Assembly (NCBI RefSeq): GCF_900636535.1
Contig: NZ_LR134289.1
Location: 1,178,001-1,242,000, forward strand
From: Chryseobacterium gleum
Lineage (GTDB): Bacteria > Bacteroidota > Bacteroidia > Flavobacteriales > Weeksellaceae
Reading direction: 5' to 3'
Length of the DNA stretch: 64,000 nucleotides
Shown: positions 1-64,000 of the stretch, one piece after another
How positions within the stretch are numbered: the stretch's first letter is position 1
Layout: each line of letters begins with the position of its first letter
Program-made: the position numbers and the translations under genes
Notes under the pieces: model-generated
The model's database searches: none
Told to the model about the DNA's origin: nothing
Seen by the model: only the letters and a program-made list of their open reading frames with translations

Positions 1-107
1 ATTAATAATAAGAAAATCCAACACTCAATTAACAATTCGGAAACATTTTACTACCTGTTTTAAGGGCAATGATAAAATATTTAAAAGAAATAAAAAGTCA
101 AAATAGA

Positions 108-135
108 TATGACATAGATATGACAAAGGTATGAC
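108..135 (+). repeat. Three 11-bp-phased TATGAC repeats
   Basis: TATGAC occurs at 108, 119 and 130, so the period is exactly 11 bp; the first two units share the 11-mer ATAGATATGAC. They lie upstream of the exported-protein gene at 576. One-helical-turn spacing suggests several protein molecules binding one face of the DNA. No regulator can be assigned from sequence alone. The rest of 1-575 is AT-rich and holds no gene that I can support. Confidence 0.6.
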
Positions 136-423
136 CTGGATAATTATTGATCTTTTTTAAAGAAATGAGTTCATTATAATTTATATTACAATCAGAGCAT
201 ACAAATTGCTGTTTCTCATAATAAAAGGATATTTTTTTTTGTTGCAGACTTAAGCCCGGCATACAGTATTCAATACCACAATTACTTTAAAACTGACTCT
301 GTTTTCTCTTTAAAAAGATTACAATGAATTTCCTCTCATCTATATCATAAATGTGAATATTTTAAACAGCTTATGATTTTTTCGATTAAAAAATAAAACA
401 ATGATTATCAGAAATTTATGCTC

Positions 424-443
424 ATGTCATAGTTATGTCATAG
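424..443 (-). repeat. Two inverted TATGAC repeats, 11-bp period
   Basis: ATGTCATAG occurs at 424 and 435, again 11 bp apart. Read on the minus strand this is the TATGAC word of the array at 108-135. The two arrays therefore face each other across about 290 bp, upstream of the exported-protein gene at 576. They could form a looped regulatory site; this is inference. Confidence 0.55.
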
Positions 444-575
444 CAAAAATTTTGCACAGCATAAAGTTCTGAAAGTAATATTGTAACAACAAATGTATCC
501 GGTTGATATACAGGATTTAAAATCTGTCAATCAACGGACTATATATGAAAAAACAAAATAAAAATCTTTACATCT

Positions 576-1274
576 ATGAAAAAATTATTATTACCCCTTG
601 TCCTGCTAACCTCGTTGAATATTTACTCACAGGTTGGTATGAATACTACAAATCCAAGTGCTACAGTTGATATAGTAAGTAAGGGAAATACCAATGCTAC
701 GAAAGCTTTAGAGATTAATGACAGTACCAATAAGGAGCTGCTTAGTGTATCTGATGACGGATCTGTGCGTCTGGAAAATTATAAAAACTTCAGTCTATTG
801 GGTACTGACGTCAATGGCAACCTGGTGAACGGTACAACAGCAAGTATTCCTTCTATTGTAGGTATTGCCACAGGGATTGCGTCAACCAGTGATCTGCCTG
901 CCAATACAGAAGCTAAATATAATTTTACTGTGAACAAAATTAATTCTGCTAATCTATCATATAGTTCAGGTAATTTTACAGTATTAAAAGCAGGATACTA
1001 TGGTATATCACTTTATACAAAAAAAGATGTAAGTATGAACTCTCCTACAACCGGAGGAACAGTACAAACCTTTATAAAGAAAACTGTTGGAGCTACTACA
1101 ACTGAACTCTCAGTAAATCAAAATGGTTTAACGGATAATGTTTCTTTTGAAGCAAATACAATTGGAGTAACGGCATATTTTAATATTGGTGATATAATAA
1201 GTTGCAGAGCCAACTATACAAGGCCTCACAGATTAACTACAGCTTCATTGAGCATTGTATATTACGGTACCTAA
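576..1274 (+). CDS. Exported VGxNTTxP-motif protein
   Basis: A 232-aa protein with a clear N-terminal signal peptide (about residues 1-18, ending IYS before QVG). The mature N-terminus carries VGMNTTNPSATVDI, a motif common at the start of flavobacterial exported proteins that resemble tail-fibre or adhesin stalks. The C-terminal 130 residues are predicted mostly beta, with AGYYGISLY resembling the AGYY segment of C1q/TNF-like domains; that assignment is tentative. It probably acts at the cell surface. A strong terminator follows at once, and a small HTH gene starts 92 nt downstream. The exported protein at 7500-8417 shares the N-terminal motif and also neighbours an HTH gene of the same family. 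Function unknown. Confidence 0.75.
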   Translation: MKKLLLPLVLLTSLNIYSQVGMNTTNPSATVDIVSKGNTNATKALEINDSTNKELLSVSDDGSVRLENYKNFSLLGTDVNGNLVNGTTASIPSIVGIATGIASTSDLPANTEAKYNFTVNKINSANLSYSSGNFTVLKAGYYGISLYTKKDVSMNSPTTGGTVQTFIKKTVGATTTELSVNQNGLTDNVSFEANTIGVTAYFNIGDIISCRANYTRPHRLTTASLSIVYYGT

Positions 1275-1310
1275 TTTCCGATTTGGTTTAGAATAATTTA
1301 TTTTCAATCA

Positions 1311-1351
1311 ATAAAAACCACTTTTAAAGCCCTCACAAAAGTGGTTTTTAT
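1311..1351 (+). terminator. Rho-independent terminator, 15-bp stem
   Basis: A perfect 15-bp inverted repeat (1311-1325 with 1337-1351) has an 11-nt loop and an A-rich left arm and T-rich right arm. It lies 37 nt after the exported-protein stop and only 15 nt before the ATG of the next gene, so it could also attenuate that gene. Confidence 0.8.
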
Positions 1352-1366
1352 CCCCATTCTTTTATT

Positions 1367-1789
1367 ATGCTTTTTAAAGACATACACATCGGTGAACTGA
1401 TACAAAAAAGGGTACAGGAAACCGGCTTCTCTTCTGACAGACTGTTGAACTTTCTGCAATGCAGCCATCATGAACTTACGGAAATGTACAAAAGTAAATC
1501 TCTCGATGCAGAGCTTCTTCTTAAATGGAGCAAGCTTCTTGCTTATGATTTTTTCAGGATTTATTCCCAACACCTTATCCTATATTCTCCTCCATCATCT
1601 TTAGAATATTATCAGAATTCAATACAGAAAAAAACACAGCTTCCGGAGTTCAGGAAAAATATCTATACCGCAGAAATGATTGATTTTATCCTGACCCTTT
1701 TAAAAACCAATAAAAAAACAAAACAGCAGATCATAGAAGAATACAGAATTCCCAAAACCACCTTATACAAATGGATCAAAAAATACTGA
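1367..1789 (+). CDS. Small transposase-like HTH protein
   Basis: A 140-aa protein. Residues 1-75 (DIHIGELI, then LLLKWSKLLAYDFFRIY and HLILYSPPSS) match the protein encoded at 6471-6890 nearly block for block, so the two are paralogues. The C-terminus contains a helix-turn-helix of the IS3 OrfA/homeodomain-like type (QQIIEEYRIPKTTLYKWIKKY). No integrase domain and no terminal inverted repeats are present, so it is unlikely to be a mobile element; a chromosomal DNA-binding regulator is more likely. The start ATG lies 15 nt after a terminator hairpin. No target is known; the neighbouring exported gene is an obvious candidate. Confidence 0.7.
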   Translation: MLFKDIHIGELIQKRVQETGFSSDRLLNFLQCSHHELTEMYKSKSLDAELLLKWSKLLAYDFFRIYSQHLILYSPPSSLEYYQNSIQKKTQLPEFRKNIYTAEMIDFILTLLKTNKKTKQQIIEEYRIPKTTLYKWIKKY

Positions 1790-2032
1790 TCAGATTTATG
1801 AACTCATAATCAAAATTAAGTTGCTCCATACTTTCCATATCCCTCTATTGAAAGTATGTTATCCTTTTCACTTTTATAAACTTACGATTCTATAACACAA
1901 ATGTAAGTATCACTGCAGGATTCCGGTCCTGCAGCATGATATGATGGCTGATTCAAAAGCTTTATTTTCCATGCTAGCAGGCCATTTGAACAGGGTATTT
2001 GTATCCAACTTTAAAAATAAATCAAAGAAAAT

Positions 2033-2063
2033 TTGTTTTTATGACCAATCGGTCATATATTTG
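2033..2063 (+). promoter_or_regulatory. tetR promoter with embedded palindromic operator
   Basis: A Bacteroidota-type promoter is visible: TTG at 2033-2035, a 20-nt spacer, then TATATTTG (TAnnTTTG) at 2056-2063. The palindrome ATGACCAATCGGTCAT at 2041-2056 fills the spacer and touches the -7 box. Occupancy by the TetR protein encoded at 2084 would block its own promoter. The 294 nt between 1790 and 2083 hold nothing else that I recognise. Confidence 0.8.
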
Positions 2064-2083
2064 CATCATTATTTATTATCATC

Positions 2084-2671
2084 ATGGCAAAAGGTGAAGA
2101 AACCAGACAGTTCATTATAGAAAAAGCAGCTCCTATTTTTAATACAAAAGGAATTGCGGCTACTTCTATGAGTGATATTATGGAAGCCACCAAATTGTCC
2201 AAGGGCAGTATGTATGTTCATTTTGAAAATAAAGAAGTACTGGCCTGTGCAGCTGTAGAGCATAATATGCAAATGCTGAGTGATCAACTCCAAAAAACTT
2301 TAAGCAGATTCAAAACTTCCAGGGAACAATTATTGGCCTATATTGATTTTTTCAGTGATCCCAATCATCCACCGGTTGTTGGAGGCTGTCCTTTGTTAAA
2401 CTTTGGAACTGAAGCGGATGATACCAATCCTATTGTAAAAGAAAAAGTAAACCGTGGAATTAAGAGGGGGAAAAAATTGCTTTCCGGCATTATAGAAAAA
2501 GGGATTGCCAACAAAGAATTCAGAGCAGACTGGAATGCATCAGACTTTGCCACAGTTGTGTTTGCAATGCTTGAGGGTGGACATTTAATGTCCAGAATGT
2601 CCGGTAACAATGATACAATGAAAATTATCGGAAATAATCTGAAAAAAATTATAGAGGAAAATACAGTATAA
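2084..2671 (+). CDS. TetR/AcrR-family repressor
   Basis: A 195-aa protein with a TetR N-terminal HTH at about residues 8-55 (TSMSDIMEATKLSKGSMYVHF) and an all-helical C-terminal ligand domain. Members of this family repress genes in response to small molecules. The match of one palindrome upstream of its own start (2041-2056) with another upstream of the SDR gene (2689-2704) indicates autorepression plus control of the SDR gene. The GACC-GGTC arms resemble operators of other TetR-family members. The start is ATG, with the -7 box 21 nt upstream. Confidence 0.88.
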   Translation: MAKGEETRQFIIEKAAPIFNTKGIAATSMSDIMEATKLSKGSMYVHFENKEVLACAAVEHNMQMLSDQLQKTLSRFKTSREQLLAYIDFFSDPNHPPVVGGCPLLNFGTEADDTNPIVKEKVNRGIKRGKKLLSGIIEKGIANKEFRADWNASDFATVVFAMLEGGHLMSRMSGNNDTMKIIGNNLKKIIEENTV

Positions 2672-2688
2672 TTTTTTTTATCAAAAAA

Positions 2689-2704
2689 ATGACCGATCGG
2701 TCAT
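2689..2704 (+). promoter_or_regulatory. TetR operator upstream of SDR gene
   Basis: ATGACCGATCGGTCAT is a perfect 16-bp palindrome. It differs at one base from the operator inside the tetR promoter at 2041-2056. It lies in the 92-nt gap between tetR and the SDR gene, so the SDR gene very likely has its own repressed promoter here. Confidence 0.8.
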
Positions 2705-2763
2705 TTAAATTAATATAAGGCTTTATAGAAAAGCATAATCATAACAATTAAATAAACAAAACA

Positions 2764-3570
2764 ATGTCAAAAACAGTTTTAATTACAGGAGCATCAAAAG
2801 GTTTCGGAAAAGCATGGGCAGAAGCTTTTTTAACAAAAGGTTACAAAGTAGCCGCAACAGCCAGAAATGTAGAAACACTTCAGGATCTGAAAGATCAATA
2901 CGGAGATTCCGTATTGCCTTTATCCTTAGACGTAGATAAAAGAGAGCAATCATTAGCGGTAGTTCAGAAGGTACAACAGCATTTTGGCAGCATTGATATC
3001 CTGATCAACAATGCAGGTTACGCATTAACAGGTGCTGTGGAAGAGACCAGCGAGCAGGAAGCCAGAGCACAGTTTGAAACAAATTTCTTTGGAACTTTAT
3101 GGCTTACGCAGGCAGTGCTTCCCATTATGAGAAATCAGAAAAACGGGCATATCATTCAGGTTTCTTCTATTTTAGGACTTGCTACTTTACCAACTATGGG
3201 ACTTTATAATGCTTCTAAATTTGCTATTGAAGGATTAAGTGAAACATTAGCTACAGAAGTAAAAGGATTCGGCATCAATGTGACTTTGGTAGAGCCGAAC
3301 GGATATGCTTCCAATATCTGGAATACAGGAATTAACACTCAAAGTAATCCTGTTTATGATGATGTTAAAAAAGCATTCTCAGAAGCAGAAACATCTTTCG
3401 GAAGTGTAGAAGCAACAGCTCCGGCACTTATAAAACTTGCCGAAACTGAAAATCCTCCATTGCGTCTGTTGCTTGGAAAAGTGGCACTGCCATTTGTAAA
3501 ACATAATTATGAGCAGCGATTAAAAGTCTGGGAAGAATGGAACGATGTATCTGTTGAAGCTCACGGATAA
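2764..3570 (+). CDS. Short-chain dehydrogenase/reductase
   Basis: A 268-aa classical SDR. The NAD(P)-binding motif is TGASKGFG (residues 8-15), NNAG is at 82-85, the catalytic Ser is at 134/135, and YNASK gives Tyr148 and Lys152. The basic residue at the end of strand beta-2 (ATARN) hints at NADPH preference. It probably reduces or oxidises an aldehyde, ketone or alcohol in the cytoplasm; the substrate is unknown. TetR controls it through the operator at 2689-2704, which suggests induction by a xenobiotic or signalling compound. A strong terminator follows. Confidence 0.9.
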   Translation: MSKTVLITGASKGFGKAWAEAFLTKGYKVAATARNVETLQDLKDQYGDSVLPLSLDVDKREQSLAVVQKVQQHFGSIDILINNAGYALTGAVEETSEQEARAQFETNFFGTLWLTQAVLPIMRNQKNGHIIQVSSILGLATLPTMGLYNASKFAIEGLSETLATEVKGFGINVTLVEPNGYASNIWNTGINTQSNPVYDDVKKAFSEAETSFGSVEATAPALIKLAETENPPLRLLLGKVALPFVKHNYEQRLKVWEEWNDVSVEAHG

Positions 3571-3590
3571 TCTTTAAAAAATACAGCCGA

Positions 3591-3626
3591 AAATTAGCTC
3601 CGTTTTTGATTAAACGGAGCTAATTT
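3591..3626 (+). terminator. Rho-independent terminator after SDR gene
   Basis: A perfect 15-bp stem (3591-3605 with 3612-3626) with a 6-nt loop is followed by a T run to 3629. It ends the tetR-SDR unit. Confidence 0.85.
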
Positions 3627-3673
3627 TTTGTCCTTTATGAAGCAAACAGTTTAATTTTTATACGGTTTTTTCC

Positions 3674-3778
<105 letters not shown>

Positions 3779-3872
3779 ACTAACGATCCTCTTCACCTTC
3801 CCTAATGTCTGCTTCACAATCAAATATGGCCACCTGAACAAATTACCCGTTTAACAGCTGCTTACCGGAGCA

Positions 3873-3880
3873 TAATTTTG
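3873..3880 (+). promoter_or_regulatory. Probable -7 box for epoxide hydrolase operon
   Basis: TAATTTTG matches TAnnTTTG and lies 47 nt before the ATG at 3928. No convincing TTG is found at the usual -33 distance, so an activator may be needed. Confidence 0.4.
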
Positions 3881-3927
3881 TCTCATCAAAAAAGAAAAAC
3901 AGATTTAAAATCTAATACAGAAAAACA

Positions 3928-5226
3928 ATGAAAACAACAATTTCAACCATCCTGTTCGCAGCCACTTTCATTTTAAGTACACCTGCAGTTTCTAAAGCAC
4001 AAGTTAATCAGACTTCTACTCTATCAGCAAAATCTGATACCAGTATTCGTCCTTTTCACATCAGTATTCCGCAATCCCAATTGGATGATCTTAAAAAGCG
4101 CATTGCTGAAGCCCGTTTTCCGGATAAAGAAACAGTAAAAGATGCTTCCCAGGGAATTCAGCTTGAACAGTTAAAAGAACTGATCACTTATTGGGGTAAC
4201 GGATACGACTGGAGAAAGGTGGAAGATAAACTGAATGCACTTCCACAGTTTGTAACCACAATTGACGGGCTTGATATCCAGTTTATCCACGTACGTTCTA
4301 AAGAATCTAATGCAATGCCGGTAATCCTTACCCATGGCTGGCCAGGTTCTCCGCTGGAGTTCATTAATGCAATAGACCCGCTAACCGATCCCGTAAAATA
4401 TGGAGGAAAGGCAAGCGATGCATTTGATGTGATTATTCCCGCTATTCCGGGATATGGTTTTTCAGAAATACCCACTGAACTTGGCTGGAATCCTGATCGC
4501 GTTGCCCGTGCATGGGATGTGCTGATGAAGCGTCTTGGATACAAAAAATATGTTTCCGAAGGGGGTGACCATGGTTCTGTAATATCCGATGCATTGGCCA
4601 AGCAGGCTCCTTCAGGACTTTTAGGGATTCATCTTACTATGCCGGCCACTATTCCTGCTGATCTTGTAAAGCCAATCAATGCCGGAGATCCTGCTCCATC
4701 AGGACTTTCCGCTTCAGAAGCAAAAGCTTATAATGCGATGAGTACGTTCTTTGGAAGAAATGCAGCCTATGGAGGAATGATGGTAACACGTCCACAGACA
4801 ACAGGATATTTACTTTCTGATTCTCCGGTTGCTTTAGCTGCATTCCTTTATGAAAAGATTGCTGAATGGAGCGAAAGTGATCTTCATCCTGAAAATGTAA
4901 TAGGTCGTGATGCGATCCTGGATGATATTACCCTTTACTGGCTTACCAATACTGGAGCGTCTTCTTCCCGTTTCTATTGGGAAAACAATAAAAACAATTT
5001 CAGTGCTGAGGCACAGAAAACGAGAGACATTAAAATCCCTGTGGCCATTTCGGTATTCCCTCATGAGATCTACCAGGCACCGGAAAGCTGGTCAAAAAGT
5101 GCTTACCCGACTTTATATTATTACCATAAAGCTCCGAAAGGGGGACATTTTGCAGCGTGGGAACAGCCACAGGTCTTTACGGAAGAGCTTAGAGCAGCGT
5201 TCAAAGATTTAAGAAAAAAACTTTAA
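3928..5226 (+). CDS. Exported epoxide hydrolase-like alpha/beta hydrolase
   Basis: A 432-aa protein with a Sec signal peptide (residues 1-25, ending SKAQ). An epoxide hydrolase N-terminal domain spans about 40-150 (FHISIPQSQLDDLKKRI). The catalytic alpha/beta fold carries the oxyanion motif HGWPGS and the nucleophile motif GGDHGS with Asp, the nucleophile of epoxide hydrolases rather than the Ser or Cys of esterases. A late GGHFAAWEQP supplies the catalytic His. It belongs with microsomal-type epoxide hydrolases and would hydrolyse an epoxide or similar ester in the periplasm. The Ohr gene follows 45 nt later, probably in the same operon, suggesting detoxification of oxidised lipids or xenobiotics. 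Confidence 0.85.
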   Translation: MKTTISTILFAATFILSTPAVSKAQVNQTSTLSAKSDTSIRPFHISIPQSQLDDLKKRIAEARFPDKETVKDASQGIQLEQLKELITYWGNGYDWRKVEDKLNALPQFVTTIDGLDIQFIHVRSKESNAMPVILTHGWPGSPLEFINAIDPLTDPVKYGGKASDAFDVIIPAIPGYGFSEIPTELGWNPDRVARAWDVLMKRLGYKKYVSEGGDHGSVISDALAKQAPSGLLGIHLTMPATIPADLVKPINAGDPAPSGLSASEAKAYNAMSTFFGRNAAYGGMMVTRPQTTGYLLSDSPVALAAFLYEKIAEWSESDLHPENVIGRDAILDDITLYWLTNTGASSSRFYWENNKNNFSAEAQKTRDIKIPVAISVFPHEIYQAPESWSKSAYPTLYYYHKAPKGGHFAAWEQPQVFTEELRAAFKDLRKKL

Positions 5227-5271
5227 TAGAAATATCAATCCGCAATATCGTTTAATCTAAATAATAAAAAT

Positions 5272-5730
5272 ATGGAATTAAATACCATTCAGGAAGTAGA
5301 AAACACAACCGTTGTAAACATCAGTAAAGTACTGTATTCAGGTAATGTTATCGTAACAGGAGGCCGCAACGGACAAGCAAAAAGCAGTGACGGAAAATTG
5401 GATGTTGAACTGACGTCTCCAGGTTCAAAAGGAAACGGAACCAATCCGGAACAATTGTTGGCAGCCGGTTGGTCGGCATGCTTTATCGGAGCTATGCATT
5501 TGGGAGCCGTTAAAATTGGGATTAATCTTCCTCCGGATCTGTCTGTCAACACTTCAATAGATCTGGCAACCAATGATGACGGATTTTTCCTGCAGGCCCA
5601 TCTGCAAATCGTTTTGCCAGGTTTGCCGGTAGATAAAGCCAGAAAAGTGGTGGAAACAGCCCACGCAACATGTCCTTATTCAAAAGCGACCAGAGGCAAT
5701 ATTAATGTCAAAATAGATGTAGTGGTATAA
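5272..5730 (+). CDS. ohr: Organic hydroperoxide resistance protein (Ohr/OsmC)
   Basis: A 152-aa member of the Ohr/OsmC family, usual length about 140. The two redox cysteines are in WSACFIGAM and HATCPYSKATRGN; the NPEQLLAAGWSACF block is typical of Ohr. The family reduces organic hydroperoxides with a thiol or lipoyl donor in the cytoplasm. The reading frame begins 12 residues before the core family alignment would. It is probably cotranscribed with the epoxide-hydrolase-like gene, and a hairpin terminator follows. No MarR-type OhrR gene is adjacent. Confidence 0.9.
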   Translation: MELNTIQEVENTTVVNISKVLYSGNVIVTGGRNGQAKSSDGKLDVELTSPGSKGNGTNPEQLLAAGWSACFIGAMHLGAVKIGINLPPDLSVNTSIDLATNDDGFFLQAHLQIVLPGLPVDKARKVVETAHATCPYSKATRGNINVKIDVVV

Positions 5731-5766
5731 GTTGTCAGAATGTTTGTATTACACTTTGACTGAAAT

Positions 5767-5788
5767 CTTCCTTGCTTTTGTAAGGAAG
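5767..5788 (+). terminator. Terminator after ohr
   Basis: CTTCCTT (5767-5773) pairs with AAGGAAG (5782-5788) across an 8-nt loop, followed by GTTTTGCTTTT. The remainder of the 432-nt gap 5731-6162 holds only this hairpin and the minus-strand terminator at 6067-6092. Confidence 0.6.
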
Positions 5789-6066
5789 GTTTTGCTTTTG
5801 AAATGAAAAAGGAAAATATTCAAAAAACGCAAATGAAATACCTAGAAAGAAAATGATCTCTCTAGATATTTCATCCTTAGTCTTTAGAATCGATATTAAT
5901 TAAATGCAATCAGTATTTAATTTTAATCATTAATGTAACTTCAAAGGTCCAATATTTAAGAAAAAGAGCCAAAAAAATTTTGTAAACACTCTAAGCCCAT
6001 TCTGTAAAAAGAAATCCCGGATATTGTAGATAAAATACTACTTAACACGATCACAGAAACAAAAAA

Positions 6067-6092
6067 GAGCATATCTGTAATCAGATATACTC
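6067..6092 (-). terminator. Terminator of the minus-strand HTH operon
   Basis: GAG-ATATCTG and CAGATAT-CTC arms form an 11-bp stem with one mismatch and a 4-nt loop. On the minus strand it is followed by six T residues (6066-6061). It lies about 70 nt beyond the stop of the gene at 6163. Confidence 0.7.
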
Positions 6093-6162
6093 TAAAAACT
6101 TAGAAAAAAAAGTCGTAAACAACATTGACTTAGCAGAAAATATGCTCTTATCTTTTATATTT

Positions 6163-6495
6163 TTATCTTAAAAATGTACGTTTCCATTTGGTAACCGTAT
6201 TCCGGCTCAGTTTAAAATGATTGGCCAACTGGCTGTTATTCAACTTATTCTTTTGCTGATACTCCAGAATCTCAAAAATGGCCTCCTTATCGTATGATTT
6301 AAACTTCTGATTTTCAGACAATCCGCTAAAAAACAATATATCATTGATTTTCAGCACATCCGATAAGGACAGCTTATCTTTGGATAAAAATCCTTTAACA
6401 AATTGTCTTTTATCAGGGCACTTCGCTGTAATAAAATCATGATAAATCTGTTTGTAATTGGGTCCGGTATTTACGGTCTGTACTTGCTTATCCAT
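6163..6495 (-). CDS. Small HTH protein
   Basis: A 110-aa protein whose C-terminus is a helix-turn-helix (AIFEILEYQQKNKLNNSQLA, then HFKLSRNTVTKWKRTF), of the same transposase-like class as the gene just upstream. The N-terminal half (YHDFITAKCPDKRQ) has no domain that I recognise. Its start overlaps the end of the 6471-6890 gene by 25 nt, so the two are translationally coupled. Overlap plus two dissimilar HTH domains suggests a heteromeric DNA-binding pair; this is inference. No transposase catalytic domain is nearby. Confidence 0.65.
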   Translation of the reverse strand: MDKQVQTVNTGPNYKQIYHDFITAKCPDKRQFVKGFLSKDKLSLSDVLKINDILFFSGLSENQKFKSYDKEAIFEILEYQQKNKLNNSQLANHFKLSRNTVTKWKRTFLR

Positions 6496-6890
6496 TTATT
6501 AAGGGTTGATTTTGGAATCCTGTATTGATTAATGATCTCCTTAGTTGTCATCTGATGCGTTTCCAGGAGCTCCAGTATATAATCTATAATCTCCTTTGTA
6601 TACAAACTTTTCCGGAAATGAGGCAGTTGTGATTGTTTTTCCTTTTTAATGGGATTGGAAGGTGGTGCATATAAAATCAAATGGCTGGAATAAAGACGAA
6701 AAAAATCATATTCCAGCAGCTTTGACCATTTTAAAAGCATCTCTGAATCTACTGATTTCCGGGAATACATTTCTACAATTTCATTTTCTGTTTTCTGTAG
6801 AAACTTACAGATTCTATTGATTTCTATTTCTTCTTCTTTTACTTTTTTATACAATAAATCTCCGATATGAATATCTTTTACATTCTTCAT
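6471..6890 (-). CDS. Small transposase-like HTH protein, paralogue of 1367-1789
   Basis: A 139-aa protein sharing DIHIG, the MYS-KS-D-E block, LLKWSKLLEYDFFRLY and HLILYAPPSN with the protein encoded at 1367-1789. The C-terminal HTH reads EIINQYRIPKSTLNKWISKY. It lies in a three-gene minus-strand operon between a small membrane protein (upstream, 19 nt) and another HTH protein (25-nt overlap). As at the first locus, an exported protein with a VGxNTTxP motif is the neighbour. Probably a DNA-binding regulator; the target is unknown. Confidence 0.7.
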   Translation of the reverse strand: MKNVKDIHIGDLLYKKVKEEEIEINRICKFLQKTENEIVEMYSRKSVDSEMLLKWSKLLEYDFFRLYSSHLILYAPPSNPIKKEKQSQLPHFRKSLYTKEIIDYILELLETHQMTTKEIINQYRIPKSTLNKWISKYRP

Positions 6891-6909
6891 CTATACTCAT
6901 TTATCTTGT

Positions 6910-7389
6910 TTAAACACCATCATTTTTTTCAGCAGTATATTGCTGATTTCCCTGCATTATATTTTTTGTAATATCATTGAAAAGTAAGTTTACCTGGCTT
7001 TCACTACAAAAGGTAATATCAATAGCTACTTTTACGGTTTTTCCCGAAGAGCCTGAAAAGATAATTACGAGGTAATTTTTGAAAATCCCTTTCTTTATCT
7101 TACTGTTTAGAATTTTCTTTCTGGGCATTTCAAAACTCGGTTTTCTGCCTTTCGCAAGCCACTGATAGCTTTTTATAGAAAGAACTTCTCCGGAGTTTTC
7201 ATATTCGAAAATATAACGGTTTTTTATTTTTACGTATAACAGCAGTAACAGGGTAATAAAAACAAACAGCAATGAAAGGAAATGAAAATTAAAGCATCTG
7301 AAGGCAACAATTGTACAAACAAGTACTGCAATTGTTACCAATTGAAAAGTCATATAACTGTTCACCTTTTTCTTATTGCTTATTTTCAT
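6910..7389 (-). CDS. Small membrane protein with cytoplasmic PH-like domain
   Basis: A 159-aa protein with two adjacent hydrophobic segments (about residues 14-32 and 36-53), then a soluble beta-rich region of about 100 residues (YIFEYENSGEVLSIKSYQW, later FKNYLVIIFSG). This layout resembles bacterial PH-like membrane proteins, but the match is by shape only. It is the first gene of the unit that continues into the two HTH genes, with a 19-nt gap. Function unknown. Confidence 0.6.
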   Translation of the reverse strand: MKISNKKKVNSYMTFQLVTIAVLVCTIVAFRCFNFHFLSLLFVFITLLLLLYVKIKNRYIFEYENSGEVLSIKSYQWLAKGRKPSFEMPRKKILNSKIKKGIFKNYLVIIFSGSSGKTVKVAIDITFCSESQVNLLFNDITKNIMQGNQQYTAEKNDGV

Positions 7390-7499
7390 TGAGCTACCAA
7401 TTAAAAGACTGTTATTTTTACATTTCCCTTCCCTAAGATTAGTTTAATTCAAATGGCGGAATATTCCTATCCCGCACATTTTCTTAAATATATTAAAAT

Positions 7500-8417
7500 T
7501 TAATTCTTATAAAAACTATATCCTGTAGACTGTACCCCCCAGTTCTGTAAAAACATTGGATCCGTAATATTAGCTCGGGAAGAGAGATTTTCAATTCCGT
7601 ATAACAACTCAACTTTATATTCTGAATCAGGATCCACCGTAATACCTGTTCCGTCACCTACACTGTAATTGGCATAAAGAAAATATCTGAAATTAGCATT
7701 GGTAGCACCACTGTCAGGATAAGGATTTCCGGAACTGTCGTAAGCTGCTGCTGCCCCAAAATAGGGTGAAATCTGTGACGTTTGCATTACCACTGTTACT
7801 GTATTCTGCGGAGTCCAGACATCAGGATTGGTTCCTGTTTTTTTATAAAGTCTGGCATAAGCCCTGCTGTTGAAGAATACGGGAAGTTTAATCTGTCCTG
7901 TTCCTCCTTCAATAGAACGCTGAGAAAACGGACCCAGATCGTTATAATTCATTTCAAACCACAATCCCCAGGAAACTGTACCTCTTCGTATAGCACTTTG
8001 AGGAAACCTTAAAATAATGGAAGAGTTGGGAACTACCCAGCAATCATTAGCGTCTATCTGAGGTGAACCGTTATTCTGTACAGTATTTCTTATAGATGTT
8101 AAAGCTACATTTCTGGCATCGTTCTGTCTGATATTACTGTCTAAATTATATACAATAAAATCATTAGGATTTGCCGGCTTGAATATTCCTATATTTCCGT
8201 CTGCATCGGCAACTACCGGAGTACCTGAGGGAATTATTGGCAAGGTACGGGTACGTAATTCCCCATTAATATCTAATGTTTTTGTAGGAGACGTTGTATT
8301 GATTCCTACATTTCCGGTTTGTCCGGACACAGTAATGCACAGTCCAAGCATTACCGTTACTAAGGATGTAATTCTTCTATTTTTCATAACCTTTGGGTTT
8401 ATTTTTTTGACATTCAT
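7500..8417 (-). CDS. Exported VGxNTTxP-motif protein
   Basis: A protein of up to 305 aa. The mature N-terminus reads GNVGINTTSPTKTLDINGEL, the classical flavobacterial tail-fibre-like exported motif. Two starts are possible: ATG at 8417, preceded by an A-rich leader, or ATG at 8387, which gives a tidier signal peptide (MKNRRITSLVTVMLGLCI). The C-terminal 200 residues are predicted beta and contain a Trp/Tyr-rich region (VSWGLWFEMNYNDLG). It lies divergent to a sensor kinase and just upstream of the small membrane protein/HTH operon, with 110 nt between. It probably acts at the cell surface; the ligand is unknown. Confidence 0.75.
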   Translation of the reverse strand: MNVKKINPKVMKNRRITSLVTVMLGLCITVSGQTGNVGINTTSPTKTLDINGELRTRTLPIIPSGTPVVADADGNIGIFKPANPNDFIVYNLDSNIRQNDARNVALTSIRNTVQNNGSPQIDANDCWVVPNSSIILRFPQSAIRRGTVSWGLWFEMNYNDLGPFSQRSIEGGTGQIKLPVFFNSRAYARLYKKTGTNPDVWTPQNTVTVVMQTSQISPYFGAAAAYDSSGNPYPDSGATNANFRYFLYANYSVGDGTGITVDPDSEYKVELLYGIENLSSRANITDPMFLQNWGVQSTGYSFYKN

Positions 8418-8657
8418 TTGTTTGTTGTTTATTTCATTTTTAACAGAGGAGATGGATCTCCTCTGTATTAAAAATCACCTTAAAATTCTATTAAAAATGC
8501 TTGGGAACATGTTTAACACTCGTAGTTAAATCCGGTAATAAATTGATGGGACAAAGATCTGATAAGCTATACGGATTGTAAAATAATTATTGTAAAAATA
8601 GATAGCCATGATTGTAATTTTAAATTTAATAGTATGTAGTTTAAAAATGACATTTTA

Positions 8658-8665
8658 TACTTTTG
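8658..8665 (+). promoter_or_regulatory. Possible -7 box for sensor kinase gene
   Basis: TACTTTTG matches TAnnTTTG and lies 80 nt before the kinase ATG at 8745. The 327-nt divergent intergenic region 8418-8744 holds promoters for both directions and no gene that I can support. Confidence 0.35.
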
Positions 8666-8744
8666 CTGGCCGTTAATTTTTCCTAATTTTATAATAATAA
8701 TTCACTATTTCTATTAAAAAAACACACATAATTTTATACCTGCA

Positions 8745-11735
8745 ATGACGCTTTTTAAAATCCATATCTTTTTTTTATTATTCTGTATACAAATCTGTTA
8801 CAGCCAGCAGATCGCCTCTGTATGGTATGATACAGATAATGGGCTTCCGCAAAACAGTGTGAAGGATATTATAAAAGACAAATATGGATTTATCTGGCTG
8901 AGTACAGAGAACGGACTTGTGCGTTATGACGGATATAATTTTGTAACATACAGCCATCTTCACCTTAAAAACAACAGGTTTACATTCTTCTTTGGAAATA
9001 CAAAAAAAGACTCTATTTATAATTTCACAGCGTACAGTGAAAACACGACTTTAATATCCAAAAGAAATGTAAGTGTACTACAGAAACAGACCCATTGTAT
9101 ACGAAAAATATTACATGATAACAGATCCTATTCTCCCTTCATAAAAAATGGAGTTTTAGAAGAAGCTGATCATGAAAAGTTCTTTATTTATTTCGACAAG
9201 AATGATTATTACCGACTGTCTGGCAATAATGTACAATATAAGAACACAAAATTAGCTCCCATTAAAGGGCTGCATAAGAAGTATATACCGGACACATTTT
9301 GTTTTGATCATAATATCTTCATAATATCCAGGACATTAAGAAAAATTATTAAGATCAGCCAGGGTGAAGTCAGTTACTTAGACGCTCCTGCTATTTTTTT
9401 TCAGGATAATGTCAAGGTCTACTGGAGCCAGATCAACAATCAGTCTTTTATTATTCAGGATCACATTTTGTATAAAGTACTGTATGATCACAATCACCTG
9501 AGCATAAAGAAGATCGCGGTTTATGATCTTAACAAAAACTCTTTATCTTCCATTTACCATGATGAAATCAATAATAAACTCTATCTGGGAACTTTGTCGG
9601 ACGGCCTGAATGTTATCAAATTCAACAACTTTCATATCGTCAATAAATCAGACAGTTCTTATGATAATATTTTTTATGCACAGCTGCCTTACACCACAGA
9701 CAAGGTAATTACCTCTTTCGGAGATGTGTACAGTGAAAACGGGTTGGTAAAGCGGCATCATTTCAATACATCCTGCAGATATTTCCTTTTGTATGATAAT
9801 CAGAAGAATATTATTATTCAGGATAATTTATCGCTTATCCGTTTTTTTAGCAATACCAACTATTCAAAAAAAGAAGTCCTGTACTTTGGGAATACAGCGT
9901 CTTATGTATGGAATATTAATGGTAATTATGTGATCGCATTTCATGGCACATCATTAAAGACCCGGCTTGTTTTTTATAAAGATTCCGGTTTTAAAACTCC
10001 TTTTTTACAATTTTCAATCCCCAATATTGTAACCTCTGTACAGGAATTTGACAGAAACAAATGGCTTGTAGGAACCAGAGATGCCTTATATTGCATAGAA
10101 GCACCCTCTTTTACACCTGAAAAAATATCTTCAAAACCTTTAAACGTAAGGGAAATTGTAAAAACCAGGGATGGTAATCTCTGGATTATGACTCAGGGAA
10201 ACGGCTTTTTTCTTTACAAAAATAAAGAATTAACAAAAATGCCTGAAGATAAGGACGGTTACCTTTTATTTTCACATACTATTCTTGAAGATAAAAACGG
10301 TTTTTTCTGGATCAGCACCAATAATGGACTGTTTCAGGTACTGAAAAGTTCTCTCCTCCACTATTCTAAAGATAATAAAACTCCGGTATATTATTACAGA
10401 TACAGCAAAGAAGATGGATTCAATACAAACGAGTTCAATGGAGGCTGCTCTCCCAGCGCTTCGGTTCTGCAGAATGGAAGTTTTGTTTTCCCTTCTATAA
10501 AAGGGCTGGTGTTTTTTGATCCCACAACGATCAGAAGCTACTATCCTCAGAATTTCTTTATGGAGCGTGTTGTTTTCTATGATTCCGAAAGCAGTATAAA
10601 AGATAACACCATCACTCTTGAGAATAACTTTTACAAAGCCCTGATTCTTGTTGATGTACCTTATTATGCCAACAGAGTAAACCTTGTTATTGAGGCAAAA
10701 TTAAAAGGTTCTAAAAATGAAAAATGGGAAAAGGTAAACAGTGACGGGAAATATTATATTACCAATCTGAATCCCGGAAAATATCAACTTATCGTGAGGG
10801 TTTTAGCTTCCCCAACAGGAAAATATATTTACAGAACTCTTGATATTGACGTAAAATATCTGTTTTACCAAACCTTGTTTTTTAAATTTTTTATTATTTT
10901 ACTCTTTTCAATTATTCTATTTACATTGATCAAACTGAGGATAAGAAGACAGGAACTGAAGAAAAAGGAACTGGAAGACATCATTGAAATAAGAACGCAG
11001 AAACTACTGAAAGCGGTAGCAAAACTTGAATATACCAAAGAACAATTACGTAAAGAAAGTGTTCAGCAAAAGAAATTACTGGAGACCATAAGCCACGATA
11101 TTATCACTCCGGTAAAATACCTTTCCATTACCGCGAAAAAACTCTACGAAACAGATGAACATGATCATTATATACAGAAAAAACACTTTGAAAGCTTTTA
11201 TAAATCTTCTATAGAGTTTTATAATTTCGTTAAAACCTTAAAAGAGTATGCAGAAATTTATAATATTTCTGAAAAGAAAGAAATGTATAACATTTACGAA
11301 GTAATTGAAACCAAAAAAACTCTTTTTGAAGCAGCTGCAAGGGAGCAAAACACACTCATTATTAACAATGTAAAAAATCCCACGTACACAAAAATCAATC
11401 AGAATGTATTGGCAGTTATTATTCATAATTTAATAGACAATGCCATAAAAAATACAACAAACGGAGTGATAGAGCTTTCTACGATTGAGGACGACAGCAT
11501 CTTTTTTCTCGAAGTACGGGATACAGGAAAAGGCATGAGCCCGGAACAAATGAAGTATTATGAAAAGCTTCAGAATAACATTGAAAATGAAAAACTTGTA
11601 TTGCAAAAATACAGTTTGGGATTACACCTTATTCTTCAGTTACTCATGATGATTAATGGTAAAATAGACTTTAAAAACAATACCCCTCATGGAACAATAG
11701 TATCGATTAAAATAAAAAAACAAAAATATGGATAG
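8745..11735 (+). CDS. Reg_prop-type sensor histidine kinase
   Basis: A 996-aa membrane sensor. A signal peptide (residues 1-20) is followed by a periplasmic beta-propeller built from Reg_prop repeats (NGLPQNSVKDIIKDKYGFIW, LEDKNGFFWISTNNGLF), then a Y_Y_Y domain (about 640-705), one membrane segment (about 710-730), a coiled coil, a HisKA domain with the phosphoacceptor His in ISHDIITP, and an HATPase (LIDNAIKN, DTGKGMS). No C-terminal receiver is present; the partner regulator is a separate gene overlapping by 8 nt. The family senses sugars or surface ligands in Bacteroidota. The divergent exported-protein gene at 7500-8417 is a candidate target. Confidence 0.9.
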   Translation: MTLFKIHIFFLLFCIQICYSQQIASVWYDTDNGLPQNSVKDIIKDKYGFIWLSTENGLVRYDGYNFVTYSHLHLKNNRFTFFFGNTKKDSIYNFTAYSENTTLISKRNVSVLQKQTHCIRKILHDNRSYSPFIKNGVLEEADHEKFFIYFDKNDYYRLSGNNVQYKNTKLAPIKGLHKKYIPDTFCFDHNIFIISRTLRKIIKISQGEVSYLDAPAIFFQDNVKVYWSQINNQSFIIQDHILYKVLYDHNHLSIKKIAVYDLNKNSLSSIYHDEINNKLYLGTLSDGLNVIKFNNFHIVNKSDSSYDNIFYAQLPYTTDKVITSFGDVYSENGLVKRHHFNTSCRYFLLYDNQKNIIIQDNLSLIRFFSNTNYSKKEVLYFGNTASYVWNINGNYVIAFHGTSLKTRLVFYKDSGFKTPFLQFSIPNIVTSVQEFDRNKWLVGTRDALYCIEAPSFTPEKISSKPLNVREIVKTRDGNLWIMTQGNGFFLYKNKELTKMPEDKDGYLLFSHTILEDKNGFFWISTNNGLFQVLKSSLLHYSKDNKTPVYYYRYSKEDGFNTNEFNGGCSPSASVLQNGSFVFPSIKGLVFFDPTTIRSYYPQNFFMERVVFYDSESSIKDNTITLENNFYKALILVDVPYYANRVNLVIEAKLKGSKNEKWEKVNSDGKYYITNLNPGKYQLIVRVLASPTGKYIYRTLDIDVKYLFYQTLFFKFFIILLFSIILFTLIKLRIRRQELKKKELEDIIEIRTQKLLKAVAKLEYTKEQLRKESVQQKKLLETISHDIITPVKYLSITAKKLYETDEHDHYIQKKHFESFYKSSIEFYNFVKTLKEYAEIYNISEKKEMYNIYEVIETKKTLFEAAAREQNTLIINNVKNPTYTKINQNVLAVIIHNLIDNAIKNTTNGVIELSTIEDDSIFFLEVRDTGKGMSPEQMKYYEKLQNNIENEKLVLQKYSLGLHLILQLLMMINGKIDFKNNTPHGTIVSIKIKKQKYG

Positions 11736-12366
11736 AAAAATTATTATTGCGGATGATCACTTTGTGGTCAGATTGGGAACCACACTGATTCTGGAGTCTC
11801 ATTATAAAAATATACAGATTTCTTACGCAGAATCTTATACAAATCTTACAGATCAATTACATGCTGAGCAATTCGACTTAGTAATCCTGGATATCAACAT
11901 GCCGGAAAGTAAATACCTGAGCATGATCAGTGAATTAAAAAAGATCCAGCCTGATCTTAAAATTTTAGTATTTTCAGTATATGACAATGATATTGCAATA
12001 CAATACATCATTGAAGGTGCTGATGGGTACATAAATAAATTGTGTGATGAAAATAACATTCTGGAAGCCGTGGGAAGCATCTTTGAAACCGGCACTTATT
12101 ATTCTCCGGATATTGTAAAAAAACTGGTTTCTTCAGCAAAGAAAGAAGCTCCTGCCAATCCTCTGGAATCTTTATCAGAAAGAGAAAAGGAAATATTTGA
12201 TCTGCTGATACAAGGGTATGGTAATATTGAGATTTCTAATGAGCTCAATCTTCACCTGTCTACAGTAAGCACCTATAAAACCAGAATCTACAAAAAGCTG
12301 AACATCAAAAACACAGTAGATCTTGTACGGTTAGGAGACAGAAACCAGGCTCATAAATATAAGTAA
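11728..12366 (+). CDS. NarL/FixJ-family response regulator
   Basis: A 212-aa protein with an N-terminal receiver (acidic pair in IIADDHF, phosphoacceptor Asp in LVILDINMP) and a C-terminal LuxR-type HTH (LSEREKEIFDLLIQGYGNIE, LHLSTVSTYKTRIYKKL). It overlaps the 3' end of the kinase gene by 8 nt, so the two form a two-component pair. A bidirectional terminator lies 45 nt downstream. Confidence 0.92.
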   Translation: MDRKIIIADDHFVVRLGTTLILESHYKNIQISYAESYTNLTDQLHAEQFDLVILDINMPESKYLSMISELKKIQPDLKILVFSVYDNDIAIQYIIEGADGYINKLCDENNILEAVGSIFETGTYYSPDIVKKLVSSAKKEAPANPLESLSEREKEIFDLLIQGYGNIEISNELNLHLSTVSTYKTRIYKKLNIKNTVDLVRLGDRNQAHKYK

Positions 12367-12411
12367 TCACCATCTTACCCAAGAGATTATAAGTATAAAG
12401 GTCGTAACAAA

Positions 12412-12442
12412 AATCCCCTTTATCAGATGGATAAAGGGGATT
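12412..12442. terminator. Bidirectional terminator
   Basis: A perfect 12-bp stem (12412-12423 with 12431-12442) with a 7-nt loop and a GC core CCCC/GGGG. It lies between the response regulator (plus) and the ankyrin gene (minus), which converge. Confidence 0.8.
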
Positions 12443-12487
12443 ACTATTTTAAACAGCAGATACTGTTGAATCATTTTTTACGAATGG

Positions 12488-12991
12488 TTACTGAAGTAAC
12501 TTTACCGCTTCTTCATTATTCTGCATCACAGCATGCTGAAGAGCAGTATTTCCGCGGTTGTCTTTTGCAGTCTTATCCGCTCCGTTCTCCAACAGTAATT
12601 GTATAACTTCCGTCTTTCCAAAAACGGCGGCATAAATAAGTGCCGTAGCGTCATTATAATTCTTTAAATTCACATCCGCCTTATGGGAAATAAGCAGCAA
12701 TATCATTTCTTTATATCCTTTAAATGTAGCTCCCATAAGTGCCGTATTTCCACTTTGATCCTGCAGGTCAGGCTGTGCTCCGTTTTCCAGCAGCCACTTG
12801 GCAGCATTATACTGATTATGATACACTGCCAGAATTAAAGGAGTATAACCTTCCGGATTTCTGGAGTTAACATCCTTTTTAAATTTTGAAATGGCTTCCG
12901 TATCACCAGTTTTTGCATAAGCAAAAATGTCCTGTGCTTTGGCATTATTGACGGCAAAAAGCATAATAATAACGGTAATAAGGCTCTTCAT
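12488..12991 (-). CDS. Exported ankyrin-repeat protein, catalase partner
   Basis: A 167-aa protein with a signal peptide (residues 1-19, ending NAKAQ) and four ankyrin repeats (GYTPLILAVYHNQYNAAKWL, GNTALMGATFKGYKEMI, DATALIYAAVFGKTEVI, GNTALQHAVMQNNEEAV). It starts 5 nt after the catalase stop, so they form one operon. This mirrors Pseudomonas aeruginosa katB-ankB, where the ankyrin protein supports periplasmic catalase activity. By analogy it may help heme loading or anchoring; that is inference. Confidence 0.88.
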   Translation of the reverse strand: MKSLITVIIMLFAVNNAKAQDIFAYAKTGDTEAISKFKKDVNSRNPEGYTPLILAVYHNQYNAAKWLLENGAQPDLQDQSGNTALMGATFKGYKEMILLLISHKADVNLKNYNDATALIYAAVFGKTEVIQLLLENGADKTAKDNRGNTALQHAVMQNNEEAVKLLQ

Positions 12992-12996
12992 TGCTG

Positions 12997-14520
12997 TTAT
13001 TTTGAAGATAATAAAGATTCCAACTGCTGACGGTCCATCTTAACATGTTGAGCCAAACGTTTTCCGTATTCTGAGTCAGCCTGATAAAAGTAGGAAATCA
13101 TTTTTGCCACCACTTTCTTATTGGTTACACTGTTCAGAGCATCCCCTAAATTTTTAATCAGCTGGTCCTGATCCTTTTTAGAAAAAGATCTGTACAGCTC
13201 TCCTGCCTGCTTAAAATTGTTTTCCTTATCAATTTTGCCCTGTACAGAAGTTGTGCCTGCAGGAAATACCGTCTGAGAATATTTGAATTTCTTATTATCA
13301 GTTACTTCCGGTTTTGCTGCTGAAGGCTGGTAGTTTACCTCACCGTTCTGAGTTCTCACAGACATATAACCGTTTTGATTGTAAGTCACAACATCATTTT
13401 TTGCAGCGTTAACAGGCAGTTGCTGAAAGTTTCCACCAATTCTGTGTCTTTGGGTATCGAAATAGGAGAACAGTCTTCCCTGCAGCAGTTTATCCTCAGA
13501 AGGTTCAATCCCCGGAACAAGGGTTCCCGGAGAAAAAGCAGCCTGTTCTACCTGCTGGAAATAATTGGTTGGATTCTGATTAAGAGTCATTGTTCCTGCT
13601 TTAACAGATTTTGCAATAGATTCAGGCCAGATTTTGGTCACATCAAGAGGGTTAAAATCAAGCTTCTCAAAGTCATCTTTTTTTAGCATCTGCACATACA
13701 GATCCCATTTTGGAAAGTTTTTATTCTGAATAGAATTATACAGATCCCTTGTAGCATGTTCTATTTGTGTAGACTGAATTTTATCGGCTTCTTCCTGAGT
13801 AAGATTTCTTTCTCCCTGTTTCGGAACCCATTTGTACTTTACGTAAGTTACTTCACCTTTTGCATTAACCCATTTAAAGGCATGCACTCCGTTTCCCTGC
13901 ATTTCTCTGTAATTCGCAGGAATCCCATAATCAGAGAACAGCCATGTAAGCATATGCGTCGCTTCCGGAATATTGGCCATAAAATCAAATACCCTGTTAT
14001 TATCCGAAGCATTATTGGTAACCGGAGAAGGTTTGAAAGCGTGTACCATATCAGGAAATTTGATTGCATCCCTGATGAAGAATACCGGTAAATTATTACC
14101 TACCAGATCATAATTTCCCTGATCTGTATAAAATTTAACGGCAAATCCTCTCGGATCCCTGAATGTCTCCGGAGATCCCTGCTGGTGCACTACTGTTGAA
14201 AATCTTACCAGCACAGGAGTTTTTTTACCTGCTTTGGATAAAAAGTCTGCCATGGTTACATCAGAAAAATCAGCATCAGCAACAAATTCACCAATAGCTC
14301 CGGCTCCTCTGGCATGCACTACCCTTTCAGGAATTCTTTCCCTGTCAAAAGCAGCTAACTTTTCAATTAGATGAATATCTTCCAATAAAACCGGTCCGTT
14401 ATTTCCTGCTGTTTTAGAATTCTGGTTATCTCCTACAGGACTTCCCGTATTGGTTGTGAGCTGTTGAGAATAGAGTACGGAGGTAATAAGAATCCCCGCT
14501 AGAAAAACACTTTTTTTCAT
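12997..14520 (-). CDS. Exported monofunctional catalase (KatB-like)
   Basis: A 507-aa heme catalase of the small-subunit clade with a signal peptide (residues 1-18), so it acts in the periplasm, removing hydrogen peroxide. The active-site His is in RVVHARGAGAIGEF, the Asn in LVGNNLPVFFIRDA, and the proximal heme ligand Tyr in RLFSYFDTQRHRIG. The segment VVHQQGSPETFRDPRGFA matches the KatB subtype. It forms an operon with the ankyrin gene. The minus-strand -7 box TATATTTG (14549-14542) precedes the ATG. A thioredoxin-like gene is divergent across a 264-nt gap. Confidence 0.93.
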   Translation of the reverse strand: MKKSVFLAGILITSVLYSQQLTTNTGSPVGDNQNSKTAGNNGPVLLEDIHLIEKLAAFDRERIPERVVHARGAGAIGEFVADADFSDVTMADFLSKAGKKTPVLVRFSTVVHQQGSPETFRDPRGFAVKFYTDQGNYDLVGNNLPVFFIRDAIKFPDMVHAFKPSPVTNNASDNNRVFDFMANIPEATHMLTWLFSDYGIPANYREMQGNGVHAFKWVNAKGEVTYVKYKWVPKQGERNLTQEEADKIQSTQIEHATRDLYNSIQNKNFPKWDLYVQMLKKDDFEKLDFNPLDVTKIWPESIAKSVKAGTMTLNQNPTNYFQQVEQAAFSPGTLVPGIEPSEDKLLQGRLFSYFDTQRHRIGGNFQQLPVNAAKNDVVTYNQNGYMSVRTQNGEVNYQPSAAKPEVTDNKKFKYSQTVFPAGTTSVQGKIDKENNFKQAGELYRSFSKKDQDQLIKNLGDALNSVTNKKVVAKMISYFYQADSEYGKRLAQHVKMDRQQLESLLSSK

Positions 14521-14541
14521 AATTTATTATTTATTGTGGGG

Positions 14542-14549
14542 CAAATATA
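14542..14549 (-). promoter_or_regulatory. -7 box of the catalase promoter
   Basis: On the minus strand TATATTTG matches TAnnTTTG exactly, ending 22 nt before the catalase ATG. The expected -33 TTG is absent, which fits an activator-dependent or stress-induced promoter. Confidence 0.5.
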
Positions 14550-14711
14550 GAAAGTTGGTACAGGAAGTTCGTCTTAATAAATTCGATTCAATTAATTCAC
14601 ACAATCTATCACAATTAACAAAACCAATAGACAAAGACTACTATTTTATTAAAAAATATACCTTCTCTAATAAATAAGACTAACTCATCCATGTCAATTA
14701 AAACCGCCTTT

Positions 14712-14733
14712 CTTGTAGTTTAATTTCTACAAG
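14712..14733. promoter_or_regulatory. Inverted repeat between catalase and thioredoxin genes
   Basis: CTTGTAG and CTACAAG are perfect inverted arms separated by 8 bp, in the 264-nt divergent region. The layout fits a dimeric regulator site. It does not match the PerR box as I know it. No T run follows, so a terminator is unlikely. Confidence 0.4.
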
Positions 14734-14784
14734 CAGAATAATTTGTTATATCGAAGATTTATTTAGTTTTACAAAAAAAAACAG

Positions 14785-15300
14785 ATGATAAAAAGAATAA
14801 TATTAATGATAATTATTCCTGCAGCATTTATTTTTCTTGGACTAAAGTTCGTCACAATAAGTAATGAGAATTACATCGCTCCTCATCCATCAAAATCTTC
14901 CGGAAAAATTGAAGACAGCCCTTTCCAAAAAGAATACCTGAATAAAGGCGGAATAATAATCGTAAATGTTTGGGCTACCTGGTGCGAACCTTGTGTTCAG
15001 GAAATGCCTGTATTCAAAAAACTGATAAAAGAGAACCCTGACAAAAAGTTTGTTTTTTTATCCATTGATGAAAATACCGAAAATTTAAAATCCTTTGTTG
15101 CTGAAAATAAAATAAACGATATTACCCTTCAGAATATAAAGTATATTGAAGCCATTAAAAACTTTCTGGGAGGAAATGGGGTATTGGGTTACAGCGCCAT
15201 TCCGTTAACCTTTATTATAAAAGATGGAAAAGTTATTGATAAAAGTGTAGGCAGTATAGATTATACTGAACTTTCCAATAAATTAAAAGCACTCCAATAG
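14785..15300 (+). CDS. TlpA/ResA-like thioredoxin-fold protein
   Basis: A 171-aa protein with an uncleaved or cleavable hydrophobic N-terminus (residues 1-24) that places the domain in the periplasm. The redox motif is WATWCEPC, and the cis-Pro is in SAIPLTF. TlpA/ResA-type proteins reduce disulfides, often for cytochrome or oxidative-stress proteins. It is divergent from the exported catalase, which suggests a shared periplasmic redox role. No partner thiol-disulfide gene is adjacent. Confidence 0.85.
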   Translation: MIKRIILMIIIPAAFIFLGLKFVTISNENYIAPHPSKSSGKIEDSPFQKEYLNKGGIIIVNVWATWCEPCVQEMPVFKKLIKENPDKKFVFLSIDENTENLKSFVAENKINDITLQNIKYIEAIKNFLGGNGVLGYSAIPLTFIIKDGKVIDKSVGSIDYTELSNKLKALQ

Positions 15301-15351
15301 CATAAAGCATTTTAATTTTAGCACGGATGAAAATGTAAATCATCCTCGTTA

Positions 15352-17151
15352 TCAATTTCCAAAATTCACAAAATGCGGAATCTCCGTTGCAAAGCTGTTC
15401 AATGGTAACAGGTTATTACGGTTACTGTTAAAATCAAAAACAGAGTTATTATCAAATGGAACCCGTGGATAGTACATGAAAGAAATCTGAATCCTGTTGA
15501 ACACCAGATACGGATTATTAATTAAAACACCGATTCCGATTTTTGCATTGGCTTTTGTTTTAAACAGCTTATCATCAGGCATTCCCAGCCAGCCCACCGC
15601 TGTTGTTAAATAAGGACTGAAATGAAAATTTTTCCAGGTTTTATTTATAAACAATTGGAGCTGATATCTTAAAACCAGTTTTTTAGTGCCAATGTAATCT
15701 GAATTGTAAACCGGAAATTCGTCCGGGGATGAAAGGTTTATTCTATCCTTATAAGAGTAATTATGCTGCGGATTTCCCAGTGCTAAAGTCGGAGAAAAAA
15801 AATGTCTTGCTTTGGCAAATTTCCAGTCCATAAGATTAGTAAAATACGTTCCGTCAAAGCGGAAAGACTCCCTGTTCTGGCTGTCTTCATTAAAGAATCT
15901 TCCAAACTGTGCTTTCACTGTGAAATATCCCAGATTCGTAAAACGGCCGTAAGATGCTGAAATTCCCACATATGGATTCACTTCTTTATTTCTTGATAAA
16001 CCTCCTCCAATAATATTCACAGAGTTACCATAAGCAATATCCTCCGGCAAATCATACTGGAAAATATTCTTCTGAACAGAGAAGTTTCTCTGAATAAACC
16101 CGACAGACATCAGAAAACTGTTGTAGGAGCTGAAATATTTATACTGGTCTATTCCCGGGCTGTCTTTGTACTGATAATTCTGAAACCTTCCTATAATAGC
16201 AATATTACTGGATACTTTTTCACGCGGATCAGCCGAAACCGGAATCTGGTAACCTCCCCATAAATCCTGGCTGTATACTTTAATTTGAACCTCGGGAAAT
16301 GTGTTAGCTGTATCTGTTGGAAGTAGAACTTTTCGCATAAAATATTCAAATGTAAAACCTCCCGCCCACTTCGTCAGAGGAGAGAAAAAGTCTCTTGTGA
16401 GGCTGAAATTAATTCTTTCATTTTTCGAAAAGTCCCGCTCTCCAAGAATCTGGGCATTGATATAGGTACCAAAAAGATTATGGGTAGTATAGCTTCCTAA
16501 GAGGTAGTTCTGCTTTTCTTTGGAATCGTTTCTGTAAAGGAAGTCAAGCGTATGTCCCAGTCCCAGCACATTCTCTTCCGTAACACCGAGGCCAATTTTA
16601 CTTCCGGAATAACTGATTCTCGGCTTCAGGCTCCAGGAATCAAGTACCCTTACCACAACATCAATAGAATCTTTACTCGAAGTACTGTCAGAAACACTGA
16701 TATTAACCCTGTTTATAAAAGGCATTGCTCTCAGCAAACGTTCAGATTCGTAGAGCTTTTGGGCATTGTACTCTTCTCCCTCTTCAAAAAGTAGAAAATT
16801 ATTGACCGTTGATCTCCTTGTACTGGAATGAAGATGATCCTTTATCCAATCATACCATCTGCCCATTTCTTTACTGTCTTTGGAATTATATCCGAAAGGG
16901 TCGATGGTTTCTATCCTGATATTTCTGATGATTTTTTTGTCATAAGTCTTCTGCGAAAGCTTTTCAGTGTTGGATTTTACAGAAGTAGAATCCGGTTCTC
17001 TACGAAATATAAACCGGTGGATGAATTTGGTAACCTTTCTTTTGTCTGAAAATTTTTCTATTTTATAATAAAGTGAGTCTTTCTTCTCCTGTGCTTGTAA
17101 AAAGAAAAAACCACTTAAAAGGAAAATCAGAGTTACAGTCGTTCTAGCCAT
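15352..17151 (-). CDS. Outer-membrane beta-barrel with POTRA-like N-terminus
   Basis: A 599-aa protein with a signal peptide (residues 1-20). Residues about 75-170 (IIRNIRIETIDPFGY, GEEYNAQKLYESERLLRAM) look like one POTRA domain, as in BamA/TamA/ShlB surface proteins. The rest (about 180-599) alternates polar and aromatic residues, as expected for beta strands of a barrel. It is shorter than BamA and has a single POTRA-like unit. It may insert or export an outer-membrane protein; the substrate is not evident. No operon partner is present. Confidence 0.65.
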   Translation of the reverse strand: MARTTVTLIFLLSGFFFLQAQEKKDSLYYKIEKFSDKRKVTKFIHRFIFRREPDSTSVKSNTEKLSQKTYDKKIIRNIRIETIDPFGYNSKDSKEMGRWYDWIKDHLHSSTRRSTVNNFLLFEEGEEYNAQKLYESERLLRAMPFINRVNISVSDSTSSKDSIDVVVRVLDSWSLKPRISYSGSKIGLGVTEENVLGLGHTLDFLYRNDSKEKQNYLLGSYTTHNLFGTYINAQILGERDFSKNERINFSLTRDFFSPLTKWAGGFTFEYFMRKVLLPTDTANTFPEVQIKVYSQDLWGGYQIPVSADPREKVSSNIAIIGRFQNYQYKDSPGIDQYKYFSSYNSFLMSVGFIQRNFSVQKNIFQYDLPEDIAYGNSVNIIGGGLSRNKEVNPYVGISASYGRFTNLGYFTVKAQFGRFFNEDSQNRESFRFDGTYFTNLMDWKFAKARHFFSPTLALGNPQHNYSYKDRINLSSPDEFPVYNSDYIGTKKLVLRYQLQLFINKTWKNFHFSPYLTTAVGWLGMPDDKLFKTKANAKIGIGVLINNPYLVFNRIQISFMYYPRVPFDNNSVFDFNSNRNNLLPLNSFATEIPHFVNFGN

Positions 17152-17273
17152 TAGTCATCAAAAATTCAATTCAGTTTGTAGTATCAATTTGCAAGCCAAC
17201 AAAAGGCTTTAAGCGTAGAAAAAGCAAAAAAATTATCAGAAACAATAAAGCTGTCCGGCAATAAAATTTTCTT

Positions 17274-17690
17274 CTAGAGCTTAAAAAAGAAATAGACTAC
17301 AGCCACCCATTCTTTTTTTATCCCACGGGCATACCCTATCGTACTTCGGCTTGCATTTTCAACTGTTCCATCATCTTTAATATATCCCAAAGTAGCACGG
17401 CTGCTGTTTTCTACGGTTCCATCTTCCCTCACATAACCAACTGTAGAACGGTTGCCGTTTTCAATAGTTCCATCATTTCTGATATATCCAATCGTTGAAT
17501 GGCTGCTGTTTTCAATCGTTCCGTCATTTCTGATATAACCTGTGGTCGCATGACTGCTGTTTTCAATTGTCCCGTCACTTTTAATGTATCCGATGGTACT
17601 TCGGCTGGCAGATTCAATAGTCTGCCCTTTCGTAAAGACTATACTTGTTATAGTGATGATAAAAAATAGTATTTTTTTCATTTCTTTCAT
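17274..17690 (-). CDS. Exported short-repeat protein (5-fold beta-flower type)
   Basis: A 138-aa protein with a signal peptide (about residues 1-22). Residues 25-125 are six near-identical repeats of about 17 residues built on GYIRNDGTIENSSHSTI, with the pattern GY-(I/V)-(K/R)-x-DGT-(I/V)-EN. Flavobacterial proteins with such repeats are described as beta-flower proteins. The C-terminus is hydrophobic (VAVVYFFFKL). Two ATG starts lie 9 nt apart. The repeats are also similar at DNA level, so copy number may vary between strains. Function unknown. Confidence 0.75.
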   Translation of the reverse strand: MKEMKKILFFIITITSIVFTKGQTIESASRSTIGYIKSDGTIENSSHATTGYIRNDGTIENSSHSTIGYIRNDGTIENGNRSTVGYVREDGTVENSSRATLGYIKDDGTVENASRSTIGYARGIKKEWVAVVYFFFKL

Positions 17691-17845
17691 GTTTTATTTA
17701 AGATTTAAATCTAAGTTAAGATTCTTATTCTGAATTTTCTCTATAACATTAATAAATCAATAAGGATACTGAATATAATACTATACAATTTCAACAATCA
17801 TTACCGAATATGATCACACTCATAATTATCTGGTCCTATTTATCT

Positions 17846-17920
17846 TATTTTTGAGTCTTGTTTATAATTACATCTTACTTGAAATCAGATAAGCTTCCTT
17901 TAGCAGGAAGCTTATTTTAT
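17846..17920 (+). ncRNA. Candidate short RNA with own promoter and terminator
   Basis: TATTTTTG (TAnnTTTG) at 17846-17853 is followed 38 nt later by a perfect 9-bp hairpin AAGCTTCCT/AGGAAGCTT (17891-17913) and a T-rich tail. No credible gene lies between; the reading frame here starts with TTG and lacks family features. The predicted transcript is about 60 nt. A leader peptide or a stray terminator are alternatives. The rest of the 586-nt gap 17691-18276 holds the LacI operator at 18062-18075. Confidence 0.35.
17891..17913 (+). terminator. Plus-strand terminator without an upstream gene
   Basis: A 9-bp perfect stem with a 5-nt loop (TTAGC) is followed by a T-rich run. Nearby plus-strand genes end at 15300, so it needs a local transcript to terminate. 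Confidence 0.7.
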
Positions 17921-18061
17921 TTTTTCTTTTGTTTCTGCATTTTCAATTTCAGAAGACAGACTCAGAAATATATTTACAGCTATAATCAAAAAACAGTGGT
18001 GAATCCGCTGAAAAATTTTACACGCATTATCAATTTAAAACTTAATTAAAAAAATTTAAGG

Positions 18062-18075
18062 ATAAACGTTTAACC
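18062..18075 (+). promoter_or_regulatory. LacI-type operator upstream of lacI-family gene
   Basis: ATAAACGTTTAACC contains the palindrome TAAACGTTTA with the central CG typical of LacI-family sites. It matches the second copy at 19322-19335 in 13 of 14 positions and lies about 200 nt before the regulator ATG. Confidence 0.65.
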
Positions 18076-18276
18076 AAATTTAATCAATCTGACTGAATCA
18101 GTTAACAATTAGTTCATATTAAAAACAGTTGTAAATATATAACTAATTGATATACAAATAATTAAATCTATTTTAAAAAATTGCGCTAAATTACACTTTT
18201 TTCTGAAACCACCAAAAAAACCTAGCTATTGTTTTTTTACTATTTTCTGAAATATTTTTGTGCATTAAAAATTAAA

Positions 18277-19284
18277 ATGAAAAGGTCTTCCATAAAAGAT
18301 ATAGCTAAGCTGGCAGGAGTTTCCGTAGCCACTGTATCGTATGTGCTCAACCGAAAGGAAGGACAGCGCATCAGCGAAGAGACCCGGAAAAAAATTTTTG
18401 AAATTGCTGAAACGATTAACTACACCCCGAATAAGATCGCAAAAAGCCTTAAAACCAACAAGACCAAGCTACTGGGGCTCATCGTTGCAGATATCTCCAA
18501 CGATTTCTATTCCCACATGGCAAGGAATCTGGAAGATAAAGCTTTAAAGCTGGGATATACCCTGATCATCGGCAGTTCTGATGAAAATGCAGAAAAATTT
18601 GAAAAACTTACCCAACTATTTTCACAGCAGCAGGTAGACGGAATGATCGTTGCTCCTGTAGCAGGATCAGAAAAGACACTTGAAAACCTTATTCAGCTTA
18701 AATACCCTGTTGTAACGATTGACAGGTACCTTAAAGGTGTTTCTGTTCCGGGAATTACCATTGATAATCAGGAGATCGCAGAGCGCACAGCCAGCCTGCT
18801 TCTTAATAAGGATTTTGACAAAATGATCTATGTGGGCTATGACACTAAGCTCCCGCATCTGCTGGACCGACAGCAAGGTTTTGAAAAAGCGGTAAGTTCT
18901 TCCAGAAAAACAGCTGAAATACAATATCTCCTGGTAGGACTGGAAAATATTGCACAGGAAGTACATGTGAAGATTGAAAAAAGCCTGGGAAAAAAACCTG
19001 AAAATACAGCATTATATTTTTCCAGTAATAAACTTGCGGTAGCGGGGCTTTCCTACCTCGTTAAAAACAATATAAAAGTTCCGGAACAGGTCTCTGTAAT
19101 CGCATTTGATGAAACCGATGCTTATGACCTCTTCCCTACAGAAATCACCTACATCCAGCAGCCGATTGAAGAAATGGCAGAAGAAGCAATTAAGCTTCTC
19201 GACGGGCAAATCAATGATTATACGGCAACCGGGAAAAGAATAACATTATCCGCAAGACTGGTTGCTAAAGCGTCTTTAAAATAA
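18277..19284 (+). CDS. LacI-family sugar regulator
   Basis: A 335-aa LacI-family protein. The N-terminal HTH is SIKDIAKLAGVSVATVSYVL with the hinge helix near residue 55, followed by a periplasmic-binding-like effector domain. The start chosen is the ATG at 18277; the longer frame from a TTG at 18229 adds residues that do not belong to the family, and TATTTTTG (18253-18260) lies just upstream of the ATG. It is the first gene of a sugar cluster and probably represses it through the two operators at 18062-18075 and 19322-19335. The effector is presumably the transported sugar or its phosphate. Confidence 0.9.
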   Translation: MKRSSIKDIAKLAGVSVATVSYVLNRKEGQRISEETRKKIFEIAETINYTPNKIAKSLKTNKTKLLGLIVADISNDFYSHMARNLEDKALKLGYTLIIGSSDENAEKFEKLTQLFSQQQVDGMIVAPVAGSEKTLENLIQLKYPVVTIDRYLKGVSVPGITIDNQEIAERTASLLLNKDFDKMIYVGYDTKLPHLLDRQQGFEKAVSSSRKTAEIQYLLVGLENIAQEVHVKIEKSLGKKPENTALYFSSNKLAVAGLSYLVKNNIKVPEQVSVIAFDETDAYDLFPTEITYIQQPIEEMAEEAIKLLDGQINDYTATGKRITLSARLVAKASLK

Positions 19285-19321
19285 GCAATTTGACATAAAA
19301 ACATTTTTTTTAAACAATAAC

Positions 19322-19335
19322 TTAAACGTTTAACC
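19322..19335 (+). promoter_or_regulatory. LacI-type operator upstream of carbohydrate kinase
   Basis: TTAAACGTTTAACC, with palindrome TTAAACGTTTAA, lies 4 nt before the kinase ATG and in the 55-nt gap after the regulator gene. Binding here would block initiation or leader transcription for the sugar genes. Confidence 0.7.
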
Positions 19336-19339
19336 TAAT

Positions 19340-20254
19340 ATGATAACAAATAAATTCAACGATGTCGTTTGCTTTGGAGAAGTTCTGTGGGACATCTTTC
19401 CTACAGTATCCAGAGCCGGCGGAGCACCATTCAACGTTGCCTACAATCTTTTCAAAATGGGAATCGATACCAAAATGCTTAGCCGTATAGGAAATGATGA
19501 ATTGGGAGACCGTCTTCTTAATCAGATCCAGGATTGGGGAATAACAACAGACTTCATACAGGTAGATCAGGAAAAGGCCACAGGAACTGTCATTGCCGAT
19601 TTTGATGAGCATGGAGAGGCTGCATATGACATTGTACAGGATGTTGCCTGGGATTATATTCAGCCACTGCCGGAGCATAAGGAACTGATACAAAATTCAG
19701 AAGCATTTGTTTTTGGAAGTCTGATCACAAGAAATGAAGCATCCCGGAATGCTCTGCTGGAACTTTTGGAATATTCAAATTTCAAAGTTTTTGATGTTAA
19801 CTTCCGTCCTCCTTTTATTGATTTTGAATTCATCAAAAAGTTATTGCACAAGGCTGATCTTGTTAAAATGAATAAGGCAGAACTCAGAACCATTCTTGAA
19901 TATCTCGGTGAAGAGTATATTGATGAAGATACAAGCATCAGACATCTCCAGACTTATTTTAATTTAAATGAAATTGTCCTTACCAAAGGAAGTAAAGGCG
20001 CCAGATACTTTGTGGGGAATATTGCGTATGATTTCCCGGCAGTTCATATTGAAATTGCAGACACAGTGGGTAGCGGAGACTCTTTTCTCGCTGGCTTCCT
20101 GTCTAAAAGAATTCAGGGAAGATCTCCGGAAGAGATCATGAAACAGGCCACATCACTGGGTGCTTTTATCACTTCGAAATCGGGGGCATGCCCTGATTAT
20201 ACTTATGAAGAATTCAAGGCATTCAGAGAAAAAAACAGCTGTAAAACCTCTTAA
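19340..20254 (+). CDS. PfkB-family carbohydrate kinase (fructokinase-like)
   Basis: A 304-aa ribokinase/PfkB kinase. Substrate motif SRAGGAPFNVAYNL is near residue 25, and the catalytic motif DTVGSGDSFLAGFL near residue 234 contains the base Asp. It phosphorylates a free sugar with ATP in the cytoplasm. Close placement with a ketose 3-epimerase suggests fructose or a related ketohexose as substrate. Its 3' end is followed by the permease ATG 10 nt later. Confidence 0.88.
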   Translation: MITNKFNDVVCFGEVLWDIFPTVSRAGGAPFNVAYNLFKMGIDTKMLSRIGNDELGDRLLNQIQDWGITTDFIQVDQEKATGTVIADFDEHGEAAYDIVQDVAWDYIQPLPEHKELIQNSEAFVFGSLITRNEASRNALLELLEYSNFKVFDVNFRPPFIDFEFIKKLLHKADLVKMNKAELRTILEYLGEEYIDEDTSIRHLQTYFNLNEIVLTKGSKGARYFVGNIAYDFPAVHIEIADTVGSGDSFLAGFLSKRIQGRSPEEIMKQATSLGAFITSKSGACPDYTYEEFKAFREKNSCKTS

Positions 20255-20264
20255 AACTTACGAT

Positions 20265-21509
20265 ATGAATACTCCAAAATTTACAGATAAGAAATACTAT
20301 ATCATCCTTTCTTTTGTTACCTCTCTCTTCTTTTTCTGGGCCATTGCGCTTACCATGGGGGATGTATTGAATAAACATTTTCAGAATGTTCTTCATATTT
20401 CGAAGTCCAAATCAGGGCTGGTGCAGCTTTCCATTTTTGGAGCTTATGCGCTTATGGGTATTCCGGCAGGATTATTTATGAAAAAGTTCGGGTATAAGTT
20501 GGGTGTTATTTTAGGGTTGTCACTTTTCGCATTGGGATCTTTTTTGTTTATCCCTGCAGCAGACACCTCATCATTTAATTTTTTCAGACTGGCTCTTTTT
20601 GTTCTGGCAATGGGAATGGCAACCCTTGAAACGGTAGCCCATCCTTTTGTAGCAGCTCTTGGTGATGAAAGAACAAGTGATCAGAGAGTTAATTTTGCAC
20701 AGTCTTTTAATGGTCTGGGAGCCATTATCGGCCCTTTGCTGGGAGGATATTTCATTTTCGGAACGCCTGATTCCGGATCTGGATCACTGGATTCCGTAAA
20801 AAATCTTTATACCTGGATTGGGATTGTCATTCTCGTGATTACCATAATTTTCAGCTTTATCAGAGTGCCGGACCTTAAAGATCCTCATGCGGAAGATATC
20901 ATCATTTCAGAAAATGAAAAAGGAGAAGACGTTTCTGTATCAGACCCACACGCACCGCTCTATAAGCAGAGACATTTTATATTTGCCGTCATTGCCCAGT
21001 TTTTTAATATTGCCGCACAGGGTGGAACATGGGCTTATTTTATCAATTACGGTGTAGAGAAAATGCACCTTCCGGAGATACAGACTTCTTATTATTTTTC
21101 TTTAAGTATGGCGATGATGATGATCGGAAGATTTATCGGAACCTTCCTGATGAGATTTATTGCTCCCAACAAACTGCTGGCTATCTTTACAGCCTGTAAT
21201 ATCGTTCTGTGCCTGATTATTTCCCAAAGTTTCGGATGGGTATCATTTATAAGCCTTATTTTGCTCAACCTGTTTCTTAGTGTAATGTATCCTACTATTT
21301 TCAGTCTTGGACTTAAAAGATTAGGGTCAAAAGTTCAGCAGGCTTCTTCATTCCTGGTTATGGCCATGTTTGGAGGTGCTGTTTTCCCTCCGATCATGGG
21401 TAGAATTGCAGAAAAAGATATTGCCCATGCTTATCTCCTTCCTATTCTCTGCTATGTCGTCATTTTATTATTTGCATTAAAGTTCTACAAGCCCAAAACA
21501 CTTAAATAA
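20265..21509 (+). CDS. FucP-like sugar MFS permease
   Basis: A 414-aa 12-helix transporter from the ATG at 20265; the longer frame starting at 20160 lies inside the kinase gene and adds 35 non-family residues. VTSLFFFWAIALTMGDVLN and LETVAHPFVAALGDERTSDQ match the sugar:H+ symporters of the FucP/NagP group. It carries a hexose over the inner membrane. It forms an operon with the kinase (10-nt gap) and porin gene (5-nt gap). Confidence 0.88.
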   Translation: MNTPKFTDKKYYIILSFVTSLFFFWAIALTMGDVLNKHFQNVLHISKSKSGLVQLSIFGAYALMGIPAGLFMKKFGYKLGVILGLSLFALGSFLFIPAADTSSFNFFRLALFVLAMGMATLETVAHPFVAALGDERTSDQRVNFAQSFNGLGAIIGPLLGGYFIFGTPDSGSGSLDSVKNLYTWIGIVILVITIIFSFIRVPDLKDPHAEDIIISENEKGEDVSVSDPHAPLYKQRHFIFAVIAQFFNIAAQGGTWAYFINYGVEKMHLPEIQTSYYFSLSMAMMMIGRFIGTFLMRFIAPNKLLAIFTACNIVLCLIISQSFGWVSFISLILLNLFLSVMYPTIFSLGLKRLGSKVQQASSFLVMAMFGGAVFPPIMGRIAEKDIAHAYLLPILCYVVILLFALKFYKPKTLK

Positions 21510-21514
21510 TCCCT

Positions 21515-22924
21515 ATGAAAACAAAGCTTTTATTAGCCTGGTGTATTTTACTTATATGCGCCGGAAGGGGAATTAATGCCCAGATCACAATAACCAACAA
21601 AAAATTTTCCTTTGGGACAACAGGAAGAATCGGAGCTGGTTATTCTCCGAATGCCGATGGAAAAACAGGAAGACAGCTGAATCTGAACAACCAGGGATCT
21701 TTAGGAGGCAGAATGGATCAGGGAGATTATGTTGATTTCCTGCCGGCCTTTCATTTTACCCCTGTGGTAAACGGTGACAGTGCAAAAAGTACAAAGATCG
21801 ATATGCAGGCAAGACTGAGCTTTTATTCAGGAGGAACTTTTCTGGGAAATGTGGATTCAAAATCCAATCAGGGGATGATTATTGCCTTGCCGGAAGCCTT
21901 TGTGGAAGCAAGGAATATTATGGGAAGTGACTGGGATGTCTGGGCAGGATCAAGATGGCTGAGATATGATGACATTCACATTGCCGATTATTTTTATTTT
22001 GATGACCATTCGGCAACCGGTTGGGGTGTAAGGCATAAAAACACCAGGTTTTCAATGTTCTTTCCGGCAGCTATTGATACTGCGGCCAGCAACTCCACTC
22101 CCTACTCTTACACCAATGTGATCAGCGGTTCAAAAAACCTCATCTACAGGCAAAGGGAAGTTTTTGTCCTGGAGCAGACGCTGCCATTTAAAAATACAAA
22201 ACACAAGCTGAAACTGATGGCGGAATTTCATCATGTAGAAAAATCAGGGGAAAATTCTGTAGAGCAATATCCATCGGATAAGGGCTGGGTTTTTGGAGCT
22301 AAATTAAATACAGATATTGCAACGACAATTCCGGGTTCATTCAATCAGCTTTCTGTACGATACGGGACCGGAATCGCCAATGGAGGTGATAATGGAAATA
22401 CCCAGACCTGGCGCACCTACGGAGCTCCTGATGAAATCACAAAAACATACAAAGGAGCTTACTCTCTTACGGTTGTTGAACATTTCCTCTGGAATATCTC
22501 AAACCGGTGGTCACTTAATCCCTATGCGGTTTTCACCAAAAGCAAAGGAGGATCAGCCAATACTGATAAAGCGCTGGATTATTATAACCGAGAGATTTTC
22601 AACAGGAAAACAGAATTTAATACGGGGATCAGAGCCACTTGCTATTTTAACAACTGGTTCCATATTCTCTCCGAGTTTCACTATGCAACCCGTAAAAACG
22701 GAACGCAGGATGCAGCATCGATGATGAAACTTGTTCTGGCTCCCACTATTGTTCCTACAGCGGAACGAAGTGTCTGGGCAAGACCTCACATCCGTTTTAT
22801 TGCAGAAGTATCAAGGTATAATGATGAGGCTATGAACAGTCTTTACTCACCGTTTTTACAACAGTCAGGAGCCAAAAGATTCGGGACCTATTTCGGAGTA
22901 CGAACAGAATGGTGGATTTTTTAA
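21515..22924 (+). CDS. Maltoporin-like outer-membrane sugar porin
   Basis: A 469-aa protein with a signal peptide (residues 1-22, ending NAQ) and a barrel rich in alternating aromatic strands; the C-terminus FGVRTEWWIF resembles the LamB end. The residues AGSRWLRYDDIHIADYFYF form the LamB-like constriction-side block. It would let the sugar cross the outer membrane. Its place between permease and epimerase supports a complete uptake route without SusC/SusD. Confidence 0.7.
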   Translation: MKTKLLLAWCILLICAGRGINAQITITNKKFSFGTTGRIGAGYSPNADGKTGRQLNLNNQGSLGGRMDQGDYVDFLPAFHFTPVVNGDSAKSTKIDMQARLSFYSGGTFLGNVDSKSNQGMIIALPEAFVEARNIMGSDWDVWAGSRWLRYDDIHIADYFYFDDHSATGWGVRHKNTRFSMFFPAAIDTAASNSTPYSYTNVISGSKNLIYRQREVFVLEQTLPFKNTKHKLKLMAEFHHVEKSGENSVEQYPSDKGWVFGAKLNTDIATTIPGSFNQLSVRYGTGIANGGDNGNTQTWRTYGAPDEITKTYKGAYSLTVVEHFLWNISNRWSLNPYAVFTKSKGGSANTDKALDYYNREIFNRKTEFNTGIRATCYFNNWFHILSEFHYATRKNGTQDAASMMKLVLAPTIVPTAERSVWARPHIRFIAEVSRYNDEAMNSLYSPFLQQSGAKRFGTYFGVRTEWWIF

Positions 22925-22940
22925 ATTAAAATAAAGAAAT

Positions 22941-23786
22941 ATGATGAATATAAAATTAGGGGCTTCCCTACTCTCCTGGATCACTCCGTTATGGAATGCA
23001 GAATCAGGAAAATATGCGATAGAAAAAACGTCACAGGCCGGTTTTGATCTGATCGAAATACTGTTACCCGGATCCATGGATTTTGATGCATCCACGGTAA
23101 AAAAACAATTGAAAGACAATCATCTGGAAGCAGTATGTTCGCTGAATCTTCCTAAAGACGCTCATATTGCGTTTGAGCCTGAAGCTGCGGAAAAGCTTAT
23201 CAAAAAAGCAATTGATAAAGTTGATGAACTGGAAACCCATCTTCTGGCTGGTGTCCTGCATGGCGGAATCGGTGTTTTTACCGGAAAACCACTCACAGAA
23301 AACGAAAAAGAAATCATTGCTGATGTGTGGTGCAATGTGGCGGATTACGCCCAGGCCAAAAGTATAGATATTGCCATAGAGCCTATTAACCGCTATGAAT
23401 CCTATGTCTGCAATACGGCAGAAAATGTCCTGGAACTTATAAAAAAAACAGGTAAAAATAATATCTTCCTTCACCTTGATACCTTTCATATGAATATCGA
23501 GGAAGATAATTTTTATGACCCGATTATCAAATCCGGAAAAATGCTGAAGCACATTCATGTGACAGAATCTCACCGCGGTATGCTGGGAGAAGGAACTGTC
23601 AACTGGGAAGAGTTTTTCGCGGCATTGAAAAAGATCAATTTTGAAGGAAATCTGGTTCTTGAAAATTTCAGTTCCTCAATTCCGGGAATGCAGGAAAAGG
23701 TTTCATTATGGCAGAAATCACCTTATGATGCTCAGACATTGGCAGAAGGAAGTCTTGCCTTTTTAAAGAAGCATCTTAGCTTATAA
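22941..23786 (+). CDS. Ketose 3-epimerase (tagatose/psicose type)
   Basis: A 281-aa TIM-barrel sugar epimerase. The four metal-binding and catalytic residues of D-tagatose/D-psicose 3-epimerases are visible in order: Glu in IEPINRYE, Asp in HLDTFHMNIEE, His in HIHVTESHRG and Glu in LVLENFSS. It would turn a rare ketohexose such as allulose or tagatose into fructose or sorbose, which the upstream kinase could phosphorylate. It is the last gene of the LacI operon, followed by a hairpin. The exact substrate cannot be read from sequence. Confidence 0.82.
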   Translation: MMNIKLGASLLSWITPLWNAESGKYAIEKTSQAGFDLIEILLPGSMDFDASTVKKQLKDNHLEAVCSLNLPKDAHIAFEPEAAEKLIKKAIDKVDELETHLLAGVLHGGIGVFTGKPLTENEKEIIADVWCNVADYAQAKSIDIAIEPINRYESYVCNTAENVLELIKKTGKNNIFLHLDTFHMNIEEDNFYDPIIKSGKMLKHIHVTESHRGMLGEGTVNWEEFFAALKKINFEGNLVLENFSSSIPGMQEKVSLWQKSPYDAQTLAEGSLAFLKKHLSL

Positions 23787-23818
23787 AATTATCTGTTATA
23801 TTATTCTGAAACTTATGG

Positions 23819-23839
23819 AAAGCGGAAATTGTCCGCTTT
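23819..23839 (+). terminator. Terminator of the ketohexose operon
   Basis: AAAGCGGA (23819-23826) pairs with TCCGCTTT (23832-23839) around a 5-nt loop. Its 3' end adjoins the first direct repeat of the Dps promoter. Confidence 0.55.
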
Positions 23840-23842
23840 TCA

Positions 23843-23907
23843 CCGATTGATTCTGCCCGTTCGCCGAAAATACAGATTGTTTTCCAGGATTATGGCTGAC
23901 CTTTACC
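23843..23907 (+). promoter_or_regulatory. LytTR-type direct repeats and promoter of dps
   Basis: CACCGAT (CCGA at 23843) and CGCCGAA (CCGA at 23864) are direct repeats exactly 21 bp apart. TTTACC at 23902-23907 lies 38 bp after the second. The second repeat sits inside GCCCGTTCGCCGAA. A TTG at 23877-23879 may serve as the -33 element. Two other promoters in the window have identical spacing. A 21-bp period is the known spacing of LytTR response-regulator sites. Confidence 0.7.
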
Positions 23908-23947
23908 TCAGAAAAAGGCAATAATGCTCAACTAAAATCTTATTATT

Positions 23948-24421
23948 ATGAAAACAAAAATCGGAATTACAGAAAAAAACACGGAAGCTGTTGCAGAACA
24001 ATTAGCAAAACTATTAGCAGATGAAACACTGCTTTACATCAAAACAAGAAATGCCCACTGGAACGTAACCGGAGATAACTTCCATGCCAATCACATTTTC
24101 TTTGAAGAACAATACAAACAACTGGATGAACTGATAGACAGTGTTGCAGAAAGAATGCGTAAAATCGGGCATTATGCACCGGCCACGATGAAAATCTATC
24201 TGGAACTGACTCATTTAACGGAATACAGTGAAAGAACAAACGACGGTTTGGGATATATGAAAGACTTGTTAAGTGATCATGAAAGCATCATCGAATTTCT
24301 TCGTGGAAATATCACTCCATTTGCAGAAAAGTATAAAGATTACGGTACCAGCGATTTTATTACAGGTCTGATGGAAACCCATGAGGAAATGGCATGGATG
24401 ATCCGTTCCTATTTCAGATAA
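23948..24421 (+). CDS. dps: Dps-family DNA-binding ferritin
   Basis: A 157-aa Dps/MrgA protein. The ferroxidase motif runs NAHWNVTGDNFHANH then FFEEQYKQLDELID, giving the His, Asp and Glu ligands shared at subunit interfaces. It binds DNA and mineralises iron with hydrogen peroxide. Its promoter carries the LytTR-type repeats, and the LytTR regulator follows 54 nt downstream. A second Dps gene lies at 40395-40868. Confidence 0.93.
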   Translation: MKTKIGITEKNTEAVAEQLAKLLADETLLYIKTRNAHWNVTGDNFHANHIFFEEQYKQLDELIDSVAERMRKIGHYAPATMKIYLELTHLTEYSERTNDGLGYMKDLLSDHESIIEFLRGNITPFAEKYKDYGTSDFITGLMETHEEMAWMIRSYFR

Positions 24422-24443
24422 CACAAAATAAAAAAGTTATAAT

Positions 24444-24451
24444 TATCTTTG
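24444..24451 (+). promoter_or_regulatory. -7 box of the LytTR regulator gene
   Basis: TATCTTTG matches TAnnTTTG and lies 24 nt before the ATG at 24476. It sits between ACACAAA (24421-24427) and TTTGTGT (24448-24454), inverted arms that could also form a hairpin. Confidence 0.45.
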
Positions 24452-24475
24452 TGTAAACCATAAACAACTATACCT

Positions 24476-25171
24476 ATGAAAGCCTTAATCGTGGATGATA
24501 ATGATATTGCAAGAACAACATTAGCACACCTCGCCAAACAGGTTCCGGATCTTTCCATTGTCAGCGAGTTTTCCAATGCTATAGAAGCTTATCATTATCT
24601 TCAGTCCAATTCCGTCGATCTGATATTTCTCGATATAGAAATGCCGGAAATGACAGGAATTGAGCTCACGAAAACGCTTTCCGGTAAAGAGACCATCATC
24701 ATTTTCACGACCTCAAAAAAGGAATATGCACTGGAAGCATTTGAGCTTAATATTGCAGATTACCTTCTGAAGCCCATTATGCCGGTCAGATTTCTGCAGG
24801 CAGTAAGCAAGGCACAGACGATTCTTGAAAGCAGAAAAGAGAATGTGGAAATCACAAGGGATGAGTTTCTTTTCGTGAGGGATTCCAATATTACAAGGCG
24901 CTTAAAACTGGATGATATTTTCTATGCTGAAGCCATGGGTGATTATGTAAAGTTTTATACCAAAGAAAAGATGTTTGCCATTCACGGTAAAATGAAAACG
25001 GCTGAAGAACGTCTTCCTAAAGATCATTTTATAAGAGTTCACCGTTCCTATATTGTCTCTGTGGGTAAAATTGACACCCTTCAGGACGGCGGTATTATGA
25101 TCAACGGTAAATTCATTCCTGTGGCAGACGCCTACAGGAAAGCACTCAACACGAGAATGAATGTCTTTTAG
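24476..25171 (+). CDS. LytTR-family response regulator
   Basis: A 231-aa protein with a receiver domain at 1-120 (acidic DDND, phosphoacceptor Asp53 in LIFLDIEMPEMTG) and a LytTR DNA-binding domain at about 130-230 (FLFVRDSNITRRLKLDDI, HFIRVHRSYIVSV). LytTR proteins bind pairs of 9-bp direct repeats about 12 bp apart, which is a 21-bp period. Three such pairs lie within 6.2 kb around this gene. The hybrid kinase 107 nt downstream is the likely partner, although transfer through its Hpt domain is inferred. Confidence 0.93.
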   Translation: MKALIVDDNDIARTTLAHLAKQVPDLSIVSEFSNAIEAYHYLQSNSVDLIFLDIEMPEMTGIELTKTLSGKETIIIFTTSKKEYALEAFELNIADYLLKPIMPVRFLQAVSKAQTILESRKENVEITRDEFLFVRDSNITRRLKLDDIFYAEAMGDYVKFYTKEKMFAIHGKMKTAEERLPKDHFIRVHRSYIVSVGKIDTLQDGGIMINGKFIPVADAYRKALNTRMNVF

Positions 25172-25278
25172 CCTTTGCCGGCCATCAGAAATCTTACTTC
25201 CTTTTTTGATCTCAATTCCTGAACAGTTTAGGGTTTAATCAACCTTTATCTGTATTTTATTTAAATCAGACCGTTATT

Positions 25279-27486
25279 ATGAAAAATATATCTTCAGTAA
25301 TGGATAACAAGCGATTCAGCTATTTTATTATCCTGACATTTATTGCAGGCTCACTCCTGCTGATAGCTGTTCAGCTCAATTCTGCAGGAAATACCAAAGC
25401 GCTGATTCAGAATAACAATACCTTGCTGAGCGAATTACGTTCCAGCAATCATTTAAGGGAGATTGACCGTGATATTCTTGGAGTGGAAAGCAGAATCAGA
25501 GCTTCTATTGCAACGAATGACACCACGCATCTCGAAGGCATTGACCAAAAAATCAGTCAGATTGAAAATTTCCTGGATTCTCTGTCCAAAGACAATGTAA
25601 ATGCTGAGGAAGAAAAGCTGATCCACAGATTAAGCGTTCTTGCCATGGAAAAGAAAACAACCAAAGATAAACTCCTGCACCGTTACCTCTCTGTAGGAAA
25701 CATGGACGACAATACCTCCATTGCCAATCCGCGTGCAAGGAATATTTCCAATGAAATCACCAGAATCACAGCTAAAATATATGAAAGCAGAAAGCTGAAT
25801 ATGGTTGAACTCAGCCAGAAAAGTGAGGAAATGGGGCAGAAAGCAAGATTTTATGACATTTCAATATTGGTCTTACTGATTTTGGGCGGTTCTGTCGTTG
25901 GATATCACATTCTGAGACAGTTTAAACGCCAAAGGTTACTCATAAGCGAACTTGATATTGCGGAGAAAAAAGCATTGGTGGCGGCACAAACCAAGGAAAA
26001 CTTCCTTGCCAATATGAGCCATGAAATCAGAACTCCTTTAAGCGGAATTCTCGGTTTCACCAATTTGCTGCAAAAACGTCCTTTGGATGAAACCTCAGCG
26101 GAATTTGTCTCTTCCATACAGCGTTCCGGAGAAAACCTGATGGCCATCATCAATGACATTCTTGATTTATCCAAAATAGAAGCAGGAATGATGCGCATTA
26201 CCCCTGGAATTTTCAGCATCAACGGTCTGGTTAATTCCGTAGAAACATTTTTTACCGAACGGGCCAAAGAAAAAGGACTTACCATTTCCAGTACGATTGA
26301 ACCTTCCATTCCTGACACTTTGGTGGGAGATGCCACAAGACTGACGCAGATTTTAGTGAACCTCATCGGAAATGCCATAAAATTTACCCACCAGGGAAAT
26401 ATTACTGTTGAAATCTACAGTAAACAGCAAACAGAAAAAGAAGCTGTTCTCGGATTTAAAATTTCAGATACGGGAATTGGAATTGACAAAGAAAAGCTTA
26501 CTGAAATCTTTGAAAGATTCAATCAGGGAGAAGATTCAACGACAAGAAATTACGGAGGAACAGGATTAGGTTTATCCATCGTGAAAAGCTTAATTCTCCT
26601 GCAGAACGGAAACATTGAAGTAAGCAGTGAACCGGGGAAAGGAACTACATTTCACTTTTATATCCCTTACGGAATTGCTGAGGAACAGCTTACTGTTCTG
26701 CCTGCTGCTGATCCGCATTATTTTAAGGATAAATCCAACACACCTCTGAAAGTTCTGGTAGTTGATGACAATGTGATCAATCAAAGCCTGATGAAACATC
26801 TGCTTTCACAATGGAATATTGATTTTCATATTGCATCGAACGGTCTTGAAGCTGTAAGTTATCTTAAAAGCAATGCATGCGATCTGGTTTTAATGGATAT
26901 ACAGATGCCGCACATGGACGGATATGCAGCTACCCAGAAAATCCGGGAAGAACTCAGACTGGATATTCCGATCATCGCAATGACCGCCCATGCCCTGGCA
27001 GGCGAAAGAGAAAGATGCCTGAGCCGTGGGATGAACGAATATATTTCCAAGCCTGTCAATGAAGAAGAGCTGTTTATGCTGATTTCGAAGTTCGGGTTTA
27101 AAGAAACGAATAAAAACGAAAAGAAAACCGAAAATCCATCATCTGACTATCAGTATATTGATCTCTCTTATATGCAGACGGTGAGCGGCGGCGACAAAAG
27201 TTTCGAAAAAATGGTCACGCAACAGTTTATTGAGAACATTCCCAATCATCTACAGAAACTGATAGTGGCTTACGAAAACAAAGATTTTCAGGAGGTGGAA
27301 CTTTGGGCTCACGATCTGAAATCAAGTATTGCCATTATGGGATTACATCCTCTTTTAAAGGAAAAACTCGATATTATTGAGACAACTTCGGGAGAGAACC
27401 CTGATCTTCAAAAGATACTGGCAGAAGTACAGAAAGTTCTGTCAGAAGCAGTTTCAGAAGCTGAAGCATTTTCAAAAACAATTTAA
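25279..27486 (+). CDS. Hybrid sensor kinase with REC and Hpt domains
   Basis: A 735-aa protein. Two membrane segments (about 14-32 and 192-210) frame a helical periplasmic domain with CHASE3-like character. His248 in NMSHEIRTPL is the phosphoacceptor, followed by an HATPase (NLIGNAIKFTHQG, DTGIGIDKEKL, GGTGLGLSIVKSL), a receiver with Asp in LVLMDIQMPHMDG, and a C-terminal Hpt domain with His in WAHDLKSSIAIMG. The full His-Asp-His relay suggests transfer to a separate regulator, most likely the LytTR protein upstream. The old yellow enzyme gene follows after 11 nt. Confidence 0.92.
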   Translation: MKNISSVMDNKRFSYFIILTFIAGSLLLIAVQLNSAGNTKALIQNNNTLLSELRSSNHLREIDRDILGVESRIRASIATNDTTHLEGIDQKISQIENFLDSLSKDNVNAEEEKLIHRLSVLAMEKKTTKDKLLHRYLSVGNMDDNTSIANPRARNISNEITRITAKIYESRKLNMVELSQKSEEMGQKARFYDISILVLLILGGSVVGYHILRQFKRQRLLISELDIAEKKALVAAQTKENFLANMSHEIRTPLSGILGFTNLLQKRPLDETSAEFVSSIQRSGENLMAIINDILDLSKIEAGMMRITPGIFSINGLVNSVETFFTERAKEKGLTISSTIEPSIPDTLVGDATRLTQILVNLIGNAIKFTHQGNITVEIYSKQQTEKEAVLGFKISDTGIGIDKEKLTEIFERFNQGEDSTTRNYGGTGLGLSIVKSLILLQNGNIEVSSEPGKGTTFHFYIPYGIAEEQLTVLPAADPHYFKDKSNTPLKVLVVDDNVINQSLMKHLLSQWNIDFHIASNGLEAVSYLKSNACDLVLMDIQMPHMDGYAATQKIREELRLDIPIIAMTAHALAGERERCLSRGMNEYISKPVNEEELFMLISKFGFKETNKNEKKTENPSSDYQYIDLSYMQTVSGGDKSFEKMVTQQFIENIPNHLQKLIVAYENKDFQEVELWAHDLKSSIAIMGLHPLLKEKLDIIETTSGENPDLQKILAEVQKVLSEAVSEAEAFSKTI

Positions 27487-27497
27487 AAAAAGAAAAA

Positions 27498-28556
27498 ATG
27501 AATTTATTTTCACCCATACACATTCGCAATCTTACCCTAAAGAACAGAATTGTACTATCTCCAATGCAGCAATACAGTGCTGAAAACGGAATTCCCGGCA
27601 ACTGGCACCTTGTCCATCTCGGAAGTCGTGCTGTTGGCGGCGCAGGATTAATTCTTACCGAATGTACAGCTGTTTCAGAAGAAGGTCTGGCTACATTATC
27701 TGATGTAGGAATCTGGAATGATGAGCAGAAAAAAGCCTGGGAAAACATCGTGAATTTTGTACATGAGCAGAATGCCAAAATAGGAATTCAACTCTGGCAC
27801 GCCGGAGGAAAAGGAAGCCTGAAACATCCCAATGAAAGAATGAAACCCCTAACTCCGGAAGAAGGTGCCTGGACGGTAAAATCCTCCTCAGCTCACGAGT
27901 TCAACGGAGTTTTTGCAGAAGAGCTCACCATTGATGAGATCCAGGAACTGAAGACGAAATTCGTTAAAGCAGCTCTTCGTGCCGTTGAAGCAGGTTTTGA
28001 TACCATTGAACTTCACGCAGGCCATGGTTATTTATTTCATCAGTTTTATTCCGCAGTGATCAATAAAAGACAGGATGAATATGGCGGAAGTTTTGAGAAC
28101 AGAATCCGTTTTCTTGTAGAAACCGTTCAGGAAATCAGGAAAGTTATTCCTGCTGAAATGCCTCTGTTCGTAAGAATTTCTGCAGTTGACTATATAGAAT
28201 CGGATAAAGCCTGGACTCTGGAAGACAGCATTAAACTTTCAGAAATCCTTAAAGAAAACGGTGTAGATTTCATTACGGCATCCGGCGGAGGATTTACCAA
28301 TGTAAGCAAGGATAAAGTATTTCCGGGATATCAGGTTCCTTTTGCAAAAGCGATTAAAGAACAGACCGGGATTTTAACAGGAGCTGTCGGAATGATTACA
28401 GAAGCAGAACAGGCCAATGATATTATTGCCAAAGGAGATGCAGATCTGGTAATCATTGCCCGGGAACATCTTAGAGATCCTTATTTTGCTATTCATTCTG
28501 CCAAGACATTAGGTATTGAAACAGAAATTCCGTGGCAGTATAAAAGAGCATATTAA
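27498..28556 (+). CDS. YqjM-like old yellow enzyme (NADH:flavin oxidoreductase)
   Basis: A 352-aa FMN-dependent ene-reductase of the YqjM subclass. N-terminal NRIVLSPMQQYSAENG, the substrate His pair in ELHAGHGYLFHQF, and ITASGGGF and VIIAREHLRDPYF at the C-terminus are typical. It reduces activated carbon-carbon double bonds and is often induced by electrophiles or oxidative stress. The typical YqjM Cys near PMC is Gln here (PMQQYS), so redox tuning may differ. It is cotranscribed with the kinase upstream (11 nt) and the next gene (22 nt). Confidence 0.88.
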   Translation: MNLFSPIHIRNLTLKNRIVLSPMQQYSAENGIPGNWHLVHLGSRAVGGAGLILTECTAVSEEGLATLSDVGIWNDEQKKAWENIVNFVHEQNAKIGIQLWHAGGKGSLKHPNERMKPLTPEEGAWTVKSSSAHEFNGVFAEELTIDEIQELKTKFVKAALRAVEAGFDTIELHAGHGYLFHQFYSAVINKRQDEYGGSFENRIRFLVETVQEIRKVIPAEMPLFVRISAVDYIESDKAWTLEDSIKLSEILKENGVDFITASGGGFTNVSKDKVFPGYQVPFAKAIKEQTGILTGAVGMITEAEQANDIIAKGDADLVIIAREHLRDPYFAIHSAKTLGIETEIPWQYKRAY

Positions 28557-28578
28557 ATTAACCTATAAAAAATCAGTT

Positions 28579-29130
28579 ATGGAAAATCAGGGTGCCTCCG
28601 TAGTGATTACCCATCATATTCTGGATGGAAAACAATCACAGTATGAAAAATGGCTGGACGAAATTGTGCCTGTCACCAAACATTCTGAAGGCTTTATTGA
28701 TCTGCAGATTATTCGGCCGATTCCCGATCTGACTTTTGTGTATACCGTCATTATCCGTTTTGATACGATTAACCATCTTAAAAGCTGGATGGAATCGGAT
28801 AACCGGAAAAAACTCATTGAGAAAGCGAATCCGCTGTTCAGGAAAAACGACCATTATCAGATCAGATCCGGGCTTGATTTTCTTTTTACGACAGAAAATG
28901 AAGGGAATAAAGTTCCGGTACGCTGGAAACAGTTTCTGGCAACGTGGTCTGCCATTTATCCGCTGTCTGTACTTATTCCTGCTTTGATCATTCCTTTTTT
29001 ACGGTTTTTACATATTCCAGCCAATCATTATTCCGACGGATTCATCAATTCCGGAATTATTGTTTTTCTGATGGTGTTTGCCGTCATGCCCAATTATACC
29101 AGACTGATCAAAAAATGGCTGTATAAATAA
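28579..29130 (+). CDS. Antibiotic-biosynthesis-monooxygenase domain fused to membrane tail
   Basis: A 183-aa protein from the ATG at 28579; the frame from 28516 lies inside the previous gene. Residues about 8-95 form an ABM ferredoxin-like domain (VVITHHILDGKQSQYEKWLD, GFIDLQII). The rest holds two hydrophobic helices (about 128-146 and 155-174). ABM domains typically act as small oxygenases or sensors; a membrane-tethered version beside an old yellow enzyme suggests quinone or lipid chemistry, but that is inference. Confidence 0.7.
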   Translation: MENQGASVVITHHILDGKQSQYEKWLDEIVPVTKHSEGFIDLQIIRPIPDLTFVYTVIIRFDTINHLKSWMESDNRKKLIEKANPLFRKNDHYQIRSGLDFLFTTENEGNKVPVRWKQFLATWSAIYPLSVLIPALIIPFLRFLHIPANHYSDGFINSGIIVFLMVFAVMPNYTRLIKKWLYK

Positions 29131-29155
29131 CCACATTTAAAAATTATACTTCATC

Positions 29156-29178
29156 AATCACTGTAAACCACAGTGATT
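29156..29178 (+). terminator. Terminator after the OYE/ABM genes
   Basis: AATCACTGT pairs with ACAGTGATT in a 9-bp stem with a 5-nt loop, followed by a T run to 29183. Confidence 0.85.
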
Positions 29179-29233
29179 TTTTTGTTTTCAGGAACCTCGT
29201 CCTGTTACCATTTGAACCCCACCAGCTTATTCA

Positions 29234-29298
29234 ACGATACTTTCCGCCTGTTGACCGAACAGCAGTAAAAATAAGGACGGCCGGTTTGTAGCTTTACA
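29234..29298 (+). promoter_or_regulatory. LytTR-type direct repeats and promoter (site 2)
   Basis: TTCAACGAT (ACGA at 29234) and TTGACCGAA (CCGA at 29255) are direct repeats 21 bp apart. TTTACA at 29293 lies 38 bp after the second, inside TAGCTTTACA. The second repeat extends to GCCTGTTGACCGAA. No TTG lies at the -33 position, so an activator is expected. Confidence 0.72.
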
Positions 29299-29331
29299 TC
29301 ATCAATAACATAACAATCAAAATCAACAACT

Positions 29332-29889
29332 ATGGAAATCTTACAAACTCCCGAAAACGCACTATCTCACTCAAGCGTAAGTGCCATCATCAATGCACCC
29401 ATTGAAAAAGTGAATATCGCAGACTGGCTGCTTAATCTGCCGGACGCCGAATACCAGCGCTGCTCTACCCAGCATATCGGAGCTGCTATTTCAGTTACTT
29501 TTGATGGCAAACCTGTGTCTTTAAACGTAGAAACCATTGGAGATGCACTGATGGTACAACATTATATCGCAGATGTTCACCGTCCCGATTACTGCCGCAT
29601 GCTTTCCATCTCGGATTCAATTACCAAAAACGGGCGCACAAAAGTTCAGGTCTTATGGGAACTAAAAGTGACAAAGATTGATGAAAACACCTGTCTTTAC
29701 ACCAATGAAATTCATGCGACAGCTACTCCAGAAATGTTTGAATATATGAAAGAACACGGGATCAACCTTGCAGATGCCGCTGCATCCAGACAAGCCGCTT
29801 CTGATGCCCATAATCATGAAGAAACTCCAAATTTTGCAAAAAGCATTGAAAATAAAGCACTGACAGGTCAATATAACCAGCCTTTTTAA
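29332..29889 (+). CDS. Unknown 185-aa protein, possible SRPBCC fold
   Basis: I do not recognise this family. The 185-aa protein lacks a signal peptide and membrane segments. The pattern INAPIEKVNIADWLLNLPD followed by several predicted beta strands hints at an SRPBCC/START-like cup fold, but the support is weak. The C-terminus is polar and helical (AAASRQAASDAHNHEETPN). It is a single gene with a LytTR-type promoter, and the next gene has another. That placement suggests a stress role under the neighbouring two-component system. Confidence 0.6.
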   Translation: MEILQTPENALSHSSVSAIINAPIEKVNIADWLLNLPDAEYQRCSTQHIGAAISVTFDGKPVSLNVETIGDALMVQHYIADVHRPDYCRMLSISDSITKNGRTKVQVLWELKVTKIDENTCLYTNEIHATATPEMFEYMKEHGINLADAAASRQAASDAHNHEETPNFAKSIENKALTGQYNQPF

Positions 29890-29914
29890 AGCAACCAAAT
29901 CCTCTATATCCTCA

Positions 29915-29979
29915 ACGACTCATTTTGCCTTTTCACCGAATAATATTAAAAAAAGGTAAGATTTCGGGATAGCTTTACC
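29915..29979 (+). promoter_or_regulatory. LytTR-type direct repeats and promoter (site 3)
   Basis: CTCAACGAC (ACGA at 29915) and TTCACCGAA (CCGA at 29936) are 21 bp apart, and TTTACC at 29974 lies 38 bp after the second, inside TAGCTTTACC. The second repeat extends to GCCTTTTCACCGAA. There is no -33 TTG. The site drives the bicupin operon at 30018. Confidence 0.75.
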
Positions 29980-30017
29980 ATAACAAACAAAGAGCATTAA
30001 TCACAAAAAATAATATT

Positions 30018-31064
30018 ATGAATCCTTCATCATTAAGTTTCAGATACGGATTAGAAAAAAAAGAACCGCGTACCAGTGACGGTGGTACAACAAGAGGTGC
30101 TTCCGTAAAAGAATTCCCTGCTTCTGTAGGCATTGCAGGAGTTTCCATGAGATTACAGCCCGGAAGTATGAGAGAACTTCACTGGCATGCCAATGCCGCA
30201 GAATGGGCGTATGTGATTTCAGGAACGGTGCGTACCACCATTATCCATCCGGACGGACGAAGTTATACTGATAATTTTGAACCCGGTGACGTATGGTATT
30301 TCCCGAAAGGCTACGGACATTCCATCCAGGCTACCGGAACAGAGGAATGCCACTTTATCCTGATTTTTGACAACGGTAATTTTTCGGAAGACCATACCTT
30401 CAGTGTTACAGATTTTGTTTCAAGTATGCCTCCTGAAATTGTTGCACAGAATTTAGGACTAAGCCTTGAAGAAGTAGCAGAACTTCCTCAGAAAGAAGTT
30501 TACTTTGCAGCAGGAGTTGTTCCGGATGAACTCTCCGTGCATGCCACAGCCCGTCCTGAGGAATCAGACATTGAACTGATAAGTCTTCACCGCTATCCTC
30601 TGCATTCCCAGCAGCCAAGAATCATTCCCGGCGGAGGTCTCCAAAGATTGGTTACGAGTAAGGAATTTCCGATCAGCACCACAATGGCAGGTTCTGTACT
30701 GGAGCTGCAGCCCGGAGCTTTAAGAGAAATGCACTGGCATCCTAATGCCGATGAGTGGCAGTATTTTATATCCGGACAGGCAGAAATGTCGGTATTCCTG
30801 GCAGAAGGAGTTTCTGTTACAGAACAGTTCAATGCCGGTGATGTGGGCTATGTCCCTATGGGAGCCGGGCATTATATCAAAAATACCGGAGATACCGTCT
30901 GTAAAGTATTGATCGGATTTAATAGCGGCACCTATGAGTCCATTGATATCAGCGAGTGGCTGGCAGGAAACCCTAAAGATGTGGTCATTACGAATTTCGG
31001 GCTGAAGGAAGGAGAAATAGAAAAATTTCCGGAAAAGAAAGTATTCATCAAACCTGGAAAATAA
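30018..31064 (+). CDS. Bicupin, oxalate decarboxylase-like
   Basis: A 348-aa protein with two cupin domains. Each shows a metal site: LHWHANAAEWAYVISG with GYGHSI, and MHWHPNADEWQYFISG with GAGHYI. These give the three His and one Glu manganese ligands seen in oxalate decarboxylase. The Bacillus OxdC enzyme is about 385 aa, so this one is slightly short. It has no signal peptide. In the operon it is followed 5 nt later by a DUF1275 gene. Oxalate decarboxylation (proton-consuming) or another organic acid reaction is possible; the active-site lid was not checked. Confidence 0.85.
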   Translation: MNPSSLSFRYGLEKKEPRTSDGGTTRGASVKEFPASVGIAGVSMRLQPGSMRELHWHANAAEWAYVISGTVRTTIIHPDGRSYTDNFEPGDVWYFPKGYGHSIQATGTEECHFILIFDNGNFSEDHTFSVTDFVSSMPPEIVAQNLGLSLEEVAELPQKEVYFAAGVVPDELSVHATARPEESDIELISLHRYPLHSQQPRIIPGGGLQRLVTSKEFPISTTMAGSVLELQPGALREMHWHPNADEWQYFISGQAEMSVFLAEGVSVTEQFNAGDVGYVPMGAGHYIKNTGDTVCKVLIGFNSGTYESIDISEWLAGNPKDVVITNFGLKEGEIEKFPEKKVFIKPGK

Positions 31065-31069
31065 CTCCT

Positions 31070-31762
31070 GTGCTTCCGGAAACAAAAATCCTGCTTCCTG
31101 ACAAAATCGTCAGAACGCAGGAGAAACTGGCAGTATTCCTTGCTTTTATCGCAGGATATACAGATGCTACAGGACTGATACAATGGAAAACCTACGTTTC
31201 TTTTATGAGCGGCAATACAACCCAGTTAGGTGCAGCAGTTTTTAGTGAAAAATATGGTGTTATCATCAGTTCTGTCATTGTAATCAGCTTTTTTCTGGCG
31301 GGGATTTATACAGGAACGTGTCTATCATTATCAAAGAAGCTCAGAAGCACAAAGATGATCTTCTATACAGTTTCCGGAATCATGGTCCTTTACAGTATCA
31401 GTGATTATTATGAAGATATTGCCAATGAAGTGTCTATAGCTGTTATCGGTTTCTCAATGGGTCTTATGAACACCATTGTCACTTCGGTAGGTAACCAAAA
31501 GATCAACACCGATTTTGTGACAGGAACTTTAAACAGCCTGGCAAGAACAGCTGCTCTTTTTGTGATGAGTGATCACGCAGAGGAGCGGAAGGAATACAAA
31601 GTAAATATTTTTCATTTGTTATTCTTATGGATGGGCTTTCTCTCCGGTGCTTCAGCAGCTCCTTTCCTGCTCTTTTATTCAGGAAACTGGACACTGATCT
31701 TTCCGGCAGCCTTACTGCTCATCTGTGCATTCACAATACCAATTCCAACGTTTAAAAACTAA
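31070..31762 (+). CDS. DUF1275 (YoaK-type) membrane protein
   Basis: A 230-aa membrane protein with six predicted helices and the conserved GYTDATG and FMSGNTTQLG blocks of DUF1275. Start is a GTG codon, 5 nt after the bicupin stop; the next in-frame ATG falls inside the conserved block, so GTG is the better choice. Function of the family is unknown. A paralogue lies at 39725-40390, also near a Dps gene. Confidence 0.8.
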   Translation: MLPETKILLPDKIVRTQEKLAVFLAFIAGYTDATGLIQWKTYVSFMSGNTTQLGAAVFSEKYGVIISSVIVISFFLAGIYTGTCLSLSKKLRSTKMIFYTVSGIMVLYSISDYYEDIANEVSIAVIGFSMGLMNTIVTSVGNQKINTDFVTGTLNSLARTAALFVMSDHAEERKEYKVNIFHLLFLWMGFLSGASAAPFLLFYSGNWTLIFPAALLLICAFTIPIPTFKN

Positions 31763-31766
31763 TTCT

Positions 31767-32228
31767 ATGCTACAAAAAAATATGGTTGCCCCTGATTTTA
31801 CATTATTTGCAACCCCGGATCAGAAGATTACCTTATCCGAATTCAGAGGACGAAACGTTATCCTTGCATTTTACCCGGCAGACTGGAGCCCGGTGTGTAG
31901 TGACCAGATGGCATTGTACAACGAAATGCTGAAGTATTTCAAAAAATATGATGCGGAAATTTTCGGAATTTCCGTAGACAGCAAATGGTGCCACCTGGCA
32001 TTTTCACAATCCAGAAACCTGCACTTTCCACTGCTTGCAGACTTTGAAGCCAAAGGAGAAACAGCCAGGAAATATGGTGTTTACAATGACGACGAAGGAG
32101 AATGCAACAGAGCCCTGTTTGTCATCACTAAAGACGGTCTCATCGAATGGAGCTATCTCTCTCCCACCGCCATCAATCCTGGCGCAGACGGAATTTTAGA
32201 AGCATTAGAAAACCTTAACACGAAATAA
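31767..32228 (+). CDS. Peroxiredoxin (AhpC/TSA family)
   Basis: A 153-aa peroxiredoxin from the ATG at 31767; the frame from 31725 adds 14 residues inside the previous gene. The peroxidatic Cys is in DWSPVCSDQ, with the Thr of the usual TPxC replaced by Ser. A second Cys in SVDSKWCHLAF may act in resolution. It reduces hydrogen or organic peroxides in the cytoplasm. It is spaced 4 nt from DUF1275 and 2 nt from the DsbA-like gene, consistent with one operon. Confidence 0.87.
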   Translation: MLQKNMVAPDFTLFATPDQKITLSEFRGRNVILAFYPADWSPVCSDQMALYNEMLKYFKKYDAEIFGISVDSKWCHLAFSQSRNLHFPLLADFEAKGETARKYGVYNDDEGECNRALFVITKDGLIEWSYLSPTAINPGADGILEALENLNTK

Positions 32229-32230
32229 TT

Positions 32231-32749
32231 ATGTCACTTAAACCATCAGTCAGCAATGCTGACCACACTCAGGGCAACTCAGATGCCAGCTTAGTCATTG
32301 TAGAATACGGGGATTATCAGTGTCCTTACTGCGGAGCAGCCTATCCGGTTCTTAAAGAATTAATGAAAGAATTCGGAAATCAGATCAGATTTGTATTCAG
32401 AAATTTTCCGCTGTCAGAAATGCATCAGTATGCAAGAACGGCAGCGCTGGCGGCAGAAGCGGCAGCTTTGCAGGGAAAATTCTGGGAAATGCATGATGCT
32501 ATTTATGAAAACCAAGAATATCTGAATGCTGATCTTCCGTTAAAGCTTGCAGAAAAACTGGGTTTAAATATCCCTCAGTTCAAAGCTGATATTCATAAGA
32601 AGGAATTAGCAGAAAAGGTAGATACAGACTTTGAAAGCGGTATCATCAGCGGCGTGAACGGAACGCCTTCATTTTTCATTAACGGAAATAAATTCAATGG
32701 CGGTGCAGAAGATCTTTTTCAATTGGTACGAGAAAATGCAGCCTATTAA
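32231..32749 (+). CDS. DsbA-family thioredoxin-fold protein
   Basis: A 172-aa protein with the CPYC redox motif in YGDYQCPYCGAAYPVL and cis-Pro in GVNGTPSFFING. It belongs to the DsbA/Thioredoxin_4 family but lacks a signal peptide, so it probably works in the cytoplasm. It may recycle the peroxiredoxin, which precedes it by 2 nt. The alpha/beta hydrolase remnant follows after 47 nt. Confidence 0.85.
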   Translation: MSLKPSVSNADHTQGNSDASLVIVEYGDYQCPYCGAAYPVLKELMKEFGNQIRFVFRNFPLSEMHQYARTAALAAEAAALQGKFWEMHDAIYENQEYLNADLPLKLAEKLGLNIPQFKADIHKKELAEKVDTDFESGIISGVNGTPSFFINGNKFNGGAEDLFQLVRENAAY

Positions 32750-32796
32750 TCAGAAAAATATTTAAAAATCAATTCATAACATTAAAAATAAACAAC

Positions 32797-33618
32797 ATGA
32801 GCACATTAACCTTAAAAGACGGAACAGAAATTTTTTACAAAGATCAGGGAGAAGGACCTGTATTAATGTTTCACCACGGATAGCCTTTATCATCTGATGA
32901 TTGGGATGCACAGGTAATCTTTTTCCTTAAGAAAGGCTACAGAGTGGTTACCCACGACAGAAGAGGCCACGGGCGTTCCAGCCAGAATATCTACAATCAC
33001 ACTATTGAACAATATGCATCTGATGCTGCAGAACTGGTTGAATTTTTAGACTTGAAAGATGTTGTACACATCGGACATTCAACAGGTGGTGGTGAAGTGA
33101 TCCGTTATGTGAATAAATATTCCAATGGAAGAGCTAAGAAAGCGGTTCTGATCAGCGCCATTCCACCGGTAATGGTGAAAAGTGAGAATAATCCTGACGG
33201 CGTTCCTATGGAGGTTTTCGACAATATAAGGGAACAGACGATGAACAACAGAAATCAGTTTTACTATGATCTGACTTTCCCTTTCTACGGCTACAACAGA
33301 GAAGGAGCGAACGTAAAAGATGGAATTCAGAGAAACTGGTGGAGACAAGGGCTAATGGGAGGAATCGTGGCACATTATGATGGGATCAAAGCCTTTTCAG
33401 AAACCGATTTAACCGAAGACTTAAAAGCTGTTGACATTCCTGTTTTGGTAATGCATGGCGAAGATGACCAGATCGTTCCTATTGCCAATGCGGCATTAAA
33501 ATCAATTAAATTATTAAAGAACGGAAAGCTGATCACGTATCCGGGATTCCCTCATGGTATGCCGACTACAGAGCATCCAACCATCAACAAAGACCTTCTT
33601 GAATTTATCAGATCTTAA
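32797..33618 (+). pseudogene. Alpha/beta hydrolase broken by an amber codon
   Basis: The frame begins at ATG 32797 and would be 273 aa, exactly the length of the intact gene at 46369-47190, with about 95 percent identical residues. Codon 29 is TAG at 32881-32883, where the intact copy has TGG (Trp of HHGWPL, the oxyanion motif). A restart at GTG 32944 would give 224 aa without that motif. The rest keeps the nucleophile motif GHSTGG and catalytic HGMP, so the loss is recent. A sequencing error or recoding is possible but unsupported. Confidence 0.85.
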
Positions 33619-33643
33619 AAACAATCTCTTTTTCAATATATTT

Positions 33644-33668
33644 AAGATGAACTTTACTGGTTCATCTT
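33644..33668 (+). terminator. Terminator of the bicupin operon
   Basis: AAGATGAAC pairs with GTTCATCTT in a 9-bp stem with a 7-nt loop, followed by a T run. It lies 25 nt after the hydrolase remnant. Confidence 0.85.
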
Positions 33669-33750
33669 TTTTATTTCAGGTATTGTAACCACTCACATGC
33701 AGATCTTTTTCAATTTTTCCTATCTTTAAACTTTCAAGTAAGAATTTTCT

Positions 33751-35310
33751 ATGAGTAAGCCTTCTGATCCCAATGCAGAAATGATGAAACGCCTGCAGGA
33801 AATGCAGAAAGAACAGCTTATGATTTCCCGTTTAACCAAAGAGTTGTCTACCATTTTAGATAAGAAACAGCTTCAGCTTGTTATCAATACATCTTTCAAA
33901 ACTGAACTGGGATTCAATGATTGTATGATGATCAGGGATATAAAAGGAAATATTGAAATATTAGGCATCGGGACTGAAAATCAGAATCATACCACAGACC
34001 AACAGCTTGACAGGTATGTAAAAAACTGTCTTGATTCTGCGGAGCTTCTTCTTTTTGATCTTAAAGAACTGTCACCCCTTCCTTCCTGTTTTACCAAAGC
34101 TAAAAATTCGGGGATGCGGATGGCTGTCGGATTGGGACTGCCGGCTGTCAGTGAAAGTAAAAATGTACTCTTTCTTTTCTACAAAAGCTTTATTTCAAGA
34201 GATACAATTCCGGAAAGAATTTTAAACGGTATTTCTACCCAGCTTTCCATTACCTTCCATAATATAGATGTTCAGGAACAGTTGAAAACATTTCAGGGAA
34301 ATATCCGGGACTTTCCGAAAGAAGTTAAAGAAGAAAAGAAAAGCGAACACGGCTTTCATGGAATTGTGGGACAAAGTGAAGCCATGCAGTTCATTTTTGA
34401 ACAGATTACACAGGTAGCTCCTTCACAATCCAACGTGATTATCTTTGGAGAGACGGGTACAGGAAAAGAACTTATAGCACAGGCGGTTCATGAACTTTCG
34501 GAATTTTCGGGAAAGAAAATGATCAGGATAAACTGTGCGGCTATTCCTGCCAATTTAATAGAATCTGAACTTTTCGGGCATGAAAAAGGAAGCTTTACTG
34601 GAGCAACAGAGCAGCGGAAAGGAAAGTTTGAACAGGCCCATAACAGCACTATTTTCCTGGATGAAATTGGTGAACTTCCTCTGGAATTACAAGCGAGGCT
34701 TCTGAGGGTTCTTCAGGAAAAAGAAATTGAAAGAATCGGGGGAAACAAAAGGATTAAGGTGAATGCGCGGATCATTACGGCCACCAACAGGAATCTTGAA
34801 AAAGAAGTGGCGGAAGGAAGATTCAGGCTGGATCTGTATTACCGTTTGAATGTATTTCCTATTGAACTGCCTCCGCTGAGAGAAAGAAAAGAGGATATTC
34901 CTTTGCTGGCAGACTATTTCCTTGAAAAACTCTATCCTAAGACAGGCAAAAAGATTAATGGTTTTTCTCAGAACGTAGTCAAAATGATGATGGCTAATCC
35001 ATGGTTGGGTAATATCCGTGAACTGGAAAATATGGTTGAAAGAAGTATGCTGACGGCAAAAGGGGATATCATCAGGGAAATGGATTTTCCGAAAGTTATC
35101 AATTACCAAAATACAGATCAGGAGGTTCAGGTTAAAACGCTTCAGGAATTTGAAAAGGAATATATTCTAAAAATAATCAAAAAATGTAACGGCCGTATTT
35201 TCGGGGAAATAGGCGCTGCCAAATTACTGGGATTGCCTCCGACAACGCTTATTTCCAAAATGCAGAAACTTGGAATAGAGAAAAAACATTATTTCAGGGA
35301 GTCTGAATAA
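33751..35310 (+). CDS. Sigma-54 activator with GAF-like sensor
   Basis: A 519-aa enhancer-binding protein. An N-terminal GAF-like region (about 10-190) is followed by the AAA+ domain with Walker A GETGTGKE, the sigma-54 contact loop [15 protein letters not shown], Walker [10 protein letters not shown] and the R-finger area [15 protein letters not shown] Fis-type HTH ends it. It activates promoters of the -24/-12 type with ATP. Its AAA+ domain is nearly identical in long blocks to that of the regulator at 36047-37399, pointing to duplication. I could not find a convincing -24/-12 site in the window. Confidence 0.9.
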
Positions 35311-35930
35311 TCTTTGTAAAGCCCCATTTCTATTTTCCCGGAAGACAAAGCCCAGAAAATCCAGAGTCCTAAAATGATCATCAAAGAAACCGCCGGTATC
35401 CAGAACGACAGGATTAAAGCAATAACATAGATGGGAAGCCCATATAAATAATTATTATGGATCTTTTTTATAGCCGCATCGGTAATACCGGGACGCAAAA
35501 GTTTTTTATTCCGTGTGGCCAGAAACCATAATAAATTGTAAGCAAGATTGATCAGGACAAAAATACCGGTATAAAGCGCTACAACAACAGAGGAAGCTTC
35601 ACCATCAAAATACCTTGCCAGCAAAGCGGTCGGATAAGAAACTGCCGAAACCAGAAAAAGGATCAGTCCATTGGCAAACATAATTGCAGAATTCCTGATG
35701 TAGATCTGTTTGAAAATCTTATGATGGTTTACCCACATGATAAAAATACTGAAAAATGAAAGGATAAATGCCAGAAATGCCGGCCATTGATTCTTCAGAA
35801 AGACCAGCAGATCATTCCCGTTCTGTATTGAATGTTCTTCAGGAAAATGAAGATCCAGCACCAAAAGCGTAACGGCTATTGCAAAAACACCATCGCTGAA
35901 CCCTTCTATTCTGAGCGTTTCTTTTTCCAT
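35289..35930 (-). CDS. TMEM175-family potassium channel-like protein
   Basis: A 213-aa membrane protein. The signature [19 protein letters not shown] at the first helix is that of bacterial TMEM175 channels (DUF1211), which conduct potassium. Six hydrophobic segments are visible. The 3' end overlaps the convergent sigma-54 activator gene by 22 nt. It is unpaired with a kinase or any other ion gene, and its role here is uncertain. Confidence 0.85.
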
Positions 35931-36046
35931 AATTACCTGATTGATTTATGATTCTAAAGACATAATAATTTTGTCCTCCAATTATTTGAAGAATTATAAT
36001 TAAAAAATTGTAAGAAAATAGGGTTTCCGGTTAGCTTTCCCCGGAA

Positions 36047-37399
36047 TTATTTATAGCCTTTGTCAATTCCCAGTTTTTTCATTTTGGAATATAAAGTCTG
36101 AGCTTGTATCTTCAGCAGCTCTGCAGCGCCACCCGGCCCGGAAACTTTTCCGTTGGAAGTCTGAAGCGCACTCATGATATGATCTCTTTCCATATCTTCC
36201 AATGATTTCAGTGGCCCTTGTATTTCTGTAGGCTTTTCAATGATTTTGGGCAGATCGAAGCTTTCTATTTCTGTGGTCTTGGCCAGAAGAACACTTCTTT
36301 CAATAAGATGCTCCAGCTCACGGATATTGCCAGGCCATTGATAATTTAACAGCTGTTCTAATGCTTTTTCACTGATGGATGTGATATTTCTTCTCGAAGC
36401 AGCGGCATATTTATTCAGGAAAAAATGGGCCAGCAAGACGATATCTTCCTTTCTTTCTCTCAGCGGAGGCAGCTCAATAGGGAAAACATTCAAACGGTAA
36501 TACAGATCCAGCCTGAATCTTCCTTCTGCCACTTCTTTTTCCAGGGAACGGTTGGTAGCAGCTACAATTCTTACGTTTACTTTAACCGTATTATTTCCTC
36601 CCAGCCGTTCAATTTCTTTTTCCTGTAAAACTCTCAGTAATTTAACCTGTGAATCCAGTGGCAGCTCCCCTATTTCATCCAGGAAGACGGTTCCACCGTT
36701 GGCTTGTTCAAATTTTCCGATCCTCAATGTATTGGCTCCGGTGAAACTTCCTTTTTCGTGTCCGAAAAGCTCAGATTCGATAAGCGCATGCGGCAGGGCG
36801 GCACAGTTGACCACAACAATAGGATGGGCTTTACGTTCTGAAAGCTCATGAACGGAATGGGCTACTTTTTCCTTTCCTGTTCCGCTTTCCCCGACCACCA
36901 GAACAGACGTATCTGTAGGAGCTACCACCCTTATTTTTTCAACAACATCCTGAAGTACCTTGCTTTTCCCGATAATTCCTTCAATGACTTCGTTATTTCC
37001 GGTATCAGTACACAATTCACAGCCTCTTTCCATGTCATAGCGGTATCTGGCAATGTCAAGCATAACAATCATGTCACGTTCCCGGAAGGGTTTTACCATA
37101 AATCCGTAAGGCTGTGTTTCTTTCACTGCTTCCAGAGTAGACTGGTTGGTATTGGCTGAAATATAAAGAAAAGGAAGATTCATTTCACGCAGTTCCCAGG
37201 CAAGATCGATTCCTGTGAGGTCACCTTTTAAGATGATATCAAGAAGCACCCAATCCGGCTTATTATCTGCAATCAGTTTTCTGGCCTGAACCACTGAAGA
37301 TGCAATACCCGTGACCTGATAACCGGCTTTCATCAGCATCAGTTTCAGATCATTGGCTACAATAAATTCATCTTCTACAATTAATATTTTTTCTTTCAT
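36047..37399 (-). CDS. Sigma-54-dependent response regulator (NtrC type)
   Basis: A 450-aa protein with a receiver (DWVLLDIILKGDLTG with Asp), AAA+ domain ([32 protein letters not shown]) and Fis HTH. The upstream TPR kinase gene ends 12 nt before it, so they form a two-component pair. The receiver lacks the usual MP after the phosphoacceptor Asp (DIILKGDL). Its AAA+ domain shares long identical blocks with the activator at 33751-35310. Confidence 0.92.
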   Translation of the reverse strand: MKEKILIVEDEFIVANDLKLMLMKAGYQVTGIASSVVQARKLIADNKPDWVLLDIILKGDLTGIDLAWELREMNLPFLYISANTNQSTLEAVKETQPYGFMVKPFRERDMIVMLDIARYRYDMERGCELCTDTGNNEVIEGIIGKSKVLQDVVEKIRVVAPTDTSVLVVGESGTGKEKVAHSVHELSERKAHPIVVVNCAALPHALIESELFGHEKGSFTGANTLRIGKFEQANGGTVFLDEIGELPLDSQVKLLRVLQEKEIERLGGNNTVKVNVRIVAATNRSLEKEVAEGRFRLDLYYRLNVFPIELPPLRERKEDIVLLAHFFLNKYAAASRRNITSISEKALEQLLNYQWPGNIRELEHLIERSVLLAKTTEIESFDLPKIIEKPTEIQGPLKSLEDMERDHIMSALQTSNGKVSGPGGAAELLKIQAQTLYSKMKKLGIDKGYK

Positions 37400-37411
37400 A
37401 ATAATCAGCCT

Positions 37412-39679
37412 TTAATTTGAAGGAGTTATTTCTGTATTTTTTCTGAAGGTAATCGTCACTTTTAAGCCCCCTTTGTTTTCGAGATGGAAGGTTCCGTCCA
37501 ACTGGTCGGTAAGCCCGCGCATCAGATTCATTCCCAAAGAATCTGTTTCTTCGATATTAAAATCTTCAGGAAGCCCTACTCCATTATCTGAAATCATTAG
37601 TTCACAAAGATCTTCGTCGGTATTTTTAAATGAAACAAAAACTTCCCCTTTGCGGTCATCCGGAAATGCATATTTTACGGTATTATTGACCGCTTCATTG
37701 ACGATCAGTCCCATAGGAACGGCCTGTGCCACGTCAAGAAACACTTTATCAGTATCCACCGTAAAGTTGATTTTCCTTTCGGATGAATAACATTCTTTGA
37801 TATAGGTAATCAGCTCATAAATATACCACGACATGTCAATCATTGAAAGATTGTCAGACTGATAAAGCTTCTGGTGGATCAGGGACATCGCGTGCATTCT
37901 GTGCTGGCTGTTCTGGATGGCCATCAGGGCATCTTCATTGTCCAGATAAGCCGACTGTGTATTAAGTAAACTGATCACAATCTGCAGGTTATTTTTAACC
38001 CTGTGATGGATTTCCTTTAAAAGCCATTCTTTCTCAGAAAGTAATTTCTTCAGTTGCTCATTCTGCTCATCAATCTGCTTACGTTTCAGTTCCAGGTTTT
38101 TATTGGCATTGCTTTTTAATCTTGAACGGTTATACAGCAAAGCAGCAAAAAGGATCAGCGCCAGAATACTTCCAATGAAAACATATCTGATAAAGGTATC
38201 ATTGGCAATTTTAATATCCTGCAGTTTTGCTTTCTGGGTCAGCAGCTGAATATTTTTATCTTTCTGTTCTGTCTCAAACTGAATTTTAAGGCTGTTGATC
38301 TGCTTGCTTTTTTCGCCGTTAAAAACAGAATCAGAAAGTTTTTTGTACAGCTGATAATGTTGTATGGCATCAAGGTATTTTCCCTGTATGGAATCTGCCT
38401 TAAACCACATTAAATGATTCTCCGAACGAAGCATATCATTTCCGTTATTTTTAGCTATTGAATCAAAAAGTCTGGCTTCACGGTACATTTTATTAAAGTT
38501 CCGGGTCTGGTAATGATAGAAAACAAAGCTCCGCAGCAATGAGGCCTGTTGGTTATTTTTTTCAGCATTTTCACCATAATAGGCCACCAGTTTTTTGTAG
38601 TAGGCTTCCGCTTCGTTAAACTGCTTTAGAATAGTGTAGGTGCTGAACAGGATATAGTTTTCCGACATTTCAAAATTCTGATCTACAATAGGATACTTTT
38701 CTCTGTATTCCTGAATCATGGTAATGGCCTGCTTAAATTTTTTCTGCCTGATCAGCATCGTAGAAATATTATTGGCCACCGTTCTGATGTAAGTATTATC
38801 TTTGTTTTTCTTTGCTGTGGCAAGTGATTTTTCCCAATACTTCATGGCATCATCATTCTTACGGAGATAGTAATACACCATTCCGATATTGCTGTAAATA
38901 GAGCACATCTGTAAAGAATAATCATTCACACTTTCAGCTGTTTTTTCAGCAAGAAGACCATAACGGAGCGCTTCCTCATAATCCGCCTTCTGAATTTCAA
39001 CCTGGGAGATAAGGTTATAGACACTCTGTAATTCTCTGAATTTCACAGACTGATAAACAGACAGGGATTGTTTAAGTAAGCCCAGAGCCTTATCAGCATT
39101 TTCTTTGATGTAGTAAAGTTCACCCAGATCTTTTAAAACGCCTGCCTGATTCAGTTTTGATCCTGAATTCTTAAACAGTTCCAATGCTTTTTCTTTCAGT
39201 TTGATTTTAGTATCAAAATATTCGGGTTTATTGTCATACATATATGATAATTCATTGTATGCTTCTCCGGCCTGCTCTTTAAAATGATTTTTTTCAAAAT
39301 AAGAAAGCGCCTGTTTCATGTTGGAAAAAGCAATCGTTTTACGGCCTCTTTCTTTATCTATTTTGGCATCCAGAAAGATGAGTTTTCCGGCAGACAACGG
39401 ATCCTCGGATTTCATATTGAGTGCTTTTGCCTGTCTGTTAAGAATAGCGGCACTGTCGAGATCAGCTTTCAACTCTCCTTTTTTAGTAATGTAATAGTTA
39501 CTCAGACGCAGCAATAAAGCGATTTTCTGAGTAGTATTGGTGGAAGAGGAAATCTGTTTTCTCAACAGTGCAGGATTTTCCTGGATCTGTGCTTTTGTAT
39601 TGCATGAAAACATCAAAACCAACGAAAAAAATACTATCCTTAGTAGATTTTTAGATAAAAAATAAAGGCCGAAATTCAT
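37412..39679 (-). CDS. TPR sensor kinase, HisKA_2 class
   Basis: A 755-aa protein with a signal peptide or lipoprotein-like leader (LMFSC near residue 26), an all-helical TPR region (about 40-470), one membrane segment (about 497-518), a coiled coil, then a HisKA_2 phosphoacceptor region (EIHHRVKNNLQIVISLL) and an HATPase (NEAVNNTVKYAF, SDNGVGLPED). It probably senses a periplasmic signal with its TPRs. The regulator follows by 12 nt. Confidence 0.9.
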   Translation of the reverse strand: MNFGLYFLSKNLLRIVFFSLVLMFSCNTKAQIQENPALLRKQISSSTNTTQKIALLLRLSNYYITKKGELKADLDSAAILNRQAKALNMKSEDPLSAGKLIFLDAKIDKERGRKTIAFSNMKQALSYFEKNHFKEQAGEAYNELSYMYDNKPEYFDTKIKLKEKALELFKNSGSKLNQAGVLKDLGELYYIKENADKALGLLKQSLSVYQSVKFRELQSVYNLISQVEIQKADYEEALRYGLLAEKTAESVNDYSLQMCSIYSNIGMVYYYLRKNDDAMKYWEKSLATAKKNKDNTYIRTVANNISTMLIRQKKFKQAITMIQEYREKYPIVDQNFEMSENYILFSTYTILKQFNEAEAYYKKLVAYYGENAEKNNQQASLLRSFVFYHYQTRNFNKMYREARLFDSIAKNNGNDMLRSENHLMWFKADSIQGKYLDAIQHYQLYKKLSDSVFNGEKSKQINSLKIQFETEQKDKNIQLLTQKAKLQDIKIANDTFIRYVFIGSILALILFAALLYNRSRLKSNANKNLELKRKQIDEQNEQLKKLLSEKEWLLKEIHHRVKNNLQIVISLLNTQSAYLDNEDALMAIQNSQHRMHAMSLIHQKLYQSDNLSMIDMSWYIYELITYIKECYSSERKINFTVDTDKVFLDVAQAVPMGLIVNEAVNNTVKYAFPDDRKGEVFVSFKNTDEDLCELMISDNGVGLPEDFNIEETDSLGMNLMRGLTDQLDGTFHLENKGGLKVTITFRKNTEITPSN

Positions 39680-39724
39680 TTTTTAAAGGTAATCTATTAT
39701 CCTGTAATCTGCCATAGTCCTGTG

Positions 39725-40390
39725 CTAGTTTTTACGGTGGTAAAAATAACAGATGATCATTGCCAGTCCGGGTAAAACCAATGTTACCAGCCCATATTGT
39801 TTTCCTGCATAAGCCCCTAAAAAACAGCCTACCAGAAATCCGAGTATGGTAACCAGCTGCTTCTTCAGACTTGCCCATGCTTCAGGGTGGTGAAACCCGT
39901 TTGATAACAGCGTTCCGAAATCCAGGGAAGCCTGGGTTACATTTCCTGTCATCATGGTCGTCGGGCCATGGGTTTCTTTTGCATAAAGTTTTCCGAAAGC
40001 ATTCTGAAGTCCCATTGCAAAAACGGTAATCATAGCCACAGTATACATCACAACTTCTGAAAATGTTCCGTAATAACTGAAAACGGCAACAATCATCCCG
40101 GCCGACAAGAGCAGTGCTCCTTCCCAGAATAACAGCGTATAATGATTGATGACTTTCCCGGCAATCCTCCCTCCTGCCATAACCGCAAGAATAAATACCG
40201 GAAACGTAAGCAGCTTTACCCAGGCATGAATATCCGATCCTTTCACAAACTGATAGGCAAATACAATAAAGTTCCCCGTAACATGCGCCGAAAAAAGGGC
40301 ATCTGCAGCTACAAAAGTCACGGTATCGCAATATCCGGCAATCATGGTTAACAATAAGGTGACAAAACCGATATTATGTTTTACTTCCAT
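39725..40390 (-). CDS. DUF1275 (YoaK-type) membrane protein, second copy
   Basis: A 221-aa protein with six predicted helices and the conserved GYCDTVTFV and AHVTGNFIVF blocks near the N-terminus. It is a divergent relative of the gene at 31070. It follows the second Dps gene by 4 nt on the minus strand and ends the long right-arm operon. Function of the family is unknown. Confidence 0.8.
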   Translation of the reverse strand: MEVKHNIGFVTLLLTMIAGYCDTVTFVAADALFSAHVTGNFIVFAYQFVKGSDIHAWVKLLTFPVFILAVMAGGRIAGKVINHYTLLFWEGALLLSAGMIVAVFSYYGTFSEVVMYTVAMITVFAMGLQNAFGKLYAKETHGPTTMMTGNVTQASLDFGTLLSNGFHHPEAWASLKKQLVTILGFLVGCFLGAYAGKQYGLVTLVLPGLAMIICYFYHRKN

Positions 40391-40394
40391 GTTT

Positions 40395-40868
40395 CTATTT
40401 TAAATGTGAACGCAGCATCCAGGCCATTTTCTCATGAGTTTCCAGTAATCCTGTGATATAGTCGCTTGTTCCTGGATCACGGAATTCAACAGCAAAGTTT
40501 TCAATATTTTCACGAAGATGAATGATGATGCTTTCATGGTCGGAAAGAAGTGCTCTGATGTAAGTCAGGCTGTCGTTCGATTCCAGATGATGCTCAGACA
40601 AATGGGTTAATGCAAGATATTCCCTTAAAGTAGCCGGAGCGTAATGCCCAAGCGTTCTGATTCTTTCTGCCAGATCGTCGATGATGTCGTCCAGCTGCCC
40701 GTATTGTGCCTCGAAAAACAGGTGTTTATTGTAAAAATCCGGTCCTTCCACATTCCAATGTGCTTTTCTTGTTTTGGTATACAATACAAATTCGTCTGCT
40801 AAGGTGGTAACCAGTACTTCAGCAACTTTTGCTAAATTTTCGTTTTTAATTCCGATTGAAGTTTTCAT
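40395..40868 (-). CDS. dps: Dps-family DNA-binding ferritin, second copy
   Basis: A 157-aa Dps protein of the same length as the gene at 23948. Ferroxidase motif KAHWNVEGPDFYNKH then FFEAQYGQLDDIIDDLAER. It mineralises iron and protects DNA. It is the eighth of nine closely spaced minus-strand genes, with a 1-nt gap to the DoxX gene. It lacks the LytTR-type promoter seen at the first copy, so the two copies are probably expressed under different conditions. Confidence 0.93.
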   Translation of the reverse strand: MKTSIGIKNENLAKVAEVLVTTLADEFVLYTKTRKAHWNVEGPDFYNKHLFFEAQYGQLDDIIDDLAERIRTLGHYAPATLREYLALTHLSEHHLESNDSLTYIRALLSDHESIIIHLRENIENFAVEFRDPGTSDYITGLLETHEKMAWMLRSHLK

Positions 40869-40869
40869 T

Positions 40870-41295
40870 TTATAAAATATTTAATAAGTAATAATCAAGT
40901 GAATATCTTCCTGCTCCCAAGGCAAGAATCAGTAACAGGGAAAGGGTGTACATGAAAGGAACGTCCCGTACTTCCAGTGAATCTTTTCTGTGAACCACAA
41001 AATATCCGATAGCCGTTACCCCAATGGTTGGTAAAACGGCAAGCCTGGTTCCCAGTCCTAAAATAATCAGAAACGGAACCACAAGATCAGCAAATGAAGC
41101 GACTATGGCATTGAGTTGATCAGGCAATCCCAGAGGATTGGGAATCACTTCCCTTTGTCCGTTTTCCAGCCTGAATTTCTTTAAACCATGCACTCTGAAC
41201 AATTGAATCGCAAGGAGTACCCGGAAAACCAGGAATGAAGCATCATTGAATGGTGAACCTAAATCTGATGAAAGGATCTGTTTTAAAATTTCCAT
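40870..41295 (-). CDS. DoxX-family membrane protein
   Basis: A 141-aa four-helix membrane protein of the DoxX/DoxD family (FRVLLAIQLFRVHGLKKF, VPFLIILGLGTRLAVLPTIG). The family is linked to thiosulfate or redox metabolism and oxidative stress in some bacteria. It sits between the amidohydrolase gene (12-nt gap) and the second Dps gene (1-nt gap). Confidence 0.8.
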   Translation of the reverse strand: MEILKQILSSDLGSPFNDASFLVFRVLLAIQLFRVHGLKKFRLENGQREVIPNPLGLPDQLNAIVASFADLVVPFLIILGLGTRLAVLPTIGVTAIGYFVVHRKDSLEVRDVPFMYTLSLLLILALGAGRYSLDYYLLNIL

Positions 41296-41307
41296 ATGTA
41301 TTGATCG

Positions 41308-43197
41308 TTAAAAAGCAAAGCACGAACAGCCTAAAGCTCCCCAGAATGTGTGGTAATTATTAACGGGCACATTGCTCATCCTTGCCTGGTTATGGTTATG
41401 ATGATGAATATCGCAGCTTCCGGCACAGCTATGAATTTGCGAAGCTAAAGGAGCTTTTAAATCCTGTTTTGCATTTTTCTCAATTTCTTTCTGAAAATGT
41501 CCGCCTGCAGGGTAATATCCGTTATAAAGATTCGTTGGAGACCAATCCGGAAGCACAGGAATGGATGGTGGTGCGTAGGATGAGAATGTTCCTTTGGCAT
41601 AGACTATTTTCCCGTCAACAATGGTCATTTCCGCTTCAATATTTTTGATCTCTTCATCATCAACCGTGAAATAATCCTGATCAAGAACTGCCAGATCGGC
41701 AAACATTCCTACTCTGATATCACCTTTTTTCTGCTGTTCCTGAGAGAACCATGCACTACCTTTCGTGTACAGCTCCAATGCGGTTGCTCTGTCCAGCTTT
41801 GTTTCGTGATACAATTGAAGTCCGCCAACGGTTTTTCCTGCGGTCAGCCAATACATGGAAACCCATGGATTATAGCTGCTTACTCTTGTGGCATCCGAAC
41901 CTCCGCCTACAGGAACTCCCATTTCCAGCATTTTTTTGACGGGTGGTGTACTTTCTGCGGCCGGGGAACCATAACGGTCTGCAAAATATTCTCCCTGGTA
42001 AGCCATTCTGCTCTGGATGGCGATTCCTCCGCCAAGCATTTTTACCCTTTCGATATTTTTTTCATCAATGGTTTCTGCATGATCAAAAATCCATGGAAGA
42101 CCATTGAAGGGAATATCGCGGTTTACTTTTTCAAAGACATTTAAAAACCGGGTGATGCTTTCATTATAGGTGGCGTGAAGCCTGAATGGCCAGCGGTTTT
42201 CTACCAGTAAACGGACTACTTTTTCGAGATCTGCTTCCATGTTTTCAGGCAGATCGGGTCTTGGCTGAAGAAAGTCTTCAAAATCGGCTGCCGAAAATAC
42301 GAGCATCTCTCCCGCCCCGTTGTGGCGGTACATATCATCCCCCTGATATAATTTTACCGTGTCGATCCAATCGCTGAAATCTTCAAATTCATGCTTAGGT
42401 TTCTGGGTAAAAAGATTATACGCGATCCTTACCGTAAGCTGCTTTTTCTCATTCAGTTCGTTTACCACCTGATAATCATCCGGAAAATTCTGGAATCCTC
42501 CGCCGGCATCAATAACGCTGGTAATTCCGAAGCGGTTCAGTTCTGTCATAAAATGCCTTGTGGAATTCAGCTGGTGTTCGTAAGAAAGCTTCGGACCTTT
42601 TGCTAATGTTGAATATAAGATCATGGCATTGGGTGTGGCAATAATCAACCCTGTGGGTTCACCGTTAGCATCTCTTTCAATATGTCCGCCAGCCGGAGCT
42701 GGGGTGTCTTTGGTAAATCCAACCGCTTTCAATGCTGCCCTGTTCATTAAGGCCCTGTCGTATAAATGCAGGATAAAAACAGGTGTTTCCGGAGCAATGG
42801 CATTAATTTCCTCCAGGGTTGGCATCCTTCTTTCTGCAAACTGGAATTCGGACCATCCTCCCACAACACGAACCCATTGCGGGGAAGGCGTACGGTCTAC
42901 CTGGTCTTTTAACATTCTGAGCGCATCGGCCAGTGAGGGAACTCCGTCCCATCTTAATTCCAGGTTGTAATTCAATCCGCCACGGATCAGATGGATATGA
43001 GAATCATTGATTCCCGGTACTACTCTTTTCTTTCTGAGATCAATAAGTTTTGTGGCCTCATCTGCAAACTGGTCTGCCAGTCCGTCATTTCCAACCGCGA
43101 TAATTTTCCCGTCTTTAATGGCCACGGCAGAAACTTCCGGAGTTTCTTTATTGAAAGTGTGTATTTTTCCGTTGTATAGGATAAGATCTGCTTTCAT
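41308..43197 (-). CDS. YtcJ-like amidohydrolase with Cys/His-rich tail
   Basis: A 629-aa amidohydrolase. The metal motif GINDSHIHL (residues 60-75), conserved GWSEFQFAERRMP and late VGGGSDATRVSSYNPW match the YtcJ group, whose substrates are usually unknown amides. There is no signal peptide. The last 45 residues are unusual: HSCAGSCDIHHHNHNQA and later GCSCFAF put four Cys and a cluster of His in a tail outside the family domain. A metal-binding or redox tail is possible. It lies in the right-arm operon, 6 nt after the M17-domain gene. Confidence 0.85.
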   Translation of the reverse strand: MKADLILYNGKIHTFNKETPEVSAVAIKDGKIIAVGNDGLADQFADEATKLIDLRKKRVVPGINDSHIHLIRGGLNYNLELRWDGVPSLADALRMLKDQVDRTPSPQWVRVVGGWSEFQFAERRMPTLEEINAIAPETPVFILHLYDRALMNRAALKAVGFTKDTPAPAGGHIERDANGEPTGLIIATPNAMILYSTLAKGPKLSYEHQLNSTRHFMTELNRFGITSVIDAGGGFQNFPDDYQVVNELNEKKQLTVRIAYNLFTQKPKHEFEDFSDWIDTVKLYQGDDMYRHNGAGEMLVFSAADFEDFLQPRPDLPENMEADLEKVVRLLVENRWPFRLHATYNESITRFLNVFEKVNRDIPFNGLPWIFDHAETIDEKNIERVKMLGGGIAIQSRMAYQGEYFADRYGSPAAESTPPVKKMLEMGVPVGGGSDATRVSSYNPWVSMYWLTAGKTVGGLQLYHETKLDRATALELYTKGSAWFSQEQQKKGDIRVGMFADLAVLDQDYFTVDDEEIKNIEAEMTIVDGKIVYAKGTFSSYAPPSIPVLPDWSPTNLYNGYYPAGGHFQKEIEKNAKQDLKAPLASQIHSCAGSCDIHHHNHNQARMSNVPVNNYHTFWGALGCSCFAF

Positions 43198-43203
43198 TTG
43201 TAA

Positions 43204-43947
43204 TTATTTGGTGTTCAACTTCGAAATAGCATCCTGAATTCCTCCTCCGGCAATGGTGAAAAATGATGGCCCGGCCAGCAGAATCAGTTTTTTCAGTTTC
43301 ATTTTATCGGATAAATGCTGAGCATTTAAATATGATTGGGCACGATAGGCGTCAAAGGCACCCAAAACCACATTTTCTGCCACTAAAGCGGTTGGAGAAT
43401 CAATTCCTGCATCTTTGATATCGCTGGCAAATGATACGGTATGTACCTGCAGTTTCAAAGCTTCTCTCATCGCAACACTTCCTACTTCTTTCATCAATTC
43501 AGCATCGAAAGAGTTTCTGTTCCCCAGGCCGATCAACAGCAGTTTTCCGGAGGCAAGGCTTCCTTTTGGAGGGTTAATTAATAAGGTTTCCAAAGCGTGT
43601 CCTTTGAACTGTCCTTTTTTACGGACTTCTGTAATAATTCCTTTTAATGCTTCATCCAGATGAACCATTCCGTTCAGTTCTTTGGGAAGCGCCGGCGGAT
43701 TGACAATATCTCCTTCAGTATATTCGAAAACACAGGCGATCTGTAGATCTGCTTTAGCAGCAGAAGGTCCCTGAACCAGTCCTACAACAGAAATTCCGTC
43801 AACAGTTCCCCATGTTTTTGAGGTTCCGACTGCTGTTTTTTCTGTAGCAGCCTGTGCTGAAACGAAGTGGGTTCCCGCAGTTGCCAAAATCAATGCTGTA
43901 AAGAGTGTTTTTGACCAATTGATGTATTTTGAAATTGAATTTTGCAT
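43204..43947 (-). CDS. Exported orphan leucyl-aminopeptidase N-domain
   Basis: A 247-aa protein with a signal peptide (residues 1-32, ending VSAQ). It resembles the N-terminal macro-like domain of M17 leucyl aminopeptidases (GKLLLIGLGNRNSFD and the following helix). The zinc-binding catalytic domain is absent; the frame ends normally at TAA, so it is not a frameshift. It probably has a binding or structural role. It lies 20 nt after the alginate-export-like porin gene. Confidence 0.75.
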   Translation of the reverse strand: MQNSISKYINWSKTLFTALILATAGTHFVSAQAATEKTAVGTSKTWGTVDGISVVGLVQGPSAAKADLQIACVFEYTEGDIVNPPALPKELNGMVHLDEALKGIITEVRKKGQFKGHALETLLINPPKGSLASGKLLLIGLGNRNSFDAELMKEVGSVAMREALKLQVHTVSFASDIKDAGIDSPTALVAENVVLGAFDAYRAQSYLNAQHLSDKMKLKKLILLAGPSFFTIAGGGIQDAISKLNTK

Positions 43948-43967
43948 AATAAATGATTTAGTAATGA

Positions 43968-45356
43968 TTAAAATTTGAATCCCAGCCTGATATTCCAGAA
44001 AACACCGCTTTTGGCATCCTGAATGATATCTTCGATAAAAGGTCCTTTGTGGAAATACTGAAGTCCGCTCACCAAAGAGAAATGTTTGTTGAAATTATAG
44101 GTAAAGCTGGTTAAATAAGCCGTTCCGATATACCTTTTATCTGAACTGCTTCCGGGACGGTTCAATGCGCCGCTTGGCCGGTAAACGCCGTCGTTAAGGG
44201 AATATCGCCAGTTGAAGACAACATCCATCTGCATTTTGAGTCTGGAAGTCAGATCAAGGGTCATATACGGATGTATATCAATTAAATTGACGGGTCCCAC
44301 CTGCGGACTGAAGCCGAAATAGCCTCCTTTCGGATATAAAGGATTAAATGTATTGAGCTTGCCGTCATTTTTAGAATGATCTCCTGATATATAATCGTTT
44401 CTCAGATTGATGCTTGGGCTGAATGTAAGGTTTTCAAAGAGATAGCCGATATCCACAGAACCCGTCCAGGCACTGATCTTTTCGTTTCCAAAGCGTCCGA
44501 ACTGATAGGCCGCTTCCAGGTTATAGATAAATCCGCCGCCATATTTCCACAGTCTTCCACCAACTGTGTGACGCTTTTCTCTTGCTGTTCCGGCTTCAAA
44601 AACAGATTCGTCTCTACGGATTCCGAGATAATACAGATCCAGATTTCCGGCTTCTGGAATAATGATTTTGGAATAAAGCCCCCAAAGATTAAGCTGCTTT
44701 GAAAGGGTATTATCAAAAACTCCGGTCTTGACAGAGTCTGCCATCATTGCAAAAGCATCTACGGAAACATTTTTATAGGAATACATGATTTTAGCTCCTG
44801 TAAAAGACAGCCTTGCATTCGGTCCTTCCCTTACAGAAATTAATCTTCCGGAACCGTAGTCCAGCTCCTGTCTTCCCAGTCTCACTATCAGCTTCTGATC
44901 TTCCTTATTCACCAAACCTGCATCCAGAAAGAGATTCTGAATACTCAGCTGGTCTTCATCAATGCCTCTTGAACCGTTTTTTCTTCCGTTTTGCAAAGCA
45001 CTTCTGATCTGTGAAAATATTCTGAAGTTTTTCCCGAAATGCCAGTCTGCATGAAGGTCATAGCGTTGGAGAAAAAAGTCGTTGTGTCCTATGTTAAGCC
45101 TTCCCCAATCTTCATTGTTGAAATCCACATATTCATACCTTGCCTCGCCACCCAATGAGAGATAGACATCTTTCTTTTCATTGAGAGGGAGATATTTAAT
45201 TTTGTCATAAAAGCTCTTTGTGGAATCTTTCAGATATTCATAATTTTCGTCATACCGCAGAAGTTTAAAGCTCTGGGAGGAGAATGTTTCAGAACATAAA
45301 AGAACTGTAATGATAAAAGCTTTTAAGAACAGTATTGAAGGTGCAGATTTCAACAT
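43968..45356 (-). CDS. Alginate-export-like outer-membrane porin
   Basis: A 462-aa protein with a signal peptide (about residues 1-27) and a beta barrel of about 16 to 18 strands; SLGGEARYEYVDFNNEDWG and DFFLQRYDLHADWHFGKNFR match the alginate-export (AlgE-like) porin family. It ends in Phe (RLGFKF), typical of outer-membrane barrels. It probably passes an anionic or hydrophobic compound. It is in the right-arm operon, 19 nt after the isochorismatase-like gene. Confidence 0.8.
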   Translation of the reverse strand: MLKSAPSILFLKAFIITVLLCSETFSSQSFKLLRYDENYEYLKDSTKSFYDKIKYLPLNEKKDVYLSLGGEARYEYVDFNNEDWGRLNIGHNDFFLQRYDLHADWHFGKNFRIFSQIRSALQNGRKNGSRGIDEDQLSIQNLFLDAGLVNKEDQKLIVRLGRQELDYGSGRLISVREGPNARLSFTGAKIMYSYKNVSVDAFAMMADSVKTGVFDNTLSKQLNLWGLYSKIIIPEAGNLDLYYLGIRRDESVFEAGTAREKRHTVGGRLWKYGGGFIYNLEAAYQFGRFGNEKISAWTGSVDIGYLFENLTFSPSINLRNDYISGDHSKNDGKLNTFNPLYPKGGYFGFSPQVGPVNLIDIHPYMTLDLTSRLKMQMDVVFNWRYSLNDGVYRPSGALNRPGSSSDKRYIGTAYLTSFTYNFNKHFSLVSGLQYFHKGPFIEDIIQDAKSGVFWNIRLGFKF

Positions 45357-45375
45357 TGAAAATGGTATATGGATT

Positions 45376-46008
45376 TTAATGATTCAGCATATGGTGAGCA
45401 TAATGGATTCCTAATCCGTAAGACGCACCATATTTTTTCATAAGGTCAGTTACAGGACCGTATGTTTCCTGACGTGCCCAGTCTCTCTGAAGTTCAAGGA
45501 TATACTGAATGGAAGTCATAGGCTTTACTCCGGAATGGATCATTCTCTGTACTGCTCTTTCGTGCGCCTCATCACTTACATCTCCGCAGGCATCGGTAAT
45601 GACATACACATCATAGCCTTCCTCAAGCGCAGATAATGCAGGCCCCACAATACAAACGCCTGTCCATAATCCTGCGAAAACCAGCTTCTGTTTCTGTGTT
45701 CCCACAATTGCTTTATAAGCGGCTTCATCTTCCCATGTATTCATAGTAGTTCTGTCGATATATCCTGAGGTTGCCATAGGAAATGCTTCCTCAATTTCAG
45801 GGAAAACAGGACCTGAAAAACTTTGTTCGGCAACTGTGGTAACGATGGTCGGAACATTAAATATTTTAGAAGCACCACACAGTACCGCAACGTTATTACG
45901 CAGCTCATTCATGGAGATACTTTTGGTGGCAAATGCCATTTGTCCTTCAAAATCAATCAGTACCAGTGCATGATTTTCAGGGGAAAGGAGTTTTGATGAT
46001 GGTTTCAT
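45376..46008 (-). CDS. Isochorismatase-family hydrolase (YcaC-like)
   Basis: A 210-aa cysteine hydrolase. The Asp is in LIDFEGQMAFA, and the catalytic Cys is in WTGVCIVGPAL, with the following VYVITDACGDVSDEAHERA typical of YcaC-type amidases. No signal peptide. The natural substrate of these is not settled. It is spaced 19 nt from the porin gene and 32 nt from the gene upstream. Confidence 0.87.
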   Translation of the reverse strand: MKPSSKLLSPENHALVLIDFEGQMAFATKSISMNELRNNVAVLCGASKIFNVPTIVTTVAEQSFSGPVFPEIEEAFPMATSGYIDRTTMNTWEDEAAYKAIVGTQKQKLVFAGLWTGVCIVGPALSALEEGYDVYVITDACGDVSDEAHERAVQRMIHSGVKPMTSIQYILELQRDWARQETYGPVTDLMKKYGASYGLGIHYAHHMLNH

Positions 46009-46040
46009 AAAGTTTATTTTATTAAATAATTGGGGTTACG

Positions 46041-46352
46041 TTAATTGGATGATAGTTTTCTGATGAGTTCTGTACTTACAGTATCCGCATAGATTCCGTA
46101 AGCGCTCGTCAGGATGCCTTTTACAGAATACTTGTCGGAAGCGATGCCGTAGACTACTTCTTCATCTCCCTGATCGGTATCTCCTTCAAAGCGGAATGTA
46201 TATCGTATTTTAAAGTCTTCCGGAGAGACATCAAGAAAATTATTGAGCCTGATGCAATCATTTTTAAGGTTAAAATCTTCTGTATATCCGTTTTGATTAA
46301 GCCACTGAACGGCCTCAGTCAACGTATCAAAAGCTGGCTGTATCGTATTCAT
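46041..46352 (-). CDS. Small unknown protein
   Basis: A 103-aa cytoplasmic protein (FDTLTEAVQWLNQNGYTEDF, YGIASDKYSVKGILTSAYGI). Similar small flavobacterial proteins are often labelled phosphoribosylpyrophosphate synthetase, but this one is far too short and lacks the PRPP motif, so I would not use that name. It starts 16 nt after the alpha/beta hydrolase gene. Confidence 0.6.
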   Translation of the reverse strand: MNTIQPAFDTLTEAVQWLNQNGYTEDFNLKNDCIRLNNFLDVSPEDFKIRYTFRFEGDTDQGDEEVVYGIASDKYSVKGILTSAYGIYADTVSTELIRKLSSN

Positions 46353-46368
46353 TGGTAAAGAATGCTGG

Positions 46369-47190
46369 TTATTCTGTGATAAAAGCTAAAATATCTTTGT
46401 TGATGGTTGGATGCTCTGTAGTCGGCATTCCGTGAGGGAATCCCGGATATGTGATCAGTTTTCCGTTCTTTAGTAATTTGGCTGATTTTATCGCTGAATT
46501 TTCAATCGGTACAATCTGGTCATCTTCACCGTGAAGAACCAATACCGGAATATCAACAGCTTTTAAATCTTCGGTTAAATCGGTTTCTGAAAAGGCTTTG
46601 ATCCCATCATAATGAGCAACAATTCCACCCATCAGTCCCTGTCTCCACCAGTTTCTCTGTACACCGTCTTTTACATCAGCACCTTCTCTGTTGTAGCCGT
46701 AGAAGGGGAAAGTAAGGTCATAGTAAAACTGATTTCTGTTGTTCATCGTCTGTTCCCTGATATTGTCGAAAACTTCCATAGGAACACCGTCAGGATTGTT
46801 TTCACTTTTCACCATTACCGGTGGAATGGCACTGATCAAAACCGCTTTCTTAGCTCTTCCGTTTGCATATTTGTTAACATAACGGATTACTTCACCACCG
46901 CCTGTTGAATGTCCGATGTGGACAACATCTTTCAGATCTAAAAATTCAACCAGTTCTGCGGCATCAGAAGCGTATTGTTCAATAGTGTGGTTGTAGATAT
47001 TCTGGCTTGAACGTCCGTGGCCTCTTCTGTCGTGGGTAACCACTCTGTAGCCTTTCTGCAGAAAGAAGATCACCTGTGCATCCCAGTCATCAGATGATAA
47101 AGGCCATCCGTGGTGAAACATTAATACAGGTCCTTCTCCCTGATCTTTGTAAAAAATTTCTGTTCCGTCTTTTAATGTTAATGTGCTCAT
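46369..47190 (-). CDS. Alpha/beta hydrolase (non-heme chloroperoxidase-like)
   Basis: A 273-aa protein from the ATG at 47190. The frame upstream adds 12 residues without family match. Oxyanion motif HHGWPLSSDDWD, catalytic Ser in GHSTGG, Asp in LHGEDDQIVP and His in GFPHGMPTTEH form the triad of the cofactor-free chloroperoxidase/esterase group. It is the first gene of the right-arm operon. The copy at 32797-33618 is about 95 percent identical but carries an amber codon at the Trp of HGWP. A likely operator lies upstream at 47300-47317. Confidence 0.92.
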   Translation of the reverse strand: MSTLTLKDGTEIFYKDQGEGPVLMFHHGWPLSSDDWDAQVIFFLQKGYRVVTHDRRGHGRSSQNIYNHTIEQYASDAAELVEFLDLKDVVHIGHSTGGGEVIRYVNKYANGRAKKAVLISAIPPVMVKSENNPDGVPMEVFDNIREQTMNNRNQFYYDLTFPFYGYNREGADVKDGVQRNWWRQGLMGGIVAHYDGIKAFSETDLTEDLKAVDIPVLVLHGEDDQIVPIENSAIKSAKLLKNGKLITYPGFPHGMPTTEHPTINKDILAFITE

Positions 47191-47299
47191 TGTTGTAGTA
47201 TTTTTTTGAATTAAACTTATGAGCATAATGCCAAAAAATAACCCAAAACAATAAAATAATTGGTTTTCAATATATTATTAAAAACAGTTTGTAAATTAC

Positions 47300-47317
47300 A
47301 CTACGAAATATCGTAGT
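47300..47317 (-). promoter_or_regulatory. Inverted repeat, probable operator of the right-arm operon
   Basis: ACTACGA and TCGTAGT are perfect arms around a 4-bp spacer, in the 299-nt region 47191-47489. It lies about 110 nt upstream of the hydrolase ATG. A dimeric winged-helix regulator is the most likely binder. The rest of this gap holds the terminator at 47410-47433 and nothing else that I recognise. Confidence 0.5.
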
Positions 47318-47409
47318 TTTATGATCTACCCTTTACCTTTTATATAAAAAACATATAAAATTTAACAATAGAAACTGTCAAATTGAAGCTTGCCACGATG
47401 AATAACAAA

Positions 47410-47433
47410 AAAATCAGACCTGAGTCTGATTTT
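47410..47433 (-). terminator. Terminator after the winged-helix gene
   Basis: AAAATCAGAC pairs with GTCTGATTTT in a 10-bp stem with a 4-nt loop. On the minus strand a T run follows. It ends the unit containing the galactose genes. Confidence 0.8.
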
Positions 47434-47489
47434 ATTTTTTAATAAATAATATTAATATCTTAATCTGCTGAAAGTTGCTATGACAGCCG

Positions 47490-47696
47490 TTATTCCGCCT
47501 TTATTTGTGACAGATCAAGACCCAGTTTTGTAAATTCTTCCTGTCCTTTATCCGTAATATAATAGTTACGGTCTGCAGGATTTTCCTTGGCAATCCAGCC
47601 TTTCTCAACGAACTGTTCCAAGAGAAGCTGTCCTAATTTTCCGCCGATGTGCTCATAGCAAACCTTAGCGGGTTTTCTTCCGGCTGATGTATTCAT
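47490..47696 (-). CDS. Small winged-helix protein
   Basis: A 68-aa protein predicted as a compact winged helix (LGQLLLEQFVEKGWIAKENP, then DRNYYITDKGQEEFTKLG). Such flavobacterial proteins are annotated as ArsR-type regulators, although it is much shorter than usual ArsR proteins and lacks metal-binding Cys. It follows the HAD gene by 31 nt and may regulate the operon upstream of 47190, whose inverted repeat is 170 nt away. That link is inference. Confidence 0.65.
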   Translation of the reverse strand: MNTSAGRKPAKVCYEHIGGKLGQLLLEQFVEKGWIAKENPADRNYYITDKGQEEFTKLGLDLSQIKAE

Positions 47697-47727
47697 ATTA
47701 TTAGTTTAATTGGTGTTATATGGATGT

Positions 47728-48528
47728 TTAATTCAGATGCAGATAATCTTTAATGGTTTTCAGAACTCCGAAACTGTCGTTGGTACATGCTTCAAAATTA
47801 GCCACCTGCTTTACGTTCGGATGGGCATTTTGCATGGCGTAAGAATATTTGGCATTCTTCAGCATTTCAATATCGTTCATATAGTCCCCGAAAGCCATCG
47901 TATTTTCAGGAGAAATGCCCAGCGATTTCTGAAGGATTTTCAAAGCGTTTCCTTTATTGATATCTTTATTCATAACATCCAGCCAATGGGCCCCTGAAAC
48001 CACTATTTCCAGACCGAATTCCTCAAATTTTTTAAGGGCCGGATACAGATGTTTTTCAGAACCTTCCGGGTGATAGACTGCTATTTTAAAAGCGGTATCA
48101 TCAATTTTCTCCGTCAGGTCATCCTTCTTCATGTTTTCAGTATAGTATTTGGAGAAAAAGTCTACAAACTGCTGATCTTCGGTTTCGTAATACGCCATCT
48201 TTTTAGCTGACAATACAGCTTTGGCACCGGGTATTTCACGGACCGCTTTAATGATGTCAACAATATATTTGTATTCAAGGGTATCAGCGAAAAGCTCCTG
48301 GTCTTTATAGATCACGTACCCTCCGTTTTCAGCAATAAAACCGATCTCACTTTCTATTTCTCCGAAATAATGGGTAATACCCGGCATCTGTCTTCCGCTT
48401 GCGGGTACAAATACAATATTTCTTTTTTTCAGTTCTTTATAAACTTCTGAAAATTCAGGGCTCATTTCATGGCTGGAGTTGAGAAACGTCCCATCCATGT
48501 CCGTCACAATTAATTTAATCTGTTCCAT
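47728..48528 (-). CDS. Cof-type HAD phosphatase
   Basis: A 266-aa HAD-superfamily hydrolase. Motif 1 is VTDMDGTFLNS with the nucleophile Asp, motif 3 Lys is in DINKGNAL, and motif 4 is MAFGDYMNDIEML. The Cof subgroup removes phosphate from sugar phosphates or flavin nucleotides. It lies 76 nt after galT and is probably cotranscribed with the galactose genes. Confidence 0.88.
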   Translation of the reverse strand: MEQIKLIVTDMDGTFLNSSHEMSPEFSEVYKELKKRNIVFVPASGRQMPGITHYFGEIESEIGFIAENGGYVIYKDQELFADTLEYKYIVDIIKAVREIPGAKAVLSAKKMAYYETEDQQFVDFFSKYYTENMKKDDLTEKIDDTAFKIAVYHPEGSEKHLYPALKKFEEFGLEIVVSGAHWLDVMNKDINKGNALKILQKSLGISPENTMAFGDYMNDIEMLKNAKYSYAMQNAHPNVKQVANFEACTNDSFGVLKTIKDYLHLN

Positions 48529-48604
48529 AATTTTATTGGGAAAAGCGAAATTCTGTACGTGGCAGCATCATAATTTGCTTATTCTTTTCAAAGATATTGA
48601 TTTA

Positions 48605-49654
48605 TTATTTTTTCTTGTAATGAATGGTGGAAAGGTTTCTTAATATTGCGGCACTTTGTTCGGGGGTAATGTCCCGCTGAGGTTCTGCAAGCATTTCATA
48701 TCCTACCATAAATTTTTTTACTTCCGCACTTCTGAGCAACGGCGGATAAAAGTGCATATGAAAATGCCATTCAGGATGCTCTTTTCCGTCTGTTGGAGAT
48801 TGGTGAATTCCTGCAGAATATGGAAATGACGTTTCAAAAAGGTTATCATATATTGTAGTCAGATCCTTGAGTACAGCCGCAAAGGATTCTTTTTCCGCTT
48901 CAGAAAATTCCGCAATATTTTCTCTTTTCTGTTTGCTGACAATCATTGTTTCGTAAGGCCACGAAGCCCAAAACGGAACCAATGCGGCAAAGTGTTCATT
49001 TTCTGTGACAATGCGCTCACCAGCCGTGATTTCCTGTTCCAGATAGTCTTCCAGTAATGTTCTTTTATTTTTTTCAAAATACGATTTCAGCTGATCCTGG
49101 GTTTTCTGAACCATTGCCGGAATGGACAACTGGGCCCATATCTGACCATGCGGATGCGGGTTACTGCAGCCCATGATGCTTCCTTTATTTTCAAAAATCT
49201 GAACATAGTTGATATGGTCCAGAGCGGCAAGCTCATTGAACTGCTCCTGCCATACATCCACCACATTTTTGATGTGTTCCAAAGACATTTCCGGCAAAGT
49301 AAGGCTGTGGTTTTCAGAAAAACAAACCACCCTGTTGATTCCTCGTTCCGGAAGGAGAGTAAAAAATCCTGACTGTTGCTCAGAAAAATCAACTTCTTCA
49401 TTCAGCAATGCTCCAAAGTCATTGTTAAAGACATAGGTTCCTTTATATTCAGGGTTACGGTCTCCGTTAGCACGAATATTTCCTGAGCAGAGATAGCAGT
49501 CCGGGTCATATTCAGGACGGTTTTCTTCTGCTGTTTCTTCTCTCTGTCCCTGCCATGGACGGTTTGCCCGCTGTGGAGAAACCAGTATCCATTCGTCCAA
49601 AAGAGGATTGTATCTTCTGTGAGGATGTTTTTTAGGATCAAATAATGTATTCAT
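48605..49654 (-). CDS. galT: Galactose-1-phosphate uridylyltransferase
   Basis: A 349-aa GalT. Zinc site CYLCSGN, catalytic His motif SNPHPHGQIW and the C-terminal HFHMHFYPPLL are visible. It transfers UMP between UDP-glucose and galactose-1-phosphate in the Leloir pathway. Its start overlaps the galK stop by 17 nt, so the pair is translationally coupled. Confidence 0.95.
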   Translation of the reverse strand: MNTLFDPKKHPHRRYNPLLDEWILVSPQRANRPWQGQREETAEENRPEYDPDCYLCSGNIRANGDRNPEYKGTYVFNNDFGALLNEEVDFSEQQSGFFTLLPERGINRVVCFSENHSLTLPEMSLEHIKNVVDVWQEQFNELAALDHINYVQIFENKGSIMGCSNPHPHGQIWAQLSIPAMVQKTQDQLKSYFEKNKRTLLEDYLEQEITAGERIVTENEHFAALVPFWASWPYETMIVSKQKRENIAEFSEAEKESFAAVLKDLTTIYDNLFETSFPYSAGIHQSPTDGKEHPEWHFHMHFYPPLLRSAEVKKFMVGYEMLAEPQRDITPEQSAAILRNLSTIHYKKK

Positions 49655-50822
49655 TGGTGTATTCTTTTATCCCGTCTGAAATTTTAACCTGGTAAACTTT
49701 CATCTCAATATTAAAGTGTTCAAGATATTTTTCACTGATAGCCTGAATTACTTCCTCAACTTTATCTTCCTGAATCAGGTTGATACTGCAGCCTCCGAAA
49801 CCGCCTCCCATCATTCTTGCTCCCAGCACACCTTCCTGCTGCAATGTGTTTTCAACCAAAAAATCAAGCTCATTACAGCTGACTTCAAATTCAGTGGACA
49901 GCCCGGCGTGGGTTTCCGTGAGAAGTCTTCCCAGATGTTCAACATTTCCTTCTGAAATAGCTTTTGCTGCCATTTCTACCCTCTTTATTTCTTTCAGTAA
50001 GTAGAGACATCTTTTATGTGAAACACTTCCCATTTTCTCTTTAGCACTGTCAAGCATAGTTGTGGTAAAATCCCGGAACTTCTCTACTTCGGGGAATTTT
50101 TCCCATAAAACTTTTTTTCCATGCTCAACATCTTTACGCCTTTCATTATAGCCGGATGTCAGATGACTATGTTTTACACAGCTGTCAAAAAGCAATAAGC
50201 TGTATCCTTTAAGGTCAGCATCAAAATATTGATGTTCCAGGGAATTGCAATCAAGCATAATGACCTTATTTTCCTTTCCGAAAACGGAGGCAAACTGATC
50301 CATAATTCCGCACTGAACTCCTGCAAAAGTATGTTCGGATTTTTGCCCGATCACCGCGATTTCTTTTTTTGACAGCCGCAGATCAAAAAGTTCATTAAGG
50401 ATATAGGCAAAACCGCATTCAAGAGCTGCCGAAGAGGAAAGCCCGGATCCCATCGGGATGGTACTGCTGAAAACAATTTCCATTCCGCAAAATTGATTTT
50501 CGGGTTTCTGCAGCTGACTGAAAACGCCCAGAATATAGTTTGCCCACATTTGCCGTACCGGTTTTATCTCCGCTGTAACATCAAATGCATATTCTTCTCC
50601 GAGATCCTTGGCTATGATGGTACAAAGGTTTGTCTGAGGGAGTTTACGGACAGCAAAACAGATGTATTTATCTATGGCAGCAGGCAATACGAAGCCATCG
50701 CTATAGTCTACATGCTCGCCGATAATATTAATTCTGCCGGGAGAAAGGAAAATATGTTCAGGCTCTTCTTTGAATTCGGCTCTAAACTTTTCTAGGGTTG
50801 GGTTGATTAACTGTTCATGCAT
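49638..50822 (-). CDS. galK: Galactokinase
   Basis: A 394-aa GHMP kinase with galactose-recognition IGEHVDYSDGFVLPAAI, the ATP motif MGSGLSSSAALE and the C-terminal MMGGGFGGCSINL. It phosphorylates galactose. An AraC-family gene lies upstream on the same strand, 168 nt away, and could regulate it. There is no adjacent mutarotase or GalE gene in the window. Confidence 0.95.
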   Translation of the reverse strand: MHEQLINPTLEKFRAEFKEEPEHIFLSPGRINIIGEHVDYSDGFVLPAAIDKYICFAVRKLPQTNLCTIIAKDLGEEYAFDVTAEIKPVRQMWANYILGVFSQLQKPENQFCGMEIVFSSTIPMGSGLSSSAALECGFAYILNELFDLRLSKKEIAVIGQKSEHTFAGVQCGIMDQFASVFGKENKVIMLDCNSLEHQYFDADLKGYSLLLFDSCVKHSHLTSGYNERRKDVEHGKKVLWEKFPEVEKFRDFTTTMLDSAKEKMGSVSHKRCLYLLKEIKRVEMAAKAISEGNVEHLGRLLTETHAGLSTEFEVSCNELDFLVENTLQQEGVLGARMMGGGFGGCSINLIQEDKVEEVIQAISEKYLEHFNIEMKVYQVKISDGIKEYTNEYII

Positions 50823-50909
50823 ATCAATCTTATCTGATCAAACAGATCCTGGGGATCTCAAGTATAAAACTACTGAATTTATAACAGAGAAATTTATACT
50901 TTTTAAAAA

Positions 50910-50950
50910 TATTGAAATATAAGTGTTAAATATACACTTATATTTCAATA
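50910..50950 (-). terminator. 17-bp perfect inverted repeat between araC-type gene and galK
   Basis: Left arm 50910-50926 and right arm 50934-50950 pair over 17 bp with a 7-nt loop. On the minus strand it lies 41 nt after the AraC stop and is followed by ATTTTTAAAAA. A terminator for the AraC gene fits best. The arms are AT-rich, so a DNA-binding site for galactose control is an alternative. Confidence 0.55.
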
Positions 50951-50990
50951 CATCATAATGCTTTACAGAAATTTTAGATCAGCTTATCAA

Positions 50991-51863
50991 CTACTCCATG
51001 AAATAATTAAATTCTTTACGGTATTGTGAGGGGCTTTTTTGGATATATTCTTTAAAAGTCCTGTTAAAATAGCTGAAGTTATTAAATCCCGATTCAAAGC
51101 AGACTTCCGTGATGCTTAAAGGCTGTTCTGCCAAAAGTTTGAGGGCATGGGTAATTCTGTATTCATTAACAAACTGCGTAAAGGTTTTATTGGTGATTTT
51201 TTTAAAGTAACGGCAGAAAGACGGTACTTTCATATTGGCAAGATCAGCCACTTCTTCAAGGGTTATGGCTTCTTTGAAGTGATCTTTAACATAATTGAAT
51301 ATAAGATTGATCCTTTCATTGTCTTCAACCTGTGTCTGAAGGTAATATTTTCCTGCATTTAAAATCCTGTAATCCTGAGTCACAGACAGTTCATCCAATA
51401 TTTTCAGAAATCTGCACAGCTTGTCCAGTGAGGAAGTTTCATGCATCTCCGTAATCTCTTTCCCGATTCTTTTCTTCACCTCTTCCCCGAATACGATTCC
51501 TGCCTTTGACTTTTCCAGCAAAGCTGAAATCCTTTGCATCTCCGGTATATCCCAGATAGGTTCTCCTAAAAAATCAGGCTTAAACTGGATTACCATTTCG
51601 TACTCATTATGCGTACTTTCATTGGTCAGCCCGCAATGCGGAAGATTGCTTCCTATCAATACAAGATCTCCTTCTGAAAAATAAGTGATACTGCTTCCGA
51701 TCTGTCTCTTCCCGGAGCCTTTGCATACAAAAATAAGCTCAACCTCGGGATGGTAATGCCAGACATGAGATTTTATATTCTCATTAGTCAGAAATTTAAG
51801 ACTGGTAAAACTGCTTCCTATAGTAGGTCTTACGGCCTCAAAAGAAGGATTTACATGTTTCAT
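50991..51863 (-). CDS. AraC-family regulator
   Basis: A 290-aa protein from the ATG at 51863; the frame from 51926 adds 21 residues outside the family. An N-terminal cupin-like sensor (HYHPEVELIFVCKGSGKRQI, IGSNLPHCG) is followed by two AraC HTH motifs (ITLEEVADLANMKVPSFCRY, LSITEVCFESGFNNFSYFNR). It activates sugar genes on ligand binding. It lies directly upstream of galK, so galactose or a related sugar is plausible as effector. The small exported protein on the plus strand is divergent to it. Confidence 0.88.
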   Translation of the reverse strand: MKHVNPSFEAVRPTIGSSFTSLKFLTNENIKSHVWHYHPEVELIFVCKGSGKRQIGSSITYFSEGDLVLIGSNLPHCGLTNESTHNEYEMVIQFKPDFLGEPIWDIPEMQRISALLEKSKAGIVFGEEVKKRIGKEITEMHETSSLDKLCRFLKILDELSVTQDYRILNAGKYYLQTQVEDNERINLIFNYVKDHFKEAITLEEVADLANMKVPSFCRYFKKITNKTFTQFVNEYRITHALKLLAEQPLSITEVCFESGFNNFSYFNRTFKEYIQKSPSQYRKEFNYFME

Positions 51864-51984
51864 AGGCCAAATACAAATAATTTCATATGCAAAATTAACA
51901 AATAATACATTAATATCATTAAACAAGGTTAATATAGTACATCAATATGAAAATTTAATTATAGCCTGAGAAGTATTGCTGCAA

Positions 51985-51992
51985 TAGCTTTG
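51985..51992 (+). promoter_or_regulatory. -7 box for the small exported protein
   Basis: TAGCTTTG matches TAnnTTTG and lies 27 nt before the ATG at 52020. Confidence 0.45.
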
Positions 51993-52019
51993 CAGTATTA
52001 ATCCTAAAAGCCTTAACCC

Positions 52020-52616
52020 ATGAGCACATTATTAAAAGCCGTATTTTTTGCAGGAGCCTTATTGTTTTCAGCAAATGTAATGAGTAAGGATAGAGATTTT
52101 TCCCTTTCCTTTGGAAACGTACAAGACAAAACCTTGAATTTTGAGCTTTTAAATGCTAAAAGTGTTTCTGTTTTTGTCTATAACACTGCACATGACGAGC
52201 TATTTTCCGAAAATCTTGCAGATGGAGATCATGTGATGAAGACTTATGATTTTCAAAGCTTTACGCCCGGAACGTATTATCTGGTAGCAGAATCAGAAGC
52301 GAAGATAGAGAAATACAAAATCAAAATTAATGCTGATAATGTAATGGAGGTGGAAAAAACACCTGTAAGCGCTGTGCATAAACCTGAATATACGATTTCC
52401 GGCCATATGGCCAAGCTTCACATGTCTGATGTAAAAGGACCTGTAAGCATTTCAGTATATGACCTTTCCAATACAACATATTATACTTCGAATAAAAAAT
52501 ATGCTGACGGCAAGGTTGATATCACTTTTGATCTTGATCCTAAAACAGCAGATCAGTATATCATCCAGGTAGAAGAAAACGGAAATGTTTTTAATAAGAT
52601 AATTTCTCTCCGATAA
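52020..52616 (+). CDS. Exported unknown protein with two beta domains
   Basis: A 198-aa protein with a signal peptide (residues 1-22) and two similar halves of about 85 residues, each beta-rich with a YNTAHDELFSENL or YDLSNTTYYTSNK strand pattern. This resembles the sorting-like domains of type IX secretion, but the final conserved motif is not clear. It is a single gene with its own -7 box and terminator, divergent to the AraC gene. Function unknown. Confidence 0.65.
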   Translation: MSTLLKAVFFAGALLFSANVMSKDRDFSLSFGNVQDKTLNFELLNAKSVSVFVYNTAHDELFSENLADGDHVMKTYDFQSFTPGTYYLVAESEAKIEKYKIKINADNVMEVEKTPVSAVHKPEYTISGHMAKLHMSDVKGPVSISVYDLSNTTYYTSNKKYADGKVDITFDLDPKTADQYIIQVEENGNVFNKIISLR

Positions 52617-52696
52617 AACGGAATATATACAGATAGATTGACCTATCGATCATTCCAATTATTTTGGATTAAAATTTTACTTACAGTTTATTGTTT

Positions 52697-52746
52697 TGAG
52701 GCAGCTCCATTTCCTAACAGAAAAAGAGCTGCCTCATTTTTTAATT
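52697..52746 (+). terminator. Terminator with 11-bp stem at the end of the exported gene
   Basis: TGAGGCAGCTC (52697-52707) pairs with GAGCTGCCTCA (52736-52746) around a 28-nt loop, followed by TTTTTT on the plus strand. It overlaps the stop of the convergent GH67 gene. Confidence 0.7.
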
Positions 52747-54774
52747 GTGATGGCCCATGTTCAGTTTAATCTTCTTCAGATCTTCCAGTTCATGAACAGG
52801 ACGCTCTATGTCGTAAGGAATCGGCTTTTTGGAAAAAGTCTGGAAATACAGCAGGCAGGCATCTTTCCACCATACCGCATCCTTAGATTGAATTTTAAGC
52901 TTTGACTGAACATCGGTAAATCTCTGCTTATCAATATAAGGTTCCATTCTATCCCAGGTTTTCTGATAATCCCTTACCTTCTTCACCCCGGAATCATAGG
53001 TATAACACAGCTCATCCCACAAAGATTTTCCGTCTTTCATTGTATAATCCCATGGAACATGATGAAACCAAAGAATAAGATTTTCCGGGCAGGTTGAGAT
53101 ATTTCCATACCTTTCATTCAGTGGTGGAAAATACTGTGAAACAGCATTACTTCCTGTTTTTGTCCTGTTGAAACCTACTCCTTTAGCATCAGCCTGATGG
53201 TAATAGACAGGTGACCAATCCGGTCTTCCGCCTTTATAATCGCCCCACGGTTCAGGCCCGTAATGATGTCCTCCTGCAAAGATATGGTGCAATCCTAAAG
53301 GCATCATATAATCCACAGCGGTTTCTCTGGAAGAAAGCATGATCTCTTTTACCGGATTCAGAAAGTTCTGATCGTATGTGAAGGTCATTTTAATCCATTC
53401 ATCGGCAATCTGTTCTGAGCTCAACTGATGGTTCCATGCTAATCTGCCAAATGCATACCAGTTGGCCTGTGCAAAATGATGCCCGGTCCAGTTGGTATCT
53501 TCCCCGATATTGGCAACGGCTGAAATGGCTGAAATTTTTGAGGGTCTTAAAGTACCGTCTGTTATTTTAGCAATCGTAGAACCCTGGCCGTCAGAATAGG
53601 TGTCGTTATCCAGTGTTTCCTTGAATAATGGAGCCAGAAAAACAAGATGATTTGAAAAGCCCAGATATTCCTGAGTGATCTGAAATTCTACCATTTCGGA
53701 AGTTTTTCTTAAAGCTCCGAAAAGTGGATTAAACGCTTCACGAGGCTGGAAATCAACAGGTCCGTTTTTAATCTGAATAATCACGTTATCCCTGAATTTA
53801 CCGTCCAGAGGAACAAATTCAAGATAAGCCTGTTTGGCTCTGTCGTCTTTGCTCGGACTGTAGACAAAGGCTCTCCACATCACGATCCCGTTGTAAGGTT
53901 TCAAGGCATCGGCCATCATATTGGCTCCGTCTGCATGGGTTCTTCCGTAATCCTGAGGACCGGGCTGTCCTTCGGAATTGGCTTTCACCAAAAACCCGCC
54001 GAAATCGGGAATTAACTTGTAAATTTCAGCTGCTTTATCTTTCCACCACTTCTGTACATCTTTATTCAACGGATCTGAATTTTGTAATCCGCCCAGCACT
54101 TTAGGTGAAGAAAAATTCACGGAAAGATATACCTTGATGCCATAAGGCCTGAAAATATCGGCCAGAACCTTTACTTTTTTAAGATAATCTTCCCTAAGCA
54201 TATTGGGCGATGCATTCACATTATTTAAAACAACGGAATTGATTCCTACAGAGGCATTCGCTCTCGCGTATTCTTCATAACGCGGAGAAATTTTACCGGG
54301 TAAATCTTCCCATTTCCAAAGTGATCGTCCGGCGTATCCTCTTTCAATGCTTCCGTCCAGATTATCCCAATGATTCAGAATCCTTACGTCATATGAAGGT
54401 TTTTCAATCGTATTTAAATGGGACAGATCGGCTTTTGTCTGCTGCAATCGTAAGATATGATAGACTCCATACAACAGTCCTATTTCTTTTCCTGCAGAAA
54501 TAACAATTTTTTCAGGGGTGGAAACAATTTTGTAGCCGTCTTTCAGGTTTTTCTCTTTGTTTTCTGTACGAAGTTCCACCGCCTGCCCCTGCCAGTAGCC
54601 GCTCAGCTCTTTTCTAGCAATGTTCAGCGTGGGACTGTTCCCTTTGGAAATAATTTTATCTGCCGATATTCCGTTTTTTGCAGGAAACCGAAGCCAAAGC
54701 TGACTTCCATCCTCCGCAAAAACCAGTAACGGAAATATCAGAAAAAATAGAATATTGAGTCTCAGATATCGCAT
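52741..54774 (-). CDS. GH67 alpha-glucuronidase
   Basis: A 677-aa enzyme with a signal peptide (about residues 1-20) and the GH67 fold: an N-terminal carbohydrate-binding-like region (about 20-140) then the TIM-barrel block ILNHWDNLDGSIERGYAG and GFLVKANSEGQPGPQDYGR. It removes 4-O-methylglucuronic acid from xylo-oligosaccharides. It is the last gene of the six-gene xylan operon, starting 27 nt after the GH43 stop. Confidence 0.92.
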   Translation of the reverse strand: MRYLRLNILFFLIFPLLVFAEDGSQLWLRFPAKNGISADKIISKGNSPTLNIARKELSGYWQGQAVELRTENKEKNLKDGYKIVSTPEKIVISAGKEIGLLYGVYHILRLQQTKADLSHLNTIEKPSYDVRILNHWDNLDGSIERGYAGRSLWKWEDLPGKISPRYEEYARANASVGINSVVLNNVNASPNMLREDYLKKVKVLADIFRPYGIKVYLSVNFSSPKVLGGLQNSDPLNKDVQKWWKDKAAEIYKLIPDFGGFLVKANSEGQPGPQDYGRTHADGANMMADALKPYNGIVMWRAFVYSPSKDDRAKQAYLEFVPLDGKFRDNVIIQIKNGPVDFQPREAFNPLFGALRKTSEMVEFQITQEYLGFSNHLVFLAPLFKETLDNDTYSDGQGSTIAKITDGTLRPSKISAISAVANIGEDTNWTGHHFAQANWYAFGRLAWNHQLSSEQIADEWIKMTFTYDQNFLNPVKEIMLSSRETAVDYMMPLGLHHIFAGGHHYGPEPWGDYKGGRPDWSPVYYHQADAKGVGFNRTKTGSNAVSQYFPPLNERYGNISTCPENLILWFHHVPWDYTMKDGKSLWDELCYTYDSGVKKVRDYQKTWDRMEPYIDKQRFTDVQSKLKIQSKDAVWWKDACLLYFQTFSKKPIPYDIERPVHELEDLKKIKLNMGHHN

Positions 54775-54801
54775 TGAAAAATTTTAAATTATTAAAGATG
54801 A

Positions 54802-55776
54802 CTATGACTGGTCTTCCAGACCTTTAATCGTCTTGATTTTACCTTCGTGATCGTATTCCAGTTCAATAACTTTCATACTTCTCAGCCATGTTTTACCGCC
54901 ACTCGGAACAGAATCATGGAAAAACAGATACCACTTTCCTTTAAACTCCACGATGCTGTGATGGGTGGTCCATCCTACCACCGGAGTAAGAATTTCCCCC
55001 TGAAAAGTAAACGGTCCATAAGGATTATCCCCGATCGCATAGCAAATCAGGTGAGTGTCACCTGTAGAATATGAAAAATAGTACTTACCATTGTACTGAT
55101 GCATCCATGACGCTTCAAAAAAGCGGTGTTTATCACCATGAAGTAGTGGTTTTCCATTTTCATCAATGATGACAACGTCTTTAGGAGCTTCCGCAAATTG
55201 AAGCATATCATCGCTCAGCAAGGCTACCTTTGAGTGGATTGCGGGTTCATCATTTTCTGGAATTACAGCGGATTCAAGTGCTTTATTGTCTCTATAACGC
55301 TGCAATTGTCCGCCCCAGATTCCTCCGAAATACATATAATATTTTCCTTTATCTTCAAAAATGCAGGGATCGATGCTGTAACTTCCCATCATCGGATGTT
55401 TTTCAGGGATGAAAGGCCCGTAAGGTTTGTCGCTCACGGCAACACCGATTCTGAAGATATCATTCTGATCTTTCAGGGGAAAGTACATATAATATTTGCC
55501 GTCTTTAAAGGCTACATCGCAATCCCAAAGCTGTCTTCCCGCCCATGGAATATCCTTTACCGAAAGTACCACGCCATGATCTTTAATTTCTCCGCTGTCC
55601 ACATCATCCATTGAGAAGACATGGTAATCATTCATATCGAAGTGATCTCCGTTATCGTTTTCTTCAATTCCGCTTTCGCGGTCGTGAGAAGGATAGATAT
55701 AGATTTTATCTTCAAAAACGTGAACGGAAGGGTCTGCCATATAATCTTCCGGGAATAAATATTTTGATTTTTTCAT
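54802..55776 (-). CDS. GH43 beta-xylosidase/arabinofuranosidase
   Basis: A 324-aa protein without a signal peptide. The three GH43 acids are visible: Asp in MADPSVHVF, Asp in YSIDPCIFEDKG and Glu in RFFEASWMHQYNG. It would remove xylose or arabinose from imported oligosaccharides in the cytoplasm. It is spaced 21 nt from GH10 upstream and 27 nt from GH67 downstream. Confidence 0.88.
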   Translation of the reverse strand: MKKSKYLFPEDYMADPSVHVFEDKIYIYPSHDRESGIEENDNGDHFDMNDYHVFSMDDVDSGEIKDHGVVLSVKDIPWAGRQLWDCDVAFKDGKYYMYFPLKDQNDIFRIGVAVSDKPYGPFIPEKHPMMGSYSIDPCIFEDKGKYYMYFGGIWGGQLQRYRDNKALESAVIPENDEPAIHSKVALLSDDMLQFAEAPKDVVIIDENGKPLLHGDKHRFFEASWMHQYNGKYYFSYSTGDTHLICYAIGDNPYGPFTFQGEILTPVVGWTTHHSIVEFKGKWYLFFHDSVPSGGKTWLRSMKVIELEYDHEGKIKTIKGLEDQS

Positions 55777-55797
55777 TAAGTAAAAATTCTATTGATT

Positions 55798-56907
55798 TTA
55801 ATTTTTCTCTGCCAGCTTTATTATTTTTTGTACTACAGGTTTTTCCTGGTCTTTCCTGTCAAACAATAACGGATAATCTGTTCTTCCTTTCACCGGGAAA
55901 TCGTTTTTCCAGGATTGTTTGTCAGTTACTCCCCATAAGGTTACCCTTCTTATTTTATCTTTATGTTGTAAGAACAAACCAAAGAAATCAAGGTAACGTT
56001 TTTCCCATTTTGTTTCTACTTCTTTGGGAAGTCCTTTGGTGTAAGGATTCACTTCTTTCTGATAGGCAACGGTATCTGAAACATTGGCAGAAGTGCCCCA
56101 TGGAGAAGGCAGTGCGCTAATTTCCAGTTCCGTAATATTAACTTTAACTCCCGCATTGGAATAGGCCAGAATTGCTTTTCCATATTCATCGATAGAAGGA
56201 TTATCCATTCCAACATGGGCCTGCATTCCTACTCCATCAATACGGATTCCTCTTGATTTAAGTTTTTCAACCATTGCAATGACTGTTTTTACCTTTTCAG
56301 GATACCATTCATTATAATCGTTGTAATATAATTCTGCATTGGGATCAGCCTCCTGTGCATACTGAAATGCCAAAGGAATAAAATCTTCACCCAGGATTTC
56401 GTAAAATTTACTTTTTCTATAGGTTCCGTCTTCAAGAATGGCTTCGTTCACCACATCCCATCCTTTTACTTTTCCTTTGTAACGGGAAACTACGGTTGTA
56501 ATGTGGCTTTTCATGCGCTGTTTCAACACTTCCGGAGAAACATCTTTTCCATTTTTATCTGTAAAAAACCATTTTGGAAGCTGGGAATGCCAGATTAATG
56601 TATGCCCGATGATGAACATATTGTTTTTCATCCCGAAATCAACAAATTTATCGGCATCATCAAAGAAGAACTTTCCTTCCTGAGGCTGCAAAAACATAGA
56701 TTTCATACAGTTTTCAGCAACAACAGAGCTGAATTGTTTTTTGATAATCGCTGCTGCTTTCTGATCTGTCCCGTCAATCTGAGGAAGACTCATGGCAGTT
56801 CCGATATAGAATTTATCCTGAAATGCTTTTTTTAAAGTACCGCCAGATTTCTGCGCCGACAGCCCGGAAGCGGTAAGAGCTACCAAACCAATTAAAATAC
56901 GTTTCAT
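55798..56907 (-). CDS. GH10 endo-xylanase
   Basis: A 369-aa protein from the ATG at 56907; the frame to 57003 adds 32 non-family residues that overlap the symporter gene. A signal peptide (residues 1-18) is present. The acid/base Glu is in WDVVNEAI and the nucleophile Glu in ITELEISAL. It cuts the xylan backbone outside the cytoplasm. It follows the symporter gene by 10 nt. Confidence 0.93.
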   Translation of the reverse strand: MKRILIGLVALTASGLSAQKSGGTLKKAFQDKFYIGTAMSLPQIDGTDQKAAAIIKKQFSSVVAENCMKSMFLQPQEGKFFFDDADKFVDFGMKNNMFIIGHTLIWHSQLPKWFFTDKNGKDVSPEVLKQRMKSHITTVVSRYKGKVKGWDVVNEAILEDGTYRKSKFYEILGEDFIPLAFQYAQEADPNAELYYNDYNEWYPEKVKTVIAMVEKLKSRGIRIDGVGMQAHVGMDNPSIDEYGKAILAYSNAGVKVNITELEISALPSPWGTSANVSDTVAYQKEVNPYTKGLPKEVETKWEKRYLDFFGLFLQHKDKIRRVTLWGVTDKQSWKNDFPVKGRTDYPLLFDRKDQEKPVVQKIIKLAEKN

Positions 56908-56917
56908 AGTAATTGTT

Positions 56918-58363
56918 TTATTTTCTTCTTTCAGCCAGATCTTTTTCAATCTGAACTTCCATTTTTTTATTGATTTTGTAAAATAAAAGCAGTCCGCAGG
57001 CAATGAAAAACGGAATGGACGGGAATATGCTTACGAGCATTTTCGCTCCTGCTGCCACTGTTTCTGGCTGAATCACCTGTTCGCTCCCGTGTACTGAAAT
57101 GTATCCGTATTTTCCAATGATCAAAGCTACCAGAGAGCTTCCGATGCTGAGTCCTACTTTCAGTCCTACCATCATGGCAGAGAAAATAATAGCCGTAGCC
57201 CTGCGATTGTTCTTCCATTCCGAATAGTCGGCAACATCAGCAATCATTGCCCACAAAAGCGGTGTGCTGATTCCATAAAAGAATCCGTGTAAAATCTGTG
57301 ACAGGAACATAATTCCCACTGCTTTCGGAGGATAAAATATAAAGAACAGGATAAACAATGTAGAAATGAATAATGAAGCGATAAAAGTATCTCTTTTTCC
57401 AAATCTGTCTGCCAACTTTTTAGAAAAAGTAATGCCTACAATCATCATTACAATTCCTCCTGCATTAAACAATCCGAACCCGGCAGATTTCGGGTCTTCT
57501 CCGAAGAAATTCATCCCAGCAGAATTAAAAAATGCTGTAATGGGTGAGATAAAACTTTTGAGTGCATTTTCATCCACATAATTGTTAAAATAGTATACAT
57601 ACGATCCTCCTTTCATAGCCAGCGTGATGAATATAAATGCAGTCACGGTAAGCATAATAATCCAGGGTCTGTTCTGGAATAAATCTTTTAAATCTTCTTT
57701 CAGACTTGACTTCTGCTCCGGCTTGGGAATAATTCTTTCTTTGGTCGTAAAAAAGGTAATCAGTAACATTACGGATCCGATCACCGCCAGCCAAGTCATA
57801 ACAGTCTCAATTCCCTGTGCTTTATCTCCGTGTCCTACATATAAAATGATAGGCAGCATAAATACCTGTACAAAGAATTGTGCAAACATTACTGCTACAA
57901 AACGGTACGAAGAAATACTGTTCCTTTCTCCCATATCTCCCGTGATAACGCCACTCAATGCAGCATAAGGCAGGTTATTGGAAGCATATAATAACAATAA
58001 TAATGAATAGGTAACCGCAGCATAAATCATTTTACCCTGATAGGAAAAGTGAGGCGTACTGAAAGCTAATAGCGCTGCAATACCAAGCGGTACAGCGGTA
58101 AATAAAATCCATGGACGGAATTTCCCCCATCGTGAACTTGTACGGTCTGCCAGCGCTCCGATAAGCGGGTTAAAACCAAATCCGGCAATTAATCCTACCG
58201 TAAGGGTGATAACAGAAGCATCTTCTGCTTTGAGTCCGTAAATATCTGTATAAAAATAGGTCAGGTAGGTGACTAAGGTCTGAAAAACAAGGTTGGCTGC
58301 CAGATCTCCCAGGCTATACCCTACTTTTTCTATTACCGATATTTTTTGTGGCTGATGATCCAT
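56918..58363 (-). CDS. GPH-family glycoside/pentoside symporter
   Basis: A 481-aa 12-helix transporter. The N-terminal KVGYSLGDLAANLVFQ and ALADRTSSRWGKFRPW are signatures of the GPH (glycoside-pentoside-hexuronide:cation) symporters such as XynP. It brings xylo-oligosaccharides or pentosides into the cytoplasm, where GH43 acts. It lies between the esterase (29 nt) and GH10 (10 nt). No SusC/SusD pair is in the window, so outer-membrane passage must use another gene. Confidence 0.9.
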   Translation of the reverse strand: MDHQPQKISVIEKVGYSLGDLAANLVFQTLVTYLTYFYTDIYGLKAEDASVITLTVGLIAGFGFNPLIGALADRTSSRWGKFRPWILFTAVPLGIAALLAFSTPHFSYQGKMIYAAVTYSLLLLLYASNNLPYAALSGVITGDMGERNSISSYRFVAVMFAQFFVQVFMLPIILYVGHGDKAQGIETVMTWLAVIGSVMLLITFFTTKERIIPKPEQKSSLKEDLKDLFQNRPWIIMLTVTAFIFITLAMKGGSYVYYFNNYVDENALKSFISPITAFFNSAGMNFFGEDPKSAGFGLFNAGGIVMMIVGITFSKKLADRFGKRDTFIASLFISTLFILFFIFYPPKAVGIMFLSQILHGFFYGISTPLLWAMIADVADYSEWKNNRRATAIIFSAMMVGLKVGLSIGSSLVALIIGKYGYISVHGSEQVIQPETVAAGAKMLVSIFPSIPFFIACGLLLFYKINKKMEVQIEKDLAERRK

Positions 58364-58392
58364 TGATTTTGATGAGATTTTTCTATGTTAAA

Positions 58393-60297
58393 TTAATTTT
58401 TTTCTGTTGTAAAAGGTGAAGCCGGAAGTCCGCTTTTATTTTTAAGATTGCCGTCCGGGTTGTCTGCCCAATCATAACGTACATTAACAGGATTGGTAAC
58501 TTGATCATTCCAGACAATAACTTTATTACCTTTTGCTTCTGCTTTTGCCCATTGGTAGTGGCCATCTTTCTGCTGTATGGCAAAACCTTTCAGTTCTCCC
58601 TGTACCAGATCGTCTGTTCCGGGTTTAAAGGATAGAATAATGGTTTTTCCTTCTGTTTTCATCGACTGATAAACGGGTCCGTCAGCTATGATTTTTTTGC
58701 CTTCCCCGATTTTCAGGGCCTGTAAAGCCAGCCTGTCACCCACTGTTTTTTTATTAAGTGGATGAATATCATTCCATTCTCCTACATCAATAATTACTGC
58801 AAGGCCAGAGTAAGGAATATGAAGAGAAACCTGTCTCTGCTGTTCTCTCAGCTCCGCCCAGTTGCTTTCAAGCGGCTCATCTTTTTTCTCCATAAAATTA
58901 GCCAGCTGTACAATGAAGAACGGCAGATCATTCTTTTTCCATTTTGAACGCCAGTCTGAGATCATTGTTGACAATAAATCTCCGTATTCTTTTGGCTTTC
59001 CTGTATTGCTTTCACCCTGGTACCAGATAAATCCTCTGATTTTATAATTGATCAGCGGATTAATCATAGCATTGTAAAGCCCTACCGGTTTCCAGCGGAT
59101 AAATGTCTGTCCGGGAGCCATTTTTTCCATTTTTGCTCCTATTTTATATTTCCACTCGCCTTTAAGGTCTGTTTTTTGTCCGTCGATTTCCAGATAATAC
59201 GGTTTATCAGCGATAAACTGTCCTTTTCCGCTACCATTGATGACTCTTACCGTGACGATATTCTTTCCTTCTTTTAAAACGCCTTTGGGAATGTCATACC
59301 AGCGTGGCGGATATTCATAAGTTACATTTCCTACTTTGATTCCGTTGATGTAAGTAATATCGGCATCTTTTATTCTTCCCAGATTCAAAAACGCTGTTTT
59401 CTGATCCACTCCTTTTGGAAGAATAATTTCTTTGCGGAACCATACCGAACCGTCAAACGAGCCTTCCTGATCTTCCCACGATCCCGGAACCATCATGGTT
59501 TTCCATCCGGCATCATTTCCGTTATCTTTTTCCCAATGCTGATTGAACCCAATATCACTCTGATCCAGCTCTGCATACCATGCTTTGCTTAATGATCTTT
59601 CCTGGGATTCTGTAGATTGTATCAAGTCATCATTTTTCCATTTTTCTGCTTCAGCGAGATATTCCGGATATTTTTTCAGTGATTTTTCATCCATCCAGGC
59701 CTGAACCGGGGACCCTCCTAAGCTGGTATGAATAATTCCTACCGGAACTTTATTTTTTTCATTCAGTTCTTTGGCAAAGAAATAGGCAACTCCTGAAAAA
59801 TCAAGAATAGTCTGAGGATTTGTACTTTCCCACTTCCCGCCGTCAAGATCATTTTGCGGAGCTTTAAAATTGTATTTCTGCGGAACGGTGAAGAATCTTA
59901 TATTCTGATTATTCGCCTTTTTAATTTCATTTTCATACAGAGGTGTCAGCCTGCGCATCGGAAGTTCCATATTGGATTGTCCTGAAGCTACCCACACATC
60001 ACCAATAAGAATATCTTTAAGGGTGATCTCATTAATTGTCATGGTATATGGGCCTCCGGCATTAAACTTTGGAAGCATAAGAGCCCAGTTTCCACTTTGG
60101 TCAGCAGTGGCATTATATGTTTTATTGATAAACTTAACAGTAATTTTTTCTCCTGCATCTGCATATCCCCAGATTTTAAGATCCTGATTCCTCTGAAGGA
60201 TCATTCCGTCTGAAACCAAAGCAGGCAGCTTTACTTTTGCATCAAAACCGCAAATGGCTGCAAGAAAAAATAATAAGTATAAGGTTCTGTTTTTCAT
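58393..60297 (-). CDS. SGNH acetylesterase (SASA family) of xylan cluster
   Basis: A 634-aa protein with a signal peptide (residues 1-20). The SGNH motif WVASGQSNMELPM carries the Ser, IWYQGESNTGKP the Gly-Glu block, and DIHPLNKKTVGDRLA the Asp and His. An inserted beta-sandwich with SVWFRKEI resembles the sugar-binding domain of GH2 enzymes. Although named sialate O-acetylesterase in databases, its place suggests acetylxylan as substrate. It is 27 nt after GH127. Confidence 0.88.
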   Translation of the reverse strand: MKNRTLYLLFFLAAICGFDAKVKLPALVSDGMILQRNQDLKIWGYADAGEKITVKFINKTYNATADQSGNWALMLPKFNAGGPYTMTINEITLKDILIGDVWVASGQSNMELPMRRLTPLYENEIKKANNQNIRFFTVPQKYNFKAPQNDLDGGKWESTNPQTILDFSGVAYFFAKELNEKNKVPVGIIHTSLGGSPVQAWMDEKSLKKYPEYLAEAEKWKNDDLIQSTESQERSLSKAWYAELDQSDIGFNQHWEKDNGNDAGWKTMMVPGSWEDQEGSFDGSVWFRKEIILPKGVDQKTAFLNLGRIKDADITYINGIKVGNVTYEYPPRWYDIPKGVLKEGKNIVTVRVINGSGKGQFIADKPYYLEIDGQKTDLKGEWKYKIGAKMEKMAPGQTFIRWKPVGLYNAMINPLINYKIRGFIWYQGESNTGKPKEYGDLLSTMISDWRSKWKKNDLPFFIVQLANFMEKKDEPLESNWAELREQQRQVSLHIPYSGLAVIIDVGEWNDIHPLNKKTVGDRLALQALKIGEGKKIIADGPVYQSMKTEGKTIILSFKPGTDDLVQGELKGFAIQQKDGHYQWAKAEAKGNKVIVWNDQVTNPVNVRYDWADNPDGNLKNKSGLPASPFTTEKN

Positions 60298-60324
60298 GAG
60301 AAAAATCTGTATTTAATTCTGTAT

Positions 60325-62700
60325 TTAATTCTTTTCGTAATTTTCTGTCAGTAAACGGACTTCAATGACTTTAGCAGTCATGAGTTTTTCATCTGCCAGG
60401 AATTTTACGGAAAGGTTTTGTTTATTCTTTTCTGAATCCGGTATTGGAATGACCAGATATTGAGGTAAGGCTCCGGACTTCCCTTCCAGGTTTTGAGCAA
60501 TGACTTTTTTACCGTTGATCTCAATATTCAACGTGCGGTTGGCATTCGCATCAAAATAAAGCAGGTAAAGGTATGAAGCATTTTTTCCTTTATTTTTCAT
60601 CTGGTAACTGAACCAGCCTTTGGCATCACGGAAATGTCGGTCTTCCATATATCCTGTGCCAGAGTCTTTGCTTTCTATAAAATGATCTGATTCCGGCTGC
60701 TGTTCTCCCAACTGGATCTTATCTGTGGTGATCATATCCAGCTTTCTGGTTTCCGTTTCTTCTTTTGCCTTCTGCTTCAATGTATTTTCTATTTCGTTTT
60801 TGTCAGCCTGGGGCCAGTACAGAATATATCTTTCTGCCTGAATACTGTAAAACGGCACAAGATCTAAACCTTTCCCGAATTTTTCCGACGGATAAAGCCC
60901 TGTAACGGCAAAGTTGAGCGGTTTATTGTTCAAAGGCGTAACATGGCTGACTACCTCGAAAGGATTTCCAAGGATAACGGGAATTTCGTTTAAAGGAATC
61001 TGCGGACCATGAGCAATATGGCCGCCTCTGCTATCGTCCGCAAGAAGTCCCTGTTGGTTTTCGGTACCGTATTTTGCGGCAAGCACTACAGGACCGTATT
61101 TAAATGCATAATAATTGGAATGGTCAGGAAGTTGTTCTGCAGAAAGTTGCATCGGCAAGGTCATTTTCACAACATCACCTTTTTTCCATTTTTTAGTCAG
61201 GGTAAAATAGCCATCAGAGCCACGCTGTACTCTTTCCTGTTTTCCGTTGACCAGAATTTTTACTTCCGAAGGCGTCGTCCATTCCGGGCATCTTAATTTT
61301 AAATCAAATTCTGACTTTCCTGCAGCATCAAAAATCAATGTTGTTTCAGGAGCTTCCGGGAAGTTATTGACCTGACGGAGCACTACATTTTGCTGTTTCC
61401 ATGTCAGTGTGGAAGGGATAAACAGGTTCACATATAAATCTTTATCCGACCGGGCATAAATCATTTCCCCATATTTGGCATGGTTTTCTATTCCGGATCC
61501 TACACAGCACCAGAAGCTGGTCTGAGGCTGTGAATATACACGGTAATGTCCGGGACGCATTGGCGTAAAGTAGACAAAACCTCCATGATCATGATTTTCT
61601 GTGGAAAGGATATGATTGTATAATGCTTTTTCGTAATAATCTATATAATAAGATTCGGGTAGTGTTGCATAAAGCTCCTTGGTCAGCTTAAGCATATTAT
61701 AGGTATTGCAGGTTTCGGGGCCTTCAATACTTTTTATCATGCTGCTGAAATCATTGACAGGGTTAAAATGCTCACTGACACTGTTACCTCCAATAACTGA
61801 GGATCTTTTCTCTGTAACGTTATGCCAGAAAAAATCAGCGGCATTACTCCAGGACGTATTGTTTTCAAGATCGGCAATACGCTTGTAGCCGATTACTTTT
61901 GGAATCTGTGTATTGGCATGAAGGCCTGTAAGCTTATCTTCTCCTGTCAAAAGAGGGCTAAGGATAGCCTGATGGGAAAAGCGGTGGGCTAGTTTCAGAT
62001 ATTTCTGATCGTGAGTGATCTCATAAACATCTGCAAAAACTTCGTTGAGTCCTCCATGTTCACTGCGCAACATATCCTGTATCTGTTCATCAGAAAGGTT
62101 TGAAACTTCATTTGCCATCCAATCTGTAAGCTTTATAAGCATTGCTTTTGCTTTTTCATTTTTGGCATACCAATACGCATCGCGCAGCCCTGAGTACAGT
62201 TTGTGAATATTATATAAAGGTACCCAGCGGTCGTTCAAACCGAAGCCTGAAGCACGTATATTTCCCTGTTTTATTTCTTTCCAGATCTTTTTTCCGTTGG
62301 GAATTCCTGAAATATATCCGTCCGGAGAGGCTTTCTGACAGCGTTCCAGCTCACTGATCATATAATTGATTCTCTCTTGTATTGCTTTATCTCCTGTAGA
62401 AGCATACATCAGGGATAATGCGGAAATATAGTGTCCTCCTATATGCCCGTCCAACCCTGTGTTTTCCCAATTGGGGTAATTATTTGCTTTTGGCTTTAAT
62501 CCAGCTTCTTTAAGATAAGGAGCCAATAGTCTGTCCGGTTCCAGGGCCATCAGGTACTTATGATCTGCCTTCATCGCTTTGCTGAAAACACTCTCTGATA
62601 ACCTGACAGTTTCCAAAGGAAAATAATGGATTTTTTCCTTCACCTGAGCCGAGGCAAATGAAGCAAAACACAATAAAAAAGCAGAAAGTTTCGGGGCCAT
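60325..62700 (-). CDS. GH127-family beta-L-arabinofuranosidase
   Basis: A 791-aa enzyme with a signal peptide (about residues 1-18). The zinc site known from Bifidobacterium HypBA1 is preserved: Glu and Cys in PETCNTYN, then the Cys pair in FWCCVGSG, of which the first would be the nucleophile. An N-terminal alpha/alpha barrel and C-terminal beta domain follow the family layout. It is the first gene of the xylan operon and would release L-arabinose. GH146 is a near relative and cannot be excluded. Confidence 0.88.
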   Translation of the reverse strand: MAPKLSAFLLCFASFASAQVKEKIHYFPLETVRLSESVFSKAMKADHKYLMALEPDRLLAPYLKEAGLKPKANNYPNWENTGLDGHIGGHYISALSLMYASTGDKAIQERINYMISELERCQKASPDGYISGIPNGKKIWKEIKQGNIRASGFGLNDRWVPLYNIHKLYSGLRDAYWYAKNEKAKAMLIKLTDWMANEVSNLSDEQIQDMLRSEHGGLNEVFADVYEITHDQKYLKLAHRFSHQAILSPLLTGEDKLTGLHANTQIPKVIGYKRIADLENNTSWSNAADFFWHNVTEKRSSVIGGNSVSEHFNPVNDFSSMIKSIEGPETCNTYNMLKLTKELYATLPESYYIDYYEKALYNHILSTENHDHGGFVYFTPMRPGHYRVYSQPQTSFWCCVGSGIENHAKYGEMIYARSDKDLYVNLFIPSTLTWKQQNVVLRQVNNFPEAPETTLIFDAAGKSEFDLKLRCPEWTTPSEVKILVNGKQERVQRGSDGYFTLTKKWKKGDVVKMTLPMQLSAEQLPDHSNYYAFKYGPVVLAAKYGTENQQGLLADDSRGGHIAHGPQIPLNEIPVILGNPFEVVSHVTPLNNKPLNFAVTGLYPSEKFGKGLDLVPFYSIQAERYILYWPQADKNEIENTLKQKAKEETETRKLDMITTDKIQLGEQQPESDHFIESKDSGTGYMEDRHFRDAKGWFSYQMKNKGKNASYLYLLYFDANANRTLNIEINGKKVIAQNLEGKSGALPQYLVIPIPDSEKNKQNLSVKFLADEKLMTAKVIEVRLLTENYEKN

Positions 62701-62828
62701 TATAAATGTTAATTCAACATTTCTAAAATAATGGAAAGATTCAATATACGAAACATTTTCTGCGCCTATTTGACTTATTTTTTCATTTAAAACTTTCTAT
62801 AAATCCCTAAAAACAACAAAAAACGTCC

Positions 62829-62960
62829 TACCTTATCATAAAAAATAAGATAATTAATTTGCAGAAAAACAAAACCTTAAAATCATATGATTCCCTATGA
62901 AAATGAATTCAGGATCTGTTTTGGCAAAAATTTCAACCATACAGCAAATACCTTATCGTA
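62829..62960. promoter_or_regulatory. Paired TACCTTATCRTA words and an inverted repeat
   Basis: TACCTTATCATA at 62829-62840 and TACCTTATCGTA at 62949-62960 differ at one base and are 120 bp apart. The first overlaps an inverted repeat, TTATC-N11-GATAA (62833-62853). They lie in the 513-nt gap between the xylan operon and the divergent Nudix-type regulator, and could be its binding sites. I see no gene here that I can support. Confidence 0.4.
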
Positions 62961-63189
62961 TTTTTAACGTTAAGTCCCTTTTCTTGATTATTATCAATCT
63001 TATTTTTAATTTTAACACAATTTTAACATTGAATTCATCTATGATTAACCTGATTTCAGTGATATTTTTCAGTTTTGATGACAGTTTTACCTCCCAAAAT
63101 ATCCTTAAGGAATAGTTTTAATGAAATAAATCATTCAGATTAAAAAGTGTATGAATCACATTTATATAATATCGTATTTATAAAAGCTT

Positions 63190-63197
63190 TACCTTTG
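63190..63197 (+). promoter_or_regulatory. -7 box of the Nudix regulator gene
   Basis: TACCTTTG matches TAnnTTTG exactly and lies 16 nt before the ATG at 63214. The predicted leader is only about 10 nt. Confidence 0.5.
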
Positions 63198-63213
63198 CAG
63201 TAAAATATAAAAG

Positions 63214-63900
63214 ATGACTGAGGATTACTCCCAATATCCCAAACACCTTGTTGCCGTTGACTGTATCATTTTCGGTTTTGATGGCGAAAATCTTAAAATC
63301 CTTTTGGTAAAAAGAAATTTTGAACCGCAAATGGGCGAATGGTCACTCATGGGTGGCTTCATTGGCAGTGACGAAACTTCTGATGAGGCAGCCAACAGGG
63401 TTTTGTATACGCTGACCGGTCTTGAAAATATTTATCTTGAACAGCTGAAGTGTTATACGGAAATCAAGCGTGAACCAACAGCCAGAATTATGTCTATTTC
63501 CTATTATGCACTGATCAATATTGAAAAAGATATTCAAATCAATGAGCAATACAGTGCAAAATGGGTGGAACTTCAGAAAGCACCTGACCTTATTTTTGAT
63601 CATAATAAGATGGTAAAAGATGCTGTGGCCAGGCTGAGGAGAAGAGCTTCCACTGGGCCAATAGGGTTTGAGCTTCTTCCTGAAAAATTTACCATGAAGG
63701 ATCTTCAGAATCTATATGAAGCTATTTTTGATGAAAAGTTTGACAAACGGAACTTTACCAGCAAGATCAACAGTATGGATATTCTGGTTAACACCAACAA
63801 AAAGGATATGACTTCCTCCAGAAAAGGCTCTTTTCTTTACCGGTTTGACGAAAAAAAATACAACAAGAAAATCTCTAGGGGATTTATGTTTAAAATATAA
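63214..63900 (+). CDS. NrtR/AraR-type Nudix-domain transcriptional regulator
   Basis: A 228-aa protein: a Nudix-like domain (about 10-150) followed by a winged-helix (about 155-228). The Nudix box reads GGFIGSDETSDEAANRVLYT, so the REUXEE core is lost and the domain is very likely a sensor, not an enzyme. This matches the NrtR-type AraR of Bacteroides, which controls arabinose use. It is divergent to the xylan operon and is its most likely regulator; the effector would be arabinose or xylose. Confidence 0.88.
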   Translation: MTEDYSQYPKHLVAVDCIIFGFDGENLKILLVKRNFEPQMGEWSLMGGFIGSDETSDEAANRVLYTLTGLENIYLEQLKCYTEIKREPTARIMSISYYALINIEKDIQINEQYSAKWVELQKAPDLIFDHNKMVKDAVARLRRRASTGPIGFELLPEKFTMKDLQNLYEAIFDEKFDKRNFTSKINSMDILVNTNKKDMTSSRKGSFLYRFDEKKYNKKISRGFMFKI

Positions 63901-63904
63901 TAAA

Positions 63905-63933
63905 AAAACAGGATGCATTCGGCATCCTGTTTT
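63905..63933. terminator. Terminator after Nudix regulator
   Basis: AAAACAGGATGC pairs with GCATCCTGTTTT in a perfect 12-bp stem with a 5-nt loop (ATTCG). A and T runs on both sides allow termination from either strand. Confidence 0.85.
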
Positions 63934-63947
63934 CTTATATGTGAAAA

Positions 63948-63991
63948 GTCAATTTTGCTTCGCAAGTCAATGATGAATTTTTAAAATTGAC
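63948..63991. repeat. Imperfect intergenic inverted repeat at window end
   Basis: GTCAATTTT (63948-63956) and AAAATTGAC (63983-63991) are inverted 9-bp arms around 26 bp that contain TTGCTTCGCAAGTCAATGA. Such AT-rich word repeats look intergenic. The window ends here, so its extent is unknown. Confidence 0.4.
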
Positions 63992-64000
63992 AAGTGAAAC

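Follow-up and report, generated by a model that had tools for sequence, protein, structure and literature searches.

Three promoters in a 64,000-nt stretch of the Chryseobacterium gleum genome (NZ_LR134289.1, positions 1,178,001-1,242,000, forward strand; here called the window) share one composite site, and on sequence grounds we consider it highly likely that they serve as operators for the LytTR response regulator whose gene starts at 24476 and which, fed by its hybrid kinase, would activate the three units that the sites head. The arrangement TCAMCGA-N4-TTNYGCC-N2-TTSRCCGAA is common to all three sites. Its core pairs, at 23843/23864, 29234/29255 and 29915/29936, form a direct repeat of 21-bp period, and TTTAC follows 38 bp past the second core at 23902, 29293 and 29974; the initial annotation, which had pointed out these cores, placed all of them correctly. 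The first repeat TCAMCGA and the second repeat GCCYKTTSRCCGAA are present at all three sites, with a third core, TTNYGCC, between them, and the three-site pattern is exact and far above chance. Seven bases clearly repeat (TCAaCGA / TCAcCGA), and a 9-nt unit with 12 nt between is one way of drawing the site. LytTR sites, as described in the available part of PMC4847170, consist of 9-11-nt repeats separated by 11-13 nt, and the 21-bp period agrees with this geometry at all three window sites and in the consensus of the 107 sites considered below. According to the same part of that source, LytTR sites have no common consensus and share geometry rather than sequence, so that resemblance to a LytTR consensus counts for little; such a resemblance had been proposed for the minus-strand first repeat, ATCGTTGAA, a reading that holds at site 2 only, sites 1 and 3 giving ATCGGTGAA and GTCGTTGAG.

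All the features lie on the + strand. Operator 1 (23840-23868; matrix score 55.3) comprises TCACCGA (23840-23846), TTCTGCC (23851-23857) and TTCGCCGAA (23860-23868), and is followed at a fixed offset by the -7 promoter box GACCTTTAC (23898-23906) and by dps (Ferritin-like, 23948-24421), the first gene of its unit. The next gene encodes the proposed operator binder, a REC-LytTR response regulator (24476-25171), in which both Pfam domains pass the cut-off (Response_reg, 3.1e-22, 79.3 bits; LytTR, 1.8e-19, 70.2 bits), and then comes the proposed phosphate donor, a hybrid histidine kinase (HisKA-HATPase-REC-Hpt, 25279-27486). Pfam thus bears out the earlier placement of a LytTR regulator and a hybrid kinase between sites 1 and 2. 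The unit continues with an Old-yellow-enzyme (OYE) oxidoreductase (27498-28556) and an ABM-domain protein (28582-29130; Pfam ABM 22.5 bits, slightly under the cut-off of 23.1), and ends at a terminator-like hairpin (29156-29178). Operator 2 (29231-29259; matrix 54.8) is made up of TCAACGA (29231-29237), TTCCGCC (29242-29248) and TTGACCGAA (29251-29259), with the -7 box TAGCTTTAC at 29289-29297, and heads U185 (29332-29889), a 185-aa protein that has no Pfam or NCBIfam match. A START/SRPBCC helix-grip fold is predicted for U185 from a structure model of pLDDT 92.6, with 3tfz as the best Foldseek match (E 2.2e-6); 208 PDB chains matched at E <= 0.001, and the 50 listed are mostly START/Bet v1-like.

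Operator 3 (29912-29940; matrix 61.5) comprises TCAACGA (29912-29918), TTTTGCC (29923-29929) and TTCACCGAA (29932-29940), with the -7 box TAGCTTTAC at 29970-29978. It heads a unit of bicupin (oxalate decarboxylase family, 30018-31064; TIGR03404 361 bits, cut-off 254), a DUF1275 protein (31070-31762), an AhpC/TSA peroxiredoxin (Prx, 31764-32228), a DsbA-like thioredoxin-fold protein (32231-32749) and an alpha/beta hydrolase (32797-33618), the last interrupted here by an in-frame stop (an intact relative has 273 aa), and ends at a second terminator-like hairpin (33644-33668). Terminator-like sites number 12 in the region compared with 10.7 in shuffles, both unit-end hairpins being weak on their own. 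Two sigma-54 activators adjoining the cluster (33751-37399) were considered as regulators and rejected, since they are no conserved part of the cassette.

In the whole genome, the two-box pattern gave 10 matches in total, which does not exceed the 13 of a reversed-pattern control; the window's three are the only matches at 0-1 mismatch and the other 7 have 3 mismatches. A variant of the pattern added one match at 2 mismatches (5190207) that was lost when the -7 box was required, leaving the three window sites alone. A weight matrix, whose training set includes the window sites, scored these at 55-62 and everything else in the window at <= -15, including the surroundings of a dps paralogue (40401-40868); training sites score at least 38, and the limit for accepting weaker sites was a score above 20.

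The register between site and promoter is equally sharp. Among 107 sites from the window and 45 loci in six genera, picked by the two-box part alone and without use of the -7 box, the spacing to that box is kept in 106. Across the same loci the motif columns are conserved, while the 30-bp spacer and the flanks carry almost no sequence information. In the matrix scan, two sites (G107, G126) have a spacer 1 bp longer. The three promoters could owe their likeness to shared ancestry alone, having been copied within one cassette with no common regulator, and the genes are indeed clustered and travel together. We regard this as highly improbable, given that the motif columns are kept beside an almost information-free spacer of exact length and that U185, bicupin and hydrolase promoters keep the motif after rearrangement and in trans.

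The -7 box is mostly TAnnTTTA (78 TA and 37 GA of 118 sites), in the forms TAnCTTTAC or GAnCTTTAC, and a -33 TTG is not enriched (18 of 118 sites, 14.2 in shuffles). This can be compared with the Bacteroidota primary sigma promoter (-7 TAnnTTTG, -33 TTG); in the available part of PMC9723704, the Flavobacterium box TAnnTTTG is placed at -12 to -5. The sites lie upstream of the core promoter, the start being placed by analogy with F. psychrophilum. A sigma-70 promoter scan of the region gave matches at shuffle level and was uninformative. These features also bear on the sign of the regulation. LytTR could instead be a repressor relieved by phosphorylation, and a LytTR-type repressor is known, CoxC, which in the accessible portion of PMC11347149 has three direct repeats over the -35 box. 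Here, however, the repeats lie upstream of the -7 box rather than over it, at about the distance described for AgrA in the part of the literature available, and the missing enrichment of a -33 TTG suits an activator; we therefore think repression unlikely.

The initial annotation had reasoned that finding the pattern at many unrelated promoters in genomes lacking the LytTR gene would break the link to LytTR. The genus was represented by 148 genomes; all 49 that carry the LytTR gene (at >=80% identity) have the site with its -7 box, against 0 of the 99 that do not, and the control gave no match. The dps gene is present at >=87% in 49/49 LytTR-bearing genomes, and no site was found in the 18 LytTR-negative genomes with more distant dps homologues. 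For gene relatives outside the cassette, the matrix score over the whole surrounding stretches peaked at <= -18. This covered 7 LytTR-negative genomes out of the 13 with a bicupin relative, the single U185 relative seen in a LytTR-negative genome, and two paralogues of U185 from genomes that do carry LytTR. A class-wide sample of 295 genomes had the site and box in the three with a close LytTR (>=81%) and in one other. Clustering of ORFs placed dps and the kinase in 43/43 loci and LytTR in 42, BLAST finding LytTR in all, and among these three proteins a sequence-specific DNA-binding domain is found in LytTR alone. Because dps, LytTR and the operator always occur together, the genus data cannot separate a need for LytTR from membership of the cassette, a distinction for which there are just the few trans sites.

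More distant regulators (49-64% identity) go with weaker or displaced sites, or with none that could be found. No site was seen in G441 (LytTR 61%) at up to 3 mismatches, nor in G256 and G375 (49-52%) at up to 2. G440 (64%) has weak sites (matrix 5-19) at a cassette-type U185 (91%) and at DsbA on another contig, with none at dps, and these are either read by a relative or decaying. In G279, which has no LytTR above 37%, a site-like sequence lies 100 bp upstream of a receiver-domain gene. The divergent LytTRs of Pedobacter (L107, L108) might use an operator of their own, but reading by eye brought up nothing convincing.

A different transcription factor, encoded elsewhere with the same phyletic pattern, might read the operator while LytTR regulates something else. 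Direct repeats of 21 bp would also suit further families, AraC among them, the TTTTGCC core in the middle is an unusual feature, and the site-like sequences of G440 and G279 occur without a close LytTR. Such a factor would need LytTR's own distribution (49 of 148 genomes). Of the proteins that every cassette has, LytTR alone contains a domain for sequence-specific DNA binding, and sites are missing both from the window's dps paralogue and from the 18 LytTR-negative genomes with distant dps; we consider this explanation quite unlikely.

The sites are placed at the heads of transcription units. A site lies upstream of bicupin in 34/34 loci, U185 in 27/28 (score >20) and dps in 40/44, so that orthologous dps genes accompanied by the regulator, whose lack of a site had been named as a second ground for failure, largely keep it. 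Three of the exceptions (Sphingobacterium) have weaker sites heading a U185-dps unit, and the fourth, L107 (dps 60%, LytTR 64%), has no site at dps and weaker sites elsewhere in the genome. Internal genes have no site of their own (LytTR 0/45, kinase 0/43, OYE 0/25, ABM 0/37, DUF1275 0/24 and DsbA 0/36 loci); Prx has one in 3/33 loci, in which bicupin was not found. With the intact relative as query, the hydrolase was found in 28 loci, five of them with a site within 450 bp, and hydrolase-side sites in L082 and L092 fall outside that count. In genomes with a close LytTR, trans sites precede U185 on a separate contig (G051) and an M17_N/hydrolase unit 510 kb off (G046), and further trans sites lie at a hydrolase (G126) and a rearranged bicupin (G321). 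The shared, precisely spaced site and its co-occurrence with the LytTR gene make it very probable that this regulator governs a small group of stress-defence genes. The regulon first proposed (dps, U185 and the bicupin operon) was right in that sites head all three, and too small in that the dps unit also takes in OYE, ABM and the regulator with its kinase, an arrangement that suggests autoregulation.

From the sites, their register, conservation, co-occurrence and position, we infer the binding protein, a phosphorelay, activation over repression and a stress signal as follows. The adjacent membrane hybrid kinase (HisKA-REC-Hpt) would read stress and pass phosphate to the LytTR regulator, two molecules of which would occupy the direct repeats on the same helix face (21-bp period) at about -70 to -42. 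The bound regulator would recruit RNA polymerase to a promoter with a -7 box (TAnCTTTAC or GAnCTTTAC) and without a -33 TTG, activating dps-LytTR-kinase-OYE-ABM, a positive autoregulation, together with U185 and bicupin-DUF1275-Prx-DsbA-hydrolase. More tentatively, the cassette may be a horizontally travelling Bacteroidota stress module with its own phosphorelay, in which the operator-promoter unit (TCAaCGA, TTTTGCC, TTCAcCGAA, fixed gap, TAnCTTTAC) might serve as a portable address that draws new genes into the regulon; the operator would then be a LytTR variant with three helically phased cores and not two.

To our knowledge, few regulons have been defined at sequence level in Bacteroidota, a group with promoters unlike those of model bacteria. 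Here the operator is sharply defined and its register to the promoter exact, and a regulator and a kinase can be proposed for it; all of this is open to test in strains of Chryseobacterium, Flavobacterium and Pedobacter that grow in culture. The prediction is a single stress response under phosphorelay control that unites dps, peroxiredoxin, old yellow enzyme, bicupin and a START-fold protein; if so, the sequence of a new genome would reveal which genes belong to the regulon, and a system proposed as quorum sensing would gain a different role.

The LytTR-kinase pair is almost certainly FaRpfC-FaYpdB of Flavobacterium akiainvivens IK-1, proposed as putative quorum sensing from genome comparison (PMC6801697). 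Our locus L104 is from the same strain; in both accounts a CHASE3-HisKA-HATPase-REC-HPT kinase adjoins a REC-LytTR regulator, with best relatives in Chryseobacterium and Epilithonimonas, and the published gap of 212 bp is matched in L104 when the third Met is taken as the kinase start (with the first Met the gap is 191 bp). Section 2.9 of the published account names neither an operator nor targets, and the main text does not contain "dps" (PMC6801697). We found no report of the pair's operator or regulon in the literature covered, which includes few subscription journals and deals with LytTR in Bacteroidota, Chryseobacterium and Flavobacterium and with the general stress response; judged by titles and opening lines of abstracts, PMC6801697 is the one paper there that concerns this system, and the LytTR passages of PMC10710014 and PMC7440613, available in part, have no bearing on the present system. 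Among LytTR sites described in the accessible parts of the sources, the conserved TTTTGCC between the repeats has no counterpart. In the part of PMC11347149 available, CoxC repeats are 18-21 bp apart and RcoM repeats have 12-13 bp between, a similar geometry; those operators have three repeats of other sequence, whereas here a pair encloses a middle core unlike the repeat. From similarly partial sources, HdrR of Streptococcus mutans resembles our system in that its own promoter is preceded by a pair of 9-bp direct repeats, 12 bp apart, and in positive autoregulation (PMC6193735), AgrA of Staphylococcus aureus in direct repeats centred near -60 (PMC4227749), and YpdB of E. coli in a direct repeat (PMC4847170). 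Unlike these operators, the one described here combines TCAaCGA / TCAcCGAA repeats, TTTTGCC as a third conserved core halfway between them, a -7 box of the Bacteroidota type and a proposed dps/redox regulon.

The three putative LytTR operators lie exactly where the initial annotation had placed them, before dps (23948..24421), the gene for the 185-aa protein U185 (29332..29889) and the bicupin gene (30018..31064), and they share the architecture it described: in 3/3 sites the CGA cores are 21 bp apart and TTTAC follows 38 bp past the second core. Each contains TCAMCGA, TTNYGCC and TTSRCCGAA in this order, and in the consensus of sites, TCAaCGAcTcaTTTTGCCyrTTCAcCGAA, successive CG, GC and CG cores are separated by 10–11 bp, which would place them on one face of the helix. 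Across the 5,606,922-bp genome, the first version of the two-box pattern matched only these sites at 0–1 mismatch; the remaining seven matches all had 3 mismatches, and the total of 10 was not above that of the control (13). A variant pattern gave one extra match with 2 mismatches, and requiring the −7 box, the promoter box with TTTAC, left only the three sites. A weight matrix whose training set includes these sites scored them 61.5, 55.3 and 54.8 and nothing else in the window above −15; the highest score in ten shuffled 20-kb loci was −19. A hairpin identified by eye (GAAAGCGGA...TCCGCTTTTC; 23818–23842, forward strand) lies 3’ of the upstream sugar operon and abuts operator 1; it is absent from the terminator scan's calls.

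An orthologue of the LytTR regulator (24476..25171; 80–100% identity) was found in 49 of the 148 genomes of the genus, the next relative listed having 44% identity. All 49 had two or more matches to the 28-bp two-box pattern at ≤2 mismatches (mean 3.35, control 0.35). A match was seen in 33 of the 99 LytTR-negative genomes, which is the control level (mean 0.42, control 0.47), and two or more in 7/99, versus 5/99 for the control. When the −7 box and exact spacing were added (≤3 mismatches), the 49 genomes detected were identical to the 49 with LytTR, with zero control matches in the 148 genomes. A hypergeometric figure for this overlap takes no account of how closely the genomes are related and does not serve as a p-value. 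The initial annotation had proposed checking for the pattern in genomes without the regulator, and site plus box was present in 49/49 LytTR-bearing and 0/99 other genomes of the genus. The dps, U185 and bicupin genes of the genus divide into a cassette type (≥87%) and other types (43–65%); among LytTR-negative genomes, no site plus box was found in 18 with a more distant dps (≤64%), 13 with a more distant bicupin or one with a distant U185, and the second dps of the window (40401–40868, reverse strand; 60% to the first) has no operator. In a class-wide draw of 295 genomes, all three with a LytTR of at least 81% had sites, and two with 49–52% LytTRs had none at ≤2 mismatches. One further genome, G279, had a single 2-mismatch site with a good score (box 27; locus L163, 1565, reverse strand), 100 bp ahead of the gene for a 123-aa receiver protein that begins a run of receiver-domain genes. 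Its nearest LytTR is 37%, and this lone operator-like site is an unexplained exception to the LytTR link.

The register was compared in the window and 45 loci with LytTR of at least 60%, from Chryseobacterium, Epilithonimonas, Flavobacterium, Sphingobacterium, Pedobacter and Dyadobacter. The two boxes alone picked 107 sites from 43/46 sources, with TTTA at an identical offset in 106/107 and TTTAC in 94/107, counts that are not independent events as many loci are close relatives. The motif columns are highly conserved and the spacer and flanks nearly without information. No site was picked in this way in loci L106, L107 and L108; L106 has weaker sites. The two Dyadobacter loci each have a second site, whose promoter box reads TTCA rather than TTTA (L105, 15518, preceding a 331-aa gene; L106, 14768; both reverse strand).

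Sites lie upstream of dps in 40/44 loci, U185 in 27/28 (the remaining one scores 13), bicupin in 34/34, Prx in 3/33 and, within 450 bp, the hydrolase in 5/28. No site scoring >20 was found upstream of LytTR (45 loci), kinase (43), the old yellow enzyme OYE (25), ABM (37), DUF1275 (24) or DsbA (36). The dps genes without a site are those of L107 and of three Sphingobacterium loci, where weaker sites (23–29) lead a U185-dps unit. From this distribution, the operator marks operon heads. The window would fit a division into dps-LytTR-kinase-OYE-ABM, U185 and bicupin-to-hydrolase units, with which terminator-like hairpins at 29156 and 33644 agree. In this genome the alpha/beta hydrolase gene of the bicupin unit (32797–33618, forward strand) is interrupted at codon 29 by an in-frame stop, an intact relative being 273 aa long. 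Two sigma-54 activators and a TPR histidine kinase adjoin the cassette (33751–39679), and relatives of some occur in L085 and L107.

Several sites lie in trans to the regulator. U185 and its site are on a different contig from it in G051; G046, a single chromosome, carries a site upstream of an M17_N-domain gene and an alpha/beta hydrolase at a distance of 510 kb from the regulator; and in G126 one precedes a hydrolase with the spacer longer by 1 bp. In G321 a site precedes a rearranged bicupin on a separate contig, and in Pedobacter locus L169 (1603–1953, forward strand) a rearranged, shortened bicupin retains its operator, with the regulator on another contig. The G107 site (spacer +1 bp) is on a short contig alongside other cassette genes, and its separation is probably a mere contig break. 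Judged from sequence, the regulon appears to extend beyond the initial proposal to autoregulation and trans targets.

Four genomes with 60–68% LytTRs were scanned whole at ≤3 mismatches. Both Dyadobacter genomes (67–68%) had two sites, G441 (61%) had none, and Pedobacter rhizosphaerae G440 (64%) had two weak sites (matrix scores 19.1 and 5.4) on a contig other than that of its LytTR. This contig also carries a cassette-type U185 (91%), which has its own weak tandem site (17.5), and a DsbA gene (56%). In the G440 locus L180, weak operator-like sites (8024–8114, forward strand; 11535 and 13082, reverse) precede U185, the DsbA gene and another gene; one is a run of three 21-bp repeats. No LytTR closer than the 64% one was found in this genome, and the weak sites can mean either altered sites read by a divergent regulator or decay where a close regulator is absent. 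The Pedobacter LytTRs of L107 and L108 (60–64%) differ at several DNA-binding-domain positions constant in the site-bearing set, possibly reflecting changed specificity.

By ORF clustering of 43 loci, dps and the kinase are present in 43, LytTR in 42, ABM in 37 and others in fewer; BLAST finds LytTR in all 43. Among the universal cassette proteins, LytTR alone has a sequence-specific DNA-binding domain. The genus sample offers no genome in which dps, regulator and operator are separated, which limits the evidence on which protein binds; co-occurrence, register and site position uphold the explanation that the LytTR regulator probably acts at the three operators. With its HisKA-HATPase-REC-Hpt order, the kinase (25279..27486) could pass phosphate to the receiver domain of LytTR by a phosphorelay. 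The −7 box of Flavobacterium psychrophilum is reported at −12 to −5 (PMC9723704), and by this rule the operator boxes would occupy about −70 to −64 and −50 to −42. AgrA repeats are described as centred near −60 (PMC4227749), and TTG at −33 was not enriched (18/118, shuffled mean 14.2). Because of this AgrA-like position and the lack of an enriched −33 TTG, we favour an activator that would bind the boxes and contact RNA polymerase. The regulon products (Dps, peroxiredoxin, a DsbA-like protein, old yellow enzyme and an oxalate-decarboxylase-family bicupin) suggest a role in oxidative, electrophile or acid stress. U185 had no family match; its confident model (pLDDT 92.6) is START-like, with 3tfz the best PDB match (E 2.2e-6).

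Within the genus the cassette has a patchy distribution (49/148), and it occurs in four families. Flavobacterium akiainvivens (L104) is nested in Chryseobacterium in a quick tree of LytTR plus kinase (SH-aLRT 95–99), and horizontal transfer is likely. The kinase-regulator pair is almost certainly FaRpfC-FaYpdB, proposed by genome comparison as a quorum-sensing system of F. akiainvivens IK-1 (PMC6801697), because L104 is from this strain, the domains match and the gap fits: the reported 212 bp agrees with L104 if the kinase begins at the third Met. We found no mention of the dps neighbour, operator or regulon in the available text of that paper. The proposed regulon points to stress defence, but the pair may respond to a quorum signal. 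The system is a putative new regulon on an already known operator geometry, and its unusual features are the conserved middle core and the rigid register.
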